A stretch of DNA of 47,336 nt, from assembly GCA_028876065.1 (NCBI GenBank), contig JAGWTI010000015.1, positions 1 to 47,336 on the forward strand, written 5' to 3'. The notes beneath the pieces were generated by a model that was not told the DNA's origin, ran no database searches, and worked only from the letters and a program-made list of their open reading frames with translations. This document shows, one piece after another, positions 1 to 47,336 of this stretch (position 1 is its first letter; each line of letters begins with the position of its first letter). This stretch comes from Nitrospirota bacterium. GTDB lineage: Bacteria > Nitrospirota > Nitrospiria > Nitrospirales > Nitrospiraceae. The translations under genes and the position numbers were made by a program.

Positions 1-28
1 GGTCATTCACCCGAGGCAATCTTTCTCC

Positions 29-1213
29 ATGACACCAACGGCCACAAACGGAGCGCAACGGCTCCTGTTCTGTTTGGTGCTCTCGCTTGCTCTTTGGGCT
101 CCTTCGCTGGGACAAGCCGCTGCTCCCTCACGCGAAACCGATCAAGACAATACGATCCGTATCTATAAGAAGGTGGCCCCCGCCACGGTGTTCATCACCG
201 CCGCATTTGCCAGCGCGAACCCGGCCGCCTCCCCGCCCGGCTCGGCGATCGGCGCCGGGTTGATCTGGAGCGAACAAGGGTTGATCCTGACGAACGCGCA
301 CGTGGTGGAGGGCGCAAGCCGCATCCTGGTCCACCTCTATGGCGGCATTCGCCTGCCGGCCGACCTGGTCGGCAGCGATCAGGCCACGGATCTGGCCTTG
401 CTCCGGGTGGCGCTGCCCAAAGAACATCGGACGGCGGTGGTCCTTGGGGACTCCGACCATGTGGAGATCGGACAGAAGGTCCTGGCCATCGGCCATCCTT
501 TCGGACTGGGCTATGCCTTGACCACCGGCATTATCAGCGGGCTGGGCGCCAGTCCGGACAATGCCGCGTCGCTCCACGACCCGATGATCCAAACCAGCGC
601 GCCGATCAATCCCGGCAACAGCGGAGGCCCGTTGGTGGACCACGAAGGCCGGGTGATCGGCATCAACACCACGATCCTGGCCGGGGCGCAGAACATCGGT
701 TTCGCGATCCCCATCGGCCAGGTGAAAGGCGTGGTGCAGGAACTCCAGGCCCGCGGTCGCGTCATCCGGCCCTGGCTCGGCATTACCGGCCGGCTCCTCT
801 CCGACGACATCATCGACTTGTTCGCGCTGCCGCTCGCCAAAGGGGTGTTGATCGCCGGGGTCGCCAAGGGCAGTCCGGCCGAGAAAGCGGGGCTGCGCGC
901 CGGGGACCTGTCCATCGTCTTGAAAGGGGAGCCCTTGGTGTTGGGGGGCGATATTCTGCTGGCGGTCAACGGGCAGGACCTGCGCACGCCGGAACAGTAT
1001 GCGGCCGTGTTCAAAAGTCTGACGGTCGGCCAGACCATTTCCATGAAAATTCTGCGGGACGGGACCTACCGCACCGTGACTGCGACGCTGGCGGAACGGC
1101 CCGCACAACCGGACCCCGCGACACCGACGCGCGGCCCGGAGAAAGTCGAGTTTCGCCCGCTGGACTGGCGCGGCCTCCCGCTTCTTCCTCCCTGGATCGA
1201 GACCAAATTTTAA
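29..1213 (+). CDS. HtrA/DegP-like trypsin-type serine protease with one PDZ domain
   Basis: A 394-residue S1C-family protease. Residues about 10-31 form a hydrophobic signal segment ending in an Ala-rich cleavage region, so it probably acts in the periplasm. The catalytic triad is visible: His91 in TNAHVV, Asp121 in ATDLALL and Ser198 in NPGNSGGP. A single PDZ domain covers about 250-355, followed by a Pro-rich tail. DegP itself has two PDZ domains, so this is closer to the DegS layout but with a signal peptide. The role is inferred as degrading or sensing misfolded envelope proteins. It is the first gene in the window; its promoter lies upstream and is not seen. The start ATG is 28 bases into the window, with GAGG upstream at loose spacing. 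Confidence 0.92.
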   Translation: MTPTATNGAQRLLFCLVLSLALWAPSLGQAAAPSRETDQDNTIRIYKKVAPATVFITAAFASANPAASPPGSAIGAGLIWSEQGLILTNAHVVEGASRILVHLYGGIRLPADLVGSDQATDLALLRVALPKEHRTAVVLGDSDHVEIGQKVLAIGHPFGLGYALTTGIISGLGASPDNAASLHDPMIQTSAPINPGNSGGPLVDHEGRVIGINTTILAGAQNIGFAIPIGQVKGVVQELQARGRVIRPWLGITGRLLSDDIIDLFALPLAKGVLIAGVAKGSPAEKAGLRAGDLSIVLKGEPLVLGGDILLAVNGQDLRTPEQYAAVFKSLTVGQTISMKILRDGTYRTVTATLAERPAQPDPATPTRGPEKVEFRPLDWRGLPLLPPWIETKF

Positions 1214-1284
1214 CGCGGCACGCGCCGATTCACTTGCACGTCCCTTACCTGTCTCTTTCCGGCTTTCCCTTGCGTGTTTGCTCG

Positions 1285-1313
1285 TTGACATCCCCGAGCC
1301 GGCCACCTAAGAT
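1285..1313 (+). promoter_or_regulatory. Sigma-70-type promoter for the uracil-DNA glycosylase gene
   Basis: A perfect TTGACA (1285-1290) is separated by 17 bases from TAAGAT (1308-1313). It lies in the 141-base gap between the protease and the glycosylase gene. The predicted transcript start near 1320 leaves a leader of about 35 bases. Confidence 0.7.
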
Positions 1314-1354
1314 GCGGCCGATTCGCCGTCGGGCAACAGACGTGCAGCTCCGTC

Positions 1355-1978
1355 ATGACACTCATTGAACTCAAGGAATCGCTCCACAATTGCCAACGGT
1401 GCAAGTTGGCCAAGCTGGGGCGCACCCAGGTCGTCTTCGGAGTCGGCAATCCGCACGCGTCCATCATGTTCGTGGGCGAAGGGCCTGGCTTTTACGAAGA
1501 CAAGCAGGGCGAGCCCTTTGTCGGAGCCGCCGGCAAACTGCTGAACGACCTGCTCCAGTCCATCGGCCTGTCCCGGCCCGACATTTACATCGCCAACGTG
1601 GTCAAGTGCCGGCCGCCCAACAACCGGGACCCGGAGCCGGACGAAGTGGAGACCTGCAAGCCGTTTTTGCTCCAGCAGATCGAGTTGATCCAGCCCAAGC
1701 TGGTCTGCACGCTGGGCAAATGGGCGGCCCAGACGCTCCTGAACCGGCCGGTCAGCATTATGAAGATGCGCGGACAGGCGGTCCGCCTCGAACGCTTCAC
1801 CCTGTTTCCGCTCCTGCACCCGGCTGCCGCCCTGCACCAGGGCAACTTGCGCGGATCGTTGGAAGAGGATTTCCACAAGCTGAAGGCCTATTTGGATCGG
1901 CTGGATGCCCAGGCGGCCCAGGCCGCACCGGCCGTCTCTTCCCCGCCTGCCGCCCCGACGCAAATGAACCTGTTTTGA
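1355..1978 (+). CDS. Uracil-DNA glycosylase, family 4 (Fe-S type)
   Basis: A 207-residue cytoplasmic repair enzyme that removes uracil from DNA. Four cysteines placed as in family 4 enzymes (Cys13, Cys16, Cys85, Cys101) should ligate a 4Fe-4S cluster. The uracil-binding motif GEGPGFYED is at 41-49 and the C-terminal motif HPAAAL begins at 155. The domain ends near residue 182; the remaining 25 residues are an Ala/Pro-rich tail ending in QMNLF, which resembles a clamp-binding peptide of the Q-x-x-L-F type. It has its own promoter and stands alone between the protease and the lipoprotein group. Confidence 0.95.
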   Translation: MTLIELKESLHNCQRCKLAKLGRTQVVFGVGNPHASIMFVGEGPGFYEDKQGEPFVGAAGKLLNDLLQSIGLSRPDIYIANVVKCRPPNNRDPEPDEVETCKPFLLQQIELIQPKLVCTLGKWAAQTLLNRPVSIMKMRGQAVRLERFTLFPLLHPAAALHQGNLRGSLEEDFHKLKAYLDRLDAQAAQAAPAVSSPPAAPTQMNLF

Positions 1979-2025
1979 GCCGGACGACCCGGGTACACAG
2001 GGTGCCCCAACCGCCGAGTGCGTTA

Positions 2026-2054
2026 TTGACACCGATACACCGTTTTGCTACTGT
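2026..2054 (+). promoter_or_regulatory. Promoter of the lipoprotein-caspase group
   Basis: TTGACA (2026-2031), a 17-base spacer and TACTGT (2049-2054) lie 31 bases before the first small lipoprotein gene. The three genes after it are closely spaced on the same strand, so this probably drives all three. Confidence 0.65.
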
Positions 2055-2084
2055 CCCCCCCGCCGATTACGAAAGAAACGAATT

Positions 2085-2447
2085 ATGGCGCTGCCGACGT
2101 TCTCAACGTTCTGCCGAATCAGCGGCATCCTGTGTTGCGGCCTCTTGCTCTCCTCCTGCATCGTGACCCGTCACCCGGCCGGCATCGCCTCCTCGACTGC
2201 GCCCGTAACCAGCACCTACACCGTCCTCGGCCCGGTGGAGGAATCCGACTGCGTCTATCGCGTGCTCATCATTCCCTTCGGGGGAAAAGACGACGAGCAG
2301 GAGATGATCGACCGGCTGACGAAAGCCAAGGGCGCGGACGCGCTGATCGGCGTGACGGTCGAACACATGAATGCCATGTTTGCCCTGCCGCTGGTCGGCC
2401 AAAATTGCACGGTGATCACGGGAACCGCCGTGAAAAATGCCCGGTGA
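2085..2447 (+). CDS. Small lipoprotein of unknown function (paralogue of the next gene)
   Basis: A 120-residue protein whose N-terminus has a basic/hydrophobic signal and a lipobox LLSSC with Cys25, so it should be membrane-anchored by lipid. The mature part resembles the product of the next gene: both have an acidic EES/EET start, an IPFG or IPIG segment, a KxKGxDALI motif and a late conserved Cys (NC). Two conserved cysteines in each could form a disulphide. No enzyme motif is visible. It is the first gene of a group ending in a caspase-like lipoprotein. The start has only a weak ribosome site (GAAAG). Confidence 0.75.
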   Translation: MALPTFSTFCRISGILCCGLLLSSCIVTRHPAGIASSTAPVTSTYTVLGPVEESDCVYRVLIIPFGGKDDEQEMIDRLTKAKGADALIGVTVEHMNAMFALPLVGQNCTVITGTAVKNAR

Positions 2448-2450
2448 CCT

Positions 2451-2825
2451 ATGAGCACACACCCGACACATCCGGGCTCCGGGGCCTGTAGAACAGTACG
2501 CACGGCGACGGTCGCCTTGGCGCTTGTCCTGGGCTCGGCCGCCTGCACGCCCCCCGGGGCCATCGCCCCCTCGACCATGCCGGTATTCGGCAAGAAACTC
2601 GTCGAACTCAGCGGCTCGGAAGAAACTACGTCCTGCGGCAACGTCCTCTTCTTCATTCCCATCGGCAACCCCAAGCCGGTGGCTCAGCTCATCGACGATA
2701 TGATCAAGGAGAAAGGCGGGGACGCGCTCATCGAGGTGACCTCGAGTTCCTCCACGTTCTTTGCCCTCCTCTACACGAGAAACTGCGTGTCGGTCCGCGG
2801 AAAAGTCGTCAAATTCACCCAGTAA
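2451..2825 (+). CDS. Small lipoprotein of unknown function (paralogue of the preceding gene)
   Basis: A 124-residue lipoprotein with lipobox GSAAC, starting 3 bases after the previous stop, which suggests translational coupling. The mature sequence repeats the pattern of its neighbour: a Cys after SEETTS, an IPIGN segment, KEKGGDALIEV and a late NC. This points to a local duplication followed by strong divergence. No catalytic residues are recognised. The genomic position suggests it works with the caspase-like lipoprotein that follows after 26 bases. Confidence 0.75.
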   Translation: MSTHPTHPGSGACRTVRTATVALALVLGSAACTPPGAIAPSTMPVFGKKLVELSGSEETTSCGNVLFFIPIGNPKPVAQLIDDMIKEKGGDALIEVTSSSSTFFALLYTRNCVSVRGKVVKFTQ

Positions 2826-2851
2826 TTCTTCACAGGGTCAGGAAGGCGCGC

Positions 2852-4369
2852 ATGGATCCCCGACGTTCCCCTCGACTGCGCCGATTCGGATGGCTGCTGG
2901 TCGCAACACTCACGGCGACCGCTTGCGTGCCGGACATTTCGCCTCCGGCGCTCATCTTTCCGGTCAAGGAGCAGGAGGTGCCCGCCGTGCTGGCGATCGG
3001 CCCGATCGACACGACGAAGGTCGTCTTCGAAGGCACGCTCGTCGGCGAGAACATGGATCAAAGCCTCCAGGAATCGCTCAAGAACAATTTGGCGCGGACG
3101 CAAGTCTTCAAGGACGTGACGATTCTCAAACTGACGGACAAGACCACCGACGCGGAAAAAATCCTTTCCGCCGCCAGGGCCCAGAACGCCGACCTGCTGA
3201 TGATCGGCGAGGTCAAGGAATACAGCGCGGATGTGCCGTCCATCTTCGGGTCCCGGTATGAAGTCCACATGACGGTCCAGGCCAAGCTCTATAACGTCCA
3301 CAACGGCGCGCTGGTCTGGAAAAAAACGGACAAGGCGCACGTGATCAAGGATGGATCCGGCTTCAAGAAACCGGAATCGCTGGATATCATCACCCGCTAC
3401 GTCGCGATGCCGCCGATTGCCGCCGGCATCCTGCCGCCGATGGTGGACTATGTGCAGACCGAGTACCTGGCCAGCCTCAAGTCCCCGGCCAAGGGGGCCG
3501 TGGCCGAATCCTCCGAAGTCTTCGGCGGCGCCGAGCTGGCCAAGATCGACGCCGATCTGGCCCCGCCGCAGACCAAGGTGCCGTACAAGGATCATGCCTA
3601 CGCCGTGGTGGTTGGCATCGAGGATTATCGCGACCTGCCCAAGGTGGACTATGCCAAGCGGGATGCGGAGATGGTCAAGCAGTACCTCATCAAGTCGCTG
3701 GGGTACCGGGAAGCGAACATCGTCACGCTACTGAACGACCGGGTGACCCGCAGCCAGCTCGAAGCCCGTTTTGAAAAGTGGCTGCCCAAACAGGTGGGCC
3801 AGAACAAGGACGCGGAAGTGTTCATCTACTACGGCGGACACGGGGCGCCGGACCCCAACACGAACCAGGCCTTCCTCGTTCCTTATGACGGCGATCCGGC
3901 CTATCTGGAAACCACCGCCTACCCGTTGAAGCGGCTCTACGACACGCTGGGCAAGCTGCCGGCCCACAATGTAACCGTGGTCATGGATTCCTGCTTTTCC
4001 GGCGCCGGCGGCCGGTCGGTCATCGCCAAAGGCGCCAGGCCGATGCTGATCACGGTCGAAGATCCGCTCATGGCCACTCAGAATCTGGTCGTGCTCTCCG
4101 CGGCAGCCGGGAACCAGATCAGTTCCGCCTACCCGGAGAAACGGCACGGGCTCTTTACCTACTTTTTTCTGAAAGGGCTGCAAGGACAGGCGGACGCCAA
4201 CAAAGACAAGGCCGTCAACGTGGAAGAACTCTACGGGTATGTCAAGGAACAGGTCGAAACCGTGGCGCGGCGGATGCACACGGAACAGTCGCCGCAGTTA
4301 CTGCCCGGTATGGATATGATGGGGGAACGTGCGAAGACCAGCGTGATCAAGCTGCCCCCGGGCCAGTAG
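2852..4369 (+). CDS. Caspase-like (peptidase C14) lipoprotein with N-terminal CsgG/DUF799-like domain
   Basis: A 505-residue protein. Lipobox TATAC places the lipidated Cys at 25. Residues about 42-165 look like the anticodon-binding-like fold of CsgG/DUF799 lipoproteins: a VLAIGPID strand, then ADLLMIGEVKEY and KLYNVHNGALVWKK. Residues about 246-470 are a caspase p20-like domain with His330 in YYGGHGAPD and Cys381 in MDSCFSG, both catalytic residues intact. An EF-hand-like loop (DANKDKAVNVEE, 448-459) suggests calcium control. A good ribosome site (AGGAAGG) precedes the ATG. The lipid anchor implies action in the periplasm or at the surface, which is unusual for a caspase-like protease. The substrate is unknown. 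Confidence 0.88.
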   Translation: MDPRRSPRLRRFGWLLVATLTATACVPDISPPALIFPVKEQEVPAVLAIGPIDTTKVVFEGTLVGENMDQSLQESLKNNLARTQVFKDVTILKLTDKTTDAEKILSAARAQNADLLMIGEVKEYSADVPSIFGSRYEVHMTVQAKLYNVHNGALVWKKTDKAHVIKDGSGFKKPESLDIITRYVAMPPIAAGILPPMVDYVQTEYLASLKSPAKGAVAESSEVFGGAELAKIDADLAPPQTKVPYKDHAYAVVVGIEDYRDLPKVDYAKRDAEMVKQYLIKSLGYREANIVTLLNDRVTRSQLEARFEKWLPKQVGQNKDAEVFIYYGGHGAPDPNTNQAFLVPYDGDPAYLETTAYPLKRLYDTLGKLPAHNVTVVMDSCFSGAGGRSVIAKGARPMLITVEDPLMATQNLVVLSAAAGNQISSAYPEKRHGLFTYFFLKGLQGQADANKDKAVNVEELYGYVKEQVETVARRMHTEQSPQLLPGMDMMGERAKTSVIKLPPGQ

Positions 4370-4371
4370 CC

Positions 4372-4411
4372 GGCAACGCTGTCGGGCTGGAGAGCGCCGT
4401 CAGGCGTTGCC
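4372..4411. terminator. Possible weak terminator between convergent genes
   Basis: GGCAACGC (4372-4379) pairs with GCGTTGCC (4404-4411), followed by a T-rich run on the plus strand. The loop is long (24 bases) and the right arm lies inside the end of the minus-strand gene, so this is only a tentative call. Confidence 0.3.
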
Positions 4412-4879
4412 TTGTTTCTTTCCGGCCTCTGCCGGCGCCTTGTCCTCGGCCGGAGCCTCCGCCGCTTCTTCGCCGGCTTCTTCACCGCCCGAGCCCTCTG
4501 CCTCCGGCTCCTCGAACCAGGCCACCAGCATGTCGTCCCACCAGGCCTGATCCACGTCCGGCCCCGGGTCCTGCCCCAGAAAACCGACATCATCTTTGGT
4601 CAGCGAAGGTCCCACGGCGGCAGGATCGAACTTAGCCCGTTCGATCACCTCGCGCGTGGCATATCCGCCCACAATCCAGGAGTCCGGGTCGGCCCGCCGG
4701 GACTTATAGGCCTTGAGGCCGTGCTTCAGATACAGAAAGATCGCCCGCTGCGTCTCGTCGGCGACGCCGGACGCGGGCAGGCTGAGCGTCTTTTCGATTT
4801 TCTTCCGCCACTCCCGCTGGTCATAGCGGGACGTGATGAATTGCAGCATACGTTTGCCTGTTTCATGGTCTAACGGCAT
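4400..4879 (-). CDS. Conserved-looking unknown protein with acidic C-terminal tail
   Basis: A 159-residue cytoplasmic-type protein with no signal peptide. The first ~115 residues look folded, with many charged helices and a Trp-rich segment (QAWWDDMLVAWFEE). The last ~40 residues are a low-complexity Glu/Ala/Pro/Lys tail. I do not recognise a family. A ribosome site GGGAG sits 5 bases before the ATG. It is the last gene of the tldD-pmbA-ybhB series on the minus strand, 32 bases after its neighbour, so it is probably cotranscribed. Confidence 0.7.
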   Translation of the reverse strand: MPLDHETGKRMLQFITSRYDQREWRKKIEKTLSLPASGVADETQRAIFLYLKHGLKAYKSRRADPDSWIVGGYATREVIERAKFDPAAVGPSLTKDDVGFLGQDPGPDVDQAWWDDMLVAWFEEPEAEGSGGEEAGEEAAEAPAEDKAPAEAGKKQGNA

Positions 4880-4911
4880 GGATTCTCCCGCTCATGGCTC
4901 ATACTCGTGAT

Positions 4912-5466
4912 TCATCGGCCGTACGTGGCCGTGAAGGACGCTTTGCCCAACGCGTTCTGATTCAGATAGAAACCGGCCATCGCGCCCGACGCCCCCTTTT
5001 CCAAGGACAGCCGATCCACCTTCAGCGCGTAGACGGTGAAGATGTACCGGTGGGGCCTATCACCTGCCGGAGGGCACGGGCCGCCGTATCCGGGCTGGCC
5101 GAAATCAGTCATGCTCTGGATGCTGCCCGAAGGCGCACCCCCGCCGTCCGGATTGCCGGCGCCAGCCGGCAGCGAGGTGACGCCGGAAGGAATGTTAAAG
5201 ATGATCCAGTGCCACCAGCCGCTTCCGGTGGGCGCATCGGGATCGTACACCGTCACGGCAAAACTTTTGGTCTCCTTGGGCACCCGCTCCCATTGCAGCT
5301 CCGGCGACACATTGCGTCCGCTGCATCCGAACCCGTTGTAGACGTGCTCGTTGCCGATGAGGCCTTGATCTTTGACTGTGGGACTGGTCAGCCGGAAGTC
5401 GGCGGCTAAGCTCTCGCTCGGCAGGACCAAGATCGCCAGAACCACCCAACTCCACGCCCATCGCAT
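4912..5466 (-). CDS. YbhB/YbcL family (PEBP, Raf-kinase-inhibitor-like) protein, exported
   Basis: A 184-residue PEBP-fold protein. A signal peptide covers about 1-22 (WSWVVLAILVLPSESLAAD), so this copy is periplasmic. Family motifs are present: CSGRNVSPELQW, DPDAPTGSGWWHWIIFNIP, YGGPCPPAGDRPHRYIFTVYAL. The fold binds anionic ligands; the physiological role of bacterial members is not established. GGAGG lies 9 bases before the ATG. It is adjacent to a second, cytoplasmic YbhB-like gene. Confidence 0.9.
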   Translation of the reverse strand: MRWAWSWVVLAILVLPSESLAADFRLTSPTVKDQGLIGNEHVYNGFGCSGRNVSPELQWERVPKETKSFAVTVYDPDAPTGSGWWHWIIFNIPSGVTSLPAGAGNPDGGGAPSGSIQSMTDFGQPGYGGPCPPAGDRPHRYIFTVYALKVDRLSLEKGASGAMAGFYLNQNALGKASFTATYGR

Positions 5467-5518
5467 AGCGCGTCCCCTCCTTCTTCTCTTCGTGCCCCCG
5501 ATCGTTATCGCGACAACG

Positions 5519-5983
5519 TCACTTGCTCTTCTGATAGGTCCCCATCAACTGCGCCTCGCCGAGAATGTGACCCGTCATGGCCTCTTCGAGCTTAGCTTTG
5601 GTCGGCTGCCTGAGGTCCGGCAGCACGGTGTCCAGCGCGTAGAGCTTATGGAAATACCGGTGGCGGCCGATCGGCGGGCAGGGTCCGCCGTAGCCGGTTC
5701 GCTTCCAGTCATTGACGCCTTCCTTCGTTCCGGCTGGCAACGCCTTCACGCCCTCCGGCAACCCGCCGCTCGTAGCCGGAAGGTTGTAGAGCACCCAGTG
5801 CACCCAGGTCATTTTCGGCATAGCCGGGTCCGGGGCGTCCGGATCATCCACAATCAGCACCAGGCTCTTGGCGCCCGGCGGGAGGTCCGCCCACGCCAAC
5901 GGCGGCGACATGTCCTTGCCCTCGCAGGTATACAAGGCCGGAATCGCGCCCTGATTGCTGAACGCCGTCGAGCCGATGCGCAT
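5519..5983 (-). CDS. YbhB/YbcL family (PEBP) protein, cytoplasmic
   Basis: A 154-residue PEBP protein without a signal peptide. Motifs: CEGKDMSPPLAW, DDPDAPDPAMPKMTWVHWVLYNLP and GYGGPCPPIGRHRYFHKLYALD. It is a paralogue of the next gene downstream but shorter and cytoplasmic, so one fold is made in two compartments from one transcript. A strong ribosome site (GGGAGG) precedes the ATG. Function beyond ligand binding is not known. Confidence 0.9.
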   Translation of the reverse strand: MRIGSTAFSNQGAIPALYTCEGKDMSPPLAWADLPPGAKSLVLIVDDPDAPDPAMPKMTWVHWVLYNLPATSGGLPEGVKALPAGTKEGVNDWKRTGYGGPCPPIGRHRYFHKLYALDTVLPDLRQPTKAKLEEAMTGHILGEAQLMGTYQKSK

Positions 5984-6030
5984 GGTGCCCTCCCAATCGA
6001 ACTCGCTAAGCCGCTCCTTTCATTCCCGAG

Positions 6031-7398
6031 TCAGTTGCCCGCGATCGTCATTTCGCCGATCTTGATGGTGGGGCTGGCGATCCGCCCCCGGAACTCCAGA
6101 TCGCTGCCGACCAGTTCGATGTCGGCGAACATCCGCTTGAGATTGCCGGCGATCGTGATCTCCTCGACCGGATAGGCCAGCTCTCCGTTTTCGATCCAAA
6201 ATCCAGCCGCGCCGCGCGAATAATCGCCCGTCACCATATTCACACCAAAGCCAATTAATTCAGTTATATACAGCCCGCTCTTCACCGATCGAATGATGTC
6301 CGACGGAGACGTCGATCCGGGGACCAGGTAAAAATTGGTGGGCCCTACAGAGGGACTCTCCCCCACCCCGCGGGATGCGCTGCCGGTGGAGGACAGACCG
6401 AGCTTGCGGCCGGAATAACTGTCCAGAAGATAACTGGCCAAGACGCCCCGGTCCATGACCGTTGTTTTTCTGGTCGGCAATCCTTCGCCGTCGAATGGGC
6501 GAGACCCAAGCCCGCCCGGTATCCGACCGTCGTCGTAGATCGTCACACAGTCCGGCGCCAATTTCTGTCCCAACTGCCCGACCAAAAACGAAGCCCCCTT
6601 ATACAACGCGTACCCGGAGGCCGCACTGCAGAGATGCCCCAACAAACTTCCCGCCATCTCCTGGTCGAAAACCACCGGGGCTTTGGTGGTCGGCACCTTC
6701 CGCGCACCCAGACGGCGTATCGTCCGCCTGGCCGCTTCCTGCCCGACGGATTCGGGACTGTCCAGCTTGCCGTACTTGCGTTGGACGGCGTACCAGGAAT
6801 CCCGCTGCATCCCTCCCGAACTTGCGTCGGTGGCCACCGGGGACACGGACAGCGAAAAGGTCGAGCTCCGGTAGTCCCCCAGAAACCCGTGGCTGTTCCC
6901 CAGCACCACCCGGCCCGACGCTGAATTGAAGTCCGCCCCTTCGGAGTTCGTGATGCGCGGGTCCATGGCCAAGGCCGAGGACTCCGCTCGCTTCGCCAGC
7001 TCGATTTGCTGGTCGGTGGACAGGGAGGTGGGATCGTACAGGTCGAGGTCTGGCAAGTCTTTGGCCATCGCCGACGCATCCGGAAGGCCGGAGACCCTAT
7101 CCTCCACCACCGCCGACGCCAGGGCACAGGTATCGGAGACCAGCCGATCCAGCGATTCCCCTGAGAAGTCGGAGGTCGAAGCGGTCGCCGAACGTTTCCC
7201 GATAAAGACCCGAAGCCCGAGCCGCTTCTCCCTGGCCTTGGTCAGCCGGTCCACCGCCGACAGCCGCACCTGCACGGAAAACGTCTCTCCGTCCGCCACC
7301 ACGACATCGGCCGCGGTGGCGCCTTGCTTCTTGGCGCGCGCCAAGAGATCCGCCGCCAACTGCGTCAAATCTTGCGTCGTTTGGAGTGTTCCGGACAT
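6031..7398 (-). CDS. pmbA: Metallopeptidase-family protein PmbA/TldE
   Basis: A 455-residue member of the TldD/PmbA family. In the known TldD-TldE heterodimer, TldE/PmbA is the partner that lacks the zinc-binding HExxxH motif, and none is found here. Recognisable features are the N-terminal ADVVVADGETFSVQVRLS region and the C-terminal GFWIENGELAYPVEEITIAGN signature. The complex degrades unfolded peptides and in some species trims modified peptides and antitoxins. The gene starts 29 bases after the tldD stop, consistent with production of the two subunits from one operon. Confidence 0.93.
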   Translation of the reverse strand: MSGTLQTTQDLTQLAADLLARAKKQGATAADVVVADGETFSVQVRLSAVDRLTKAREKRLGLRVFIGKRSATASTSDFSGESLDRLVSDTCALASAVVEDRVSGLPDASAMAKDLPDLDLYDPTSLSTDQQIELAKRAESSALAMDPRITNSEGADFNSASGRVVLGNSHGFLGDYRSSTFSLSVSPVATDASSGGMQRDSWYAVQRKYGKLDSPESVGQEAARRTIRRLGARKVPTTKAPVVFDQEMAGSLLGHLCSAASGYALYKGASFLVGQLGQKLAPDCVTIYDDGRIPGGLGSRPFDGEGLPTRKTTVMDRGVLASYLLDSYSGRKLGLSSTGSASRGVGESPSVGPTNFYLVPGSTSPSDIIRSVKSGLYITELIGFGVNMVTGDYSRGAAGFWIENGELAYPVEEITIAGNLKRMFADIELVGSDLEFRGRIASPTIKIGEMTIAGN

Positions 7399-7427
7399 CC
7401 TTGTTTCTTACTCCTTCATCCTCTCAT

Positions 7428-8864
7428 TCACCCCTGTGTCCCGCCGACCGTGATCTCGTCGATCTTGATCGTCGGCAGCCCGACGCCCACCGGCACCGAT
7501 TGGCCGTCCTTGCCGCAGGTGCCGATCCCCTCGTCCAGCTTCAGGTCATGCCCGACCATCGAGACCTTGGTCAGAATGTCCGGGCCGCTGCCGATCAGCG
7601 TCGCCCCTTTGACCGGCCTCGTCACCTGCCCATCTTCGATCAAATAGGCCTCGCTGGCCGAGAAGACGAATTTCCCGTTCGTGATATCCACTTGCCCGCC
7701 CCCGAACGACACGGCATAGAGTCCCCGCTTCACGGACCGGAGAATGTCCTGCGGGTCCGATTCTCCCGCCAACATAAACGTGTTGGTCATCCGCGGCAGC
7801 GGCACGCTCTGGAAGCTTTCGCGACGCCCGTTGCCGGTGAGCGGAATCCCCATCAGCCGCGCATTCAGCCGGTCCGTGATATAGCCGCGCAGAATGCCCT
7901 TTTCGATCAGCACCGTTTTGCTCGTCGGTGTACCCTCGTCATCCATGTTCAGCGAGCCGCGCCGGAACGGAATGGTCCCGTCATCCACGATCGTACAGAC
8001 ATCGGAGGCGACCCGCTTGCCGAGCAGATTCGAAAATGCCGAGGTCTTGCGACGGTTGAAGTCCGCCTCCAACCCGTGGCCGATGGCCTCATGCAGAAGA
8101 ATGCCCGGCCAGCCCCCCGCCAGGACCACCGGCATCACGCCGGCCGGCGCCTCGACGGCGCTCAAATTGAGGATCGCCTGCCGCGCCGCTTCCCTGGCAT
8201 AGTGGGCGTAGCGGTCCTGTTCCTGATAATAGGCGAAGCCGACCCGCCCGCCGCCGCCGAACGACCCGATTTGCCGGTTGCCTTTCTCCTCCGCGATGCA
8301 GGTGACCTGCAAACGGGTCAGCGGCTGCACGTCCCCGATGAGCAGCCCGTCGGTGGTGGCCACCAACACCCGTTTATATTCCAGGTTGAAGGAGGCCATG
8401 ACGTTGACGATCCGCGGATCGTAGCGCCGGGCCTCGGCATCGATCAGATTCAGCAGGTGCACCCGCTCCGCCGTGGCAATGTCGGTCACCGGCCGATCCG
8501 CCGGATAGAGATCCCTCGCGGGCCTGGCCCGGTTGGCGGCCGGCACGAGCTGGGCTCCTTGCGGCGAGTTGGCGATATACCGGGCCGTCTCTGCGGCCAG
8601 CGCCAGGTCTTTTGTCGAAAGCTCGTCGGAATAGGCGAACCCGGTCTTTTCGCCGGCCGTCGCGCGCACCCCGACCCCTTGCGAGACGCTTTTGGCGGCG
8701 CGCTTGACGATCCCCTCTTCCATGGAGACCGACTCGGAAACCCGGGACTCGAAGTAGAGGTCGGCATAATCCACGTCCCGAACCTTGATCGTCCCCAGCG
8801 CCCGGTGGATGTCCGGCTCGCTGAATCCGAATTGGGCCAGCTCCACATCCTGTATCTGCGACAT
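7428..8864 (-). CDS. tldD: Metalloprotease TldD
   Basis: A 478-residue protein from the preferred ATG at 8864, which has GGAG upstream. A longer reading frame back to a TTG at 8924 is unlikely, because that region holds the promoter. The zinc-binding HEAIGH motif lies at residues 258-263 within LLHEAIGHGLEAD, and the C-terminal signature KGATLIGSGPDILTKVSMVG is present. TldD is the catalytic subunit of the TldD-PmbA peptidase; pmbA is the next gene. It is first in a five-gene minus-strand series. Confidence 0.94.
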   Translation of the reverse strand: MSQIQDVELAQFGFSEPDIHRALGTIKVRDVDYADLYFESRVSESVSMEEGIVKRAAKSVSQGVGVRATAGEKTGFAYSDELSTKDLALAAETARYIANSPQGAQLVPAANRARPARDLYPADRPVTDIATAERVHLLNLIDAEARRYDPRIVNVMASFNLEYKRVLVATTDGLLIGDVQPLTRLQVTCIAEEKGNRQIGSFGGGGRVGFAYYQEQDRYAHYAREAARQAILNLSAVEAPAGVMPVVLAGGWPGILLHEAIGHGLEADFNRRKTSAFSNLLGKRVASDVCTIVDDGTIPFRRGSLNMDDEGTPTSKTVLIEKGILRGYITDRLNARLMGIPLTGNGRRESFQSVPLPRMTNTFMLAGESDPQDILRSVKRGLYAVSFGGGQVDITNGKFVFSASEAYLIEDGQVTRPVKGATLIGSGPDILTKVSMVGHDLKLDEGIGTCGKDGQSVPVGVGLPTIKIDEITVGGTQG

Positions 8865-8894
8865 AAGCGGTTGCTCCTTCTCGACCGAGTCACC

Positions 8895-8924
8895 AGTATA
8901 GCTGATTGCTTTTTCCCCTCGCAA
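8895..8924 (-). promoter_or_regulatory. Promoter of the tldD operon
   Basis: On the minus strand, TTGCGA (8924-8919), an 18-base spacer and TATACT (8900-8895) lie about 30 bases before the tldD ATG. This is back to back with the uppS promoter. Confidence 0.65.
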
Positions 8925-8928
8925 CCGT

Positions 8929-8957
8929 TTGACTTTCAGGCCTTTGCTCGGTAGACT
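8929..8957 (+). promoter_or_regulatory. Promoter of the uppS-cdsA-dxr-rseP operon
   Basis: TTGACT (8929-8934), a 17-base spacer and TAGACT (8952-8957). The -35 boxes of this and the divergent tldD promoter are only 4 bases apart, so polymerase binding at one may affect the other. Confidence 0.65.
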
Positions 8958-8998
8958 ACCTCAACCCGCCGACATCACCGAACGCCTAAGCCGTAACT

Positions 8999-9820
8999 GT
9001 GAGTACAAGGACCGTTGCACCTCGCATGACCAAAGGCCCCGACACCAGCCTCGACCACCTGTCGGAGGACGAACTCCTCGCCCTGCTGGACCCGGAGCTG
9101 CTCCCCCGGCACATCGCCATCATCATGGACGGGAACGGCCGCTGGGCCGAACTCCGCGGCCTGCCTCGGATCGCCGGACATGCCGAAGGCATCAAGTCGG
9201 TGCGCGAGATCATCACCCTGTGCCGTGACTTGGGGATCGGCGCCCTGACGATCTATGCCTTTTCCCAGGAAAACTGGAAACGGCCGGCGAACGAGATCAA
9301 CGCGTTGATGATGCTGCTGGAGAACTACCTCCAGACCGAGATGAACGAACTGATCCGCAAGGGAGCGAAATTCCGGGCGATCGGCCGAGTCGATGCGCTC
9401 CCGTCCGGAGCCTTGAACTGGGTGCGCCGGGTCGAGCGGGAGACGGCACACCTGGACAAGTTGATGCTCAACGTGGCCCTCAGCTACGGCGGACGGTCGG
9501 AGATCGTGGATGCGGTCCGGCGCCTGGCGGAAGACGTCCAGGCGGGCACGGTCCAGCCGGATTCCATCGACGAGGCTTTTTTGGAAGGCTACCTGTCCAC
9601 GCATGGACTGCCCGACCCGGATCTGCTCATCCGGACCAGCGGAGAGACCAGGATCAGCAACTTTTTGCTCTGGCAACTGGCGTACACCGAAATGTTTTTT
9701 ACCCCGACGCTCTGGCCCGACTTCCGCCGGCGCGAAGCGCTGCTGGCCCTCCTGGACTATCAGAAACGCGAACGGCGTTTCGGCCAGGTCCCGGATGCAG
9801 TCTCCCAGGGCGGGCGGTGA
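8999..9820 (+). CDS. uppS: Undecaprenyl diphosphate synthase (cis-isoprenyl transferase)
   Basis: Makes the C55 lipid carrier for peptidoglycan and O-antigen by adding isopentenyl diphosphate units to farnesyl diphosphate. The 273-residue reading starts at GTG 8999; an ATG at 9026 is an alternative start, and the first ~30 residues are an extension relative to the family core. The catalytic Asp44 lies in IIMDGNGRWA, and the family motif RTSGE begins at 212, followed by RISNFLLWQ. It leads an operon with cdsA, dxr and rseP, the usual bacterial order. Confidence 0.95.
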   Translation: MSTRTVAPRMTKGPDTSLDHLSEDELLALLDPELLPRHIAIIMDGNGRWAELRGLPRIAGHAEGIKSVREIITLCRDLGIGALTIYAFSQENWKRPANEINALMMLLENYLQTEMNELIRKGAKFRAIGRVDALPSGALNWVRRVERETAHLDKLMLNVALSYGGRSEIVDAVRRLAEDVQAGTVQPDSIDEAFLEGYLSTHGLPDPDLLIRTSGETRISNFLLWQLAYTEMFFTPTLWPDFRRREALLALLDYQKRERRFGQVPDAVSQGGR

Positions 9821-9832
9821 CTCGGAGATCCA

Positions 9833-10699
9833 TTGGGCGCCGCGCAGACGACGAGCGAACCGGTGGGCCTTCCCAAGAGCCGGCAGTTGGACGGCCGGCG
9901 AATCTATCCCGCGCTCGCCTTCATCCCTCTCTTCTATGCCTTGGTGCGATACGGTCCCCCCATCGCTTTTTTTGCGTTGGTGGCCGTCGCGGCCTTGTGC
10001 GCCTTGGCGGAATTCTATAAGCTGCATTTTCGGGACGCGCGCGCCCCGCTGGAGACCGGCCTCGGCTTGAGCCTCCTGGCCCTCATGTTGGCCGGCCTGC
10101 AATGGCCCGGGCTGGTGTCGATCCAGACGGTATCCCTGGTCACGTTGATAGCCGTGCTTGCCTCACGGCTGCTCACGCCCCGCGAGATCTCGCATGGGCT
10201 GGCCGATTCGGCCGTCTTGGTGTTTGGCGTGCTGTACATTGGGCTCACGCTCGGCTCCCTCTTGCCGACCCGGGCGTTGCCTGACGGAGAATGGCTGATT
10301 TTTTTCTTGTTCCTGGTCACCTGGGCTGGAGACACGGGCGCCTACTACGCAGGGATGACTCTGGGACGCCATAAGTTGGCCCCGGTGATCAGCCCCAACA
10401 AGACCATCGAGGGCCTGATCGGAGGGCTGCTCCTCGCGGTGCTGGTCGCATTTTTGGCCAGAGCCTGGTTTCTGCCCTCGTTCAGCCCGGTCGACTGCCT
10501 GGTGAGCGGGTTGCTTTTGACCGGCGCCGGGGTCGTGGGGGACTTGACTGAATCGGTGCTGAAGCGGAGCGCGGGGGTGAAGGACTCCGGCGGCATGATT
10601 CCCGCCCATGGGGGCATGCTGGACCGTCTGGATAGCCTCTTGTTCGCCGCCCCGGCGTTTTATTACTACATGACCGTGGTGAAGGGGGCAGCCCTATGA
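9833..10699 (+). CDS. cdsA: Phosphatidate cytidylyltransferase (CDP-diglyceride synthase)
   Basis: Converts phosphatidate and CTP to CDP-diacylglycerol for phospholipid synthesis. A 288-residue integral membrane protein with about seven to eight hydrophobic segments. The family signature SVLKRSAGVKDSGG...IPAHGGMLDRLDS is complete near residues 239-267. The start is given as TTG at 9833, 12 bases after uppS; a later start is possible because the first ~20 residues are polar. The stop overlaps the dxr start by 4 bases. Confidence 0.94.
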   Translation: MGAAQTTSEPVGLPKSRQLDGRRIYPALAFIPLFYALVRYGPPIAFFALVAVAALCALAEFYKLHFRDARAPLETGLGLSLLALMLAGLQWPGLVSIQTVSLVTLIAVLASRLLTPREISHGLADSAVLVFGVLYIGLTLGSLLPTRALPDGEWLIFFLFLVTWAGDTGAYYAGMTLGRHKLAPVISPNKTIEGLIGGLLLAVLVAFLARAWFLPSFSPVDCLVSGLLLTGAGVVGDLTESVLKRSAGVKDSGGMIPAHGGMLDRLDSLLFAAPAFYYYMTVVKGAAL

Positions 10700-11865
10700 A
10701 ATACATCGTGATCTTGGGATCAACCGGCTCCATCGGCACCAACACGTTGGACATCGTCGCGAAGTTCCCCGACCAGTTCCGGGTCGCGGGCCTGACGGCC
10801 GGAAGCAATGTCGACAAACTCGAAGAGCAGATTCGTACGTTCAAGCCCGAGGCCGTGGCCCTCTCCGACCCGAAGGCGGCCGAGACCTTGCGCGCCCGCT
10901 GCCGGGGCCAGGCGGTCCGGATCCTCTCCGGGGTGGAAGGACTCTCCGACATCGCCCGCCTCCCCCGCGCGGACTTGGTCATTTCGGCGATCGTCGGCGG
11001 GGCGGGCCTCGTGCCGACCCTGGCGGCCATCCAAGCCGGCAAGCAAGTGGCCCTGGCCAATAAAGAACCGATGGTCATGGCCGGACGGCTCATGCAGGAG
11101 GAAGCCAGGAAGCGGGGCGTGAAGATTTTCCCCGTGGACAGCGAGCACAGCGCCATCTTCCAATCCATGGAGGGACACCGGCGGGAGGATATCCAGCGCC
11201 TGATCCTCACAGCCTCCGGAGGCCCGCTCTGGGACATGCCGCTCGAAGAGATGCGGCACGTGAAACCCAAGCAAGCGCTCAAACACCCGAACTGGAAAAT
11301 GGGCGCCAAGATCACGATCGATTCCGCCACCCTGATGAACAAAGGCCTGGAAGTCGTGGAAGCGCGGTGGTTGTTCGACATTCCCGCCTCGCAGATCGGC
11401 GTGATCGTGCATCGCGAGAGCATCATCCACTCGCTGGTGGAGTACCGGGATGGATCGGTGATGGCCCAGCTCGGCTTGCCGGACATGCGCACCCCGATTT
11501 CCTACGCGATGCAATATCCGGAGCGGCTCCCTCTCGGCCAGCCGCCCCTGGACCTGGCCGCGATCGGTAAGTTCACCTTCCACCGCCCGGACCACGAGCG
11601 CTTCCCCTGTTTGGGGCTGGGGTACGAATCGCTCAAACTCGGCGGCACGATGCCCGCGACCCTGAACGCCGCCAACGAAGTGGCGGTGGCCGCCTATCTG
11701 GAAGAACGCATCGGATTCCTGGACATTGCCGCCGTGATCCGCGGCACAATGGACGCACACCAGCGACGTGAGGTCGCCACCCTGGAAGACGCCCTCGACG
11801 CGGACCGCTGGGCACGAGAAAAAGCCGGCGAACTGGTTCGCGCCAGAACTCTACACTCGGCATAA
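10696..11865 (+). CDS. dxr: 1-deoxy-D-xylulose 5-phosphate reductoisomerase
   Basis: Catalyses the NADPH-dependent step from DXP to MEP in the non-mevalonate isoprenoid pathway and so supplies precursors for UppS two genes upstream. 389 residues, the usual length. The nucleotide-binding ILGSTGSIGTNTLDI is at the N-terminus; the metal/substrate region VDSEHSAIFQ and the flexible-loop segment ASGGPLWDMP are present, as is KMGAKITIDSATLMNKGLEVVEA. The ATG overlaps the cdsA stop (ATGA). Confidence 0.97.
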   Translation: MKYIVILGSTGSIGTNTLDIVAKFPDQFRVAGLTAGSNVDKLEEQIRTFKPEAVALSDPKAAETLRARCRGQAVRILSGVEGLSDIARLPRADLVISAIVGGAGLVPTLAAIQAGKQVALANKEPMVMAGRLMQEEARKRGVKIFPVDSEHSAIFQSMEGHRREDIQRLILTASGGPLWDMPLEEMRHVKPKQALKHPNWKMGAKITIDSATLMNKGLEVVEARWLFDIPASQIGVIVHRESIIHSLVEYRDGSVMAQLGLPDMRTPISYAMQYPERLPLGQPPLDLAAIGKFTFHRPDHERFPCLGLGYESLKLGGTMPATLNAANEVAVAAYLEERIGFLDIAAVIRGTMDAHQRREVATLEDALDADRWAREKAGELVRARTLHSA

Positions 11866-11881
11866 CAAGGGAGCTTTTACC

Positions 11882-13273
11882 GTGTCATTCGCCATAGCCT
11901 GGTCGCCGGACGCTATTTGGGTGCTCGTGCAGAAAGCCTGGTGGTTTCTGCTCGTGCTGGGCGTGCTGGTGTCTTTTCACGAACTGGGCCATTTCCTGGC
12001 CGCCCGTTGGATCGGCGTGAAAGTGCTCAAGTACTCGATCGGCTTCGGTCCCAAGCTGTTCGGCCGCCAAGTGGGTGAAACCGAATATCTGCTCTCGGCC
12101 GTCCCCCTGGGGGGATACGTGAAGCTCTTCGGCGAAGAGGAAACCGACGCGGTCACCCCGGAAGAGCAGAAGCGGTCCTTCGTGCACCAGCCGTTGCTGA
12201 GCAAAATGGCCATCGTGGCGGCCGGACCGGGATTCAACTTCCTGCTGGCCTATCTCATTTTCTCCGGCTGGCTGGCCACCGGAGCCCCTCTCTTCGTCCC
12301 GACGTTTCACGACCTCACCCCGGACGTGGACGCCCTCAAGCCCGGCTCTCCCGCCGAGCTGGCCGGCATGAAGGTGGGGGATCGCATCATCCGCATCAAC
12401 GACAAGGACATCTCCAGCCGGAGCGAATTGTTCGAGGCCGTGGCCAAGAGCAACGGCCAAGCCCTCACCCTCGACGTGCGGCGCGGGAACCTCGTCAAGA
12501 CCCTGGTGGTCACCCCGGCTCCGTCGACCGTCCAGGACAACGGAAAAGAGGTGACCGCCTATCGCCTCGGGATCGAAGAAACCGCCCCCGTCATCACCGC
12601 CGTCATGAACGGCTCTCCGGCCATGGCGGCCGGGTTCCGAGACGGGGACCGGGTCCTGACGATCGAGGGACAAGAGATCCAGACCTGGTCCCAAATGACC
12701 GGGTTCGTCAAGGACAGCCCCAACCGCCCCCTCCACTTTCAAGTGCAACGTGAAGGCGTGATCGTCCCGCTGGTCGTCACCCCGGCGGCGGACAAAGTCA
12801 CCGTGGACGGCAAGACGCAGGAGGTGGGCAAGATCGGCATCTCGGGACCGGGTCGCGCGATCATCCGGGCTTCCAACCCCTTCATGGCCGCCCTCCACGG
12901 CTTGCAGGCGACGTGGGGCTGGACCGAGCTGACGGCGGTCGGCATTTACAAGATGGTCGCCGGGGAAATCTCCAGCAAAAACATCGGCGGCCCGCTGACG
13001 ATCGCCAACATGTCGGGCGAAGCCGCCGCGCAAGGCATGTCCAGCGTCGCCTTTCTGATCGCCATTTTGAGCATCAACCTCGGCGTCCTGAATTTGCTGC
13101 CCATTCCCATCCTGGACGGCGGGCATCTGCTCTTCTTTGCGATTGAGGCGATCATCCGCAAACCGCTGGGTGACCGCCAACGCGAGATCGCCCAGCAGGT
13201 GGGCCTGCTCTTGCTCGTCAGCATTATGGTGTTTGCCTTCTGGAACGACATTGAACGGTTGATCTCACACTAA
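11882..13273 (+). CDS. rseP: Site-2 intramembrane protease RseP
   Basis: A 463-residue inner-membrane zinc protease that cleaves anti-sigma factors and remnant signal peptides. The chosen GTG at 11882 has GGGAG upstream and removes 38 residues that would overlap dxr. HELGH (33-37) is in the first membrane segment, and the third zinc ligand lies in LDGG (411-414). Two tandem PDZ domains lie between about 125 and 310 (GSPAELAGMKVGD, GSPAMAAGFRDGD). It follows dxr by 16 bases. Confidence 0.95.
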   Translation: MSFAIAWSPDAIWVLVQKAWWFLLVLGVLVSFHELGHFLAARWIGVKVLKYSIGFGPKLFGRQVGETEYLLSAVPLGGYVKLFGEEETDAVTPEEQKRSFVHQPLLSKMAIVAAGPGFNFLLAYLIFSGWLATGAPLFVPTFHDLTPDVDALKPGSPAELAGMKVGDRIIRINDKDISSRSELFEAVAKSNGQALTLDVRRGNLVKTLVVTPAPSTVQDNGKEVTAYRLGIEETAPVITAVMNGSPAMAAGFRDGDRVLTIEGQEIQTWSQMTGFVKDSPNRPLHFQVQREGVIVPLVVTPAADKVTVDGKTQEVGKIGISGPGRAIIRASNPFMAALHGLQATWGWTELTAVGIYKMVAGEISSKNIGGPLTIANMSGEAAAQGMSSVAFLIAILSINLGVLNLLPIPILDGGHLLFFAIEAIIRKPLGDRQREIAQQVGLLLLVSIMVFAFWNDIERLISH

Positions 13274-13276
13274 AGA

Positions 13277-13350
13277 AGTCATCAGTGCACAGCTCTCAGT
13301 TACGGCCTAGGAAAAACTCCGAGGCTGACAACTGATCGCTGAAAACTGAC
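13277..13350. repeat. Imperfect inverted repeat in the rseP-proS gap
   Basis: AGTCATCAGTGCACAGCTCT on the left is mirrored by GATCGCTGAAAACTGACT on the right, with a GC-rich middle. It could fold into a stem in the RNA or be a dispersed intergenic repeat. It is not a standard terminator because no T run follows. Confidence 0.5.
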
Positions 13351-13365
13351 TACTCAAAGGAATTT

Positions 13366-15084
13366 ATGCGCACGACCCAGATGTTGATTCCGACGCTCCG
13401 CGACGATCCGGGCGAGGCCGAAACCGTCAGCCACCGCCTCATGCTGCGGGCCGGCATGATCAGGAAAGTAGCGGCCGGCGTCTATACCTATCTCCCGCTT
13501 GGCTTGCGGGTGATCCGCAAGGTCGAAGGCATCGTCCGTGAAGAAATGAACCGGGCGGGCGCGCAGGAACTGCTCATGCCCATCGCCTCGCCCGCCGAAC
13601 TCTGGCGCGAGACCGGACGCTGGGACTTTTACGGCAAGGAGCTCTTTCGCTTCAAAGACCGGCACGAACGGGACTTTTGCCTCGGCCCCACCCACGAAGA
13701 AGTCATCACGGACCTGATCCGGCGCGAGGTCCGCTCCTACCGGCATCTGCCGTTGAACTGCTATCAGATCCAGACGAAATTCCGGGATGAAATTCGGCCC
13801 CGCTTCGGACTCATGCGCGGCCGAGAATTCATCATGAAGGATGCCTACAGCTTCGACAAGGACGAAGCCGGGGCCCAGCTCAGTTATCAGAAGATGTATG
13901 ACGCCTACCAGCGTATTTTCACGCGCTGCGGCCTGACGTTCCGGGCGGTGGAGGCGGACACGGGCCTGATCGGGGGCGACGTCTCTCACGAATTCATGGT
14001 TCTGGCAGAGACCGGCGAGGCCACCGTCGTGTACACCGACCACGGGACCTACGCCGCGAACCTTGAGCGGGCTGAAGTACCGCCGCCAACAGAATCTGAT
14101 CCGGCACCATTACAACCGATCAAAGCTGTTTCCACGCCGAATAAACGGACGGTCGAAGAAGTCACCAGCTTTTTGAATATCTCACCCCGCCAGCTCGTGA
14201 AGACGCTTCTTTACAAGACGGGGCAGGAAGTCCTCGTCGTATTGATTCGCGGAGATCACGAGGTCAATGAGGTCAAGCTGGCACGCCTCCTAGGCGTCAA
14301 TGAAGTCACCCTTGCTTCCCCTTTAGACGTGCAGGTGACAACCAACGCTCCGGTAGGATTTGCCGGTCCGGTTGACCTCAAAACCAAGGTTCGTGTCCTT
14401 GCCGACCATGCCATCAAGGCGACAAGAAATATGGTTGTCGGGGCCAACCAGCCCGACGCGCACTTGGTGAACGCCAATCTGGACCGCGACTTCAAAGTCG
14501 ATCAGTTTGCCGACCTCAGAAACGCCCAGGCCGGCGATCCCTCGCCGCGCGGCGACGGGAGGCTGACGCTGGCCAAGGGCATCGAGGTGGGCCAGGTCTT
14601 TTTACTCGGCACGAAGTACAGCAAAAAGATGAACGCCACGATCCTAGATGCCCAGGGGCAGGAGCGCCTGGCGGTCATGGGCTGTTACGGCATCGGCGTC
14701 AGCCGGACGGCCGCCGCGGCCATCGAACAGAATCACGACGCCAAAGGGATCATCTGGCCCGTCCCCATCGCTCCGTTCCACGTCCACCTCCTGCCCCTGA
14801 GCCAATCGACGGCCGTCCAGGAGCAGGCCGCGCACCTCTACGACCAACTCGGCCGGGCCGGCATCGAAGTCTTGTGGGACGATCGAGACGAGCGGGCCGG
14901 GGTCAAATTTAACGACGCGGACCTCATCGGGGCGCCGTTTCATCTCGTGATCGGCGACAAAGGACTGGCTCAGGGTCACGTTGAACTGAAAACCCGCAAG
15001 ACCGGCACGGTCTCCAAACTCCCTCCAAGCGAGGTCGTCGGCACGGTCAGCAGTTGGATCAACGGACCGTCAACAGGACACTGA
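13366..15084 (+). CDS. proS: Prolyl-tRNA synthetase, bacterial type with editing insertion
   Basis: Charges tRNA-Pro. 572 residues, the standard length of the bacterial form. Class II motif 2 region (FRDEIRPRFGLMRGREFIMKD) and the motif 3 region (GCYGIGVSRTAAAAIEQ) are visible. The YbaK-like editing domain, which clears Ala-tRNA-Pro, lies at about 230-390. Codons in this domain (about 14074-14450) end in A or T roughly three times as often as in the rest of the gene. AAAGGAATTT provides the ribosome site. Confidence 0.96.
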   Translation: MRTTQMLIPTLRDDPGEAETVSHRLMLRAGMIRKVAAGVYTYLPLGLRVIRKVEGIVREEMNRAGAQELLMPIASPAELWRETGRWDFYGKELFRFKDRHERDFCLGPTHEEVITDLIRREVRSYRHLPLNCYQIQTKFRDEIRPRFGLMRGREFIMKDAYSFDKDEAGAQLSYQKMYDAYQRIFTRCGLTFRAVEADTGLIGGDVSHEFMVLAETGEATVVYTDHGTYAANLERAEVPPPTESDPAPLQPIKAVSTPNKRTVEEVTSFLNISPRQLVKTLLYKTGQEVLVVLIRGDHEVNEVKLARLLGVNEVTLASPLDVQVTTNAPVGFAGPVDLKTKVRVLADHAIKATRNMVVGANQPDAHLVNANLDRDFKVDQFADLRNAQAGDPSPRGDGRLTLAKGIEVGQVFLLGTKYSKKMNATILDAQGQERLAVMGCYGIGVSRTAAAAIEQNHDAKGIIWPVPIAPFHVHLLPLSQSTAVQEQAAHLYDQLGRAGIEVLWDDRDERAGVKFNDADLIGAPFHLVIGDKGLAQGHVELKTRKTGTVSKLPPSEVVGTVSSWINGPSTGH

Positions 15085-15141
15085 GCGGTCCCGGCGCAAT
15101 CTTGCTTCCCCGGCCGACACTGGCGACAAAGCGTGAAACGC

Positions 15142-15170
15142 TTGATTTGCCTGGATTTTCAATGTAAGGT
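15142..15170 (+). promoter_or_regulatory. Possible promoter for the GAF-PilB gene
   Basis: TTGATT (15142-15147), a 17-base spacer and TAAGGT (15165-15170) in the 156-base gap after proS. The -10 box is a weak match. Confidence 0.42.
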
Positions 15171-15240
15171 AACGTGCTCGTAGGGGCCCTCCAGAAATAT
15201 TTCCCCACGAGCTGACCCCTCCTTTACCTGGAGCAGCGCG

Positions 15241-17571
15241 ATGGAGACGAAAGTTCTGCCTGACAATCTGCAGGAACTGCAGCAGAAAGTCGCCTACGCA
15301 GAACAGGTCAAGCGCATCACCAATCAGATCCACGCCGCCAAGGATCTGGACCACATCCTCGTCGATCTCCACAAAGAGATTTTGGGCCTCTTTGACGCAG
15401 AGGAAATCACCCTCTACGCGGCCGACCTGGAAAAACGGGAAATCCTCTCTCGAGCCCCACAGCTCGACGTGATCCACGAAATCCGGATCCCCATCAGCGA
15501 GCACAGCATCGCCGGATTTACCGCCAAGTTCCTCCGTCCCATCAATATCGCCGACGCCTACAACAAAGCCGAGTTGACCGCGATCCACCCCTCCCTCAGC
15601 TTCGATCAGTCCTGGGACAAAAAAACCGGATTCCAAACCAAGCAAGTCCTGACCTACCCCATCGTCGCCGACAACAAATACCTGATGGGCATCATTCAAC
15701 TGCTCAACAAAAAGAGCGGAGGGCGGTTCACCAAGAAGGATGAGGAATCGGTCGCCGAGATCGCCAAGAGTCTCGGCATCGCGTTTGCCAACCTGAAGAA
15801 ACTGGCCAAGAAGACTCCCACCAAATTCGACTACCTGGTGGCCAACAACAAGATCACCCAGGCCGAGCTCGACCAAGCCATTGCCGAAGCCCGCAAAGGC
15901 CAGACGGACATGGAGACGCTCCTCATCGAAAAATTCAAGGTGCCGAAAGAGGACATCGGCAAATCCCTCAGCCAGTTCTACAAATGCCCCAACGTCGAGT
16001 TCTCCGAACGGCTGCTGATCGACCCCGAACTGCTGAAAACGCTCAACATCGATTACCTGAAGAAAAACCACTGGACGCCGCTCAAGCGCGACAAGAATGC
16101 GGTCGAGATCCTCATCGACGATCCCAACGACCTGGATAAGATCCAGGACATCAAACGGATATTCCCCGGCCAGAGCATCAAATTCATGGTCGGTTTGCGA
16201 CGGGACATCGTGCAGTTCCTGCGCGCCGCGACCGGTGAACTGGAAACCCCTGGCGGAGCGGCGTCGTCATCGGCCGCGAGCCTGTCCGAGATCCTCGGGG
16301 AATTGGTTGACGAGGAAAAAGAGTCCAAAGCCGAGGAGACCACCACTCAAACGGTCGATGAGAACGACAGCGCCGTGGTGCGACTGGCCAACCAGATCAT
16401 CATGGACGCCTACCGCATGAACACCTCGGACATCCACGTCGAACCCTACGGAGAGAAGAAAGAAACGGTCATCCGGTTCCGGGTCGACGGCAGCTGTTTC
16501 GAATACATGAAGGTCCCGGCCAGTTATCGCCGCGCGATCGTTTCCCGCTTGAAGATCATGGCCAACCTGGACATCGCCGAGCGCCGCAAACCGCAGGACG
16601 GCAAAATCAAGTTCCGGATGGGCGAGGGCAAGGAAATCGAACTCCGCGTCGCCACCATTCCCACCTCCGGGGTCGGCAACGAAGACGTGGTCATGCGCAT
16701 CCTGGCGGCCAGCGAGCCGCTGCCTCTGGACAAGATGGGCTTCTCGGATCGCAACCTGCGCGAGCTGAAAGCCATCGCCGACAAGCCCTACGGCATCATC
16801 CTCTGCGTCGGCCCCACGGGGTCCGGCAAAACGACCACGCTGCACTCGGTGCTCGGCTACATCAATACGCCGGACATGAAGATTTGGACCGCCGAAGACC
16901 CGGTCGAAATCACGCAATACGGGTTGCGCCAGGTTCAAGTGCAGCCCAAGATCGGGTTCACGTTCGCCATGGCCATGCGGGCCTTCTTGCGCGCCGACCC
17001 GGACGTCATCATGGTCGGCGAAATGCGGGACAAAGAAACGGCGGAGACCGGCATTGAGGCCTCCCTGACCGGCCACCAGGTCTTCAGCACGCTGCATACC
17101 AACAGCGCGGTCGAGACCGTGACCCGGCTCCTGGACATGGGCTGCGACCCGTTCAGCTTCGCGGACGCCATGCTGGGCGTGCTCGCCCAACGGCTCTGCA
17201 AGCGCATCTGCAAGGACTGCAAGGAGGAATACAAGGCCTCCAAGGAAGAGTATGACGAACTGGTCGCAGCCTACGGCCAGACCTGGTGGGATAAATACAT
17301 CAAGAAACCCTACGACGACAATTTCAAGCTGTACCGCGGCAAGGGCTGCGAGATCTGCGCCAAGAGCGGCTTCAAAGGGCGGGTCGGTTTACACGAACTG
17401 CTGCTCGGCACCGACACGATGAAGAAGATGATTCAGACCAAGGCCAAGACCGAGGACATGCTTCGCGTGGCCATGGAAGAGGGCATGACCACCCTCCTCC
17501 AAGACGGCATCGACAAAACGCTCAAAGGCCTCACCACGTTCAAGGAAGTGAAGGCCGTCGCCATGAAGTAG
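15241..17571 (+). CDS. GspE/PilB-family secretion ATPase with N-terminal GAF domain
   Basis: A 776-residue hexameric motor ATPase of the type that powers type IV pilus or type II secretion assembly. A GAF-like sensory domain occupies about 20-185, then a GspE N-terminal (MshEN-like) domain about 195-325 that lacks the canonical RLG start of c-di-GMP-binding copies. The core has Walker A GPTGSGKTTT from residue 524, VGEMRDKETAETG (Walker B and Asp-box region), HTNSA, and a tetracysteine zinc site (CKRICKDC and CEIC). No pilC, pilT or pseudopilin gene is nearby, so it is an orphan here. Fusion of GAF to PilB suggests ligand-controlled activity. Confidence 0.93.
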   Translation: METKVLPDNLQELQQKVAYAEQVKRITNQIHAAKDLDHILVDLHKEILGLFDAEEITLYAADLEKREILSRAPQLDVIHEIRIPISEHSIAGFTAKFLRPINIADAYNKAELTAIHPSLSFDQSWDKKTGFQTKQVLTYPIVADNKYLMGIIQLLNKKSGGRFTKKDEESVAEIAKSLGIAFANLKKLAKKTPTKFDYLVANNKITQAELDQAIAEARKGQTDMETLLIEKFKVPKEDIGKSLSQFYKCPNVEFSERLLIDPELLKTLNIDYLKKNHWTPLKRDKNAVEILIDDPNDLDKIQDIKRIFPGQSIKFMVGLRRDIVQFLRAATGELETPGGAASSSAASLSEILGELVDEEKESKAEETTTQTVDENDSAVVRLANQIIMDAYRMNTSDIHVEPYGEKKETVIRFRVDGSCFEYMKVPASYRRAIVSRLKIMANLDIAERRKPQDGKIKFRMGEGKEIELRVATIPTSGVGNEDVVMRILAASEPLPLDKMGFSDRNLRELKAIADKPYGIILCVGPTGSGKTTTLHSVLGYINTPDMKIWTAEDPVEITQYGLRQVQVQPKIGFTFAMAMRAFLRADPDVIMVGEMRDKETAETGIEASLTGHQVFSTLHTNSAVETVTRLLDMGCDPFSFADAMLGVLAQRLCKRICKDCKEEYKASKEEYDELVAAYGQTWWDKYIKKPYDDNFKLYRGKGCEICAKSGFKGRVGLHELLLGTDTMKKMIQTKAKTEDMLRVAMEEGMTTLLQDGIDKTLKGLTTFKEVKAVAMK

Positions 17572-17593
17572 GCGCCCGAGCGGCGTTATGCAA

Positions 17594-17627
17594 AAAGGGC
17601 GGAGAGGGTCAACCCTCTCCGCCCTTT
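17594..17627. terminator. Two-way intrinsic terminator
   Basis: A perfect 15-base stem (AAAGGGCGGAGAGGG with its complement) and a 4-base loop TCAA sits between two convergent genes. The minus strand reads into five or more T after the stem, so termination of the long minus-strand envelope operon is strongest; it also closes the GAF-PilB gene. Confidence 0.9.
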
Positions 17628-17650
17628 CGTGTGTCTGACGACCGCGATCC

Positions 17651-18598
17651 TTACTTGATTGCCCGGACAATATCGCCGGCCTGAAAGCCGGTGCCCGACG
17701 AGACCTTGGCTTCGGACACACGATCGTTCGTGTGGCTGATCAACGCGATCTCGCCGATCAGCTTCTCCCTCTTGCCGAGCGACCGGCCGGTCTCCGGATC
17801 GATCAGATCCTGGCCGGCCCGGTAGACCCCGAGCTTGGCGCCCGGAGCCAGCTTCGACTTCTCCCCGGCCCGGATGATGACGGTGGCTCCATCCATCGCC
17901 AGTACGCGGCTGGTAAAGGGCAGCGCGTTCAGCTTGTTGATCATCTTTTCCATGACCTTCGAGAACGCATCCCGCAGAGCCCCGTCTCTCAATCCGACAT
18001 CCGCTGAGGATTTCGAACCGAATCCAAGCGCGCCGCCCGTCTCCTTGCGATATTCGCCCATTCCGGATTCGGCCAGCAGACTCTTGCCCGAAGCCACGTC
18101 CACCAACGAATAGTCCACCTGCACCCGCGCGATCTGGATTTTCTTCTGATAGACCAGCGCATCCGAGCCTTCTTCCACTTCCGAGTACGCCGTGATGGCT
18201 CCCTGGATACGGTAGTCGATGGATTCGAATCCCTCCGCGGCGTTCTTCTTGCCGGCCTTGACGGCGCCGGTTTGCTGGAGCTTGATCATCTCCTCCTGTT
18301 GCTGCATCCCCTCCTGGGTCACGTCGATCGGCTCCAACCCCGCGTTTTTGACCAGCGTCCGCAAAATATCCGTGGCGGACTCCCCCAGTCCCAGCACTTT
18401 GGATGGAGTCTTGTTCGCAAACTTGATGATCGCGACCGTGTATTGCGGCCCCGAATACTTCGCGCCAGCCGCCTCCATGCGCTGCGTCTGCCCCGTCACG
18501 CTGACGTCGTCTTTCACCTGCCCTGTCATCTGAGCCTGGCACCCGACCAGCGCAAACAGGCCGATGGCCACGAACCCTCTGCCCACCCTCTGTCTCAT
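17651..18598 (-). CDS. CsgG/HfaB-family lipoprotein
   Basis: A 315-residue lipoprotein with lipobox ALVGC (Cys20). Residues about 52-220 match the CsgG pattern: YTVAIIKFANKT, DILRTLVKNAGL, YRIQGAITAYSE and VQVDYSLVDVASGKSLLAES. CsgG forms a nonameric outer-membrane pore for curli subunits, and HfaB is its holdfast-anchoring relative. The C-terminal ~90 residues (VIIRAGEKSKLAPGAKLGVY, IGEIALISH) look like a FlgT C-terminal-type beta domain. It is the last gene of the 15-kb envelope operon, next to the two-way terminator. No curli subunit genes are present. AGGAGGG precedes the ATG. Confidence 0.82.
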   Translation of the reverse strand: MRQRVGRGFVAIGLFALVGCQAQMTGQVKDDVSVTGQTQRMEAAGAKYSGPQYTVAIIKFANKTPSKVLGLGESATDILRTLVKNAGLEPIDVTQEGMQQQEEMIKLQQTGAVKAGKKNAAEGFESIDYRIQGAITAYSEVEEGSDALVYQKKIQIARVQVDYSLVDVASGKSLLAESGMGEYRKETGGALGFGSKSSADVGLRDGALRDAFSKVMEKMINKLNALPFTSRVLAMDGATVIIRAGEKSKLAPGAKLGVYRAGQDLIDPETGRSLGKREKLIGEIALISHTNDRVSEAKVSSGTGFQAGDIVRAIK

Positions 18599-18628
18599 AA
18601 TCCGTCCCTCCTGTTGACGATGTTTGCG

Positions 18629-19465
18629 TTACTTCGCCGTTTCGGACGCCCCTCCCCCCGACCCCGTGACCAACATCGTGCCGTAGGTCTGATAGGAAGG
18701 CCCGCCCGGATAGTAATAGCCTTTCAAAAGGATGGACACGGCGGTAACCGCCTCCATGTGCAAAGGGGACTTCGTCGCCTTTTCGACCACCTTACCGGCC
18801 AAGCCGGCGAACATGTTCATCTCGGCGCTGCTGGCCTGCTCGGGCAGTTCGTGCCAGGGGGCCGGCACATCGTCGCCGAACAGGGCCGGCAACGCCGCAT
18901 CCCGGTCGGACATTCCGGATGCGACCGACGAAGCCGAGCCGGCAAGGGCCAATCCCGCGCTGACGAACGGAACCGAACTGAGCATGGTCCCTCCGGCCTT
19001 CGAACCCTGCTTGACCCCGATACCATTTTTCCAGACGGTTTGGCCCGTCTTGCAATCCACCAGCTTGCTCCGAATCCGGACCCGTCTGACATTGTAGACG
19101 CCGGTCACCTTCTCGTTGAAATCCTCCAGGGCACCATAGAACACCCCGTCCACCCCCAACGCTTCCCCCAATTTCTGCGGCGTCGCCATGTCGAGTTGGG
19201 CGCCCAACGTCACGCCCATCCGATCTTTGAGCAGTTGATCGACATCCTTCACCGGTTTGATGACATAGTAAAATTGGCCCAACTCCTCCACAAACAACTC
19301 CCGCACATAGGCCGGAGCCTCCACGTCGTTTGTGTTGTTGACCAACGGCAGTACCGCAATGGTCCTGATGGGGCTGGACGGGTTGCGGGTAATCGGCGGC
19401 AAGGTCGGGGCGCAGGCCGCCATCAATTGCAGCATGACCACAAGGACGAGCCACACCATCTTCAT
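18629..19465 (-). CDS. DUF799/GNA1162-like lipoprotein, copy 1
   Basis: A 278-residue lipoprotein from the ATG at 19465, chosen because AAAGGAG lies just upstream; lipobox LMAAC. The core IRTIAVLPLVNNTNDVEAPAY, VDGVFYGALEDFNEKV and LVDCKTGQTVWKNGIGV is typical of the DUF799 family, whose Neisseria member GNA1162 has a fold related to TolB-N/CsgG. The C-terminal ~130 residues are specific to this group. It is about half identical in its core to the next gene upstream, so the two arose by duplication. Probably an outer-membrane-associated structural part. Confidence 0.8.
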   Translation of the reverse strand: MKMVWLVLVVMLQLMAACAPTLPPITRNPSSPIRTIAVLPLVNNTNDVEAPAYVRELFVEELGQFYYVIKPVKDVDQLLKDRMGVTLGAQLDMATPQKLGEALGVDGVFYGALEDFNEKVTGVYNVRRVRIRSKLVDCKTGQTVWKNGIGVKQGSKAGGTMLSSVPFVSAGLALAGSASSVASGMSDRDAALPALFGDDVPAPWHELPEQASSAEMNMFAGLAGKVVEKATKSPLHMEAVTAVSILLKGYYYPGGPSYQTYGTMLVTGSGGGASETAK

Positions 19466-19533
19466 CCGACGTCTCCTTTCCATTAATCCCATCGAACGCA
19501 CCACCGCACCACCGCGCCAACGGCCTTGCCCGC

Positions 19534-20349
19534 TCAGCTGCCCGGCCCGGCCGGGACCGCCCCGGAACCGGCCCGAAGATGGTACTCGCGCTGGTTGTTG
19601 TCATAATAGGGATAGGACCCGTTCAGGAGCACTTGCACGGCGGCATTGGTTTCCACGAACAAGGGCATTTTCAACATACCGGTGAGCAGCCGCTCGCCGA
19701 GCGCCGCCGCGGCGGCCACGCCCACGTCGCTTTCTTTCGTCAACTGCTGGTGCGGCAGCTCGATCCACGGGGCGGCAATCGCATCGCCGAGCAGAGGCTT
19801 CAAGTCCTCCGCCGACTCCTTGAGGTCCATCACCGTGCCGGCCGCCGAGACGGCCGCGCCGGCCTTGCCCGTGCTCAGCACGCTCTTGACCCCGATCCCG
19901 TTCTTCCAGACCGTCCGGCCGGTCTTGCAATCGGCCAGTTTGATCCGGACGCGGACCCGCTTGACGTTGTAGATGCCGGTAATCTTGTGATTGAATTCCT
20001 CCAGCGAACCGATGAAGACTCCGTCCACGCCCAGCACCTCGCCCAGCTTCTGCGGCGTGGTCATGTCGAGCTGAGAGCCCAGCGTCACCCCCATTTGCTC
20101 CTTCATGAGCTGATCGGTCTCGACCAGCGGCTTGATGCGGTACTGATGCCTCTCCAGCTCCTTCGCGAACTGCTCGCGAACATAGGTCGGCGCCCCCACG
20201 TCGTTCGAATTGTTGACAAACGGCAGGATGGCCACCGTCCTGATGGGGTTGGCGGGGTTGGGAGCCACCGAGCGCACCCCCACGCAGGCAGGTAGCATGA
20301 CACATCCTGCGATCAATGATCCGACTATGAGGCCGCGCGTTGGTCTCAT
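19534..20349 (-). CDS. DUF799/GNA1162-like lipoprotein, copy 2
   Basis: A 271-residue lipoprotein with lipobox LPAC (Cys22). Shares with copy 1 the segments NPIRTVAILPFVNNSNDVGAP, MGVTLGSQLDMTTPQKLGE, VDGVFIGSLEEFNHKITGIY and DCKTGRTVWKNGIGV. The duplicated pair sits between the CsgG-like gene and the FlgT-like gene in the same operon. Conserved spacing of the WKNGIGV strand suggests the same fold in both, with variation confined to the middle loop and C-terminus. Function unknown. Confidence 0.8.
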   Translation of the reverse strand: MRPTRGLIVGSLIAGCVMLPACVGVRSVAPNPANPIRTVAILPFVNNSNDVGAPTYVREQFAKELERHQYRIKPLVETDQLMKEQMGVTLGSQLDMTTPQKLGEVLGVDGVFIGSLEEFNHKITGIYNVKRVRVRIKLADCKTGRTVWKNGIGVKSVLSTGKAGAAVSAAGTVMDLKESAEDLKPLLGDAIAAPWIELPHQQLTKESDVGVAAAAALGERLLTGMLKMPLFVETNAAVQVLLNGSYPYYDNNQREYHLRAGSGAVPAGPGS

Positions 20350-20403
20350 CGGCCTATCCTATCGTCCTGTTCCCCTGGAGCCTGCATCCATATCATAGTC
20401 GTC

Positions 20404-21648
20404 CTACTTTTGCACGGCGCCGCTTTTCCTGGTGGCCACGACCTCCAGCGTGTTCGCCGTCGCGCCGGTCACGTCCAGGTCCAACACACCGAAATCCTTT
20501 TTGGCCAGTTCGTCCCCGATCTGCTGCGCGGAGGATTTCGCATCCACCTCCAGGACCGCCATACCTCCTTCGAAGCTGCGCTGGATGACCGTCTGGACCC
20601 CGCGCACTTGCGACTGGAGAAACTCCTTCACCCGGATGAGATCTTTCATGCCGGCCAGGCCGCGGATCGTAATTTGCACCAATTGGCCGCCAGACGTCTC
20701 CCCCGTCCACTTGGCCGTGATCTGATCGATCAGTTTTTCGGCCACCTTCCTGGCGGCGTTTTCAATGGCTTGGTTCCCGCCCACATGCTGGGACACATGA
20801 CGGGCCGGCGCCGACTCACGCGCCGAGGCCAGGACCTGCCCGTTGTCCACGCGGATGGCGCTGACGGTGAGATCCGCCAGGTAGGAGCCGACGCTGCTGC
20901 CGGGGTTCCGCGGCCCTTCCTTGGCCAGAGCCTTGCCCTTGACGATGATCTCGGCCCCCATCTTTTTCCCGATCTCCCGTGCGCCCGTATCGGTGAGATC
21001 CGCCATCCGATAGGCATTGGAAATTTCAAACTTTCCGGTCACAGCCGAGATGTCGATGACGTTGAACCCCTTGTTCAGGAACTCTTCCTTCAAGATCGTT
21101 TCGGAGACTGCCATGTCCACAGTCTGCCCCGTGAAGGACTGACCGCCCTTGCCCCACCAGCTCCACCAGAAGGCGTAGATCTCCTGGCCGACGTTCTGTT
21201 CGGCGATCATGAACAGGGTGCGCGGTTTCCCCACTCGCGCCATCAATAGTCCCAACGCGCCCAGGTCGTTCTTCAGCGGCCCCACGGCGACGGTGGCCGA
21301 GATCGTGACGTTGTACAGGTCCTTCTGCGCCCCTTCCTTGACGATGTCGTATTTCTGGATGTACCCCTGGCTCTTGGAATAGATGCTGTCGCGGAGCACC
21401 TGGAAATTTTCGACCAGGGTTTCGGAAGCGATCATCGTCCCCACCGCCTGCTCCACCGCCTTGCGTTGGGCATCCCTGATCGCATTGTCCCGGGCAATTC
21501 CTTGGTCGCCGCCAAGAATGCCCGCAGTTCCCTCGGCCGTGACGCTTTGGCTCTGGGCCGACGCCGTCTCCGCTCCCAGCATCGTGACGAGCAACAGCAC
21601 CACGGTTATCACGTGATGTACAGGTCGAATAGCACGACGATACAGCAT
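20404..21648 (-). CDS. FlgT/LPP20-like exported protein
   Basis: A 414-residue protein from the ATG at 21648 (AAGGAG upstream); a longer frame runs into the upstream gene and is rejected. Signal peptide about 1-30 ending in ASAQS. The N-terminal GIARDNAIRDAQRKAVEQAVGTMI with LRDSIYSKSQGYIQKYDIV matches the FlgT N-terminal/LPP20 domain. A second alpha/beta domain follows (GKPRTLFMIAEQN...FEISNAYRMADLT), then a third repeat-like region with NQAIENAARKVAEKLIDQI and a late VVATRKSGA strand. FlgT builds the H-ring of sodium-driven flagella, but no flagellar gene is near, so a non-flagellar ring role is inferred. Confidence 0.75.
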   Translation of the reverse strand: MLYRRAIRPVHHVITVVLLLVTMLGAETASAQSQSVTAEGTAGILGGDQGIARDNAIRDAQRKAVEQAVGTMIASETLVENFQVLRDSIYSKSQGYIQKYDIVKEGAQKDLYNVTISATVAVGPLKNDLGALGLLMARVGKPRTLFMIAEQNVGQEIYAFWWSWWGKGGQSFTGQTVDMAVSETILKEEFLNKGFNVIDISAVTGKFEISNAYRMADLTDTGAREIGKKMGAEIIVKGKALAKEGPRNPGSSVGSYLADLTVSAIRVDNGQVLASARESAPARHVSQHVGGNQAIENAARKVAEKLIDQITAKWTGETSGGQLVQITIRGLAGMKDLIRVKEFLQSQVRGVQTVIQRSFEGGMAVLEVDAKSSAQQIGDELAKKDFGVLDLDVTGATANTLEVVATRKSGAVQK

Positions 21649-21658
21649 GATGGTCTCC

Positions 21659-23581
21659 TTATGCATGGCCGGTTGGCGCGGTGGACGCCGGGATGCGACG
21701 CAGCACCCGGTAAATCGGAACGGGCTCGACCTTGCCCTTGACCTTGATCGGCTCCATCTGTTCCACCTCCACCGCCTGTTTGACTTCGTCATAGGTGGCC
21801 TGCGTGATGACGATCTCCCCCGCTTTGGCATTCTGCTCCAAGCGGCAGGCCAGATTCACCGCATCCCCGATGACCGTATAGTCCAGAAAATCCTTCGATC
21901 CCAAGTTGCCCACCGTCACGTCGCCGGTATTGATCCCCATCCCGACCCCGATCGTGCTGCGCCCCTCCGATTCCAGCTTCTTGTTGAGCGCTGCGATCGC
22001 CTCTTGCATATCCAGCGCCATCAGCACGGCTCGCACCGCATGATCCGGCTGGGGTTCGGGGTTGCCGAAGAAGGCCATCACGGCATCCCCCATGAACTTG
22101 TCCAGGGTCCCCTCGTGCTGGAACAGAATCCGCGTCATCTCGGTGAAGTATTCGCTGAGCAGTCGCTGGACTTCCTCCGGCGCCATCTTTTCGGACATGC
22201 TCGTGAAGCCCCGGATGTCGGAGAAAAACATCGTCAACCGTTCCTTCCGCCCGCTGGGATTGGCCATATCCGGGTTCTTGACCAGCTGGTCGACGACCCG
22301 CGACGACACATACCGGCCGAACATGGCCTGCACCTGCCGGCGTTTCTGCCGTTCGACGTACCGCTGGTAGGATACCGCCGCGCCATATTGGGCGCCCAAC
22401 AGGGAATACATGGGCATGATGTCCAGCCAATAGTCGTACCGCCACAAGAGGAGCAACCCCGCCCCCCCGATCCCGAGGAACAACACCCACTTGGCTATCG
22501 TAGTCACGAAGGATCCGCGCTGGCTCTGAATCAGAATCGCCGTGCCCAGGAAGCCTTGCATCAACAGGATCATCGGCATGACGCCCCACTGGTCTTTGCT
22601 GCGGGTCACAAAGCGCCGGTCCAAAATCGTCTGGACCGCATTCGCGTGAATTTCGAACCCGTCCATCATGGCGCCGCGAACTTTTTCCTCCTGCTCCGTG
22701 TCGTCGAACTTCAAGGTGGTCGCCCGCTTTTGAAGGTACGGCGTGCAGTAATAATCATGGAGGGCTGGGGTCGAGGGGCCGATCAGCACGATTTTCCCCT
22801 GCACCGCACCGGGGGCCAACTCCCCCTTCACCGCCTTCCAAAAAGACATCCGGGGAAACGTCGCGGGCGGACCGTAAAAATGGATCCGCATCCGACCGTC
22901 GGGATAGGGAATCCGGAGTTGTCCCATCCCCAGTTCATCGCTATGAGAGAGGTCCAGCTCCTGTTCGCCCTGAGGCGCGTGATAGAGACGGGCCAGTTCC
23001 AGGCTCATGGCCAGAACCGGCTCTGGCTCCGGTCCCTCCCCGGAAAAGTCCAGCGCCAGCAGCGGCATGCCCCGCAGACACCGGTCTTTTTCCAACTCCA
23101 CGTTGATCAGGGCTTCACTGAGTTCCGCATCGCGGAATATCGGCAACGGCAGGCGGTGGCCTTTCTCCCCGATATAGCGGGCGAGCACGACATTCCCGGC
23201 CTTCTGAATGGCCTCGGCAAACGCCCGGTCTTGGGCGGGATCCTTGGGTTTGGAAAAGATGATGTCGAATGCGATCAGGGAGGCGCCCTGTTCCGACAGA
23301 TGCCGGACGGCCTCCGCATACATGGCGCGGGGGATGTCGTTCGCCCGGAGATTGAGGCGGTCTTCGGTTTCCTCGTCGATCCTGAGCAGGAGCACGGGGG
23401 TCGTCAGGGGGGTCTTGGGCAAGTGTTCGAAGAGCGTGTACCGGAGATCGTAGGAACGAAGCTCGACCCACTCGAAGGTGCCGGCCAGGTAGAGCAGGAT
23501 GATCGCCAGCGTCAACCCGCCGCCCCAGGCAACCCGGAGAACCTGCTCCCCTTTGAACCATTCAAGGTTCAGCTTGCCCAT
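21659..23581 (-). CDS. CHASE2-domain adenylate cyclase (class III)
   Basis: A 640-residue membrane protein. One N-terminal membrane helix (about 18-37), an extracytoplasmic CHASE2 sensor domain (about 40-325), three more membrane helices (about 333-395), then a cytoplasmic class III cyclase domain. Metal-binding Asp455 (FFSDIRGFT) and Asp499 (KFMGDAVMAFFG) are present. Lys563 and Asp567 occupy the adenine-specifying positions, and Asn576 and Arg580 the transition-state positions. It should therefore make cAMP. It lies inside the envelope operon, 10 bases before the FlgT-like gene, which suggests that it senses the state of the envelope assembly. Confidence 0.93.
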   Translation of the reverse strand: MGKLNLEWFKGEQVLRVAWGGGLTLAIILLYLAGTFEWVELRSYDLRYTLFEHLPKTPLTTPVLLLRIDEETEDRLNLRANDIPRAMYAEAVRHLSEQGASLIAFDIIFSKPKDPAQDRAFAEAIQKAGNVVLARYIGEKGHRLPLPIFRDAELSEALINVELEKDRCLRGMPLLALDFSGEGPEPEPVLAMSLELARLYHAPQGEQELDLSHSDELGMGQLRIPYPDGRMRIHFYGPPATFPRMSFWKAVKGELAPGAVQGKIVLIGPSTPALHDYYCTPYLQKRATTLKFDDTEQEEKVRGAMMDGFEIHANAVQTILDRRFVTRSKDQWGVMPMILLMQGFLGTAILIQSQRGSFVTTIAKWVLFLGIGGAGLLLLWRYDYWLDIMPMYSLLGAQYGAAVSYQRYVERQKRRQVQAMFGRYVSSRVVDQLVKNPDMANPSGRKERLTMFFSDIRGFTSMSEKMAPEEVQRLLSEYFTEMTRILFQHEGTLDKFMGDAVMAFFGNPEPQPDHAVRAVLMALDMQEAIAALNKKLESEGRSTIGVGMGINTGDVTVGNLGSKDFLDYTVIGDAVNLACRLEQNAKAGEIVITQATYDEVKQAVEVEQMEPIKVKGKVEPVPIYRVLRRIPASTAPTGHA

Positions 23582-23603
23582 GCTCGGCCCAGGCTCCCGC
23601 TGG

Positions 23604-26375
23604 TTATTTCCCGACTGCGTCCGGTTCTGGACCCTTCAGCGACGGCTTGAACTCCACGGCCCCCAGAAAGAGCCCCTCGTCCGGCGGGGATGCGCCCCAC
23701 CAGTTCTCGCGCGCCTCCAGAGGCAGAGACGAATGGTTGATGACGCCCCAGGCATTGTTCACGATGTTGTTGTGGTAGAGCGTCGGCTGCGCCCGCCCGC
23801 TGCAAATGACGGCCGCATTGTTCGTGTGGCCCGTCAACGTGGAATAGGCAATCTTGGGCGAAGACTTCCCCGCACATTCGACCGCACTCTGCAGATTGTG
23901 GGCAATGTAGGCGTGGGAGATCTCCGGATTGCCCTCCTTCACATGAATCGCCGTCGAGGCATACTCGACCCGTACGTGCCGGAGAAAACTCGGCTGCTGG
24001 CCGCCCCCTTCGAACCGGACTGCGCTGGCGTAGTCGCCGGGTCGCGGAGACGCGTTGGCGGAGGTCAGTACGATCGGGCGGGCCGCGGTGCCGAGCGCCT
24101 GGATCGCCCCGTCGCGCAGCACCAGACTGTTCTCCCCGGCTTTGAACCGAACGACCACGCCGGCCTGGATCGTCAGGACGGCCCCCTTCTCGATGATCAA
24201 CGAGCGCGTCAGCAAATAGGGGCTTTTGGCCGCCAACAAGAACGCCGACGCGGTCAGGGACCCGCCGAGCTCCGAGTCGAGAGCCGGCAACGTCATCGCT
24301 TTCCCGCCGGGCAACGGTCCATCCAGATAGTCCTTGATCAGGACGGCACCATCCACCTTGCGCAGGACCGCCGCTCCCTCGGTCGTCCCCCACCAATTTC
24401 CGCCGAAATCGACGCTGTCGGTCTGGCTGGCATTCCACCCCTGAACCGACCCGTTGTCCAGAATCTCATTGCCCCGGATCGACAGGCCAGGGGTCTTGCT
24501 CAAGGCCACACCATACCGTTTGTTCTGGGCGATCCGATTCGCGGTCAACGCCGGCGCCGCGGCGTCCTGCACAGAGACCCCGTCCTCGGTATTCAAGACG
24601 ATCTGGTTCCCCTCCAGGACCGGACGGGCCGTGGCATGGCGCACCAGTACCCCGACTTGGTTTTCCGTAATCTCGCTGGCCAAAATGGTCGGCGACGCGG
24701 CAAGGCAGCTCACGCCGGTTGCGGCCCCGGTCACCCGCACTCGTTCGAGCACACCGGCTTGGGTCCCCGTCTGATCGAAGACAATCCCTTTCCATGGTTT
24801 CTCCGGCTGCCCCTTGTCCGGAGCAAACACGATCATGGCGTCGGGCAACCCTCTTGCCAACATCCCCCCGCGCACCATCAAACCGCCGCCTTTGGACTGC
24901 ACCACCGTCCCCGGTTCGATCGTGAGCACGGCCCCCTGGGCCACCGTCACGTCGCCATCCAGCACATAGGGGCTGGCCCCGGCGTACCAGGTCGTATTCA
25001 AACTGATCGTCCCGCTCACCGGTGTCGGACCGGGGGCCACCGAGACCCCGATCAACGATTCGGACTGAGCGCTCTCGTTGCCCGCTTTGTCGAAGGCGGC
25101 GATCCGGTAATAGGCTGATTGCAGATTGGTCAGTTCGTTGGTATCGACAAACGCCGGGATTTCGCTCGTCGCCAGCGGCTCGAACCCGGTCAGAGCGGTG
25201 CCGCTCCGGTACAGTTTGTAGCCGGCCAAGTCCGCCTCCACGTTGGCCTTCCACCGCAAACTGATGGCCTTGTCCCGCCCGACCGCCGTCACTCCGGTCG
25301 GAACCGCCGGGGGCGTCGTATCGAGCGTCACCGGGCCCAGGGCATCCTCCCAATCGGTCGTCAGGCCCTTCCGATCCGACAGATGCCCCACGACCAGGAG
25401 CTGTTCGCCGTTGTCGCCCGGTTTGACCGTGTAGGTGCCGGTATAGATTCCCGGCTGGACCTCCTGCATGACCAATCCGGTTCTGACCTGGCCGAGGTCG
25501 AAGGTGGCCAGCATGTTCGGATCGCCCTTCAGACCGACTTTGATCTGGTCGCCGGCCTTGCGCATCAGCGTGGCCGAATCGTTGACGAACATCGTGACGG
25601 TCGGGGGACGTACCGCTTCGCCGATGCTGGCCCTGGGCAAGGTTTCGACCAAATCCCGGAACAGCTCTTCCGAGGCCCGCACGACTTCGATGTGCCGGAG
25701 CGCATAGGCGTTGGAGGCCAGGACGATAACGAGCCCGAGGGGGTCGGTGGCCCACCCGCCGGAATGGGATCGCGACACGTCCGAGGCTTCCCAGAGGACT
25801 TCACCGCTTTTCACATCCACCATGCGCACTTTCGCCCCGACGGCGACCTGCGCGTAGAGGCCGGCGTAGAGCTTGCTGAAGTGCGTGATGTCCCCGTAGA
25901 TGATCGCGTCGGCCTTGGTGATCTCCCCGAGCTTGGCCGGGGACAGCTTGGCGGTCTCCTCCGGCTTGACCAAGCCCTTTTCCTGGAGCAGCCGGTCCGT
26001 CACGATCGTGCGCTGGGTTTCGTAACGGCGGGTGGTGAAGTGGTTCACGAACGCCGTGCGGACGACGTACTCGGCTCCCTTTTCTTCCTCCTCGGCCTGA
26101 TGCCCGGTCTGGTTCACGAACGGAATCACCGCCACCAGACGCGGCGGCTGATCCGTGATGCGACTGCTGACCTTGTACTTGGCGCTGACAGCCTGCTTGA
26201 CCCCCTGCGCCACCCCGATGGCGCCTTGCTCGGTGGACGCCACGCAGCCGGCTACCGCGAAGCAGCCCGCGGCAAGCAGTGCGCAGGCGGCAACGAATCG
26301 GGTGTGGAGCCCGACTGGTTGCTTGGCACTGCATACGGCCTGCCGCCTTCCGCCTCCTGTCTCCAGGTCAGTCAT
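23604..26375 (-). CDS. Fusion lipoprotein: DUF799-like domain, Ig-like, FN3 and two beta-helix blocks
   Basis: A 923-residue lipoprotein with lipobox VAGC (Cys44). Domain order: a DUF799/GNA1162-like domain about 78-200 (RLVAVIPFVNQTG, ADAIIYGDITHFSK, VRMVDVKSGEVLWEA); an Ig-like region 257-345; an FN3 domain 355-445 ending in YYRIAAFDKAGNES; then right-handed beta-helix repeats 455-915. The helix has two halves that both begin with SPYxL and GAVLTIxxGxVV. Such helices bind or cleave polysaccharide in known families, but no catalytic residues are evident. The start overlaps the upstream gene by 8 bases. The combination joins an outer-membrane anchor fold to a long surface-type module. Confidence 0.85.
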   Translation of the reverse strand: MTDLETGGGRRQAVCSAKQPVGLHTRFVAACALLAAGCFAVAGCVASTEQGAIGVAQGVKQAVSAKYKVSSRITDQPPRLVAVIPFVNQTGHQAEEEEKGAEYVVRTAFVNHFTTRRYETQRTIVTDRLLQEKGLVKPEETAKLSPAKLGEITKADAIIYGDITHFSKLYAGLYAQVAVGAKVRMVDVKSGEVLWEASDVSRSHSGGWATDPLGLVIVLASNAYALRHIEVVRASEELFRDLVETLPRASIGEAVRPPTVTMFVNDSATLMRKAGDQIKVGLKGDPNMLATFDLGQVRTGLVMQEVQPGIYTGTYTVKPGDNGEQLLVVGHLSDRKGLTTDWEDALGPVTLDTTPPAVPTGVTAVGRDKAISLRWKANVEADLAGYKLYRSGTALTGFEPLATSEIPAFVDTNELTNLQSAYYRIAAFDKAGNESAQSESLIGVSVAPGPTPVSGTISLNTTWYAGASPYVLDGDVTVAQGAVLTIEPGTVVQSKGGGLMVRGGMLARGLPDAMIVFAPDKGQPEKPWKGIVFDQTGTQAGVLERVRVTGAATGVSCLAASPTILASEITENQVGVLVRHATARPVLEGNQIVLNTEDGVSVQDAAAPALTANRIAQNKRYGVALSKTPGLSIRGNEILDNGSVQGWNASQTDSVDFGGNWWGTTEGAAVLRKVDGAVLIKDYLDGPLPGGKAMTLPALDSELGGSLTASAFLLAAKSPYLLTRSLIIEKGAVLTIQAGVVVRFKAGENSLVLRDGAIQALGTAARPIVLTSANASPRPGDYASAVRFEGGGQQPSFLRHVRVEYASTAIHVKEGNPEISHAYIAHNLQSAVECAGKSSPKIAYSTLTGHTNNAAVICSGRAQPTLYHNNIVNNAWGVINHSSLPLEARENWWGASPPDEGLFLGAVEFKPSLKGPEPDAVGK

Positions 26376-27273
26376 AGACCACCACCACCCGTCCTTGTTG
26401 GAGGAAATGGGCCGTCGGCTCAGCCTGCCGGATCGCTTTCACCCCTTCTCCTCCGATCGTGATATCCGTCGCCTTGTCCCCGCTGGCTTTGACCCCCTTC
26501 ACGATCAGGGGATTGTCCGTCACACGGGCCTGGCGGCTCCCGGCCACCATATCCTTGGCGTAGCCGGCTACCCCCGCCTCCACCGCCTTGGCCCGATCGA
26601 GGACTTCGCTGGCATAGAATTCTTTCCCTTGCTCATCCAGCAGTTTGGGCGCCAGGGCCGGCCTGAGCCCAAGGCCGCGGGCATCCACCAGCAACCCCGT
26701 ATAGGCATCCGCGGCAACCACGGTCGGCGGCGGTTCGGCGGGAGCTCTGGGCGTAGGCGCTGGCTCAGGGGTCCTGGGAGCCGGATGAACCGGTTCGGCT
26801 GCCGGAACCTTCCGACCGAACCCTTTGGACACCACCGCATCGAAGAGTTCGCCGGTGAGAGACACTCCCACCGTCACCTCGACCCCACCGTCCGGCTGCA
26901 CCTCTTTCTTGATCACTTGCGCCCCTCTGACCAGACCGGTCACGCGGGTCTTGACCACATCGTCTTTGACGACGTAGTTTTCCACCAACGTGGCCGAATC
27001 CACTTGAATCCCCTTCACGGCTTCGAGCAGATTCCGGATGGCGACGGAAAAGGCCGCGCGCTCCGCCATGGCTCTGGCCTGCCCAGGACTCGAGGCCTTT
27101 TCCGGCGGCGCGCCGAGGCCTACCGCCGTGACAATCTTCGTCGTCCAGTTCACCATCCCTGGCCCGGCCGGTTCGATAGCGGCACCGTCGCTCTCGGCCA
27201 GAACCGGAACCGAGGCAGTGAGCGTCACGCTCGCCAACAACAGAAGCGGCAGCAATCGTATCGCGCTCAGCAT
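26368..27273 (-). CDS. LPP20-like exported protein, paralogue A
   Basis: A 301-residue protein with a cleavable signal peptide (about 1-26, ending VLAES) and no lipobox. The LPP20-type core runs about 38-140: PGMVNWT, GLGAPPE, QARAMAERAAF, NLLEAVKGIQVDSATLVENY and VRGAQVIKKEV. A Pro/Ala-rich linker about 150-195 leads to a second conserved domain with YTGLLVDARGLGLRPAL and a final GRVVVVYD strand. It is one of three tandem relatives. LPP20 includes FlgP, which forms an outer-membrane flagellar disk, so a ring or sheet-forming role is possible but unproven. GGGAG precedes the ATG. Confidence 0.75.
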   Translation of the reverse strand: MLSAIRLLPLLLLASVTLTASVPVLAESDGAAIEPAGPGMVNWTTKIVTAVGLGAPPEKASSPGQARAMAERAAFSVAIRNLLEAVKGIQVDSATLVENYVVKDDVVKTRVTGLVRGAQVIKKEVQPDGGVEVTVGVSLTGELFDAVVSKGFGRKVPAAEPVHPAPRTPEPAPTPRAPAEPPPTVVAADAYTGLLVDARGLGLRPALAPKLLDEQGKEFYASEVLDRAKAVEAGVAGYAKDMVAGSRQARVTDNPLIVKGVKASGDKATDITIGGEGVKAIRQAEPTAHFLQQGRVVVVYD

Positions 27274-27286
27274 ACCCGCTCCCTTT

Positions 27287-28285
27287 TCATCGGGACTCGT
27301 CCGACAGCGCAGCCAACAGACCGTCCGTCTCCGGCGACGCCTCCGGCGCCCTCCCTTCCATGCCTCCGATCAAGGGATCGGTCACAACGACCACCCGCGA
27401 GCGTCCCAAGACGCCCTTCATCTGCCCGTCTCCCCGGATCTTCTGCGCGTCATCGCTGCTAATCATGATATTGGCCTTGAGCGCGCCGGCCTTGTCGACG
27501 CCCTTGATTTTCAACGGTCGCCGCCCCTCCCGGGGCATCGGCGACAGTTGGACCGGCCGGATCACATAGGCCTCTTCTCCGAACCACGATGAGATCTTGG
27601 CGTCTTTGGGCAGCGTGCGGTATTGAACCATCCCCTGTTTCTCCGCCTCGGCCTTGTCGACGGTCTCCGGACCGTAGACCACCTGCCCCTTGTCGTCCAC
27701 GACTGCGGGAAAACAGGCCGGCTTGACGCCCAAGCCACGGGCATCGATCACCAGGCCCGTCGCCCCGTCGCCGGCCATGGAATCAGGCGGCAGGTCCTTC
27801 GGCTGCAACCCCTTTTCCGACACAAAGGCGTTGAGCAGCGAATCCGCTCCCCAGAGAGGCACCCGCACCGTGACTTCCACTCCGCCGTCCGACTGCACGT
27901 CGGTCTTGACCACCTGGGCGCCTCGGACAAACCCGTTGACTTGCGTCTTGATGACGTCGTTCGTGACGATATAGTTCTCCACCAGGGTTGCGGAATCCAC
28001 GCGGACCCCTTTCACAGCCTCAAGGAGATTTCTGACCGCCACGGCATAGGCGGCCCGCTGGGCCATCGCCCTGGCCTGACCCGGGCCCGACGACTTCTCA
28101 GGCGGCGCGCCCAAGCCCGTGGATTGAATCCATCCTTCGGTCCAATTGACCATGCCGGAGCCGCTCCGCTCGACCGTATCCAGCGCCACGCCCTGCGCCC
28201 AGGCCGGCCCGGACAGCCCCACGAGACAGGCCCATGCCAGGATCAGGCCGGCGCTTGTCACTCGCATGCGTCTCTTCACAGCCAT
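27287..28285 (-). CDS. LPP20-like exported protein, paralogue B
   Basis: A 332-residue relative of the neighbouring gene with the same layout: signal peptide ending GPAWAQG, then SGMVNWT, GLGAPPE, QARAMAQRAAY, NLLEAVKGVRVDSATLVENY and FVRGAQVVKTDV. The second domain has ATGLVIDARGLGVKPACFP and a late RSRVVVVTDP strand, followed by ~30 extra residues. The linker between the domains is much shorter than in paralogue A. The listed ATG is almost directly on the GGGAGGA ribosome site, so the GTG at 28279 or ATG at 28267 may be the true start. Confidence 0.72.
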   Translation of the reverse strand: MAVKRRMRVTSAGLILAWACLVGLSGPAWAQGVALDTVERSGSGMVNWTEGWIQSTGLGAPPEKSSGPGQARAMAQRAAYAVAVRNLLEAVKGVRVDSATLVENYIVTNDVIKTQVNGFVRGAQVVKTDVQSDGGVEVTVRVPLWGADSLLNAFVSEKGLQPKDLPPDSMAGDGATGLVIDARGLGVKPACFPAVVDDKGQVVYGPETVDKAEAEKQGMVQYRTLPKDAKISSWFGEEAYVIRPVQLSPMPREGRRPLKIKGVDKAGALKANIMISSDDAQKIRGDGQMKGVLGRSRVVVVTDPLIGGMEGRAPEASPETDGLLAALSDESR

Positions 28286-28303
28286 TCCTCCCGCGTCGGT
28301 CGC

Positions 28304-29473
28304 TTAGATTTTCAGGGACTCTTTGAACATCCGGATCGCCAGAAGCGCATCGGCGCCGCTGACCGGCTGACTGGCGCCGAACTCTCCGGTCACCTTGTCG
28401 GCTTCAAGAATGCCCCGACTGGTCATGATCATGGCGGCATTGAAGTAGTACAGATCCGGTCGCACGTCCGGGAACGGGGACTTCTGCCCGAAATATTGCG
28501 TGGCCAGCTTGTCGTCGTTGGTAATCCGAATCATAATGTCTTCGAGCATCGTGGCATATTCCGCCTTCGTGATCGGCTTGCTCGGCTCGAATTTATGGTC
28601 CGGTGACGGCTCCAGTCCCCGCACGCCGAGCTTCACGACCGTGTCGATATCGGCCTTGAGCGGATGCGTCGCAATATCCGTCGCCGGCTCCATCGCGACC
28701 ACCTTATCCGCTTGGAACGTTTGTCCCGGCGCCTTGAAAGACGAATCGAAGGTCTTGCCACGTTTCTCATAGAAGCGATCCAGTCCCAATTCCTCGATGA
28801 ACAGCGCCGCCACGTCGGCGCGGCTGATCTGGTCGATGAGCGCAATCTCCTTGCCGATCTTCGTGCCCGGCGCGGCGCGCTGAATCTTCTGCACCAGTTT
28901 CCACTCCCGATCCGCGTCTCCGACAAGGTCTCTATTGAGGTCCAGCACCGCCTTGAAATGCTCGGCGGCCTTGTCGAATTCAAAGCCCATCCGGTAGGCC
29001 CGCCCCATGTAGTAATGCAGCGCTGCGTTCTGCGGATCGATCTTGGCCCCGTGTTTGTACTCGGACTCGGCGTCCTTGAGCCAGTCGTCGCCACGTTCCA
29101 TCGTCAGTACACGGATTTTCATCACCTGCGCCACGACCATCGGCGGCTTCTGCAACCCTCGCGCCTTGTCGAGCGATTCATAGGCCTGGCTGAACGCCCG
29201 CTTTTGCCCATACACGAGCCCCATCCCCGCGTGGCCTGGAGCGTAATCCGCATCAAGCGCCACCGCCCTGGTAAATTCTTTCATGGCCCCGTCGTAATCG
29301 GCCTTGTCGAACAGCCTGAGGCCCGTCGAATAGTGATGCTCCGGCGTATCCAGCGCCGCCTCGGGCTTGACCCCTTCCTCTGCGCAGGCCGCCAATCCAA
29401 GCAGACACAGCGCCGCCAACGTGCGCGCCCATCCCCGCCATGTCCCGCTGCATGTCCTATTGATCGTATTCAT
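28304..29473 (-). CDS. TPR lipoprotein with SLH-like C-terminal domains
   Basis: A 389-residue lipoprotein from the ATG at 29473, chosen because AAAGGAG lies upstream; lipobox GLAAC (Cys30). TPR motifs span about 45-175 (HYSTGLRLFDKADYDGAMKEF, LHYYMGRAYRMGFEFDKAAEHF). The C-terminal half resembles S-layer-homology modules: DIATHPLKADIDTVVKLGV, KFEPSKPITKAEYATMLED and FPDVRPDLYYFNAAMIMTSRGI. SLH domains bind cell-wall carbohydrate, so the protein could tie the outer membrane or a periplasmic assembly to the wall. It separates LPP20-like copies B and C. Confidence 0.85.
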   Translation of the reverse strand: MNTINRTCSGTWRGWARTLAALCLLGLAACAEEGVKPEAALDTPEHHYSTGLRLFDKADYDGAMKEFTRAVALDADYAPGHAGMGLVYGQKRAFSQAYESLDKARGLQKPPMVVAQVMKIRVLTMERGDDWLKDAESEYKHGAKIDPQNAALHYYMGRAYRMGFEFDKAAEHFKAVLDLNRDLVGDADREWKLVQKIQRAAPGTKIGKEIALIDQISRADVAALFIEELGLDRFYEKRGKTFDSSFKAPGQTFQADKVVAMEPATDIATHPLKADIDTVVKLGVRGLEPSPDHKFEPSKPITKAEYATMLEDIMIRITNDDKLATQYFGQKSPFPDVRPDLYYFNAAMIMTSRGILEADKVTGEFGASQPVSGADALLAIRMFKESLKI

Positions 29474-29503
29474 CGCCAATCTCCTTTGCACGCGATACGG
29501 CGG

Positions 29504-30382
29504 TTAATCCAAGACCACCATCACGCGGGCCTTCTCCAAGAAGGAGAGATGTTCTTTCATACCGTGCAACGTTTGCGCATCGGCGTTGCTGATCACCAGA
29601 TCGGTCTTGTTCGGTCCGTCGGTCTTGATCGCCTTGACGACCAAGGGACGATCCGTCACCCTCGGATTGGATTGCGCCGCGGCGACATCCTTCAAGTACC
29701 CCACCATGCCCTGCTCCACCGCATACTGGCGGTTGACGAACGAGGATCCATAGACCTCCCGCCCCTCCTCGTTCCGGATCTTGGGCACCATGGCGGGCCT
29801 GACGCCGGTGCCGCGGGCGTCCACGATCAACCCGGTATACGCCGTCCCGTTGGATGCTTGCGGAACGGGCATCGGCGCGGCCGGGGCTTGGGCCGGCGGC
29901 ACCGGCATCCCGCCGCCGGTCTGTTTCGGGATCATGGTATTCAGGAGATCGCCCTGCAGCTTCACCCCGACCAGCACTTCAACCGACCCGTCCGGATTTG
30001 CCTGTTTCTTGAGAATCTGCGCGCCTTGGACGAAGCCGCTGACCTCCGTCTTGATGATGTCGCTGCTCACGATGAAGTTTTCCACCAACGTGGCGGAATC
30101 CACGCGAATCCCCTTGACGACCTCGAGCAAGTTGCGGGTGGCCACGATGAAAGCGGCCCGTTCGGCCATGGCCCTGGCCTGAGCCCGGTTGACCGCGTTT
30201 TCAGGCGGCGCCCCCAGGCCGGTGGCCGTGATCATGCCCGTCGTCCAATCCACCCCGCCGTTGCCCATCGATTCGATGACGTCGCCCACCCGGCCGCCCA
30301 CCTGAGCCGATGCGGCATTGACGAAGAGCAAGAGCCCGGCCAGGCACAGGGCCACGCTCCGATGTGTCGTTCGCTGATTCAT
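29504..30382 (-). CDS. LPP20-like exported protein, paralogue C
   Basis: A 292-residue protein with a signal peptide ending NAASAQV and no lipobox. Core motifs: NGGVDWT, GLGAPPEN, QARAMAERAAF, NLLEVVKGIRVDSATLVENF and FVQGAQILKKQ, then a Pro/Ala linker and YTGLIVDARGTGVRPAMVP, ending in KARVMVVLD. It is closest in architecture to paralogue A (medium linker, same final strand). A strong AAGGAGG precedes the ATG. With A and B it makes a three-copy set within 4 kb, suggesting a hetero-oligomer of related subunits. Confidence 0.75.
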   Translation of the reverse strand: MNQRTTHRSVALCLAGLLLFVNAASAQVGGRVGDVIESMGNGGVDWTTGMITATGLGAPPENAVNRAQARAMAERAAFIVATRNLLEVVKGIRVDSATLVENFIVSSDIIKTEVSGFVQGAQILKKQANPDGSVEVLVGVKLQGDLLNTMIPKQTGGGMPVPPAQAPAAPMPVPQASNGTAYTGLIVDARGTGVRPAMVPKIRNEEGREVYGSSFVNRQYAVEQGMVGYLKDVAAAQSNPRVTDRPLVVKAIKTDGPNKTDLVISNADAQTLHGMKEHLSFLEKARVMVVLD

Positions 30383-30432
30383 TATCGCCTCCTTGTTCTG
30401 TAATCCGATCCCGTTTCAGCGCCGCGAAGCGC

Positions 30433-31626
30433 TCACCGTCCCAGCAGCTCTTCGTAGAGCCCCATACGCTCCGTGACCCGCTTGAGGTAATTTCTCGTTT
30501 CCTCCGGCGTCTTTTCCGTCAACACGGCAAACAGCTCCTCCCCTTGCATGTCCTGGACCCGATAGGGCCCCATGATCTTCTTGCGAATGTTGCCCGGGCC
30601 CCAGTTGTAGGCGCAGATGACCAGATAGTTCTTCTTGTCCCCCGGCGGCACGTCCGAGAAGCTTTTATTCATCAGCAAGTAGAGATACGCGGCCCCCAGC
30701 TCCACGTTCTGCGCCGGCTGAAACAAGTACTCGTCGTCCAGCACCTTGTCGTCGTTGTAGATGTAGTTATAGGCATCCCTGGCGCCCGTCCTGGGCACCA
30801 ACTGCATCAGTCCGTACGCCGGAGCCTGCGATTGGGCCTTGGGGTTGAAGTACGACTCGGTTTGGATGACCGCCAGAACCAGGCGAGGATCGAGTTGTCG
30901 GCGGCGGGACTCGGCTTGCACGGTGTCCAGGTACTGCCGGGCCCGCTTCTTGAGGTGGTCCGGCGTCATGTTCACCTTCGCCGTAACCTGCACCCGGGAC
31001 ACGCCGTCTCGCGACTCGGTCGGTTTCTCGTCCACGACCAGGTTCGGAAGCACCTCCTGCTGCACAAAGGCTTTGGCGGTCTTGGGCTCGACCGGCCTGC
31101 CCTTGCTGGTGGTCATCTGGCCGGCCAGAATCGCCCGTTTGGCGTCCCCCTTTTCCGACAGGATCTGTTCCAATTGCCTGGCAATCTCCGCCTGAGCCGC
31201 GGCCAGCTGCTCCGGCGACGGGCGGCCCGGCTTTGCGGCCGGAACCAAGGTCGCGATCTCGACCGTCCCCTCTTCGAAGTTGACGATGCTGCGCGAATCG
31301 TTGCCGGGTGAATAGTCCACCCATTCCTTCCGGGTCGAGCGTTGGGCCTGGGCCCATTTTTGCTCGATGGCCCGCTTCCGGTCCTGCCAGCGTTGTTCGA
31401 TTTCCAATTCCCGTTTCCGCCACTGCCCTTCCATTGCCGCGCGCTTGGCTTGGAACTGGTCCTGGATGCTCTGCAGCGACTCCTCTCCGGCGCTTTTGCG
31501 CTCTTGAAACCGCTTGTTGATCTGCTCAAAGGGATCGGCGGACTGGGCCTGCGCGAACCCGCCTGAGAAACCTGCCCAGGCCGTCAGCGCCGCACCCAAG
31601 ACAACCGGTCTCAGCCGCCGTTCCAT
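30433..31626 (-). CDS. MltC-like lytic transglycosylase
   Basis: A 397-residue exported enzyme from the ATG at 31626; a longer start at 31653 lies inside the upstream gene. Signal peptide about 1-28. Residues 35-105 are a charged coiled coil (QERKSAGEES...ERRW-type heptads), followed by a DUF3393-like domain to about 220. The SLT catalytic domain is 235-390 with Glu257 in VIQTESYFNP, AYGLMQLVP and AYNWGPGN. It cleaves peptidoglycan to form 1,6-anhydro ends. No lipobox is seen, unlike E. coli MltC. In this operon it probably opens the wall for assembly of an envelope-spanning structure. Confidence 0.9.
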   Translation of the reverse strand: MERRLRPVVLGAALTAWAGFSGGFAQAQSADPFEQINKRFQERKSAGEESLQSIQDQFQAKRAAMEGQWRKRELEIEQRWQDRKRAIEQKWAQAQRSTRKEWVDYSPGNDSRSIVNFEEGTVEIATLVPAAKPGRPSPEQLAAAQAEIARQLEQILSEKGDAKRAILAGQMTTSKGRPVEPKTAKAFVQQEVLPNLVVDEKPTESRDGVSRVQVTAKVNMTPDHLKKRARQYLDTVQAESRRRQLDPRLVLAVIQTESYFNPKAQSQAPAYGLMQLVPRTGARDAYNYIYNDDKVLDDEYLFQPAQNVELGAAYLYLLMNKSFSDVPPGDKKNYLVICAYNWGPGNIRKKIMGPYRVQDMQGEELFAVLTEKTPEETRNYLKRVTERMGLYEELLGR

Positions 31627-31636
31627 CGCGCGTCCC

Positions 31637-32497
31637 TTATTGGCGGACTTCATAGGGCAACGTCGTCTCGGTCCAGTCTTCGTCGTCGAGTTCGGCCAGC
31701 CGCTTCACGACGTCACGGATCATGCCCACGTCCATCCCCTCAAAGGTTTGGAACACCCCGTTCGGCGGCTTGTCGGATACCAAGGCGATCGCCTTTCTCG
31801 TCGCGATCACCTTGATATACTCCATCGCTCGCTTGGCGTTCTTGGGCAACAGCACACGCAGCTTGACGCCGAGGGCTCGGAGGCGCTCGTCCGGCACGAA
31901 ATAGTCCTGGTTGGCTTGGAACAAATTATCGGTGCGGAAGCGATTGGGCAGGAGCAACGTCACCGAGCCGTCCTGCGTGACGCTAAACACGTGCAGGTAG
32001 GCGGGCTGGCTGGATTGCACCTTGATCAAGGCCTCCTCCCCTTCCTGAAAGACCGTCTTGTTCAGCGAGGCACGCAGACTGAATCCAGCCCGTCGTTCCA
32101 CACGGACCGGGCGGACCCTCGCTTTGACCTTGCTGTGCCACACCGCCAGTTTCGGGCCAGGCCGTTTGTCGGAAATTTCCTCGATATGCTCTTCGAGCCA
32201 CTGTTCTTCCTCGATCACGCCTCGCGCCACGGAGGACACCAACTCATCCGTGATCATGGAATTGTGCAAGACGGTGGTGCCGCGCACGAACAGCCCTACG
32301 GCTTGCTCGATGGCATTCCGCCTGGCTTCGTCCCGCGCCTTGCCCCGCACTTCGTCCAAGGACATTTCACTCAGAAAGGGGGCCATGCCCTCGGCCGTCA
32401 CCCAGACCCCGGCCGCCGGTTCAGCCCAAGCCGCCCCGTTCCCTATGGCCCCCATGGCGAACAAAAACAAGAGGAGAAGCACCCGCCTCATGCGCAT
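31637..32497 (-). CDS. DUF4384 protein with N-terminal FlgT/LPP20-like segment
   Basis: A 286-residue exported protein from the ATG at 32497 (or 32491). Upstream codons in the same frame overlap the promoter and are rejected. Signal peptide about 1-26 ending AAWAE. The first domain has EVRGKARDEARRNAIEQAVGLFVRG, the same helix pattern as the FlgT-like gene in this operon. The second domain is DUF4384-like (FSLRASLNKTVFQEGEEALIKVQSSQPAYLHVFSV then VTLLLPN). DUF4384 is often fused to kinases or caspases in bacteria; its role is unknown. It is the first gene after the operon promoter. Confidence 0.8.
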   Translation of the reverse strand: MRMRRVLLLLFLFAMGAIGNGAAWAEPAAGVWVTAEGMAPFLSEMSLDEVRGKARDEARRNAIEQAVGLFVRGTTVLHNSMITDELVSSVARGVIEEEQWLEEHIEEISDKRPGPKLAVWHSKVKARVRPVRVERRAGFSLRASLNKTVFQEGEEALIKVQSSQPAYLHVFSVTQDGSVTLLLPNRFRTDNLFQANQDYFVPDERLRALGVKLRVLLPKNAKRAMEYIKVIATRKAIALVSDKPPNGVFQTFEGMDVGMIRDVVKRLAELDDEDWTETTLPYEVRQ

Positions 32498-32593
32498 TCC
32501 GATCGTGTGACGAGGGCAATACATGCCTGGCGATAACCCCGCGCATTGAGTGATTCTGCGCATCGTGCGAGTTAGAACAGGTAGGCGCCTCAA

Positions 32594-32622
32594 AGGATAG
32601 GAGGAAACCAGAAAAAAGTCAA
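32594..32622 (-). promoter_or_regulatory. Promoter of the 15-kb envelope operon
   Basis: On the minus strand, TTGACT (32622-32617), a 17-base spacer with a T-rich start, and TATCCT (32599-32594), about 97 bases before the first gene. Gaps further along the operon are 68 bases or less, and no other clear promoter was seen between here and 17651. Confidence 0.7.
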
Positions 32623-32664
32623 TTGTACAAGCACTTAGACACACCTGCGGCCATTGGAATTCGG

Positions 32665-33624
32665 CTAGGGATGGACGGCATCCGACCGGCTGGCCGACTC
32701 ACGCAGGCTGTTGAACTCGGCTTCGAATTGGGACGCTTCCCGTTGCCGCCCTTGCTCACGCAAGAGCACCATGGCTCGATTCAGCTCCGCCAGGGCTTTG
32801 GCAATGTCGCCGATCGCGCGATAGCTCCAGTAGGCCCGTTGCGCATAGTTCAACGCCGCCTCTTGTTGGTGTTGTTGCTGCAGCACGCGCGCCAACCCGG
32901 CCAAGTCTGCGGCGACGGCAGCCCGGTGCTCGCTTGCCTTATCCAACTCCAGAGCCGCTTCGAACCGTCCCTGGGCCTCGCCCCATTGCCCGGCCTGTTC
33001 GGCCAGCAAGCCCAGATTGGCCAGATTGGCCGCCTGAGCCGGCCGATCCTGCAACTCCTGGTTGATGGCCAGGGCCGCCTTGAAAGAGGCGTCTGCCTTG
33101 GCTCGTTCACCGGCTTTGAGTTCCAGCAACCCGATATTGTTGAGCAACACCGCCTCGCTGTGCCGGTTTTCTGTCGAGCGGGCTTCCGCCAAGGCCTGTG
33201 CATACAAGGATGCGGCCCTTGCCGCCTCGCCTGCCACCTGAGACGCCGTGCCCAGGTGAGCCAACGAATCGACGAGCACATCGGCTCGCCCGAGGTGCCG
33301 GGCTATATCCACGGCCTGTTGGTGCAACGCCAGAGCTTCGCGCACCTGCCCTTCCGCCAACGCCACGGACCCGAGGCCGTTCAGCGCCAGGGTCAAGCCG
33401 GGCAGGTCGTCCAAGCTTTCCGCCAGTAATCGGGACTCCTCGTAGGCGCTTCTGGCCCGCTCCAGTTCGCCCTGCTCCGCCAGCCGTTGCCCGCGCGCAT
33501 ACAGATCGAGGATCTTGCTCCCCCATTCGGGGGCCGGCTCCGGCGGAGCTCCGGCGGCACAGGCCACCAACATGCAGGCGCCACAGGCAAGGACCAGGCC
33601 CTTTGTCAGCCGAACCACCTTCAC
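32665..33624 (-). CDS. TPR-repeat lipoprotein at the end of the Mla operon
   Basis: A 319-residue lipoprotein with lipobox VACAA (Cys22). Nearly the whole mature chain is TPR helices, about seven repeats (for example ALALHQQAVDIARHLG, AASLYAQALAEARSTE, GRFEAALELDKASEH). The GTG start overlaps the stop of the mlaD-like gene by 4 bases (GTGA), so translation is coupled. It occupies the place where mlaC or mlaB would be in the classical operon, and may serve as a docking partner for the MlaD hexamer or for an outer-membrane component. That role is inferred from position only. Confidence 0.85.
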   Translation of the reverse strand: MKVVRLTKGLVLACGACMLVACAAGAPPEPAPEWGSKILDLYARGQRLAEQGELERARSAYEESRLLAESLDDLPGLTLALNGLGSVALAEGQVREALALHQQAVDIARHLGRADVLVDSLAHLGTASQVAGEAARAASLYAQALAEARSTENRHSEAVLLNNIGLLELKAGERAKADASFKAALAINQELQDRPAQAANLANLGLLAEQAGQWGEAQGRFEAALELDKASEHRAAVAADLAGLARVLQQQHQQEAALNYAQRAYWSYRAIGDIAKALAELNRAMVLLREQGRQREASQFEAEFNSLRESASRSDAVHP

Positions 33625-34622
33625 TGGGGCAATTGATCTCCCCTCAGGCTTGCCGGCCCGCCGCCGGCCCGACCGGAGGGTTCCGGCGGCTCCGCATTCT
33701 TGATCATGGTGCTGACCGGGAACGTTCGTTTGGCGCCCTTGACGATGGTATTCACATCGTCCAGGGCGGCATGGGCGGTGCGGACCATGGGCGGCATGTC
33801 CTTGCTGATCGCCTTCATGGATTCGGTGGACGCCTTGATGTCGTTGACGGCCTCCTGCGCCGTCGTCACAAGCGGGGGCAGCTTGGCGGTCGTGGCTTTC
33901 ACATCGGTCACGATGCCGTTGACCTTCCCCAGCGTGTGCCGGACCGACCCGGCCAGGTCCGGCAATTCCGCCGTCGTCTGCTCCACCGATTTGACGCTGT
34001 GCTGCACCGACGCCATGACCGCCGGCAACTCCCGCGTCGCCTGCTCGACCTGGGCCAGCGTCCGGCCGCCGGTCTGTACGGCCTGCTGCATGTCCTTGGT
34101 GATGTCCTCCACCCGCAGCACCGTCCGCTGCACGGATTCCAGAACCGGCTTCACCTCGGAGCGCACCTCGTTGAGCAAGGCCGCATAGTCGGTGGGCGCT
34201 TGTACGCGGATCGTCGCGCCGTCGGCCAGAACCGGCTGGCGCTGGTCGCCCATGGCGACCTCCACTTGGCTCTGCCCCATGACCACGCCGCTCTTGGTGA
34301 TGCTGGCCACGGAATTCTGCCGCACCATCGCTTGGTAGCGGCTCAGAATCTGAAAGGTCACGGCCACGGTGCCGCCGTCCGCGAACTCCACGGTTTTGAC
34401 CCGCCCGATCGGCAGACCGGAGATCACCACCGGATCGCCCGGCGCCAGGCCGTAGGACTTATTCAGCGTGGCGTGAAGCTGATACTTTTCATCGAACACA
34501 TGTTCGGCTTTGAGCATGAAGATGCCGACGACGATCAACCCCAGCAGGGGAACCAGCACGAAGGCGCCCACAAGCTGCGCCATGCGCTGCCCGGACAATT
34601 TGTGTGAATAGTGCATTTGCAT
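33621..34622 (-). CDS. mlaD: MlaD-like MCE-domain substrate-binding protein
   Basis: A 333-residue inner-membrane-anchored protein with one membrane helix near residues 18-37 (GAFVLVPLLGLIVVGIFML). The MCE domain follows at about 43-125 (YQLHATLNKSYGLAPGDPVVISGLPIGRV). The remaining ~190 residues are predicted coiled coil with repeated VQ-Thr-Glu segments, the form that builds a long periplasmic tunnel or needle. The protein feeds lipids between membranes together with the permease and ATPase genes upstream. A good GAGG-rich ribosome site precedes the ATG. Confidence 0.9.
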   Translation of the reverse strand: MQMHYSHKLSGQRMAQLVGAFVLVPLLGLIVVGIFMLKAEHVFDEKYQLHATLNKSYGLAPGDPVVISGLPIGRVKTVEFADGGTVAVTFQILSRYQAMVRQNSVASITKSGVVMGQSQVEVAMGDQRQPVLADGATIRVQAPTDYAALLNEVRSEVKPVLESVQRTVLRVEDITKDMQQAVQTGGRTLAQVEQATRELPAVMASVQHSVKSVEQTTAELPDLAGSVRHTLGKVNGIVTDVKATTAKLPPLVTTAQEAVNDIKASTESMKAISKDMPPMVRTAHAALDDVNTIVKGAKRTFPVSTMIKNAEPPEPSGRAGGGPASLRGDQLPQ

Positions 34623-34665
34623 AGCCCACCCCTCTCTCCGGTAGAACCCCCAGGCACACGACAGA

Positions 34666-35388
34666 TTATTGCAAGTAGTCCTTCATGGCTTCGTCGGCCG
34701 ACGCCAGCAGCTCTGCATAGCGTCCTTGACTGTGGATATGCCCATCCCGCATGAAGGCCAGCCAATCCACCATCGTCAGGAGGGCCGAAGCCCGGCGGGT
34801 CGTCGCCAAGATCGTCAGCGACCGGGCCTGCCGCTGCGTCCGCAGCAATTCCCCCAAACGCCTGATGGAGATGGCATCCAATCCTTCCAGCGGATCGTCC
34901 AAGAGCAACAGTTCCTGATCCAGCGACAGGGCCCTGGCGATCGCCACGCAACGGGCTTCCCCCTGGTTCAGTTCGGCGGGAAAGCGATGGCGGAACTCCG
35001 CCACCCCCAGAGCCTCCAGACGGGCCATGACCAGCGGCTCGATCTCCTCGTCGGACAGGCCCCGGTGGTACCGCAACGGGAGCGCCACGTTGTTATAGAC
35101 GGTCATATTGCTGAGCAGCCCCGGCGCCTGCAGGACCGTTCCCACTCGTGTGCGCAACTCCGCCATTTCCTCTTCGTCGAGGGCGCTCAGATCCTGCCCG
35201 AACAATCTCGCGGTGCCCTGCTCCGGCGTGACCAGCCCGGCACAGAGCTTCAAGGCCAGGCTCTTGCCGCTCCGGTTCGGTCCGATCAAGGCGCAGGCCT
35301 CGCCCGCTTCGAGCGACAGGGTCAGGTCGGACCATCCGCCATGCCCCTCCATTTCGACCCTTGCGCCGGCCAGCTCCAGAATCGGCAT
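34666..35388 (-). CDS. mlaF: MlaF-like ABC ATPase with degenerate catalytic motifs
   Basis: A 240-residue ABC ATPase that should pair with the MlaE-like permease one base upstream. Walker A is GPNRSGKS (36-43). Other motifs are altered: the signature LSGGQ is LNQGE (140-144), the catalytic Glu after Walker B is Asp165 (LLLLDDP), and the H-switch His is Thr197 (ILATTRR). The D-loop GLD remains. The gene is full length, in frame and tightly spaced, so it does not look like a decaying gene. ATP binding looks possible, but hydrolysis may be slow or depend on an atypical mechanism. Confidence 0.88.
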   Translation of the reverse strand: MPILELAGARVEMEGHGGWSDLTLSLEAGEACALIGPNRSGKSLALKLCAGLVTPEQGTARLFGQDLSALDEEEMAELRTRVGTVLQAPGLLSNMTVYNNVALPLRYHRGLSDEEIEPLVMARLEALGVAEFRHRFPAELNQGEARCVAIARALSLDQELLLLDDPLEGLDAISIRRLGELLRTQRQARSLTILATTRRASALLTMVDWLAFMRDGHIHSQGRYAELLASADEAMKDYLQ

Positions 35389-35389
35389 G

Positions 35390-36238
35390 TCAAAAATACG
35401 CCGTCACGGTCACCAGGATATCCAAGACCAGGCAAATCTTGAGGGAGTTGATCATGGCCCTGGTCGTTTGCTGCGGCACCTCCGTAAACGACGAGCGCAC
35501 GGACAGCCCGTGGTGGCAGCAAATCGCGGCCACGGCCGTGCCGAACAACACGCCTTTCGTCGCCGTGACTGCGAGGTCCCTCACCGAGAGCGACTGCATC
35601 ACGGCTTTGGCGAAGGCGGCAAAGGGCACCGTCAGTTTGAACTTGGCGACGACGAATCCGCCGAGGACGGCCACGGTATCGAAATACAGGGTCAAACAGA
35701 TCATGGAGAGGATCATCCCCATCATCCGCGGCATCACGATGAACCGGGTGACTTGCACGCCCATCAGTTCCAACGCGGTGATTTCCTGCCCGACGCGCAT
35801 GTAGCCCAGTTCGGTCGTGATCGCGGAACCGGATCGCCCGACCACAACGAACATCGTCAGCAAGGGCCCCAATTCGCGAATCACCGTGACCACGATGATC
35901 GTGCCGATCTGATCGCCGGCGCCGACTTTCGGCAACTGGGTACCGGCTTGGGTGATGATAATGATCCCGACCATCAACGCGATGGCGCTCATGACGGGCA
36001 AGGCATCGACGCCCGTAAAGAGAATTTGCCGCAAGATCACGCCGGAGGCCGTCCGCCGCACCCGTGCGACGGGATTGGCCAACTCGCGCAGGGACAGATA
36101 CACCAGCGCCATCAGATCGGCGACATAGGCGTACCAAGCCATGACCTTGCGGCCCGCCCAGGCCAGTACAGCCCCTGGCCCGCGCGCTGCCGGGGCGACT
36201 TCCGTAGCTTCCCGCAAGGGTTCACCTACAGGGTTCAC
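35390..36238 (-). CDS. mlaE: MlaE-like lipid ABC transporter permease
   Basis: A 282-residue integral membrane protein with five to six hydrophobic segments. Family features include ILFTGVDALPVMSAIALMVGIII, VIRELGPLLTMFVVVGRSGSAITTELG and MRVGQEITALELMGV. It forms the membrane core that moves phospholipid between the inner membrane and the periplasmic MlaD ring. The listed GTG has no good ribosome site and lies only about 12 bases from the predicted transcript start, so either it is nearly leaderless or translation begins further in. It is the first gene of the operon. Confidence 0.92.
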   Translation of the reverse strand: MNPVGEPLREATEVAPAARGPGAVLAWAGRKVMAWYAYVADLMALVYLSLRELANPVARVRRTASGVILRQILFTGVDALPVMSAIALMVGIIIITQAGTQLPKVGAGDQIGTIIVVTVIRELGPLLTMFVVVGRSGSAITTELGYMRVGQEITALELMGVQVTRFIVMPRMMGMILSMICLTLYFDTVAVLGGFVVAKFKLTVPFAAFAKAVMQSLSVRDLAVTATKGVLFGTAVAAICCHHGLSVRSSFTEVPQQTTRAMINSLKICLVLDILVTVTAYF

Positions 36239-36256
36239 GACACGGATGCTGTGGGA

Positions 36257-36285
36257 ATTCTAGGAGAATCACGGGGTGATTGCAA
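36257..36285 (-). promoter_or_regulatory. Promoter of the mla operon
   Basis: On the minus strand, TTGCAA (36285-36280), a 17-base spacer and TAGAAT (36262-36257). The expected transcript start lies within about 15 bases of the annotated mlaE start codon. Confidence 0.65.
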
Positions 36286-36310
36286 TGAAAGGCGGGGAAC
36301 GGCCACCGGG

Positions 36311-37783
36311 TTATTGGCTTGTCTTGGAATGGCCGGACACCTCCGCCGCCAATCCACAACCGGACAGCCACGAGCCGGCCACCATGCCGGCTCCGGCCAT
36401 GAGGAACCCGACCAACTGCGGCGGCCATACGGAGCCCTGCGGCCCGAACCATTCGAGCGAAACCCAGGTCGCAAGGCCGGCGACGATGGCGCACAGGGCT
36501 CCCTGGTTGGTCGCCCGCTTCCAGTAGAGTCCGGCGAACAGGGGGACGAAGGCGGCCACCAGGGTCACCTTGTACGCGTTTTCCACCATTTTAAAGATGG
36601 TCGCCTGGGAATTGAGCGCGAAGGCCAACACCACCAAGGCGAAGCACACCAACACCGTCCGCATCATGCGCAGGAACGTTCGGTCGCTCATGCCCGGGAC
36701 CAGCCCCTTGACGATGTTTTCGCTGAACGCCACCGACGGCGCCAGCAAGGTCGCGCTCGAACAACTCATGATGGCCGAGAGGACGGCGCCGAAAAAGATG
36801 ATCTGGGCGGGAACCGGCGTGTGCTGCAGGATCAAGGTCGGCAGCACCAGTTGCGAGTCCTGTTGCAACAATGCGCCGAACATGGTGGCGTCCACCAGCG
36901 TGGCCGAATAGGCCAGAAACATCGGCACAAAGGCGAACAGAAAATACAGGGTACCGCCCAGCACCGACCCGCGTATGGCGGTCTTCTCGTCCTTGGCCGA
37001 GGTGATCCGTTGAAAGACGTCCTGCTGCGGGATCGAACCCAGCATCATGGTCATCCAAGCTCCCAGGAAGGGAACCCAGGCAGTGAGGCTCGCCTCCGGG
37101 AAGAAATCCAGCTTGCCGGCCGCAGCCGCATGGGCGATCACCGCCCCGATCCCGCCGGTCAGGCCGCTGATGACATGCCCGATATAGAGCATGCCCCCCA
37201 TGATCACCGTGATTTGCACGAAGTCCAGAATCGCCACCGAGAACATGCCGCCGAAGGTGGTATAGGTCAGCACGATCGCCGTGCCGATCATCATGCCCAG
37301 ATACTGAGACACCGAGCCGTCCGAGACCACATGAAAGACCAAGCCGAGGGCCTTAATTTGAGCCGACACCCACCCCAAATAGGAAGCCACGATACAGAGC
37401 GTGCACAGCACTTCCACCGAACGGCCATACCGCAACCGATAGTAATCGCCGATGGTGAGCAGATTCATACGGTAGAGGCGGCGGGCGAAAAACAGTCCGG
37501 CGAGAATCAGGCACAAACTGGACCCGAAGGGATCGGCCACCACCCCGCGCAACCCCTCCTTGACGAACGTCGCGGAGATGCCGAGGACGGTCTCGGCGCC
37601 GAACCAGGTGGCAAACACCGTGGCGGTGACGATCGGCAACGGCAGGGTACGACCGGCCACCGCAAAATCCTTGGCGTTGTGCACGCGGGTCCCGGCATAC
37701 ATCCCGATCCCGAGCGAAAGAAGCAGATAGAGAATGACGAACCAGACGATCATGGGGAAGAACTCGCAAAGCGTTGAGTGCAT
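36311..37783 (-). CDS. Sodium:solute symporter family protein
   Basis: A 490-residue inner-membrane transporter with about 12-13 hydrophobic segments. Motifs of the SSS family are visible: AGRTLPLPIVTATVFATWFGAETVLG near the N-terminus and the later GGMLYIGHVISGLTGGIGAVI and CSSATLLAPSVAFSENI. The family takes up sugars, amino acids, carboxylates or ions using the sodium gradient; the substrate cannot be told from sequence. The start may be the listed ATG or the ATG at 37756, as neither has a strong ribosome site. It stands apart from the mla operon. Confidence 0.92.
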   Translation of the reverse strand: MHSTLCEFFPMIVWFVILYLLLSLGIGMYAGTRVHNAKDFAVAGRTLPLPIVTATVFATWFGAETVLGISATFVKEGLRGVVADPFGSSLCLILAGLFFARRLYRMNLLTIGDYYRLRYGRSVEVLCTLCIVASYLGWVSAQIKALGLVFHVVSDGSVSQYLGMMIGTAIVLTYTTFGGMFSVAILDFVQITVIMGGMLYIGHVISGLTGGIGAVIAHAAAAGKLDFFPEASLTAWVPFLGAWMTMMLGSIPQQDVFQRITSAKDEKTAIRGSVLGGTLYFLFAFVPMFLAYSATLVDATMFGALLQQDSQLVLPTLILQHTPVPAQIIFFGAVLSAIMSCSSATLLAPSVAFSENIVKGLVPGMSDRTFLRMMRTVLVCFALVVLAFALNSQATIFKMVENAYKVTLVAAFVPLFAGLYWKRATNQGALCAIVAGLATWVSLEWFGPQGSVWPPQLVGFLMAGAGMVAGSWLSGCGLAAEVSGHSKTSQ

Positions 37784-38060
37784 TCCGGAACATCGGGCAG
37801 CACTTCGGGCGGCCTATCCTAGCAAAAGGCTTTCCCTGAAACTATGGAAAGCCGACATCGCGGAACATTCCACACCGGACAGGGCAATCCGACGCTCGGG
37901 TGCGAAAGTGAACGAACGCTCACGTGCGGAAGTGCTCGCCGTCTCCATGATTCGGCCAGAGCGGCTCAGCTCATGACGCAAATGTCCCGCTTGTGGCCTC
38001 TTCCTGAACCAGGGCGAACCGGCACCTATCTTGCTGGTTCTCCATCGACACGGAGGAGAT

Positions 38061-38486
38061 ATGGACGCAAGGAAGCGCCCAGGGCTGAGATCAATCCCGT
38101 TGGTTGCGTGGCTCCTCATGACGCCTCTCGGCTGTTCGACTCTTCCGGAAACGAGCCGCACCGGCACCGTCCGCGAGATCACCATCGAGGAGCAAGTCTC
38201 GCCCCACGAAATGTTCGTCGCGATGGGCGATGAAATTCGATGGGTCAATCTCCGCTCGGAGCCGGTACACGTCGGCTTTCTGGGGAGCAGTCCGCTGAAG
38301 GAAGTCTCTTGTCAAAAGGGCTTCAGCTCGTTCGGCGTACTTCAGGACTTTGTCACGATTCCGCCTCAACGGTCCGCCAGCCTGTGCTTTGCCAAGCCAG
38401 GCAACGTGCAGTTCAATGTCTGGCTCGACACCGACGATCTGCGGGGCAAGTTCACGCGCACGGCGACGATCCGGGTGCGGAGATAG
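38061..38486 (+). CDS. Small lipoprotein with cupredoxin-like sequence pattern
   Basis: A 141-residue protein; the ATG at 38061 is chosen because of the strong GGAGGAGAT site just before it. Lipobox PLGC. The mature part is beta-rich with AMGDEIRWVNLRSEPVHVGFL and later SASLCFAKPGNVQFNVWL, which resembles the two copper-ligand regions of small cupredoxins. A His (PVHV) and a Cys (LCF) fall at plausible places, but the second His and the Met of a type 1 copper site are absent. It may be a metal-free or altered member of the fold. The call is tentative. Confidence 0.6.
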   Translation: MDARKRPGLRSIPLVAWLLMTPLGCSTLPETSRTGTVREITIEEQVSPHEMFVAMGDEIRWVNLRSEPVHVGFLGSSPLKEVSCQKGFSSFGVLQDFVTIPPQRSASLCFAKPGNVQFNVWLDTDDLRGKFTRTATIRVRR

Positions 38487-38521
38487 TCAGCCCGAACCAG
38501 CCGAGACCTGGCCGGCGGCTC

Positions 38522-38899
38522 CTACCCCACCTCCGAACCATACGTCGTGAGCAAATAATCCAAAACGGCAGGCGCCTGCTTGACCAGATTTTGCTGGGCT
38601 TCCCGATCGGGGCAGAAAGCCGCTTGCAGCCACCCCATCGCCTCCTCGTGATCGCCATTGCGGTAATCGCGTATCGCCTTGACCAGACAGTCGTGCGGCG
38701 AGGTCCGGCCGCGGTAGACTTTATACGGCCAGGCTTTGACCAGAAAATGGAGGCACTCCCCGCGCGGCACCGGATTCCTATCCTGCCACAACGCGTCCAG
38801 CGTGCCGGACAGCGCATGCACCGGCCCCGCATACGACAAGATCAGCAACGCCAGCAGGGAGCCGACGAGGGCGCGGCCTGTCTTCCTGCCTCCGGTCAT
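38522..38899 (-). CDS. Small exported protein of unknown function
   Basis: A 125-residue protein from the ATG at 38899, with a signal peptide about 1-30 (ALVGSLLALLILSYAGPVHAL). The mature part has three cysteines (ECLHF, HDCLV, AFCPD) and helical charged stretches resembling one TPR-like hairpin (YRNGDHEEAMGWLQAAF). No family recognised. It follows the NTF2-like gene by 17 bases, so the two are probably cotranscribed. The ribosome site is weak. Confidence 0.65.
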   Translation of the reverse strand: MTGGRKTGRALVGSLLALLILSYAGPVHALSGTLDALWQDRNPVPRGECLHFLVKAWPYKVYRGRTSPHDCLVKAIRDYRNGDHEEAMGWLQAAFCPDREAQQNLVKQAPAVLDYLLTTYGSEVG

Positions 38900-38916
38900 A
38901 GCCGCGCGGCGGTTCG

Positions 38917-39534
38917 TCAAAACAGCGGGTGATGGGGCGCGGACCAAGCCGGCGCTTCGGTCGGCGCATTCCCCGCATTGCCCAGAAAATGCCATGTTCC
39001 ACCTTCTTTGATCAGATAGTGGACCTCGCGGAACCAGCTATCGATCGTGACGCGCCTGCCGCTCGCCTTCTCCACCGCATAGAGCCCACCCGTGCAGGTC
39101 AATTCCACGCGGGGATGAGACCCGCCTTGCACCACCTTCACCTCCGTAAAGTGATGCGTCGACGCGATCGCCCGAAAGTGATCAAAGACTTCGCCCCACA
39201 CACGTCGGACATCGGCTTGCTTCAACCCGTTGTAATTGTAGCCGGCGGCATAGAAGCGCATCAGGGCTTCAAGATCCTGCTTCTGCAGGGCGTCCTCCGC
39301 CCGTCCAAAGGCGGCCAGCACTTCTTTCACGGCGGGATGTCCGACCACGGCCGCGCGATCCGAAATGACCCGCCCGTCGATGGTCAACGACGTGCCAGTC
39401 AGCACCTCCACCTCAGCCCGCGCCTGCCGAAGATCCCCCTGCCAGCAACAGAAAGACAGGATCAGCAGCACGGACAAGCAGGGTCGGGAAAGCGCAGCGC
39501 CAGCCCTGTGACAACTCTCGTATTTCGGCATCAT
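38917..39534 (-). CDS. Exported NTF2/SnoaL-like domain protein
   Basis: A 205-residue protein from the ATG at 39534, which has GAGG eight bases upstream; the long in-frame extension to 39900 overlaps another gene and is rejected. Signal peptide about 1-40. The mature part (VKEVLAAFGRAEDALQKQDLEALMRFYAAGYNYNG... to ...FREVHYLIKEGGTWHFLGN) has the helix-then-sheet pattern of the NTF2-like fold, often seen as a small ligand-binding or dimerisation domain. No catalytic residues can be assigned. It is the middle gene of a three-gene minus-strand group. Confidence 0.75.
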   Translation of the reverse strand: MMPKYESCHRAGAALSRPCLSVLLILSFCCWQGDLRQARAEVEVLTGTSLTIDGRVISDRAAVVGHPAVKEVLAAFGRAEDALQKQDLEALMRFYAAGYNYNGLKQADVRRVWGEVFDHFRAIASTHHFTEVKVVQGGSHPRVELTCTGGLYAVEKASGRRVTIDSWFREVHYLIKEGGTWHFLGNAGNAPTEAPAWSAPHHPLF

Positions 39535-39563
39535 CCACATCGCCTCGATAACCGCCAGCCGAC

Positions 39564-39908
39564 TTATTGAGCCGGTCCGGGAGCCCCGGTCTCCGACTTG
39601 AACTTGTCCCGATACTTCAGCATTTCTTGTACGATTTCCTTGGCGGTTTGCTCCACGTCCCGTTCCGACACGTTCATCTGAATCGCGAATTTGGTCGCAG
39701 CCACAAACGGGTTGAGCGCGACGACGGCGCCCGGCATGTGCCCCGGTTCCTTGACGGTCCCGACGATGACGAACGGGGCATCGGGATTCCCGGCCAGGTC
39801 GCTGACCGATACCTGCACTTCCATGCCGGTCTCCCCCTTGCCGAATCCAATGATCGCTCGCTGCATCCGGCTGCCCTCGTTCACTTCGGTGCGCTGCCAT
39901 GCTAGCAT
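39564..39908 (-). CDS. DUF4410-like protein, apparently only the C-terminal half
   Basis: A 114-residue reading from the ATG at 39908 (AAGG upstream). EVNEGSRMQRAIIGFGKGETGMEVQVSV and the later VAATKFAIQMNVSERDVEQTAKEIVQEML match the C-terminal half of DUF4410 proteins as I know them. Full-length members carry a signal peptide and an N-terminal domain of about 100 residues, neither of which is present here. The open frame continues upstream to 40199 without family features. It may be a fragment still in frame or a short relative. An ATG at 39866 is an alternative start. Confidence 0.55.
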   Translation of the reverse strand: MLAWQRTEVNEGSRMQRAIIGFGKGETGMEVQVSVSDLAGNPDAPFVIVGTVKEPGHMPGAVVALNPFVAATKFAIQMNVSERDVEQTAKEIVQEMLKYRDKFKSETGAPGPAQ

Positions 39909-40009
39909 TGCGCCTTTCCGATGAGCAAGGCGCCTGGGCCAGGCCATCCTTTCTAGAGGAGCACAGGCCCCTTTGGGAAGAGCCCTTTGCAAGCGACGCA
40001 AGCCTAACG

Positions 40010-40018
40010 TGCTATACT
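40010..40018 (+). promoter_or_regulatory. Extended -10 promoter element before pncA
   Basis: TG-C-TATACT (TG at 40010-40011, box at 40013-40018) is an extended -10 motif. No good -35 is at the right distance. The leader to the pncA start would be about 135 bases. Confidence 0.45.
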
Positions 40019-40158
40019 TGCGCCCAGAGAGGTGGCCGGCGGCAGAGCAGACTCCGCCTCCCGGCATTGGCACGCTGCACTGCGCGGATCTCCAGAACTG
40101 GTGGTTGCCGCCCACCTGCTCTTGCAGCGGGAACGCAGACGCGCGATAGAGGTTCCCT

Positions 40159-40737
40159 GTGAAACTCGAGCGAGGCGACGCCCTCTTCGTCGCGGACATT
40201 CAGAACGATTTCCTGCCCGGCGGAAGCCTCGCGGTCCCGCGTGGGCATGAGATCGTGTCGGTCTTGCTCCACTATCTCGCCCTCTTTCAGTCGCACAGCC
40301 TCCCGATCTTCGCCGGTCGCGACTGGCACCCGGCCGACCACTGTTCGTTCCGCGACCAGGGGGGAATCTGGCCGCCGCACTGCATCGCCGGCTCCATCGG
40401 CGCGGACGCGCCTCCCGATTTTCCCCTGCCTCCTTCCGTGGTCATCGTGCACAAGGCCACCGCGTCCGACCAAGAGGCCTATTCCGCCTTTGAAGGCACC
40501 ACGCTGGATGCCGCGCTCCACGCCCAGGGCGTGCGACGCCTGTTCATCGGCGGCATCGCCACGGACTACTGCGTCCTGAATACGGTCAAGGATGCCCTGG
40601 CGCTCGGCTACGCGGTCGTCCTGCTGCGGGACGCGATCCGGTCCGTGAACGTCCATCCGGACGACGGCGCGAACGCGGAAGCGGAGATGTTGCGCTTAGG
40701 CGCCACGCCGGCTCGCTTCGAGGATTTGGCATCGTGA
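40159..40737 (+). CDS. pncA: Nicotinamidase
   Basis: Hydrolyses nicotinamide to nicotinate in NAD salvage. 192 residues. The catalytic triad Asp13 (VADIQNDFLPGG), Lys99 (IVHKATASDQEAYSAF) and Cys138 (GIATDYCVLNT) is complete, with metal ligands Asp55, His57 and His61 in RDWHPADH and a further His74. The start is GTG at 40159 with GAGG at good spacing. The stop overlaps the pncB start (GTGA), so the two consecutive steps of the pathway are translationally coupled. Confidence 0.95.
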   Translation: MKLERGDALFVADIQNDFLPGGSLAVPRGHEIVSVLLHYLALFQSHSLPIFAGRDWHPADHCSFRDQGGIWPPHCIAGSIGADAPPDFPLPPSVVIVHKATASDQEAYSAFEGTTLDAALHAQGVRRLFIGGIATDYCVLNTVKDALALGYAVVLLRDAIRSVNVHPDDGANAEAEMLRLGATPARFEDLAS

Positions 40738-42080
40738 CCGGCCCGCCGCTCCCCCCGCAGAGCGCTCTCCTGACCGATCTCTACCAACTCACCATGCTCC
40801 AGACCTACGTCGAACAGGGCATGGAGGAGCCGGCGGTGTTTGAATTCTTTGTCCGCAAGCTGCCGGCCCATCGTGGATTCTTGCTGGCAGCCGGCCTGGA
40901 GCAAGTAATCGAGTATCTCGAAACGCTCCGCTTCTCGGACTGGGAACTGGATTGGCTGAAGACGAGCGGGAAAGTGTCCGCCTCGTTCGTGGATTACCTG
41001 GCACGCCTCCGCTTCGGGGGGGATGTCCAGGCGATGCCGGAAGGCACCCCGCTCTTCCCGAACGAGCCGGTCCTGCGCCTGATCGCGCCGCTGCCCCAGG
41101 CGCAACTCGTCGAAACCCGCCTGATCAACCTGCTGCATTTTCAGACGGCGATCGCGTCGAAAGCAGCCAGGCTCGTGTTGCTGGCGCAGGGCAAACCGCT
41201 CATCGATTTCGGACTGCGCCGCGCCCACGGCGCGGAGGCCGGCCTGCTCGCCGCACGGGCCAGCTATCTGGCCGGCTTCGTCGGCACGGCGACAGTGCTG
41301 GCCGGCGCGCAATTCAACATCCCCGTGTACGGCACGATGGCTCATTCCTTTGTCCAAGCCCACACCGACGAAAGCGACGCGTTCGAGCGCTTCGCCCGGT
41401 CGCATCCCGACAACGTCGTCTTGCTGCTGGACACCTACGACACGGAAGCCGCCGCAGAAAAAGTCGTAGCCCTGGCGCCTCGTCTGACACAACGGGGCAT
41501 CACGATCACCGGGGTCCGCCTCGACAGCGGCGACCTCGCCGCCCATGCGCGCCAAGTCCGCCGCATCCTGGATGACGGAGGCTTGCGACACGTGCAGATA
41601 CTCGCCAGCGGCAACATCGACGAAGCAGCCCTGCGACGCCTCGTCGAGGCGGAGGCGCCGATCGACGCCTTCGCGGTAGGCACACACGTCACGACATCCT
41701 CCGATGCGCCATACATGGATTGCGCCTACAAATTGCAGGAGTATGCGGGACGACCGTGTCGGAAACGGTCGGAAGGGAAGGCCACCTGGCCGGGAAGAAA
41801 GCAGGTCTATCGGACGTATGGGCCGGACGGCCGGATGGCCGGCGACATCGTCACGCTGGAGAGCGACACACAGGATGGCACCGCGCTGCTCCAGCCGGTC
41901 ATGCAGGCAGGCAAACGGCTGACGGCTCCGCGCCAGCCGGCCGACATCCGGGCCTCGATCGCCGGCGCGCTTGCGCACATACCGGAGCCGCTGCGGACGC
42001 TGCAGGACGGCGCGCCCTACCCGGTCCGGATTTCGCAGGCTCTGCAAGACTTGGCCGCATCGGTCGACCGGGGCCGTTAG
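40734..42080 (+). CDS. pncB: Nicotinate phosphoribosyltransferase
   Basis: Converts nicotinate and PRPP to nicotinate mononucleotide, the step after PncA. 448 residues. Family features: LTDLYQLTMLQTYVEQGM at the N-terminus, DFGLRRAHGAEAGLLAARASYLAGFVGT, the phosphoribosyl loop TYDTEAAAEKV and GVRLDSGDLAAHARQVR, and SGNIDEAALRRLVE with FAVGTHVTTSSDAP. The GTG start overlaps the pncA stop by 4 bases. Sequence length and motifs fit the short bacterial form. Confidence 0.95.
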   Translation: MTGPPLPPQSALLTDLYQLTMLQTYVEQGMEEPAVFEFFVRKLPAHRGFLLAAGLEQVIEYLETLRFSDWELDWLKTSGKVSASFVDYLARLRFGGDVQAMPEGTPLFPNEPVLRLIAPLPQAQLVETRLINLLHFQTAIASKAARLVLLAQGKPLIDFGLRRAHGAEAGLLAARASYLAGFVGTATVLAGAQFNIPVYGTMAHSFVQAHTDESDAFERFARSHPDNVVLLLDTYDTEAAAEKVVALAPRLTQRGITITGVRLDSGDLAAHARQVRRILDDGGLRHVQILASGNIDEAALRRLVEAEAPIDAFAVGTHVTTSSDAPYMDCAYKLQEYAGRPCRKRSEGKATWPGRKQVYRTYGPDGRMAGDIVTLESDTQDGTALLQPVMQAGKRLTAPRQPADIRASIAGALAHIPEPLRTLQDGAPYPVRISQALQDLAASVDRGR

Positions 42081-42199
42081 CGCGCCTCCGCCATGCCGGC
42101 GCCAGTCGCCTTGTGTCCGCCGTTCCCGTTCTGACTCGTCGACGAGGCAACCGCTGCCCAGTAGACGGGTCTCGCTGCTTGTCTTGGAGAACCGGCATC

Positions 42200-42943
42200 G
42201 TGACATGTCGGCGCCCGACAATCGCCCTGACGGGTTTCGCGCTCCTGCTCCTCAGCTGCACGAACTCTCAGGATGGTGTGGTGATGGCGGATCCCTCCCG
42301 CCAAACCGAACGGGATGCCATGGTCGCCGATCAGATCGTCCCGCGCGGCATCACGGACCCCGGCGTGCTCGCCGCGTTGCGCCGCGTCCCCCGTCATCGC
42401 TTCGTTCCGGATTCGCACGCCCGGTTCGCCTACGCCGACAGGCCCCTCCCGATCGGGCACGGGCAGACGATTTCGCAACCCGCCGTCGTCGCGTTCATGA
42501 CCGAAGCACTCGCGTTACAGGGGCGGGAGAAGGTGCTCGAGATCGGAACCGGCTCGGGATACCAGGCTGCCGTGCTGGCCGAACTCGCGTCGCGAGTCTT
42601 CACGATCGAGCTCGTGGAGCCCCTGGCGAAGCAGGCGGCGCAGCGCCTGGCGGAACTCGGCTACGTGAACGTCATCGTGCGGGCGGGTGACGGCTATCGA
42701 GGCTGGCCGGAAGAAGCGCCGTTCGACGCCATCATCGTCACGGCCGCCACGGACCAGGTTCCCCAACCGCTCCTCGACCAGCTGGCGCTTGGAGGACGCC
42801 TGATTCTTCCCCTCGGAGCGTCCTTCCAGAAACTGACCCTCTACCGCCGCACCAAAGACGGGTATGAACGGACCGACCTCATCCCCGTGCGCTTCGTGCC
42901 CCTGCTCCACGATGACCGTCAGCCTCACACCGGCACACCGTGA
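42200..42943 (+). CDS. pcm: Protein-L-isoaspartate O-methyltransferase, possibly exported
   Basis: Repairs isoaspartyl residues using SAM. 247 residues from GTG 42200, which has GGAG upstream at rather long spacing; this start gives a lipoprotein-type N-terminus with LLLLSC (Cys20). An internal ATG at 42284 would give a 219-residue cytoplasmic form of the usual family length. Motifs: MVADQIVPRGITDPGVLAALRRVPRH, IGHGQTISQP, SAM-binding VLEIGTGSGYQAAVLAEL and a C-terminal LGGRLILPLG. The long form would sit in the periplasm without an obvious SAM supply, so the start site matters. Confidence 0.9.
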   Translation: MTCRRPTIALTGFALLLLSCTNSQDGVVMADPSRQTERDAMVADQIVPRGITDPGVLAALRRVPRHRFVPDSHARFAYADRPLPIGHGQTISQPAVVAFMTEALALQGREKVLEIGTGSGYQAAVLAELASRVFTIELVEPLAKQAAQRLAELGYVNVIVRAGDGYRGWPEEAPFDAIIVTAATDQVPQPLLDQLALGGRLILPLGASFQKLTLYRRTKDGYERTDLIPVRFVPLLHDDRQPHTGTP

Positions 42944-42979
42944 TGCGATCCAGGTCCCCGCGGGCCACACGCCTCCACA

Positions 42980-42988
42980 TGCTATACT
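42980..42988 (+). promoter_or_regulatory. Extended -10 promoter before the small exported protein gene
   Basis: TG-C-TATACT (box at 42983-42988), the same extended -10 as before pncA, lies about 20 bases before the ATG at 43009. No clear -35 box. Confidence 0.45.
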
Positions 42989-43008
42989 GGCCGACGAGGA
43001 GGTGGACC

Positions 43009-43272
43009 ATGAGGACAGTACGAGCCATCATCTGCTGTGTGGCCTTGGGGTGCAGCGCGGCGACAGGCGCGGCGGCACAGGCCGGCGAGGCCCAGAAGCA
43101 AGAGGACAAGAAAGGTCTCACCGTGGACGATCTAGGGCGAGGGCTGAAGAGCGCGGGGCAGAACATCGAGAAGGAGATCCCCAAAATCGGCCCGGCCATC
43201 GGGGAAACGGTCAAAAAACTCACCGGCAAAGATACGCAGTCAGAGCAGAAGCCCGCGAAGCAGGGCAAATAG
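43009..43272 (+). CDS. Small exported protein of unknown function
   Basis: An 87-residue protein from the ATG at 43009, with a strong GAGGAGGT ribosome site. Signal peptide about 1-24 (IICCVALGCSAATGAAAQ), without a strict lipobox. The mature part is short, charged and helix-prone (GLTVDDLGRGLKSAGQNIEKEIPKIG), Lys-rich at the end, and resembles small periplasmic coiled-coil peptides. No family recognised. Confidence 0.65.
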   Translation: MRTVRAIICCVALGCSAATGAAAQAGEAQKQEDKKGLTVDDLGRGLKSAGQNIEKEIPKIGPAIGETVKKLTGKDTQSEQKPAKQGK

Positions 43273-43445
43273 GCCGGTCGTACGCGGCTTCCTGACGTTC
43301 CTGGCACGTCTCCCGCCTCGCTCGCCCCGGCTCCCGCCCACACGGTATGACGTAAGTCGCCATGTCGCAGAAAATTCCTGATGAGGCACCCCACACCTTC
43401 GGTATCGGATAGCTGTGCGGTATCCTGTTCGGCGGCTGAAGGCAG

Positions 43446-43772
43446 CTAGATAGGAGAGAGCGTGGTCGCGATGTGCTGATCGATGAACTGCGCGAGCTGA
43501 CTGTCGTGCGCGGCGGAAATGGAGGTAATACGTCCTCCCAGGCGGGGCGGGACGGTATGGGTCACGAGAATGTGACAGCAGATGGGCGCCCCGTCAGTGA
43601 GGGCAAACGTCACTTCGAGTTGGTCCCCCTGGGAGACGGGGAGAGCGGTGCTGAGCCCCATCCCTTTGGTGGTCAGTTCGGTGATGGAGCAGGCAGCCAC
43701 CTCCGATCCCCGCCGAACGGTTCCCTCACGGGCAATGCTGATTCGGAAGAGAGCCCGTTGCACTCGTGTCAC
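43446..43772 (-). CDS. PilZ-like domain protein
   Basis: A 108-residue reading from GTG 43772, chosen because AAGGAG lies six bases before it; a longer frame to 43886 has no comparable site. The sequence has the PilZ beta-barrel pattern: RISIAREGTV, a DxSxxG-like position occupied by SITELTTKGMGLST, LEVTFAL and GGRITSIS. The N-terminal RxxxR c-di-GMP motif is not clearly present, so binding is uncertain. It lies 114 bases downstream of a GGDEF gene on the same strand, a natural synthase-receptor pairing. Confidence 0.65.
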   Translation of the reverse strand: MTRVQRALFRISIAREGTVRRGSEVAACSITELTTKGMGLSTALPVSQGDQLEVTFALTDGAPICCHILVTHTVPPRLGGRITSISAAHDSQLAQFIDQHIATTLSPI

Positions 43773-43886
43773 GGAACACTCCTTGGTCGTAGCCCGCCTA
43801 GCTGGTGGGCGTGCTATCGAAGGCTGTATCGGTGCGAAAGCTTCTACACTTGAGTCGTGAGACCCTGTGCCCAATATTCCCATCAC

Positions 43887-44960
43887 TTAAACCCTGGCGA
43901 GCCGACTTCGCCCTGCATCACTTCCGAGCCTATCCGCTTCGATCTTGCTCCGACTTGCCACCCCGTCCCGAGTCCTGGTCTTGACGCGATACATCGCTTG
44001 GTCCGCGGCACGGATCAAATCCTTTTGTACGGCTCCGTCCTCGGGGAACGTCGCGACGCCGAAGCTCGCCGTAAGCCTGACCCCCCGACCCAACGTCCTC
44101 AGGAACCGGTGCGACCGCACCAGGCGCCGCAATCGGTGCGCCACGCAGAAAGCGCCCTCGGCCCCGGTCTCCGGCAGCGTCACGACGAATTCGTCGCCGC
44201 CGTAGCGGAAGATCCTGTCGCTCTTGCGCAGCTTGCCCTTGACGAGTTGCGCCAACTCGCGCAGGGCCAGGCTGCCCGCAAGGTGACCGTGACGGTCGTT
44301 CACATCCTTCAGATGGTCCAGATCGAAGAACAGGATGGACAAGGTGCGCCTGTACCGCCGGACCCGATCCAATTCCTCATCCAGATACGCATCCAGGTAC
44401 CGACGGTTGAAGGTGGTGGTCAAATCGTCCTGGATCGTCTTCCGTTGCAGCTCGGCGACCTGCCTGAGGAGATGCGTGCGCTCCAGGCAACTCTGCACGA
44501 CGATCTCCAGCATGTCCCGGCTCACTGGCGTGGCCAAGCAGTACAAGGCCCCTCGCTTCACCGCATGCCGGCGAAACTGGTTGTTGTGACTGTCCCCCAG
44601 CAACACGACGGACGCATTGGGGTAACGCCGGACGATCCGCTCCGTCAGTTCCAGCCTGCCAATACGTGGGATTTCCTGCCCCAGGAAAATCGCATCGTAG
44701 ACCCGGATCTGCACCCGTTTCAGCGCCAGAGCAGCCGTGGTGACTACATCCACCTGCAATCCCTGCCGTTCCAGCAGCTCCTGGACCTGCTGCCGGGCAC
44801 GGTGATCCTTGTCCGCTATGAGAATGCGTCTCTTGGCCAAGGAGGCTGGGCTCTTATCCTCACTCAGCGGGGCTAGGTGCCCGGCGGGAATCCGCCGCCG
44901 CTCCACCTTCTGCTGAGTCTGCAGCGGATGACCGCTTCGCTTCTTGGCTGTTACAGGCAC
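43887..44960 (-). CDS. Diguanylate cyclase with degenerate receiver domain
   Basis: A 357-residue protein. Residues about 45-160 have a response-regulator receiver fold, but the phospho-acceptor Asp position is Gly94 (IFLGQEIP) and the conserved Lys position is Thr144 (LATP), so phosphorylation seems impossible. A short coiled linker leads to an intact GGDEF domain with the active site at 254-258 and an inhibitory RxxD site (R245-D248) just upstream. It should make c-di-GMP and be feedback inhibited. The GTG start has GGGAGG upstream. The PilZ-like gene follows. Confidence 0.92.
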   Translation of the reverse strand: MPVTAKKRSGHPLQTQQKVERRRIPAGHLAPLSEDKSPASLAKRRILIADKDHRARQQVQELLERQGLQVDVVTTAALALKRVQIRVYDAIFLGQEIPRIGRLELTERIVRRYPNASVVLLGDSHNNQFRRHAVKRGALYCLATPVSRDMLEIVVQSCLERTHLLRQVAELQRKTIQDDLTTTFNRRYLDAYLDEELDRVRRYRRTLSILFFDLDHLKDVNDRHGHLAGSLALRELAQLVKGKLRKSDRIFRYGGDEFVVTLPETGAEGAFCVAHRLRRLVRSHRFLRTLGRGVRLTASFGVATFPEDGAVQKDLIRAADQAMYRVKTRTRDGVASRSKIEADRLGSDAGRSRLARV

Positions 44961-45120
44961 AGTCCACCCCTCCCCGATGGCATGAAGAGCACGCCCTCAC
45001 GTTGCCTTATCGGCTTGAGAGGGTGAAATCTTTAATAGATGCGGCAGCTTAAGAGGTATGGGCAAATACGAGCGAATAGCTCGGTCTGGTTAGCCTGAAA
45101 TGTGGGCATCTACTCATCCA

Positions 45121-45158
45121 GAAGAAGGAAGCCCCACCAGCCTGGGCTTCAATTCTTC
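45121..45158. repeat. Hairpin-forming inverted repeat
   Basis: GAAGAAGGAAGCCC (45121-45134) pairs with GGGCTTCAATTCTTC (45144-45158) around a 9-base loop, with one small bulge. It is not followed by a T run on either strand. Confidence 0.5.
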
Positions 45159-45234
45159 CGGCTCATTGACGTTAAAGCCAGCCAAGCAGAACAAGCAGGC
45201 ATCATCCAACGTCATGAGTGCACAACAAAAGACA

Positions 45235-45271
45235 AACAAAAAGCCCGCTGACCGTTCGATCAGCGGGCTTT
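45235..45271 (-). terminator. Intrinsic terminator, copy A
   Basis: A 12-base perfect stem (AAAGCCCGCTGA and its complement) with an 8-base loop, followed on the minus strand by a T-rich run. It terminates the DUF5677 transcript. The 37-base segment matches the terminator after 5S rRNA (46554-46590) at 36 positions. Confidence 0.85.
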
Positions 45272-45307
45272 GCTTTAACCCAGCAGAGGTTCATCCCTCG
45301 GGGTCAA

Positions 45308-45330
45308 GAAACGGTTCCTGACACCATTTC
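45308..45330. repeat. Short REP-like palindrome
   Basis: GAAACGGT and ACCATTTC (7 of 8 paired) flank TCCTGAC. The GGTTCCTGACACC core resembles short palindromes found near REP-associated Y1 transposases in other bacteria; no such transposase gene is in the window. Confidence 0.4.
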
Positions 45331-45337
45331 TTTCCTC

Positions 45338-46156
45338 CTATGCTAGCCCCGCTCGCGCTCCCCACTCGTTTAGCCACTTCTGCAAGGTATCATCGGATAT
45401 CCGACGAAAGATCATGTTCCAGCGCTTTAGGATTCTAACAAACCATGTGGCGTTGCAGAAAACCGCGTTGTAACCACTTCGCGGGGACGCTTCGACCATT
45501 GGCACTTCGTCAACATCGCCTTGGAGTGAAAGGATCAAGCCCCATCCACTTGGATGGGCGAAGCCAGATACATCCCGATAGTAGAATTCGTATTCCCAGT
45601 TTAGATTTGGATACGTTGCTCGCAGCGGACCAACAATAACGCGAACTCGCTCTTCCAGTCTAGGAAGTAAGCTCATCGTGCCAGGCCCTCTTCCATGACG
45701 TCGAAGCACAGCATCTCTTTCACGGAGCATGCCCTCTCGTTGTTCCGGTCTAATCTCATCTCGGTCTTGCCCAAGTTGTTCAAGGAAGTGTGCTTGCTTC
45801 AGTGCAAACTCATCGAGCAGCAACTGTGCACGGTGTTCAGGGTCCAAACAAATCCATTCTAGCGTGACGAACGTTTCATAGTGCGTTCGGGTAAGCACAA
45901 AAGCATCGTCCCAGAGGCGCCGCGTACGCTGCGGGCTTGTCAGGAGTTGCACGGCCTCGAAGGTTTTAACTGAGCGCCCAAAGGCGATACCGACAACATG
46001 GTCTATGGTGCCGTTCATATGCAAACCACCCTCCCTCTCAAGTGGCGCAAGAATCAGTGGAACAATTTGGGCATTCCAAAAATTCTCATTTGCGGTCCAG
46101 ATTCTTACCATTTCTGTAAGGTGTCCAGCTCCATGTTCCTCCTGAGAGCAATCCAT
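45338..46156 (-). CDS. DUF5677-like protein, likely acquired
   Basis: A 272-residue soluble, helix-rich protein with no signal peptide. The segment FVLTRTHYETFVTLEWICLDPEHRAQLLLDEF and the later FYYRDVSGFAHPSGWG fit the DUF5677 family, whose members often occur in genomic islands and have no established biochemical role. The His and Asp/Glu residues of these segments are conserved in members I know. GGAGG lies seven bases before the ATG. GC content and codon choice differ visibly from the surrounding genes. It lies alone between two copies of the same terminator. Confidence 0.65.
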   Translation of the reverse strand: MDCSQEEHGAGHLTEMVRIWTANENFWNAQIVPLILAPLEREGGLHMNGTIDHVVGIAFGRSVKTFEAVQLLTSPQRTRRLWDDAFVLTRTHYETFVTLEWICLDPEHRAQLLLDEFALKQAHFLEQLGQDRDEIRPEQREGMLRERDAVLRRHGRGPGTMSLLPRLEERVRVIVGPLRATYPNLNWEYEFYYRDVSGFAHPSGWGLILSLQGDVDEVPMVEASPRSGYNAVFCNATWFVRILKRWNMIFRRISDDTLQKWLNEWGARAGLA

Positions 46157-46194
46157 TCACGAACCTCCACGTGTTTGGAGAAGGAATATGGGAC

Positions 46195-46223
46195 AGGCTA
46201 CTTTTCCATGAGACTCGTGTCAA
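46195..46223 (-). promoter_or_regulatory. Promoter of the DUF5677 gene
   Basis: On the minus strand, a perfect TTGACA (46223-46218), a 17-base spacer and TAGCCT (46200-46195), about 40 bases before the start codon. Confidence 0.6.
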
Positions 46224-46275
46224 CTTCTTAACCAAGGCGATTATCATAAAGGCGGTCACCATATATGTTCCGCAA

Positions 46276-46309
46276 GCCGGTCGCCATGTGACAGCGAATG
46301 GCGACCGGC
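46276..46309. repeat. Perfect 12-base hairpin
   Basis: GCCGGTCGCCAT (46276-46287) and ATGGCGACCGGC (46298-46309) form a perfect stem with a 10-base loop. No T run follows on either strand, so it is not an ordinary terminator. It may be the end of a mobile element or an RNA structure. Confidence 0.6.
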
Positions 46310-46335
46310 CACCCTCTCCTCTCAAGCTGCCGGCG

Positions 46336-46533
46336 CTGGTGTGCCAGGGCTCAGAGCGACCTTCGCCGGAGGAGCGGGGCACCCACCGTGGCACTGGCGG
46401 GAAGGAAGGCTGGAACTGACCAAAGCACCGCGATCGTCCGATCGCGGCTGTGGGAATTCCAGAAGGTTTCCGCCCGCCAGAGCCCGGGAGGGTCGCTCCG
46501 AGAGGTGCGGGAGTGATTGAGCCCTGGTGCACC
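46336..46533. repeat. Large imperfect inverted repeat of about 200 bases
   Basis: The two halves mirror each other around 46437. Matching blocks from centre outward are CCGCGATCG/CGATCGCGG (46428-46447), CTGGAA/TTCC-AG, CTGGCGGG/CCCGCCAG (46394-46401 and 46473-46480), GAGCGACC/GGTCGCTC and CCAGGGCTCA/TGAGCCCTGG. The arms have small insertions relative to each other. The form fits a miniature inverted-repeat element or a long structured RNA. Confidence 0.65.
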
Positions 46534-46553
46534 GCAGCCTCCTGCCGCCGGAA

Positions 46554-46590
46554 AACAAAAAGCCCGCTGACCTTTCGATCAGCGGGCTTT
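46554..46590 (-). terminator. rRNA operon terminator, copy B
   Basis: A 12-base stem with an 8-base loop directly downstream of the 5S gene on the minus strand, followed by T-rich sequence. It differs from copy A at one position in 37. Confidence 0.9.
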
Positions 46591-46597
46591 CTAAAAT

Positions 46598-46717
<120 letters not shown>

Positions 46718-46741
46718 CTCTGAAGAATTGTACCATTGCGT

Positions 46742-46811
46742 GATTGAATCATTTGATCATTGGGAGATTTCCCGACAATCGGCAATGACCCAATCGGTCA
46801 ATCGTCAATTC
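46742..46811 (-). other. 23S-5S spacer with imperfect inverted repeat
   Basis: The 125-base spacer contains two arms (46742-46764 and 46789-46811), strongest at ATTGGG/CCCAAT, that could form a processing stem for cutting the precursor. Pairing is imperfect. No tRNA gene is in the spacer. Confidence 0.45.
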
Positions 46812-46842
46812 TTTGAAGACCACGTCTGTCAGGAGCACCGTA

Positions 46843-47336
<494 letters not shown>

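Follow-up and report, generated by a model that had tools for sequence, protein, structure and literature searches.

To our knowledge, FlgP-type rings are known solely as accessories of the flagellar motor, such as the basal disk of Campylobacter and Vibrio, which is built from a member of the LPP20/SHS2 family. The Campylobacter motor scaffold has been deposited as 9HMF, and ring formation in the family is reported to correlate with the presence of an insert that separates the SHS2 helix from the second strand (PMC12222027). We take chain C of this entry, a 171-residue lipoprotein present in three copies, to be the FlgP trimer. Other described systems with comparable parts are Tp0624 of Treponema pallidum, with its D1-D2 domain tandem, the GNA1162 lipoproteins of Neisseria (4HRV) and the curli channel CsgG. 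A further one is the HP0018/HP1457 (Cj0089-Cj0091) operon of Helicobacter and Campylobacter, where a TPR lipoprotein linked with an LpoB-like lipoprotein co-precipitates MltD and AmiA and has an envelope phenotype (PMC11394524).

The locus described here, from a Nitrospirota bacterium, is made of known kinds of parts in a new combination. It lies in a window of 47,336 nucleotides, which is one entire contig of a 3.41-Mb draft genome. Twelve minus-strand genes run head to tail from 32497 to 17651, with intergenic gaps of -17 to +54 bp and nothing interrupting the run; the preliminary description recognized the consecutive run and counted eleven genes in it, while its own list names twelve. Along transcription they encode a DUF4384 protein, an SLT transglycosylase, LPP20-like protein a, a TPR-SLH lipoprotein, LPP20-like proteins b and c, a GNA1162-beta-helix fusion, a CHASE2 cyclase, a FlgT-like protein, two GNA1162 lipoproteins and a CsgG-like lipoprotein. 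The putative promoter, TTGACT-N17-TATCCT (32594..32622, minus strand), had been called clear. It is a weak match, with just 9 of 12 consensus positions, and its position and spacing are kept in 6 of 6 operon genomes: TTGAC[T/A]-N17-TAnC[C/T]T stands 5' of the DUF4384 gene with a constant 17-base spacing in the window, G031, G180, G068, G136 and G108, the chance expectation being 0.03 matches per whole window. Because the six-genome comparison conserves both the box and the spacing, we accept this promoter despite its weak consensus. The single terminator proposed earlier is borne out by a strong Rho-independent hairpin with a 16-bp stem and a T-run (17597..17624, minus strand; -32.1 kcal/mol, z -7.6), which lies directly 3' of the last gene and is common to the operon and a convergent pilB-like gene. 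By every sequence sign, the twelve-gene set is co-transcribed. Elsewhere in the window, a caspase-like (Peptidase_C14) protein encoded at 2927-4366 has an N-terminus weakly similar to LptE/TolB_N/LpoB, and the contig end (46599-47336) carries 5S and partial 23S rRNA, where ORF calls are spurious.

Five products of the operon align with Campylobacter FlgP gap-free over 59 residues, a stretch that covers the SHS2 helix, the ring-forming insert and the strand. These are the N-terminus of the DUF4384 protein, which has a signal peptide (31637..32497, minus strand; PF14326 3.1e-15; ungapped z 6.3), LPP20-like proteins a (29504..30382, minus; z 12.2), b (27287..28285, minus; z 13.3) and c (26368..27273, minus; z 12.3), and the N-terminus of the FlgT-like protein (20404..21663, minus; z 5.1), which also bears a LipL46/DUF6175-type domain (FlgT_N 1.6e-07, LipL46 1.8e-17, below cut-off). 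Nine other local proteins gave no such alignment and reached an ungapped z of at most 2.8, and a 39-residue region has the same length in 26 relatives. FlgP is also the best solved-structure match of both the DUF4384 profile (9hmf_C, E 0.025) and the FlgT-like profile, and the two proteins match the LPP20 set in profile comparison with E 7e-6 and 2e-6, respectively. The Pfam LPP20 matches of the LPP20-like proteins are below cut-off (2.6e-05 for b, 3.8e-04 for c); the family assignment made in the preliminary description is backed by profile searches, in which the LPP20 profile matches 9hmf_C with E 4.7e-17 and further FlgP entries with about 1e-4. These three proteins are not lipoproteins, since on sequence reading no lipobox is present in them, nor in the DUF4384 and FlgT-like proteins. 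They thus differ from FlgP of the basal disk by the missing lipobox and an extra domain, and their locus differs by having no flagellar genes. The idea of ring proteins, raised earlier, gains support from the five FlgP-type helices and inserts and from carrier genomes that lack FlgH, the rings themselves being predicted.

The extra domain is of the Tp0624 D2 type. LPP20a-c match D1-D2 over nearly their whole mature length, with profile positions 44-286 aligned to 5jir 13-264 (E 7.7e-17) and the tandem uninterrupted, and Tp0624 is their closest two-domain structural relative; unlike it, they lack the OmpA-like D3 and occur in three copies per operon. Tp0624 is a monomer even though its insert region is covered by the alignment and has the same length, so that the insert is no guarantee of rings. 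Nor is the insert universal, as it is missing from a small LPP20 copy encoded elsewhere in G193. Such small copies outside the locus had been suspected to be flagellar FlgP; the G193 copy, the one fully read, lacks the insert, and none of the genes called next to it is flagellar. An AlphaFold2 model of LPP20a with relatives (pLDDT 39) was too low in confidence for use. Judged from these alignments, ring formation by the SHS2 proteins of the operon is plausible.

Four products are CsgG/GNA1162-fold lipoproteins. The two GNA1162 (DUF799)-like lipoproteins (19534..20349, minus strand, PF05643 5.7e-13, profile to 4hrv 6.1e-13; 18629..19504, minus, PF05643 4.9e-16) and the right-handed beta-helix fusion (23604..26375, minus; PF05643 5.2e-15, PF13229 1.2e-17) had been recognized before, and their domain assignments by sequence profile are firm, the three domains scoring, from highest to lowest, 59.3, 55.9 and 49.3 bits against a cut-off of 25.9, with lipobox-like sites. 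In contrast to Neisseria GNA1162, one copy is fused to a long beta-helix and the genes are linked to FlgT-like and LPP20-like ones. The fourth, the CsgG/LpoB-fold lipoprotein (17651..18598, minus), was described as CsgG-like, which holds at the level of superfamily fold (hhalign to the GNA1162 profile, E 1e-7) and of lipoprotein nature; its CsgG score of 19.2 bits is below the Pfam gathering score of 20.8 and level with that for LpoB (19.7 bits, also below cut-off). Its C-terminal domain, absent from curli CsgG, matches TsaP (6ve2/3jc8). The TPR-SLH lipoprotein (28304..29491, minus; TPR_11 6.9e-12, SLH 1.2e-06, lipobox LAAC) is as previously described and is a candidate outer membrane-to-wall tether.

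The cyclase and the transglycosylase appear to retain their catalytic residues. The former (21659..23581, minus strand; PF05226 2.1e-43, PF00211 1.3e-32) is a CHASE2-class III nucleotide cyclase whose Lys/Asp specificity residues, read from the sequence, are of the adenylate type, in agreement with the cAMP-type cyclase proposed earlier. The latter (30433..31653, minus; PF01464 4.4e-26) has an intact SLT domain and a TES motif with the catalytic Glu; its designation as MltC-like needs qualification, since Mltc_N is weak, the lipobox is absent and the score of 149.6 bits is below the NCBIfam cut-off of 375.

The block is flanked by the convergent pilB-like gene and, directly upstream on the same strand, by a Mla/MCE operon overlooked in the preliminary description (MlaE, MlaF, MlaD/MCE and a TPR lipoprotein; 32665..36238, minus; PF02405 2.2e-59, ABC_tran 5.8e-25, MlaD 8.6e-16), which is a unit of its own. 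The operon is rare: of 197 sampled genomes of the class, 5 carry the full block and 1 carries a variant. The order is conserved across four or more genera: it is kept in full in G031, G068, G180 and, over two contigs, G136, while some carriers lack single GNA1162 paralogues and the G108 variant has no LPP20c, fusion or transglycosylase at that place. Scattering of the genes among relatives had been named as one outcome that would speak against a common assembly; linkage was found to be kept across genera. In G064, from another family, LPP20a-b-c, the fusion, the cyclase and DUF4384 are consecutive. Dependence on the pilB-like neighbour was rejected on account of G136, where that gene has shrunk to a short remnant (L035 on contig C30, 12173-12385) beside an intact operon. 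A decayed locus was seen in a reduced genome (L157, G162:C16:15000-34926, at 12921-15129), where pilB, DUF4384 and SLT fragments surround an intact LPP20a.

The site also exists empty: in G028 and G062 the four Mla/MCE genes face the pilB-like gene with no block between them, 41 bp apart in G028. G193 and G149 have a three-gene core of DUF4384, LPP20b and cyclase beside the same pilB-proS-rseP neighbourhood. In the pilB tree, six carriers of block or core are split from eight non-carriers with support 100/100. A recent foreign origin was considered and is not indicated by base composition, the G+C of the block, 0.624, being equal to that of its flanks, 0.62. On these grounds we infer that the block grew vertically within a single lineage, starting as a small core and reaching twelve genes. 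Viral contigs were searched for CsgG-like and LPP20 relatives and none were found; a scan of genome contigs returned a single partial relative, from Nitrospira sp., and this named hit together with the other relatives assigns the genome to the Nitrospirales.

Parts of the block recur separately. A FlgT-GNA1162-CsgG trio stands alone in several families of the class, and its first protein has no FlgT_N domain there. The FlgT-like version in the block bears the FlgP-type domain that these trio relatives do not have, a fusion which hints that two modules cooperate. In a deep relative (L112, 9797-11173), the GNA1162 protein of the trio has an extra C-terminal domain, LolA/DUF4412-like by eye. The trio and an LPP20-DUF4384 pair are no more than about 20 kb apart in G028 and G117. 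In other Nitrospirales this pair adjoins Ser/Thr kinases and an FHA-SLT fusion, so the combination of LPP20, DUF4384, transglycosylase and signalling protein is met again with another sensor. At L074, L076 and L088, in other Nitrospirales, LPP20 stands beside a ShlB-type transporter, an exoprotein, kinases and the FHA-SLT fusion; L074 and L076 also have DUF4384, and L076 and L088 also encode a CHAT-TPR protein. This arrangement is a separate signalling/secretion cluster.

FlgH, the product of the flagellar L-ring gene, is encoded in G000, G031 and G068, and in the genome of the window it lies outside the locus, which was overlooked earlier. No FlgH match is listed for G136 (97% complete) and G108 (95%), and the 129 listed matches include neither G064 nor G180, absence from these draft genomes being provisional. 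As several carriers have no FlgH, the operon is not tied to the flagellum, and its retention without this gene suggests that it probably builds another envelope structure. The earlier proposal that the linked genes form an outer-membrane assembly, neither flagellar nor curli, is upheld by the linkage across genera.

The explanation we favour, tentatively and at somewhat less than even confidence, is that the operon encodes a non-flagellar periplasmic scaffold attached to the outer membrane, probably one or several rings or disks, which would organize the connection of the outer membrane to the wall or maintain it. The SHS2 proteins would oligomerize laterally beneath the outer membrane and be anchored there by the CsgG/GNA1162 lipoproteins, the TPR-SLH lipoprotein would bind the wall, the transglycosylase would clear room in it, and the CHASE2 domain may sense the periplasmic state and report it via cAMP. 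In favour of the scaffold we count the FlgP-type alignments, the conserved order, the carriers without FlgH and the recurring LPP20-DUF4384-transglycosylase-signalling neighbourhoods; against a ring scaffold we count the Tp0624 monomer and the rarity of the operon.

Alternatively, the operon may be an envelope-maintenance set without a ring, in which the LpoB/GNA1162-like lipoproteins, the LPP20 proteins and the transglycosylase, next to the Mla transporter, would regulate wall growth and the integrity of the outer membrane independently of one another. This is rather unlikely in our estimate: five insert-bearing FlgP-type SHS2 domains in one operon exceed what such a set needs. Still, it accommodates the monomeric Tp0624 and the equal scores of the CsgG-like protein to LpoB and CsgG, and the Mla operon is directly upstream in G108 and in the full-block genomes whose flank is covered. 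The HP0018/HP1457 operon is a precedent for it, with its TPR lipoprotein linked to LpoB-type lipoproteins and its lytic transglycosylase partner (PMC11394524). That operon differs in having two or three genes and no cyclase. We know of no Mla neighbour for it.

A trans-envelope export or secretion port, with a CsgG-like pore, FlgT/LPP20 rings and a wall-opening enzyme, is possible and less likely still. It was the function suggested in the preliminary description, and the CsgG fold at superfamily level, the transglycosylase and, in three relatives, an LPP20 protein adjoining a two-partner secretion transporter and an exoprotein would agree with it. However, a pore role of the CsgG-like protein has no sequence support: in a profile search of solved structures none of the CsgG structures was matched, and E. 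coli CsgG aligns weakly and over the soluble core only. In that alignment the region of the first hairpin is shorter by about 5 residues and the second hairpin is unaligned. AlphaFold2 of the protein alone (pLDDT 32) was too low in confidence for use. No curli partner genes (CsgE/F/A/B) are among the annotated neighbours at the locus, where the absence of curli and flagellar subunits had been correctly noted, no cargo gene was found there, and domain searches recognized no beta-barrel protein among the operon products. Two-partner secretion as the cargo route, raised by the three relatives, was rejected, since genomes with the block in full or variant form have no ShlB/FhaC transporter; none was found in G000, G031, G068, G136, G180, G108 and G064. 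A role as accessory disk, whether for the flagellar motor or for a type IV pilus, is very improbable, since, for all its FlgP/FlgT-type domains, the FlgH of G000, G031 and G068, the convergent pilB-like neighbour and the TsaP-like C-terminal domain, the operon is kept in genomes without FlgH and beside the pilB remnant of G136, and most FlgH-positive genomes do not have it.

The periplasmic scaffold may also be conceived in a more specific form, as an undescribed non-flagellar outer-membrane machine of stacked distinct FlgP-type rings with CsgG/GNA1162 lipoprotein anchors, a wall tether and a cAMP sensor of its own, which would have arisen within a single lineage of Nitrospirales out of the three-gene core of DUF4384, LPP20 and cyclase; in this form it is a real possibility, albeit a doubtful one. 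If true, an operon with five FlgP-type domains that persists in genomes lacking FlgH would mean that ring proteins are active outside the flagellum, which would have a bearing on the origin of basal disks. The operon supplies candidates for the envelope organization of Nitrospirales, a little-known subject.
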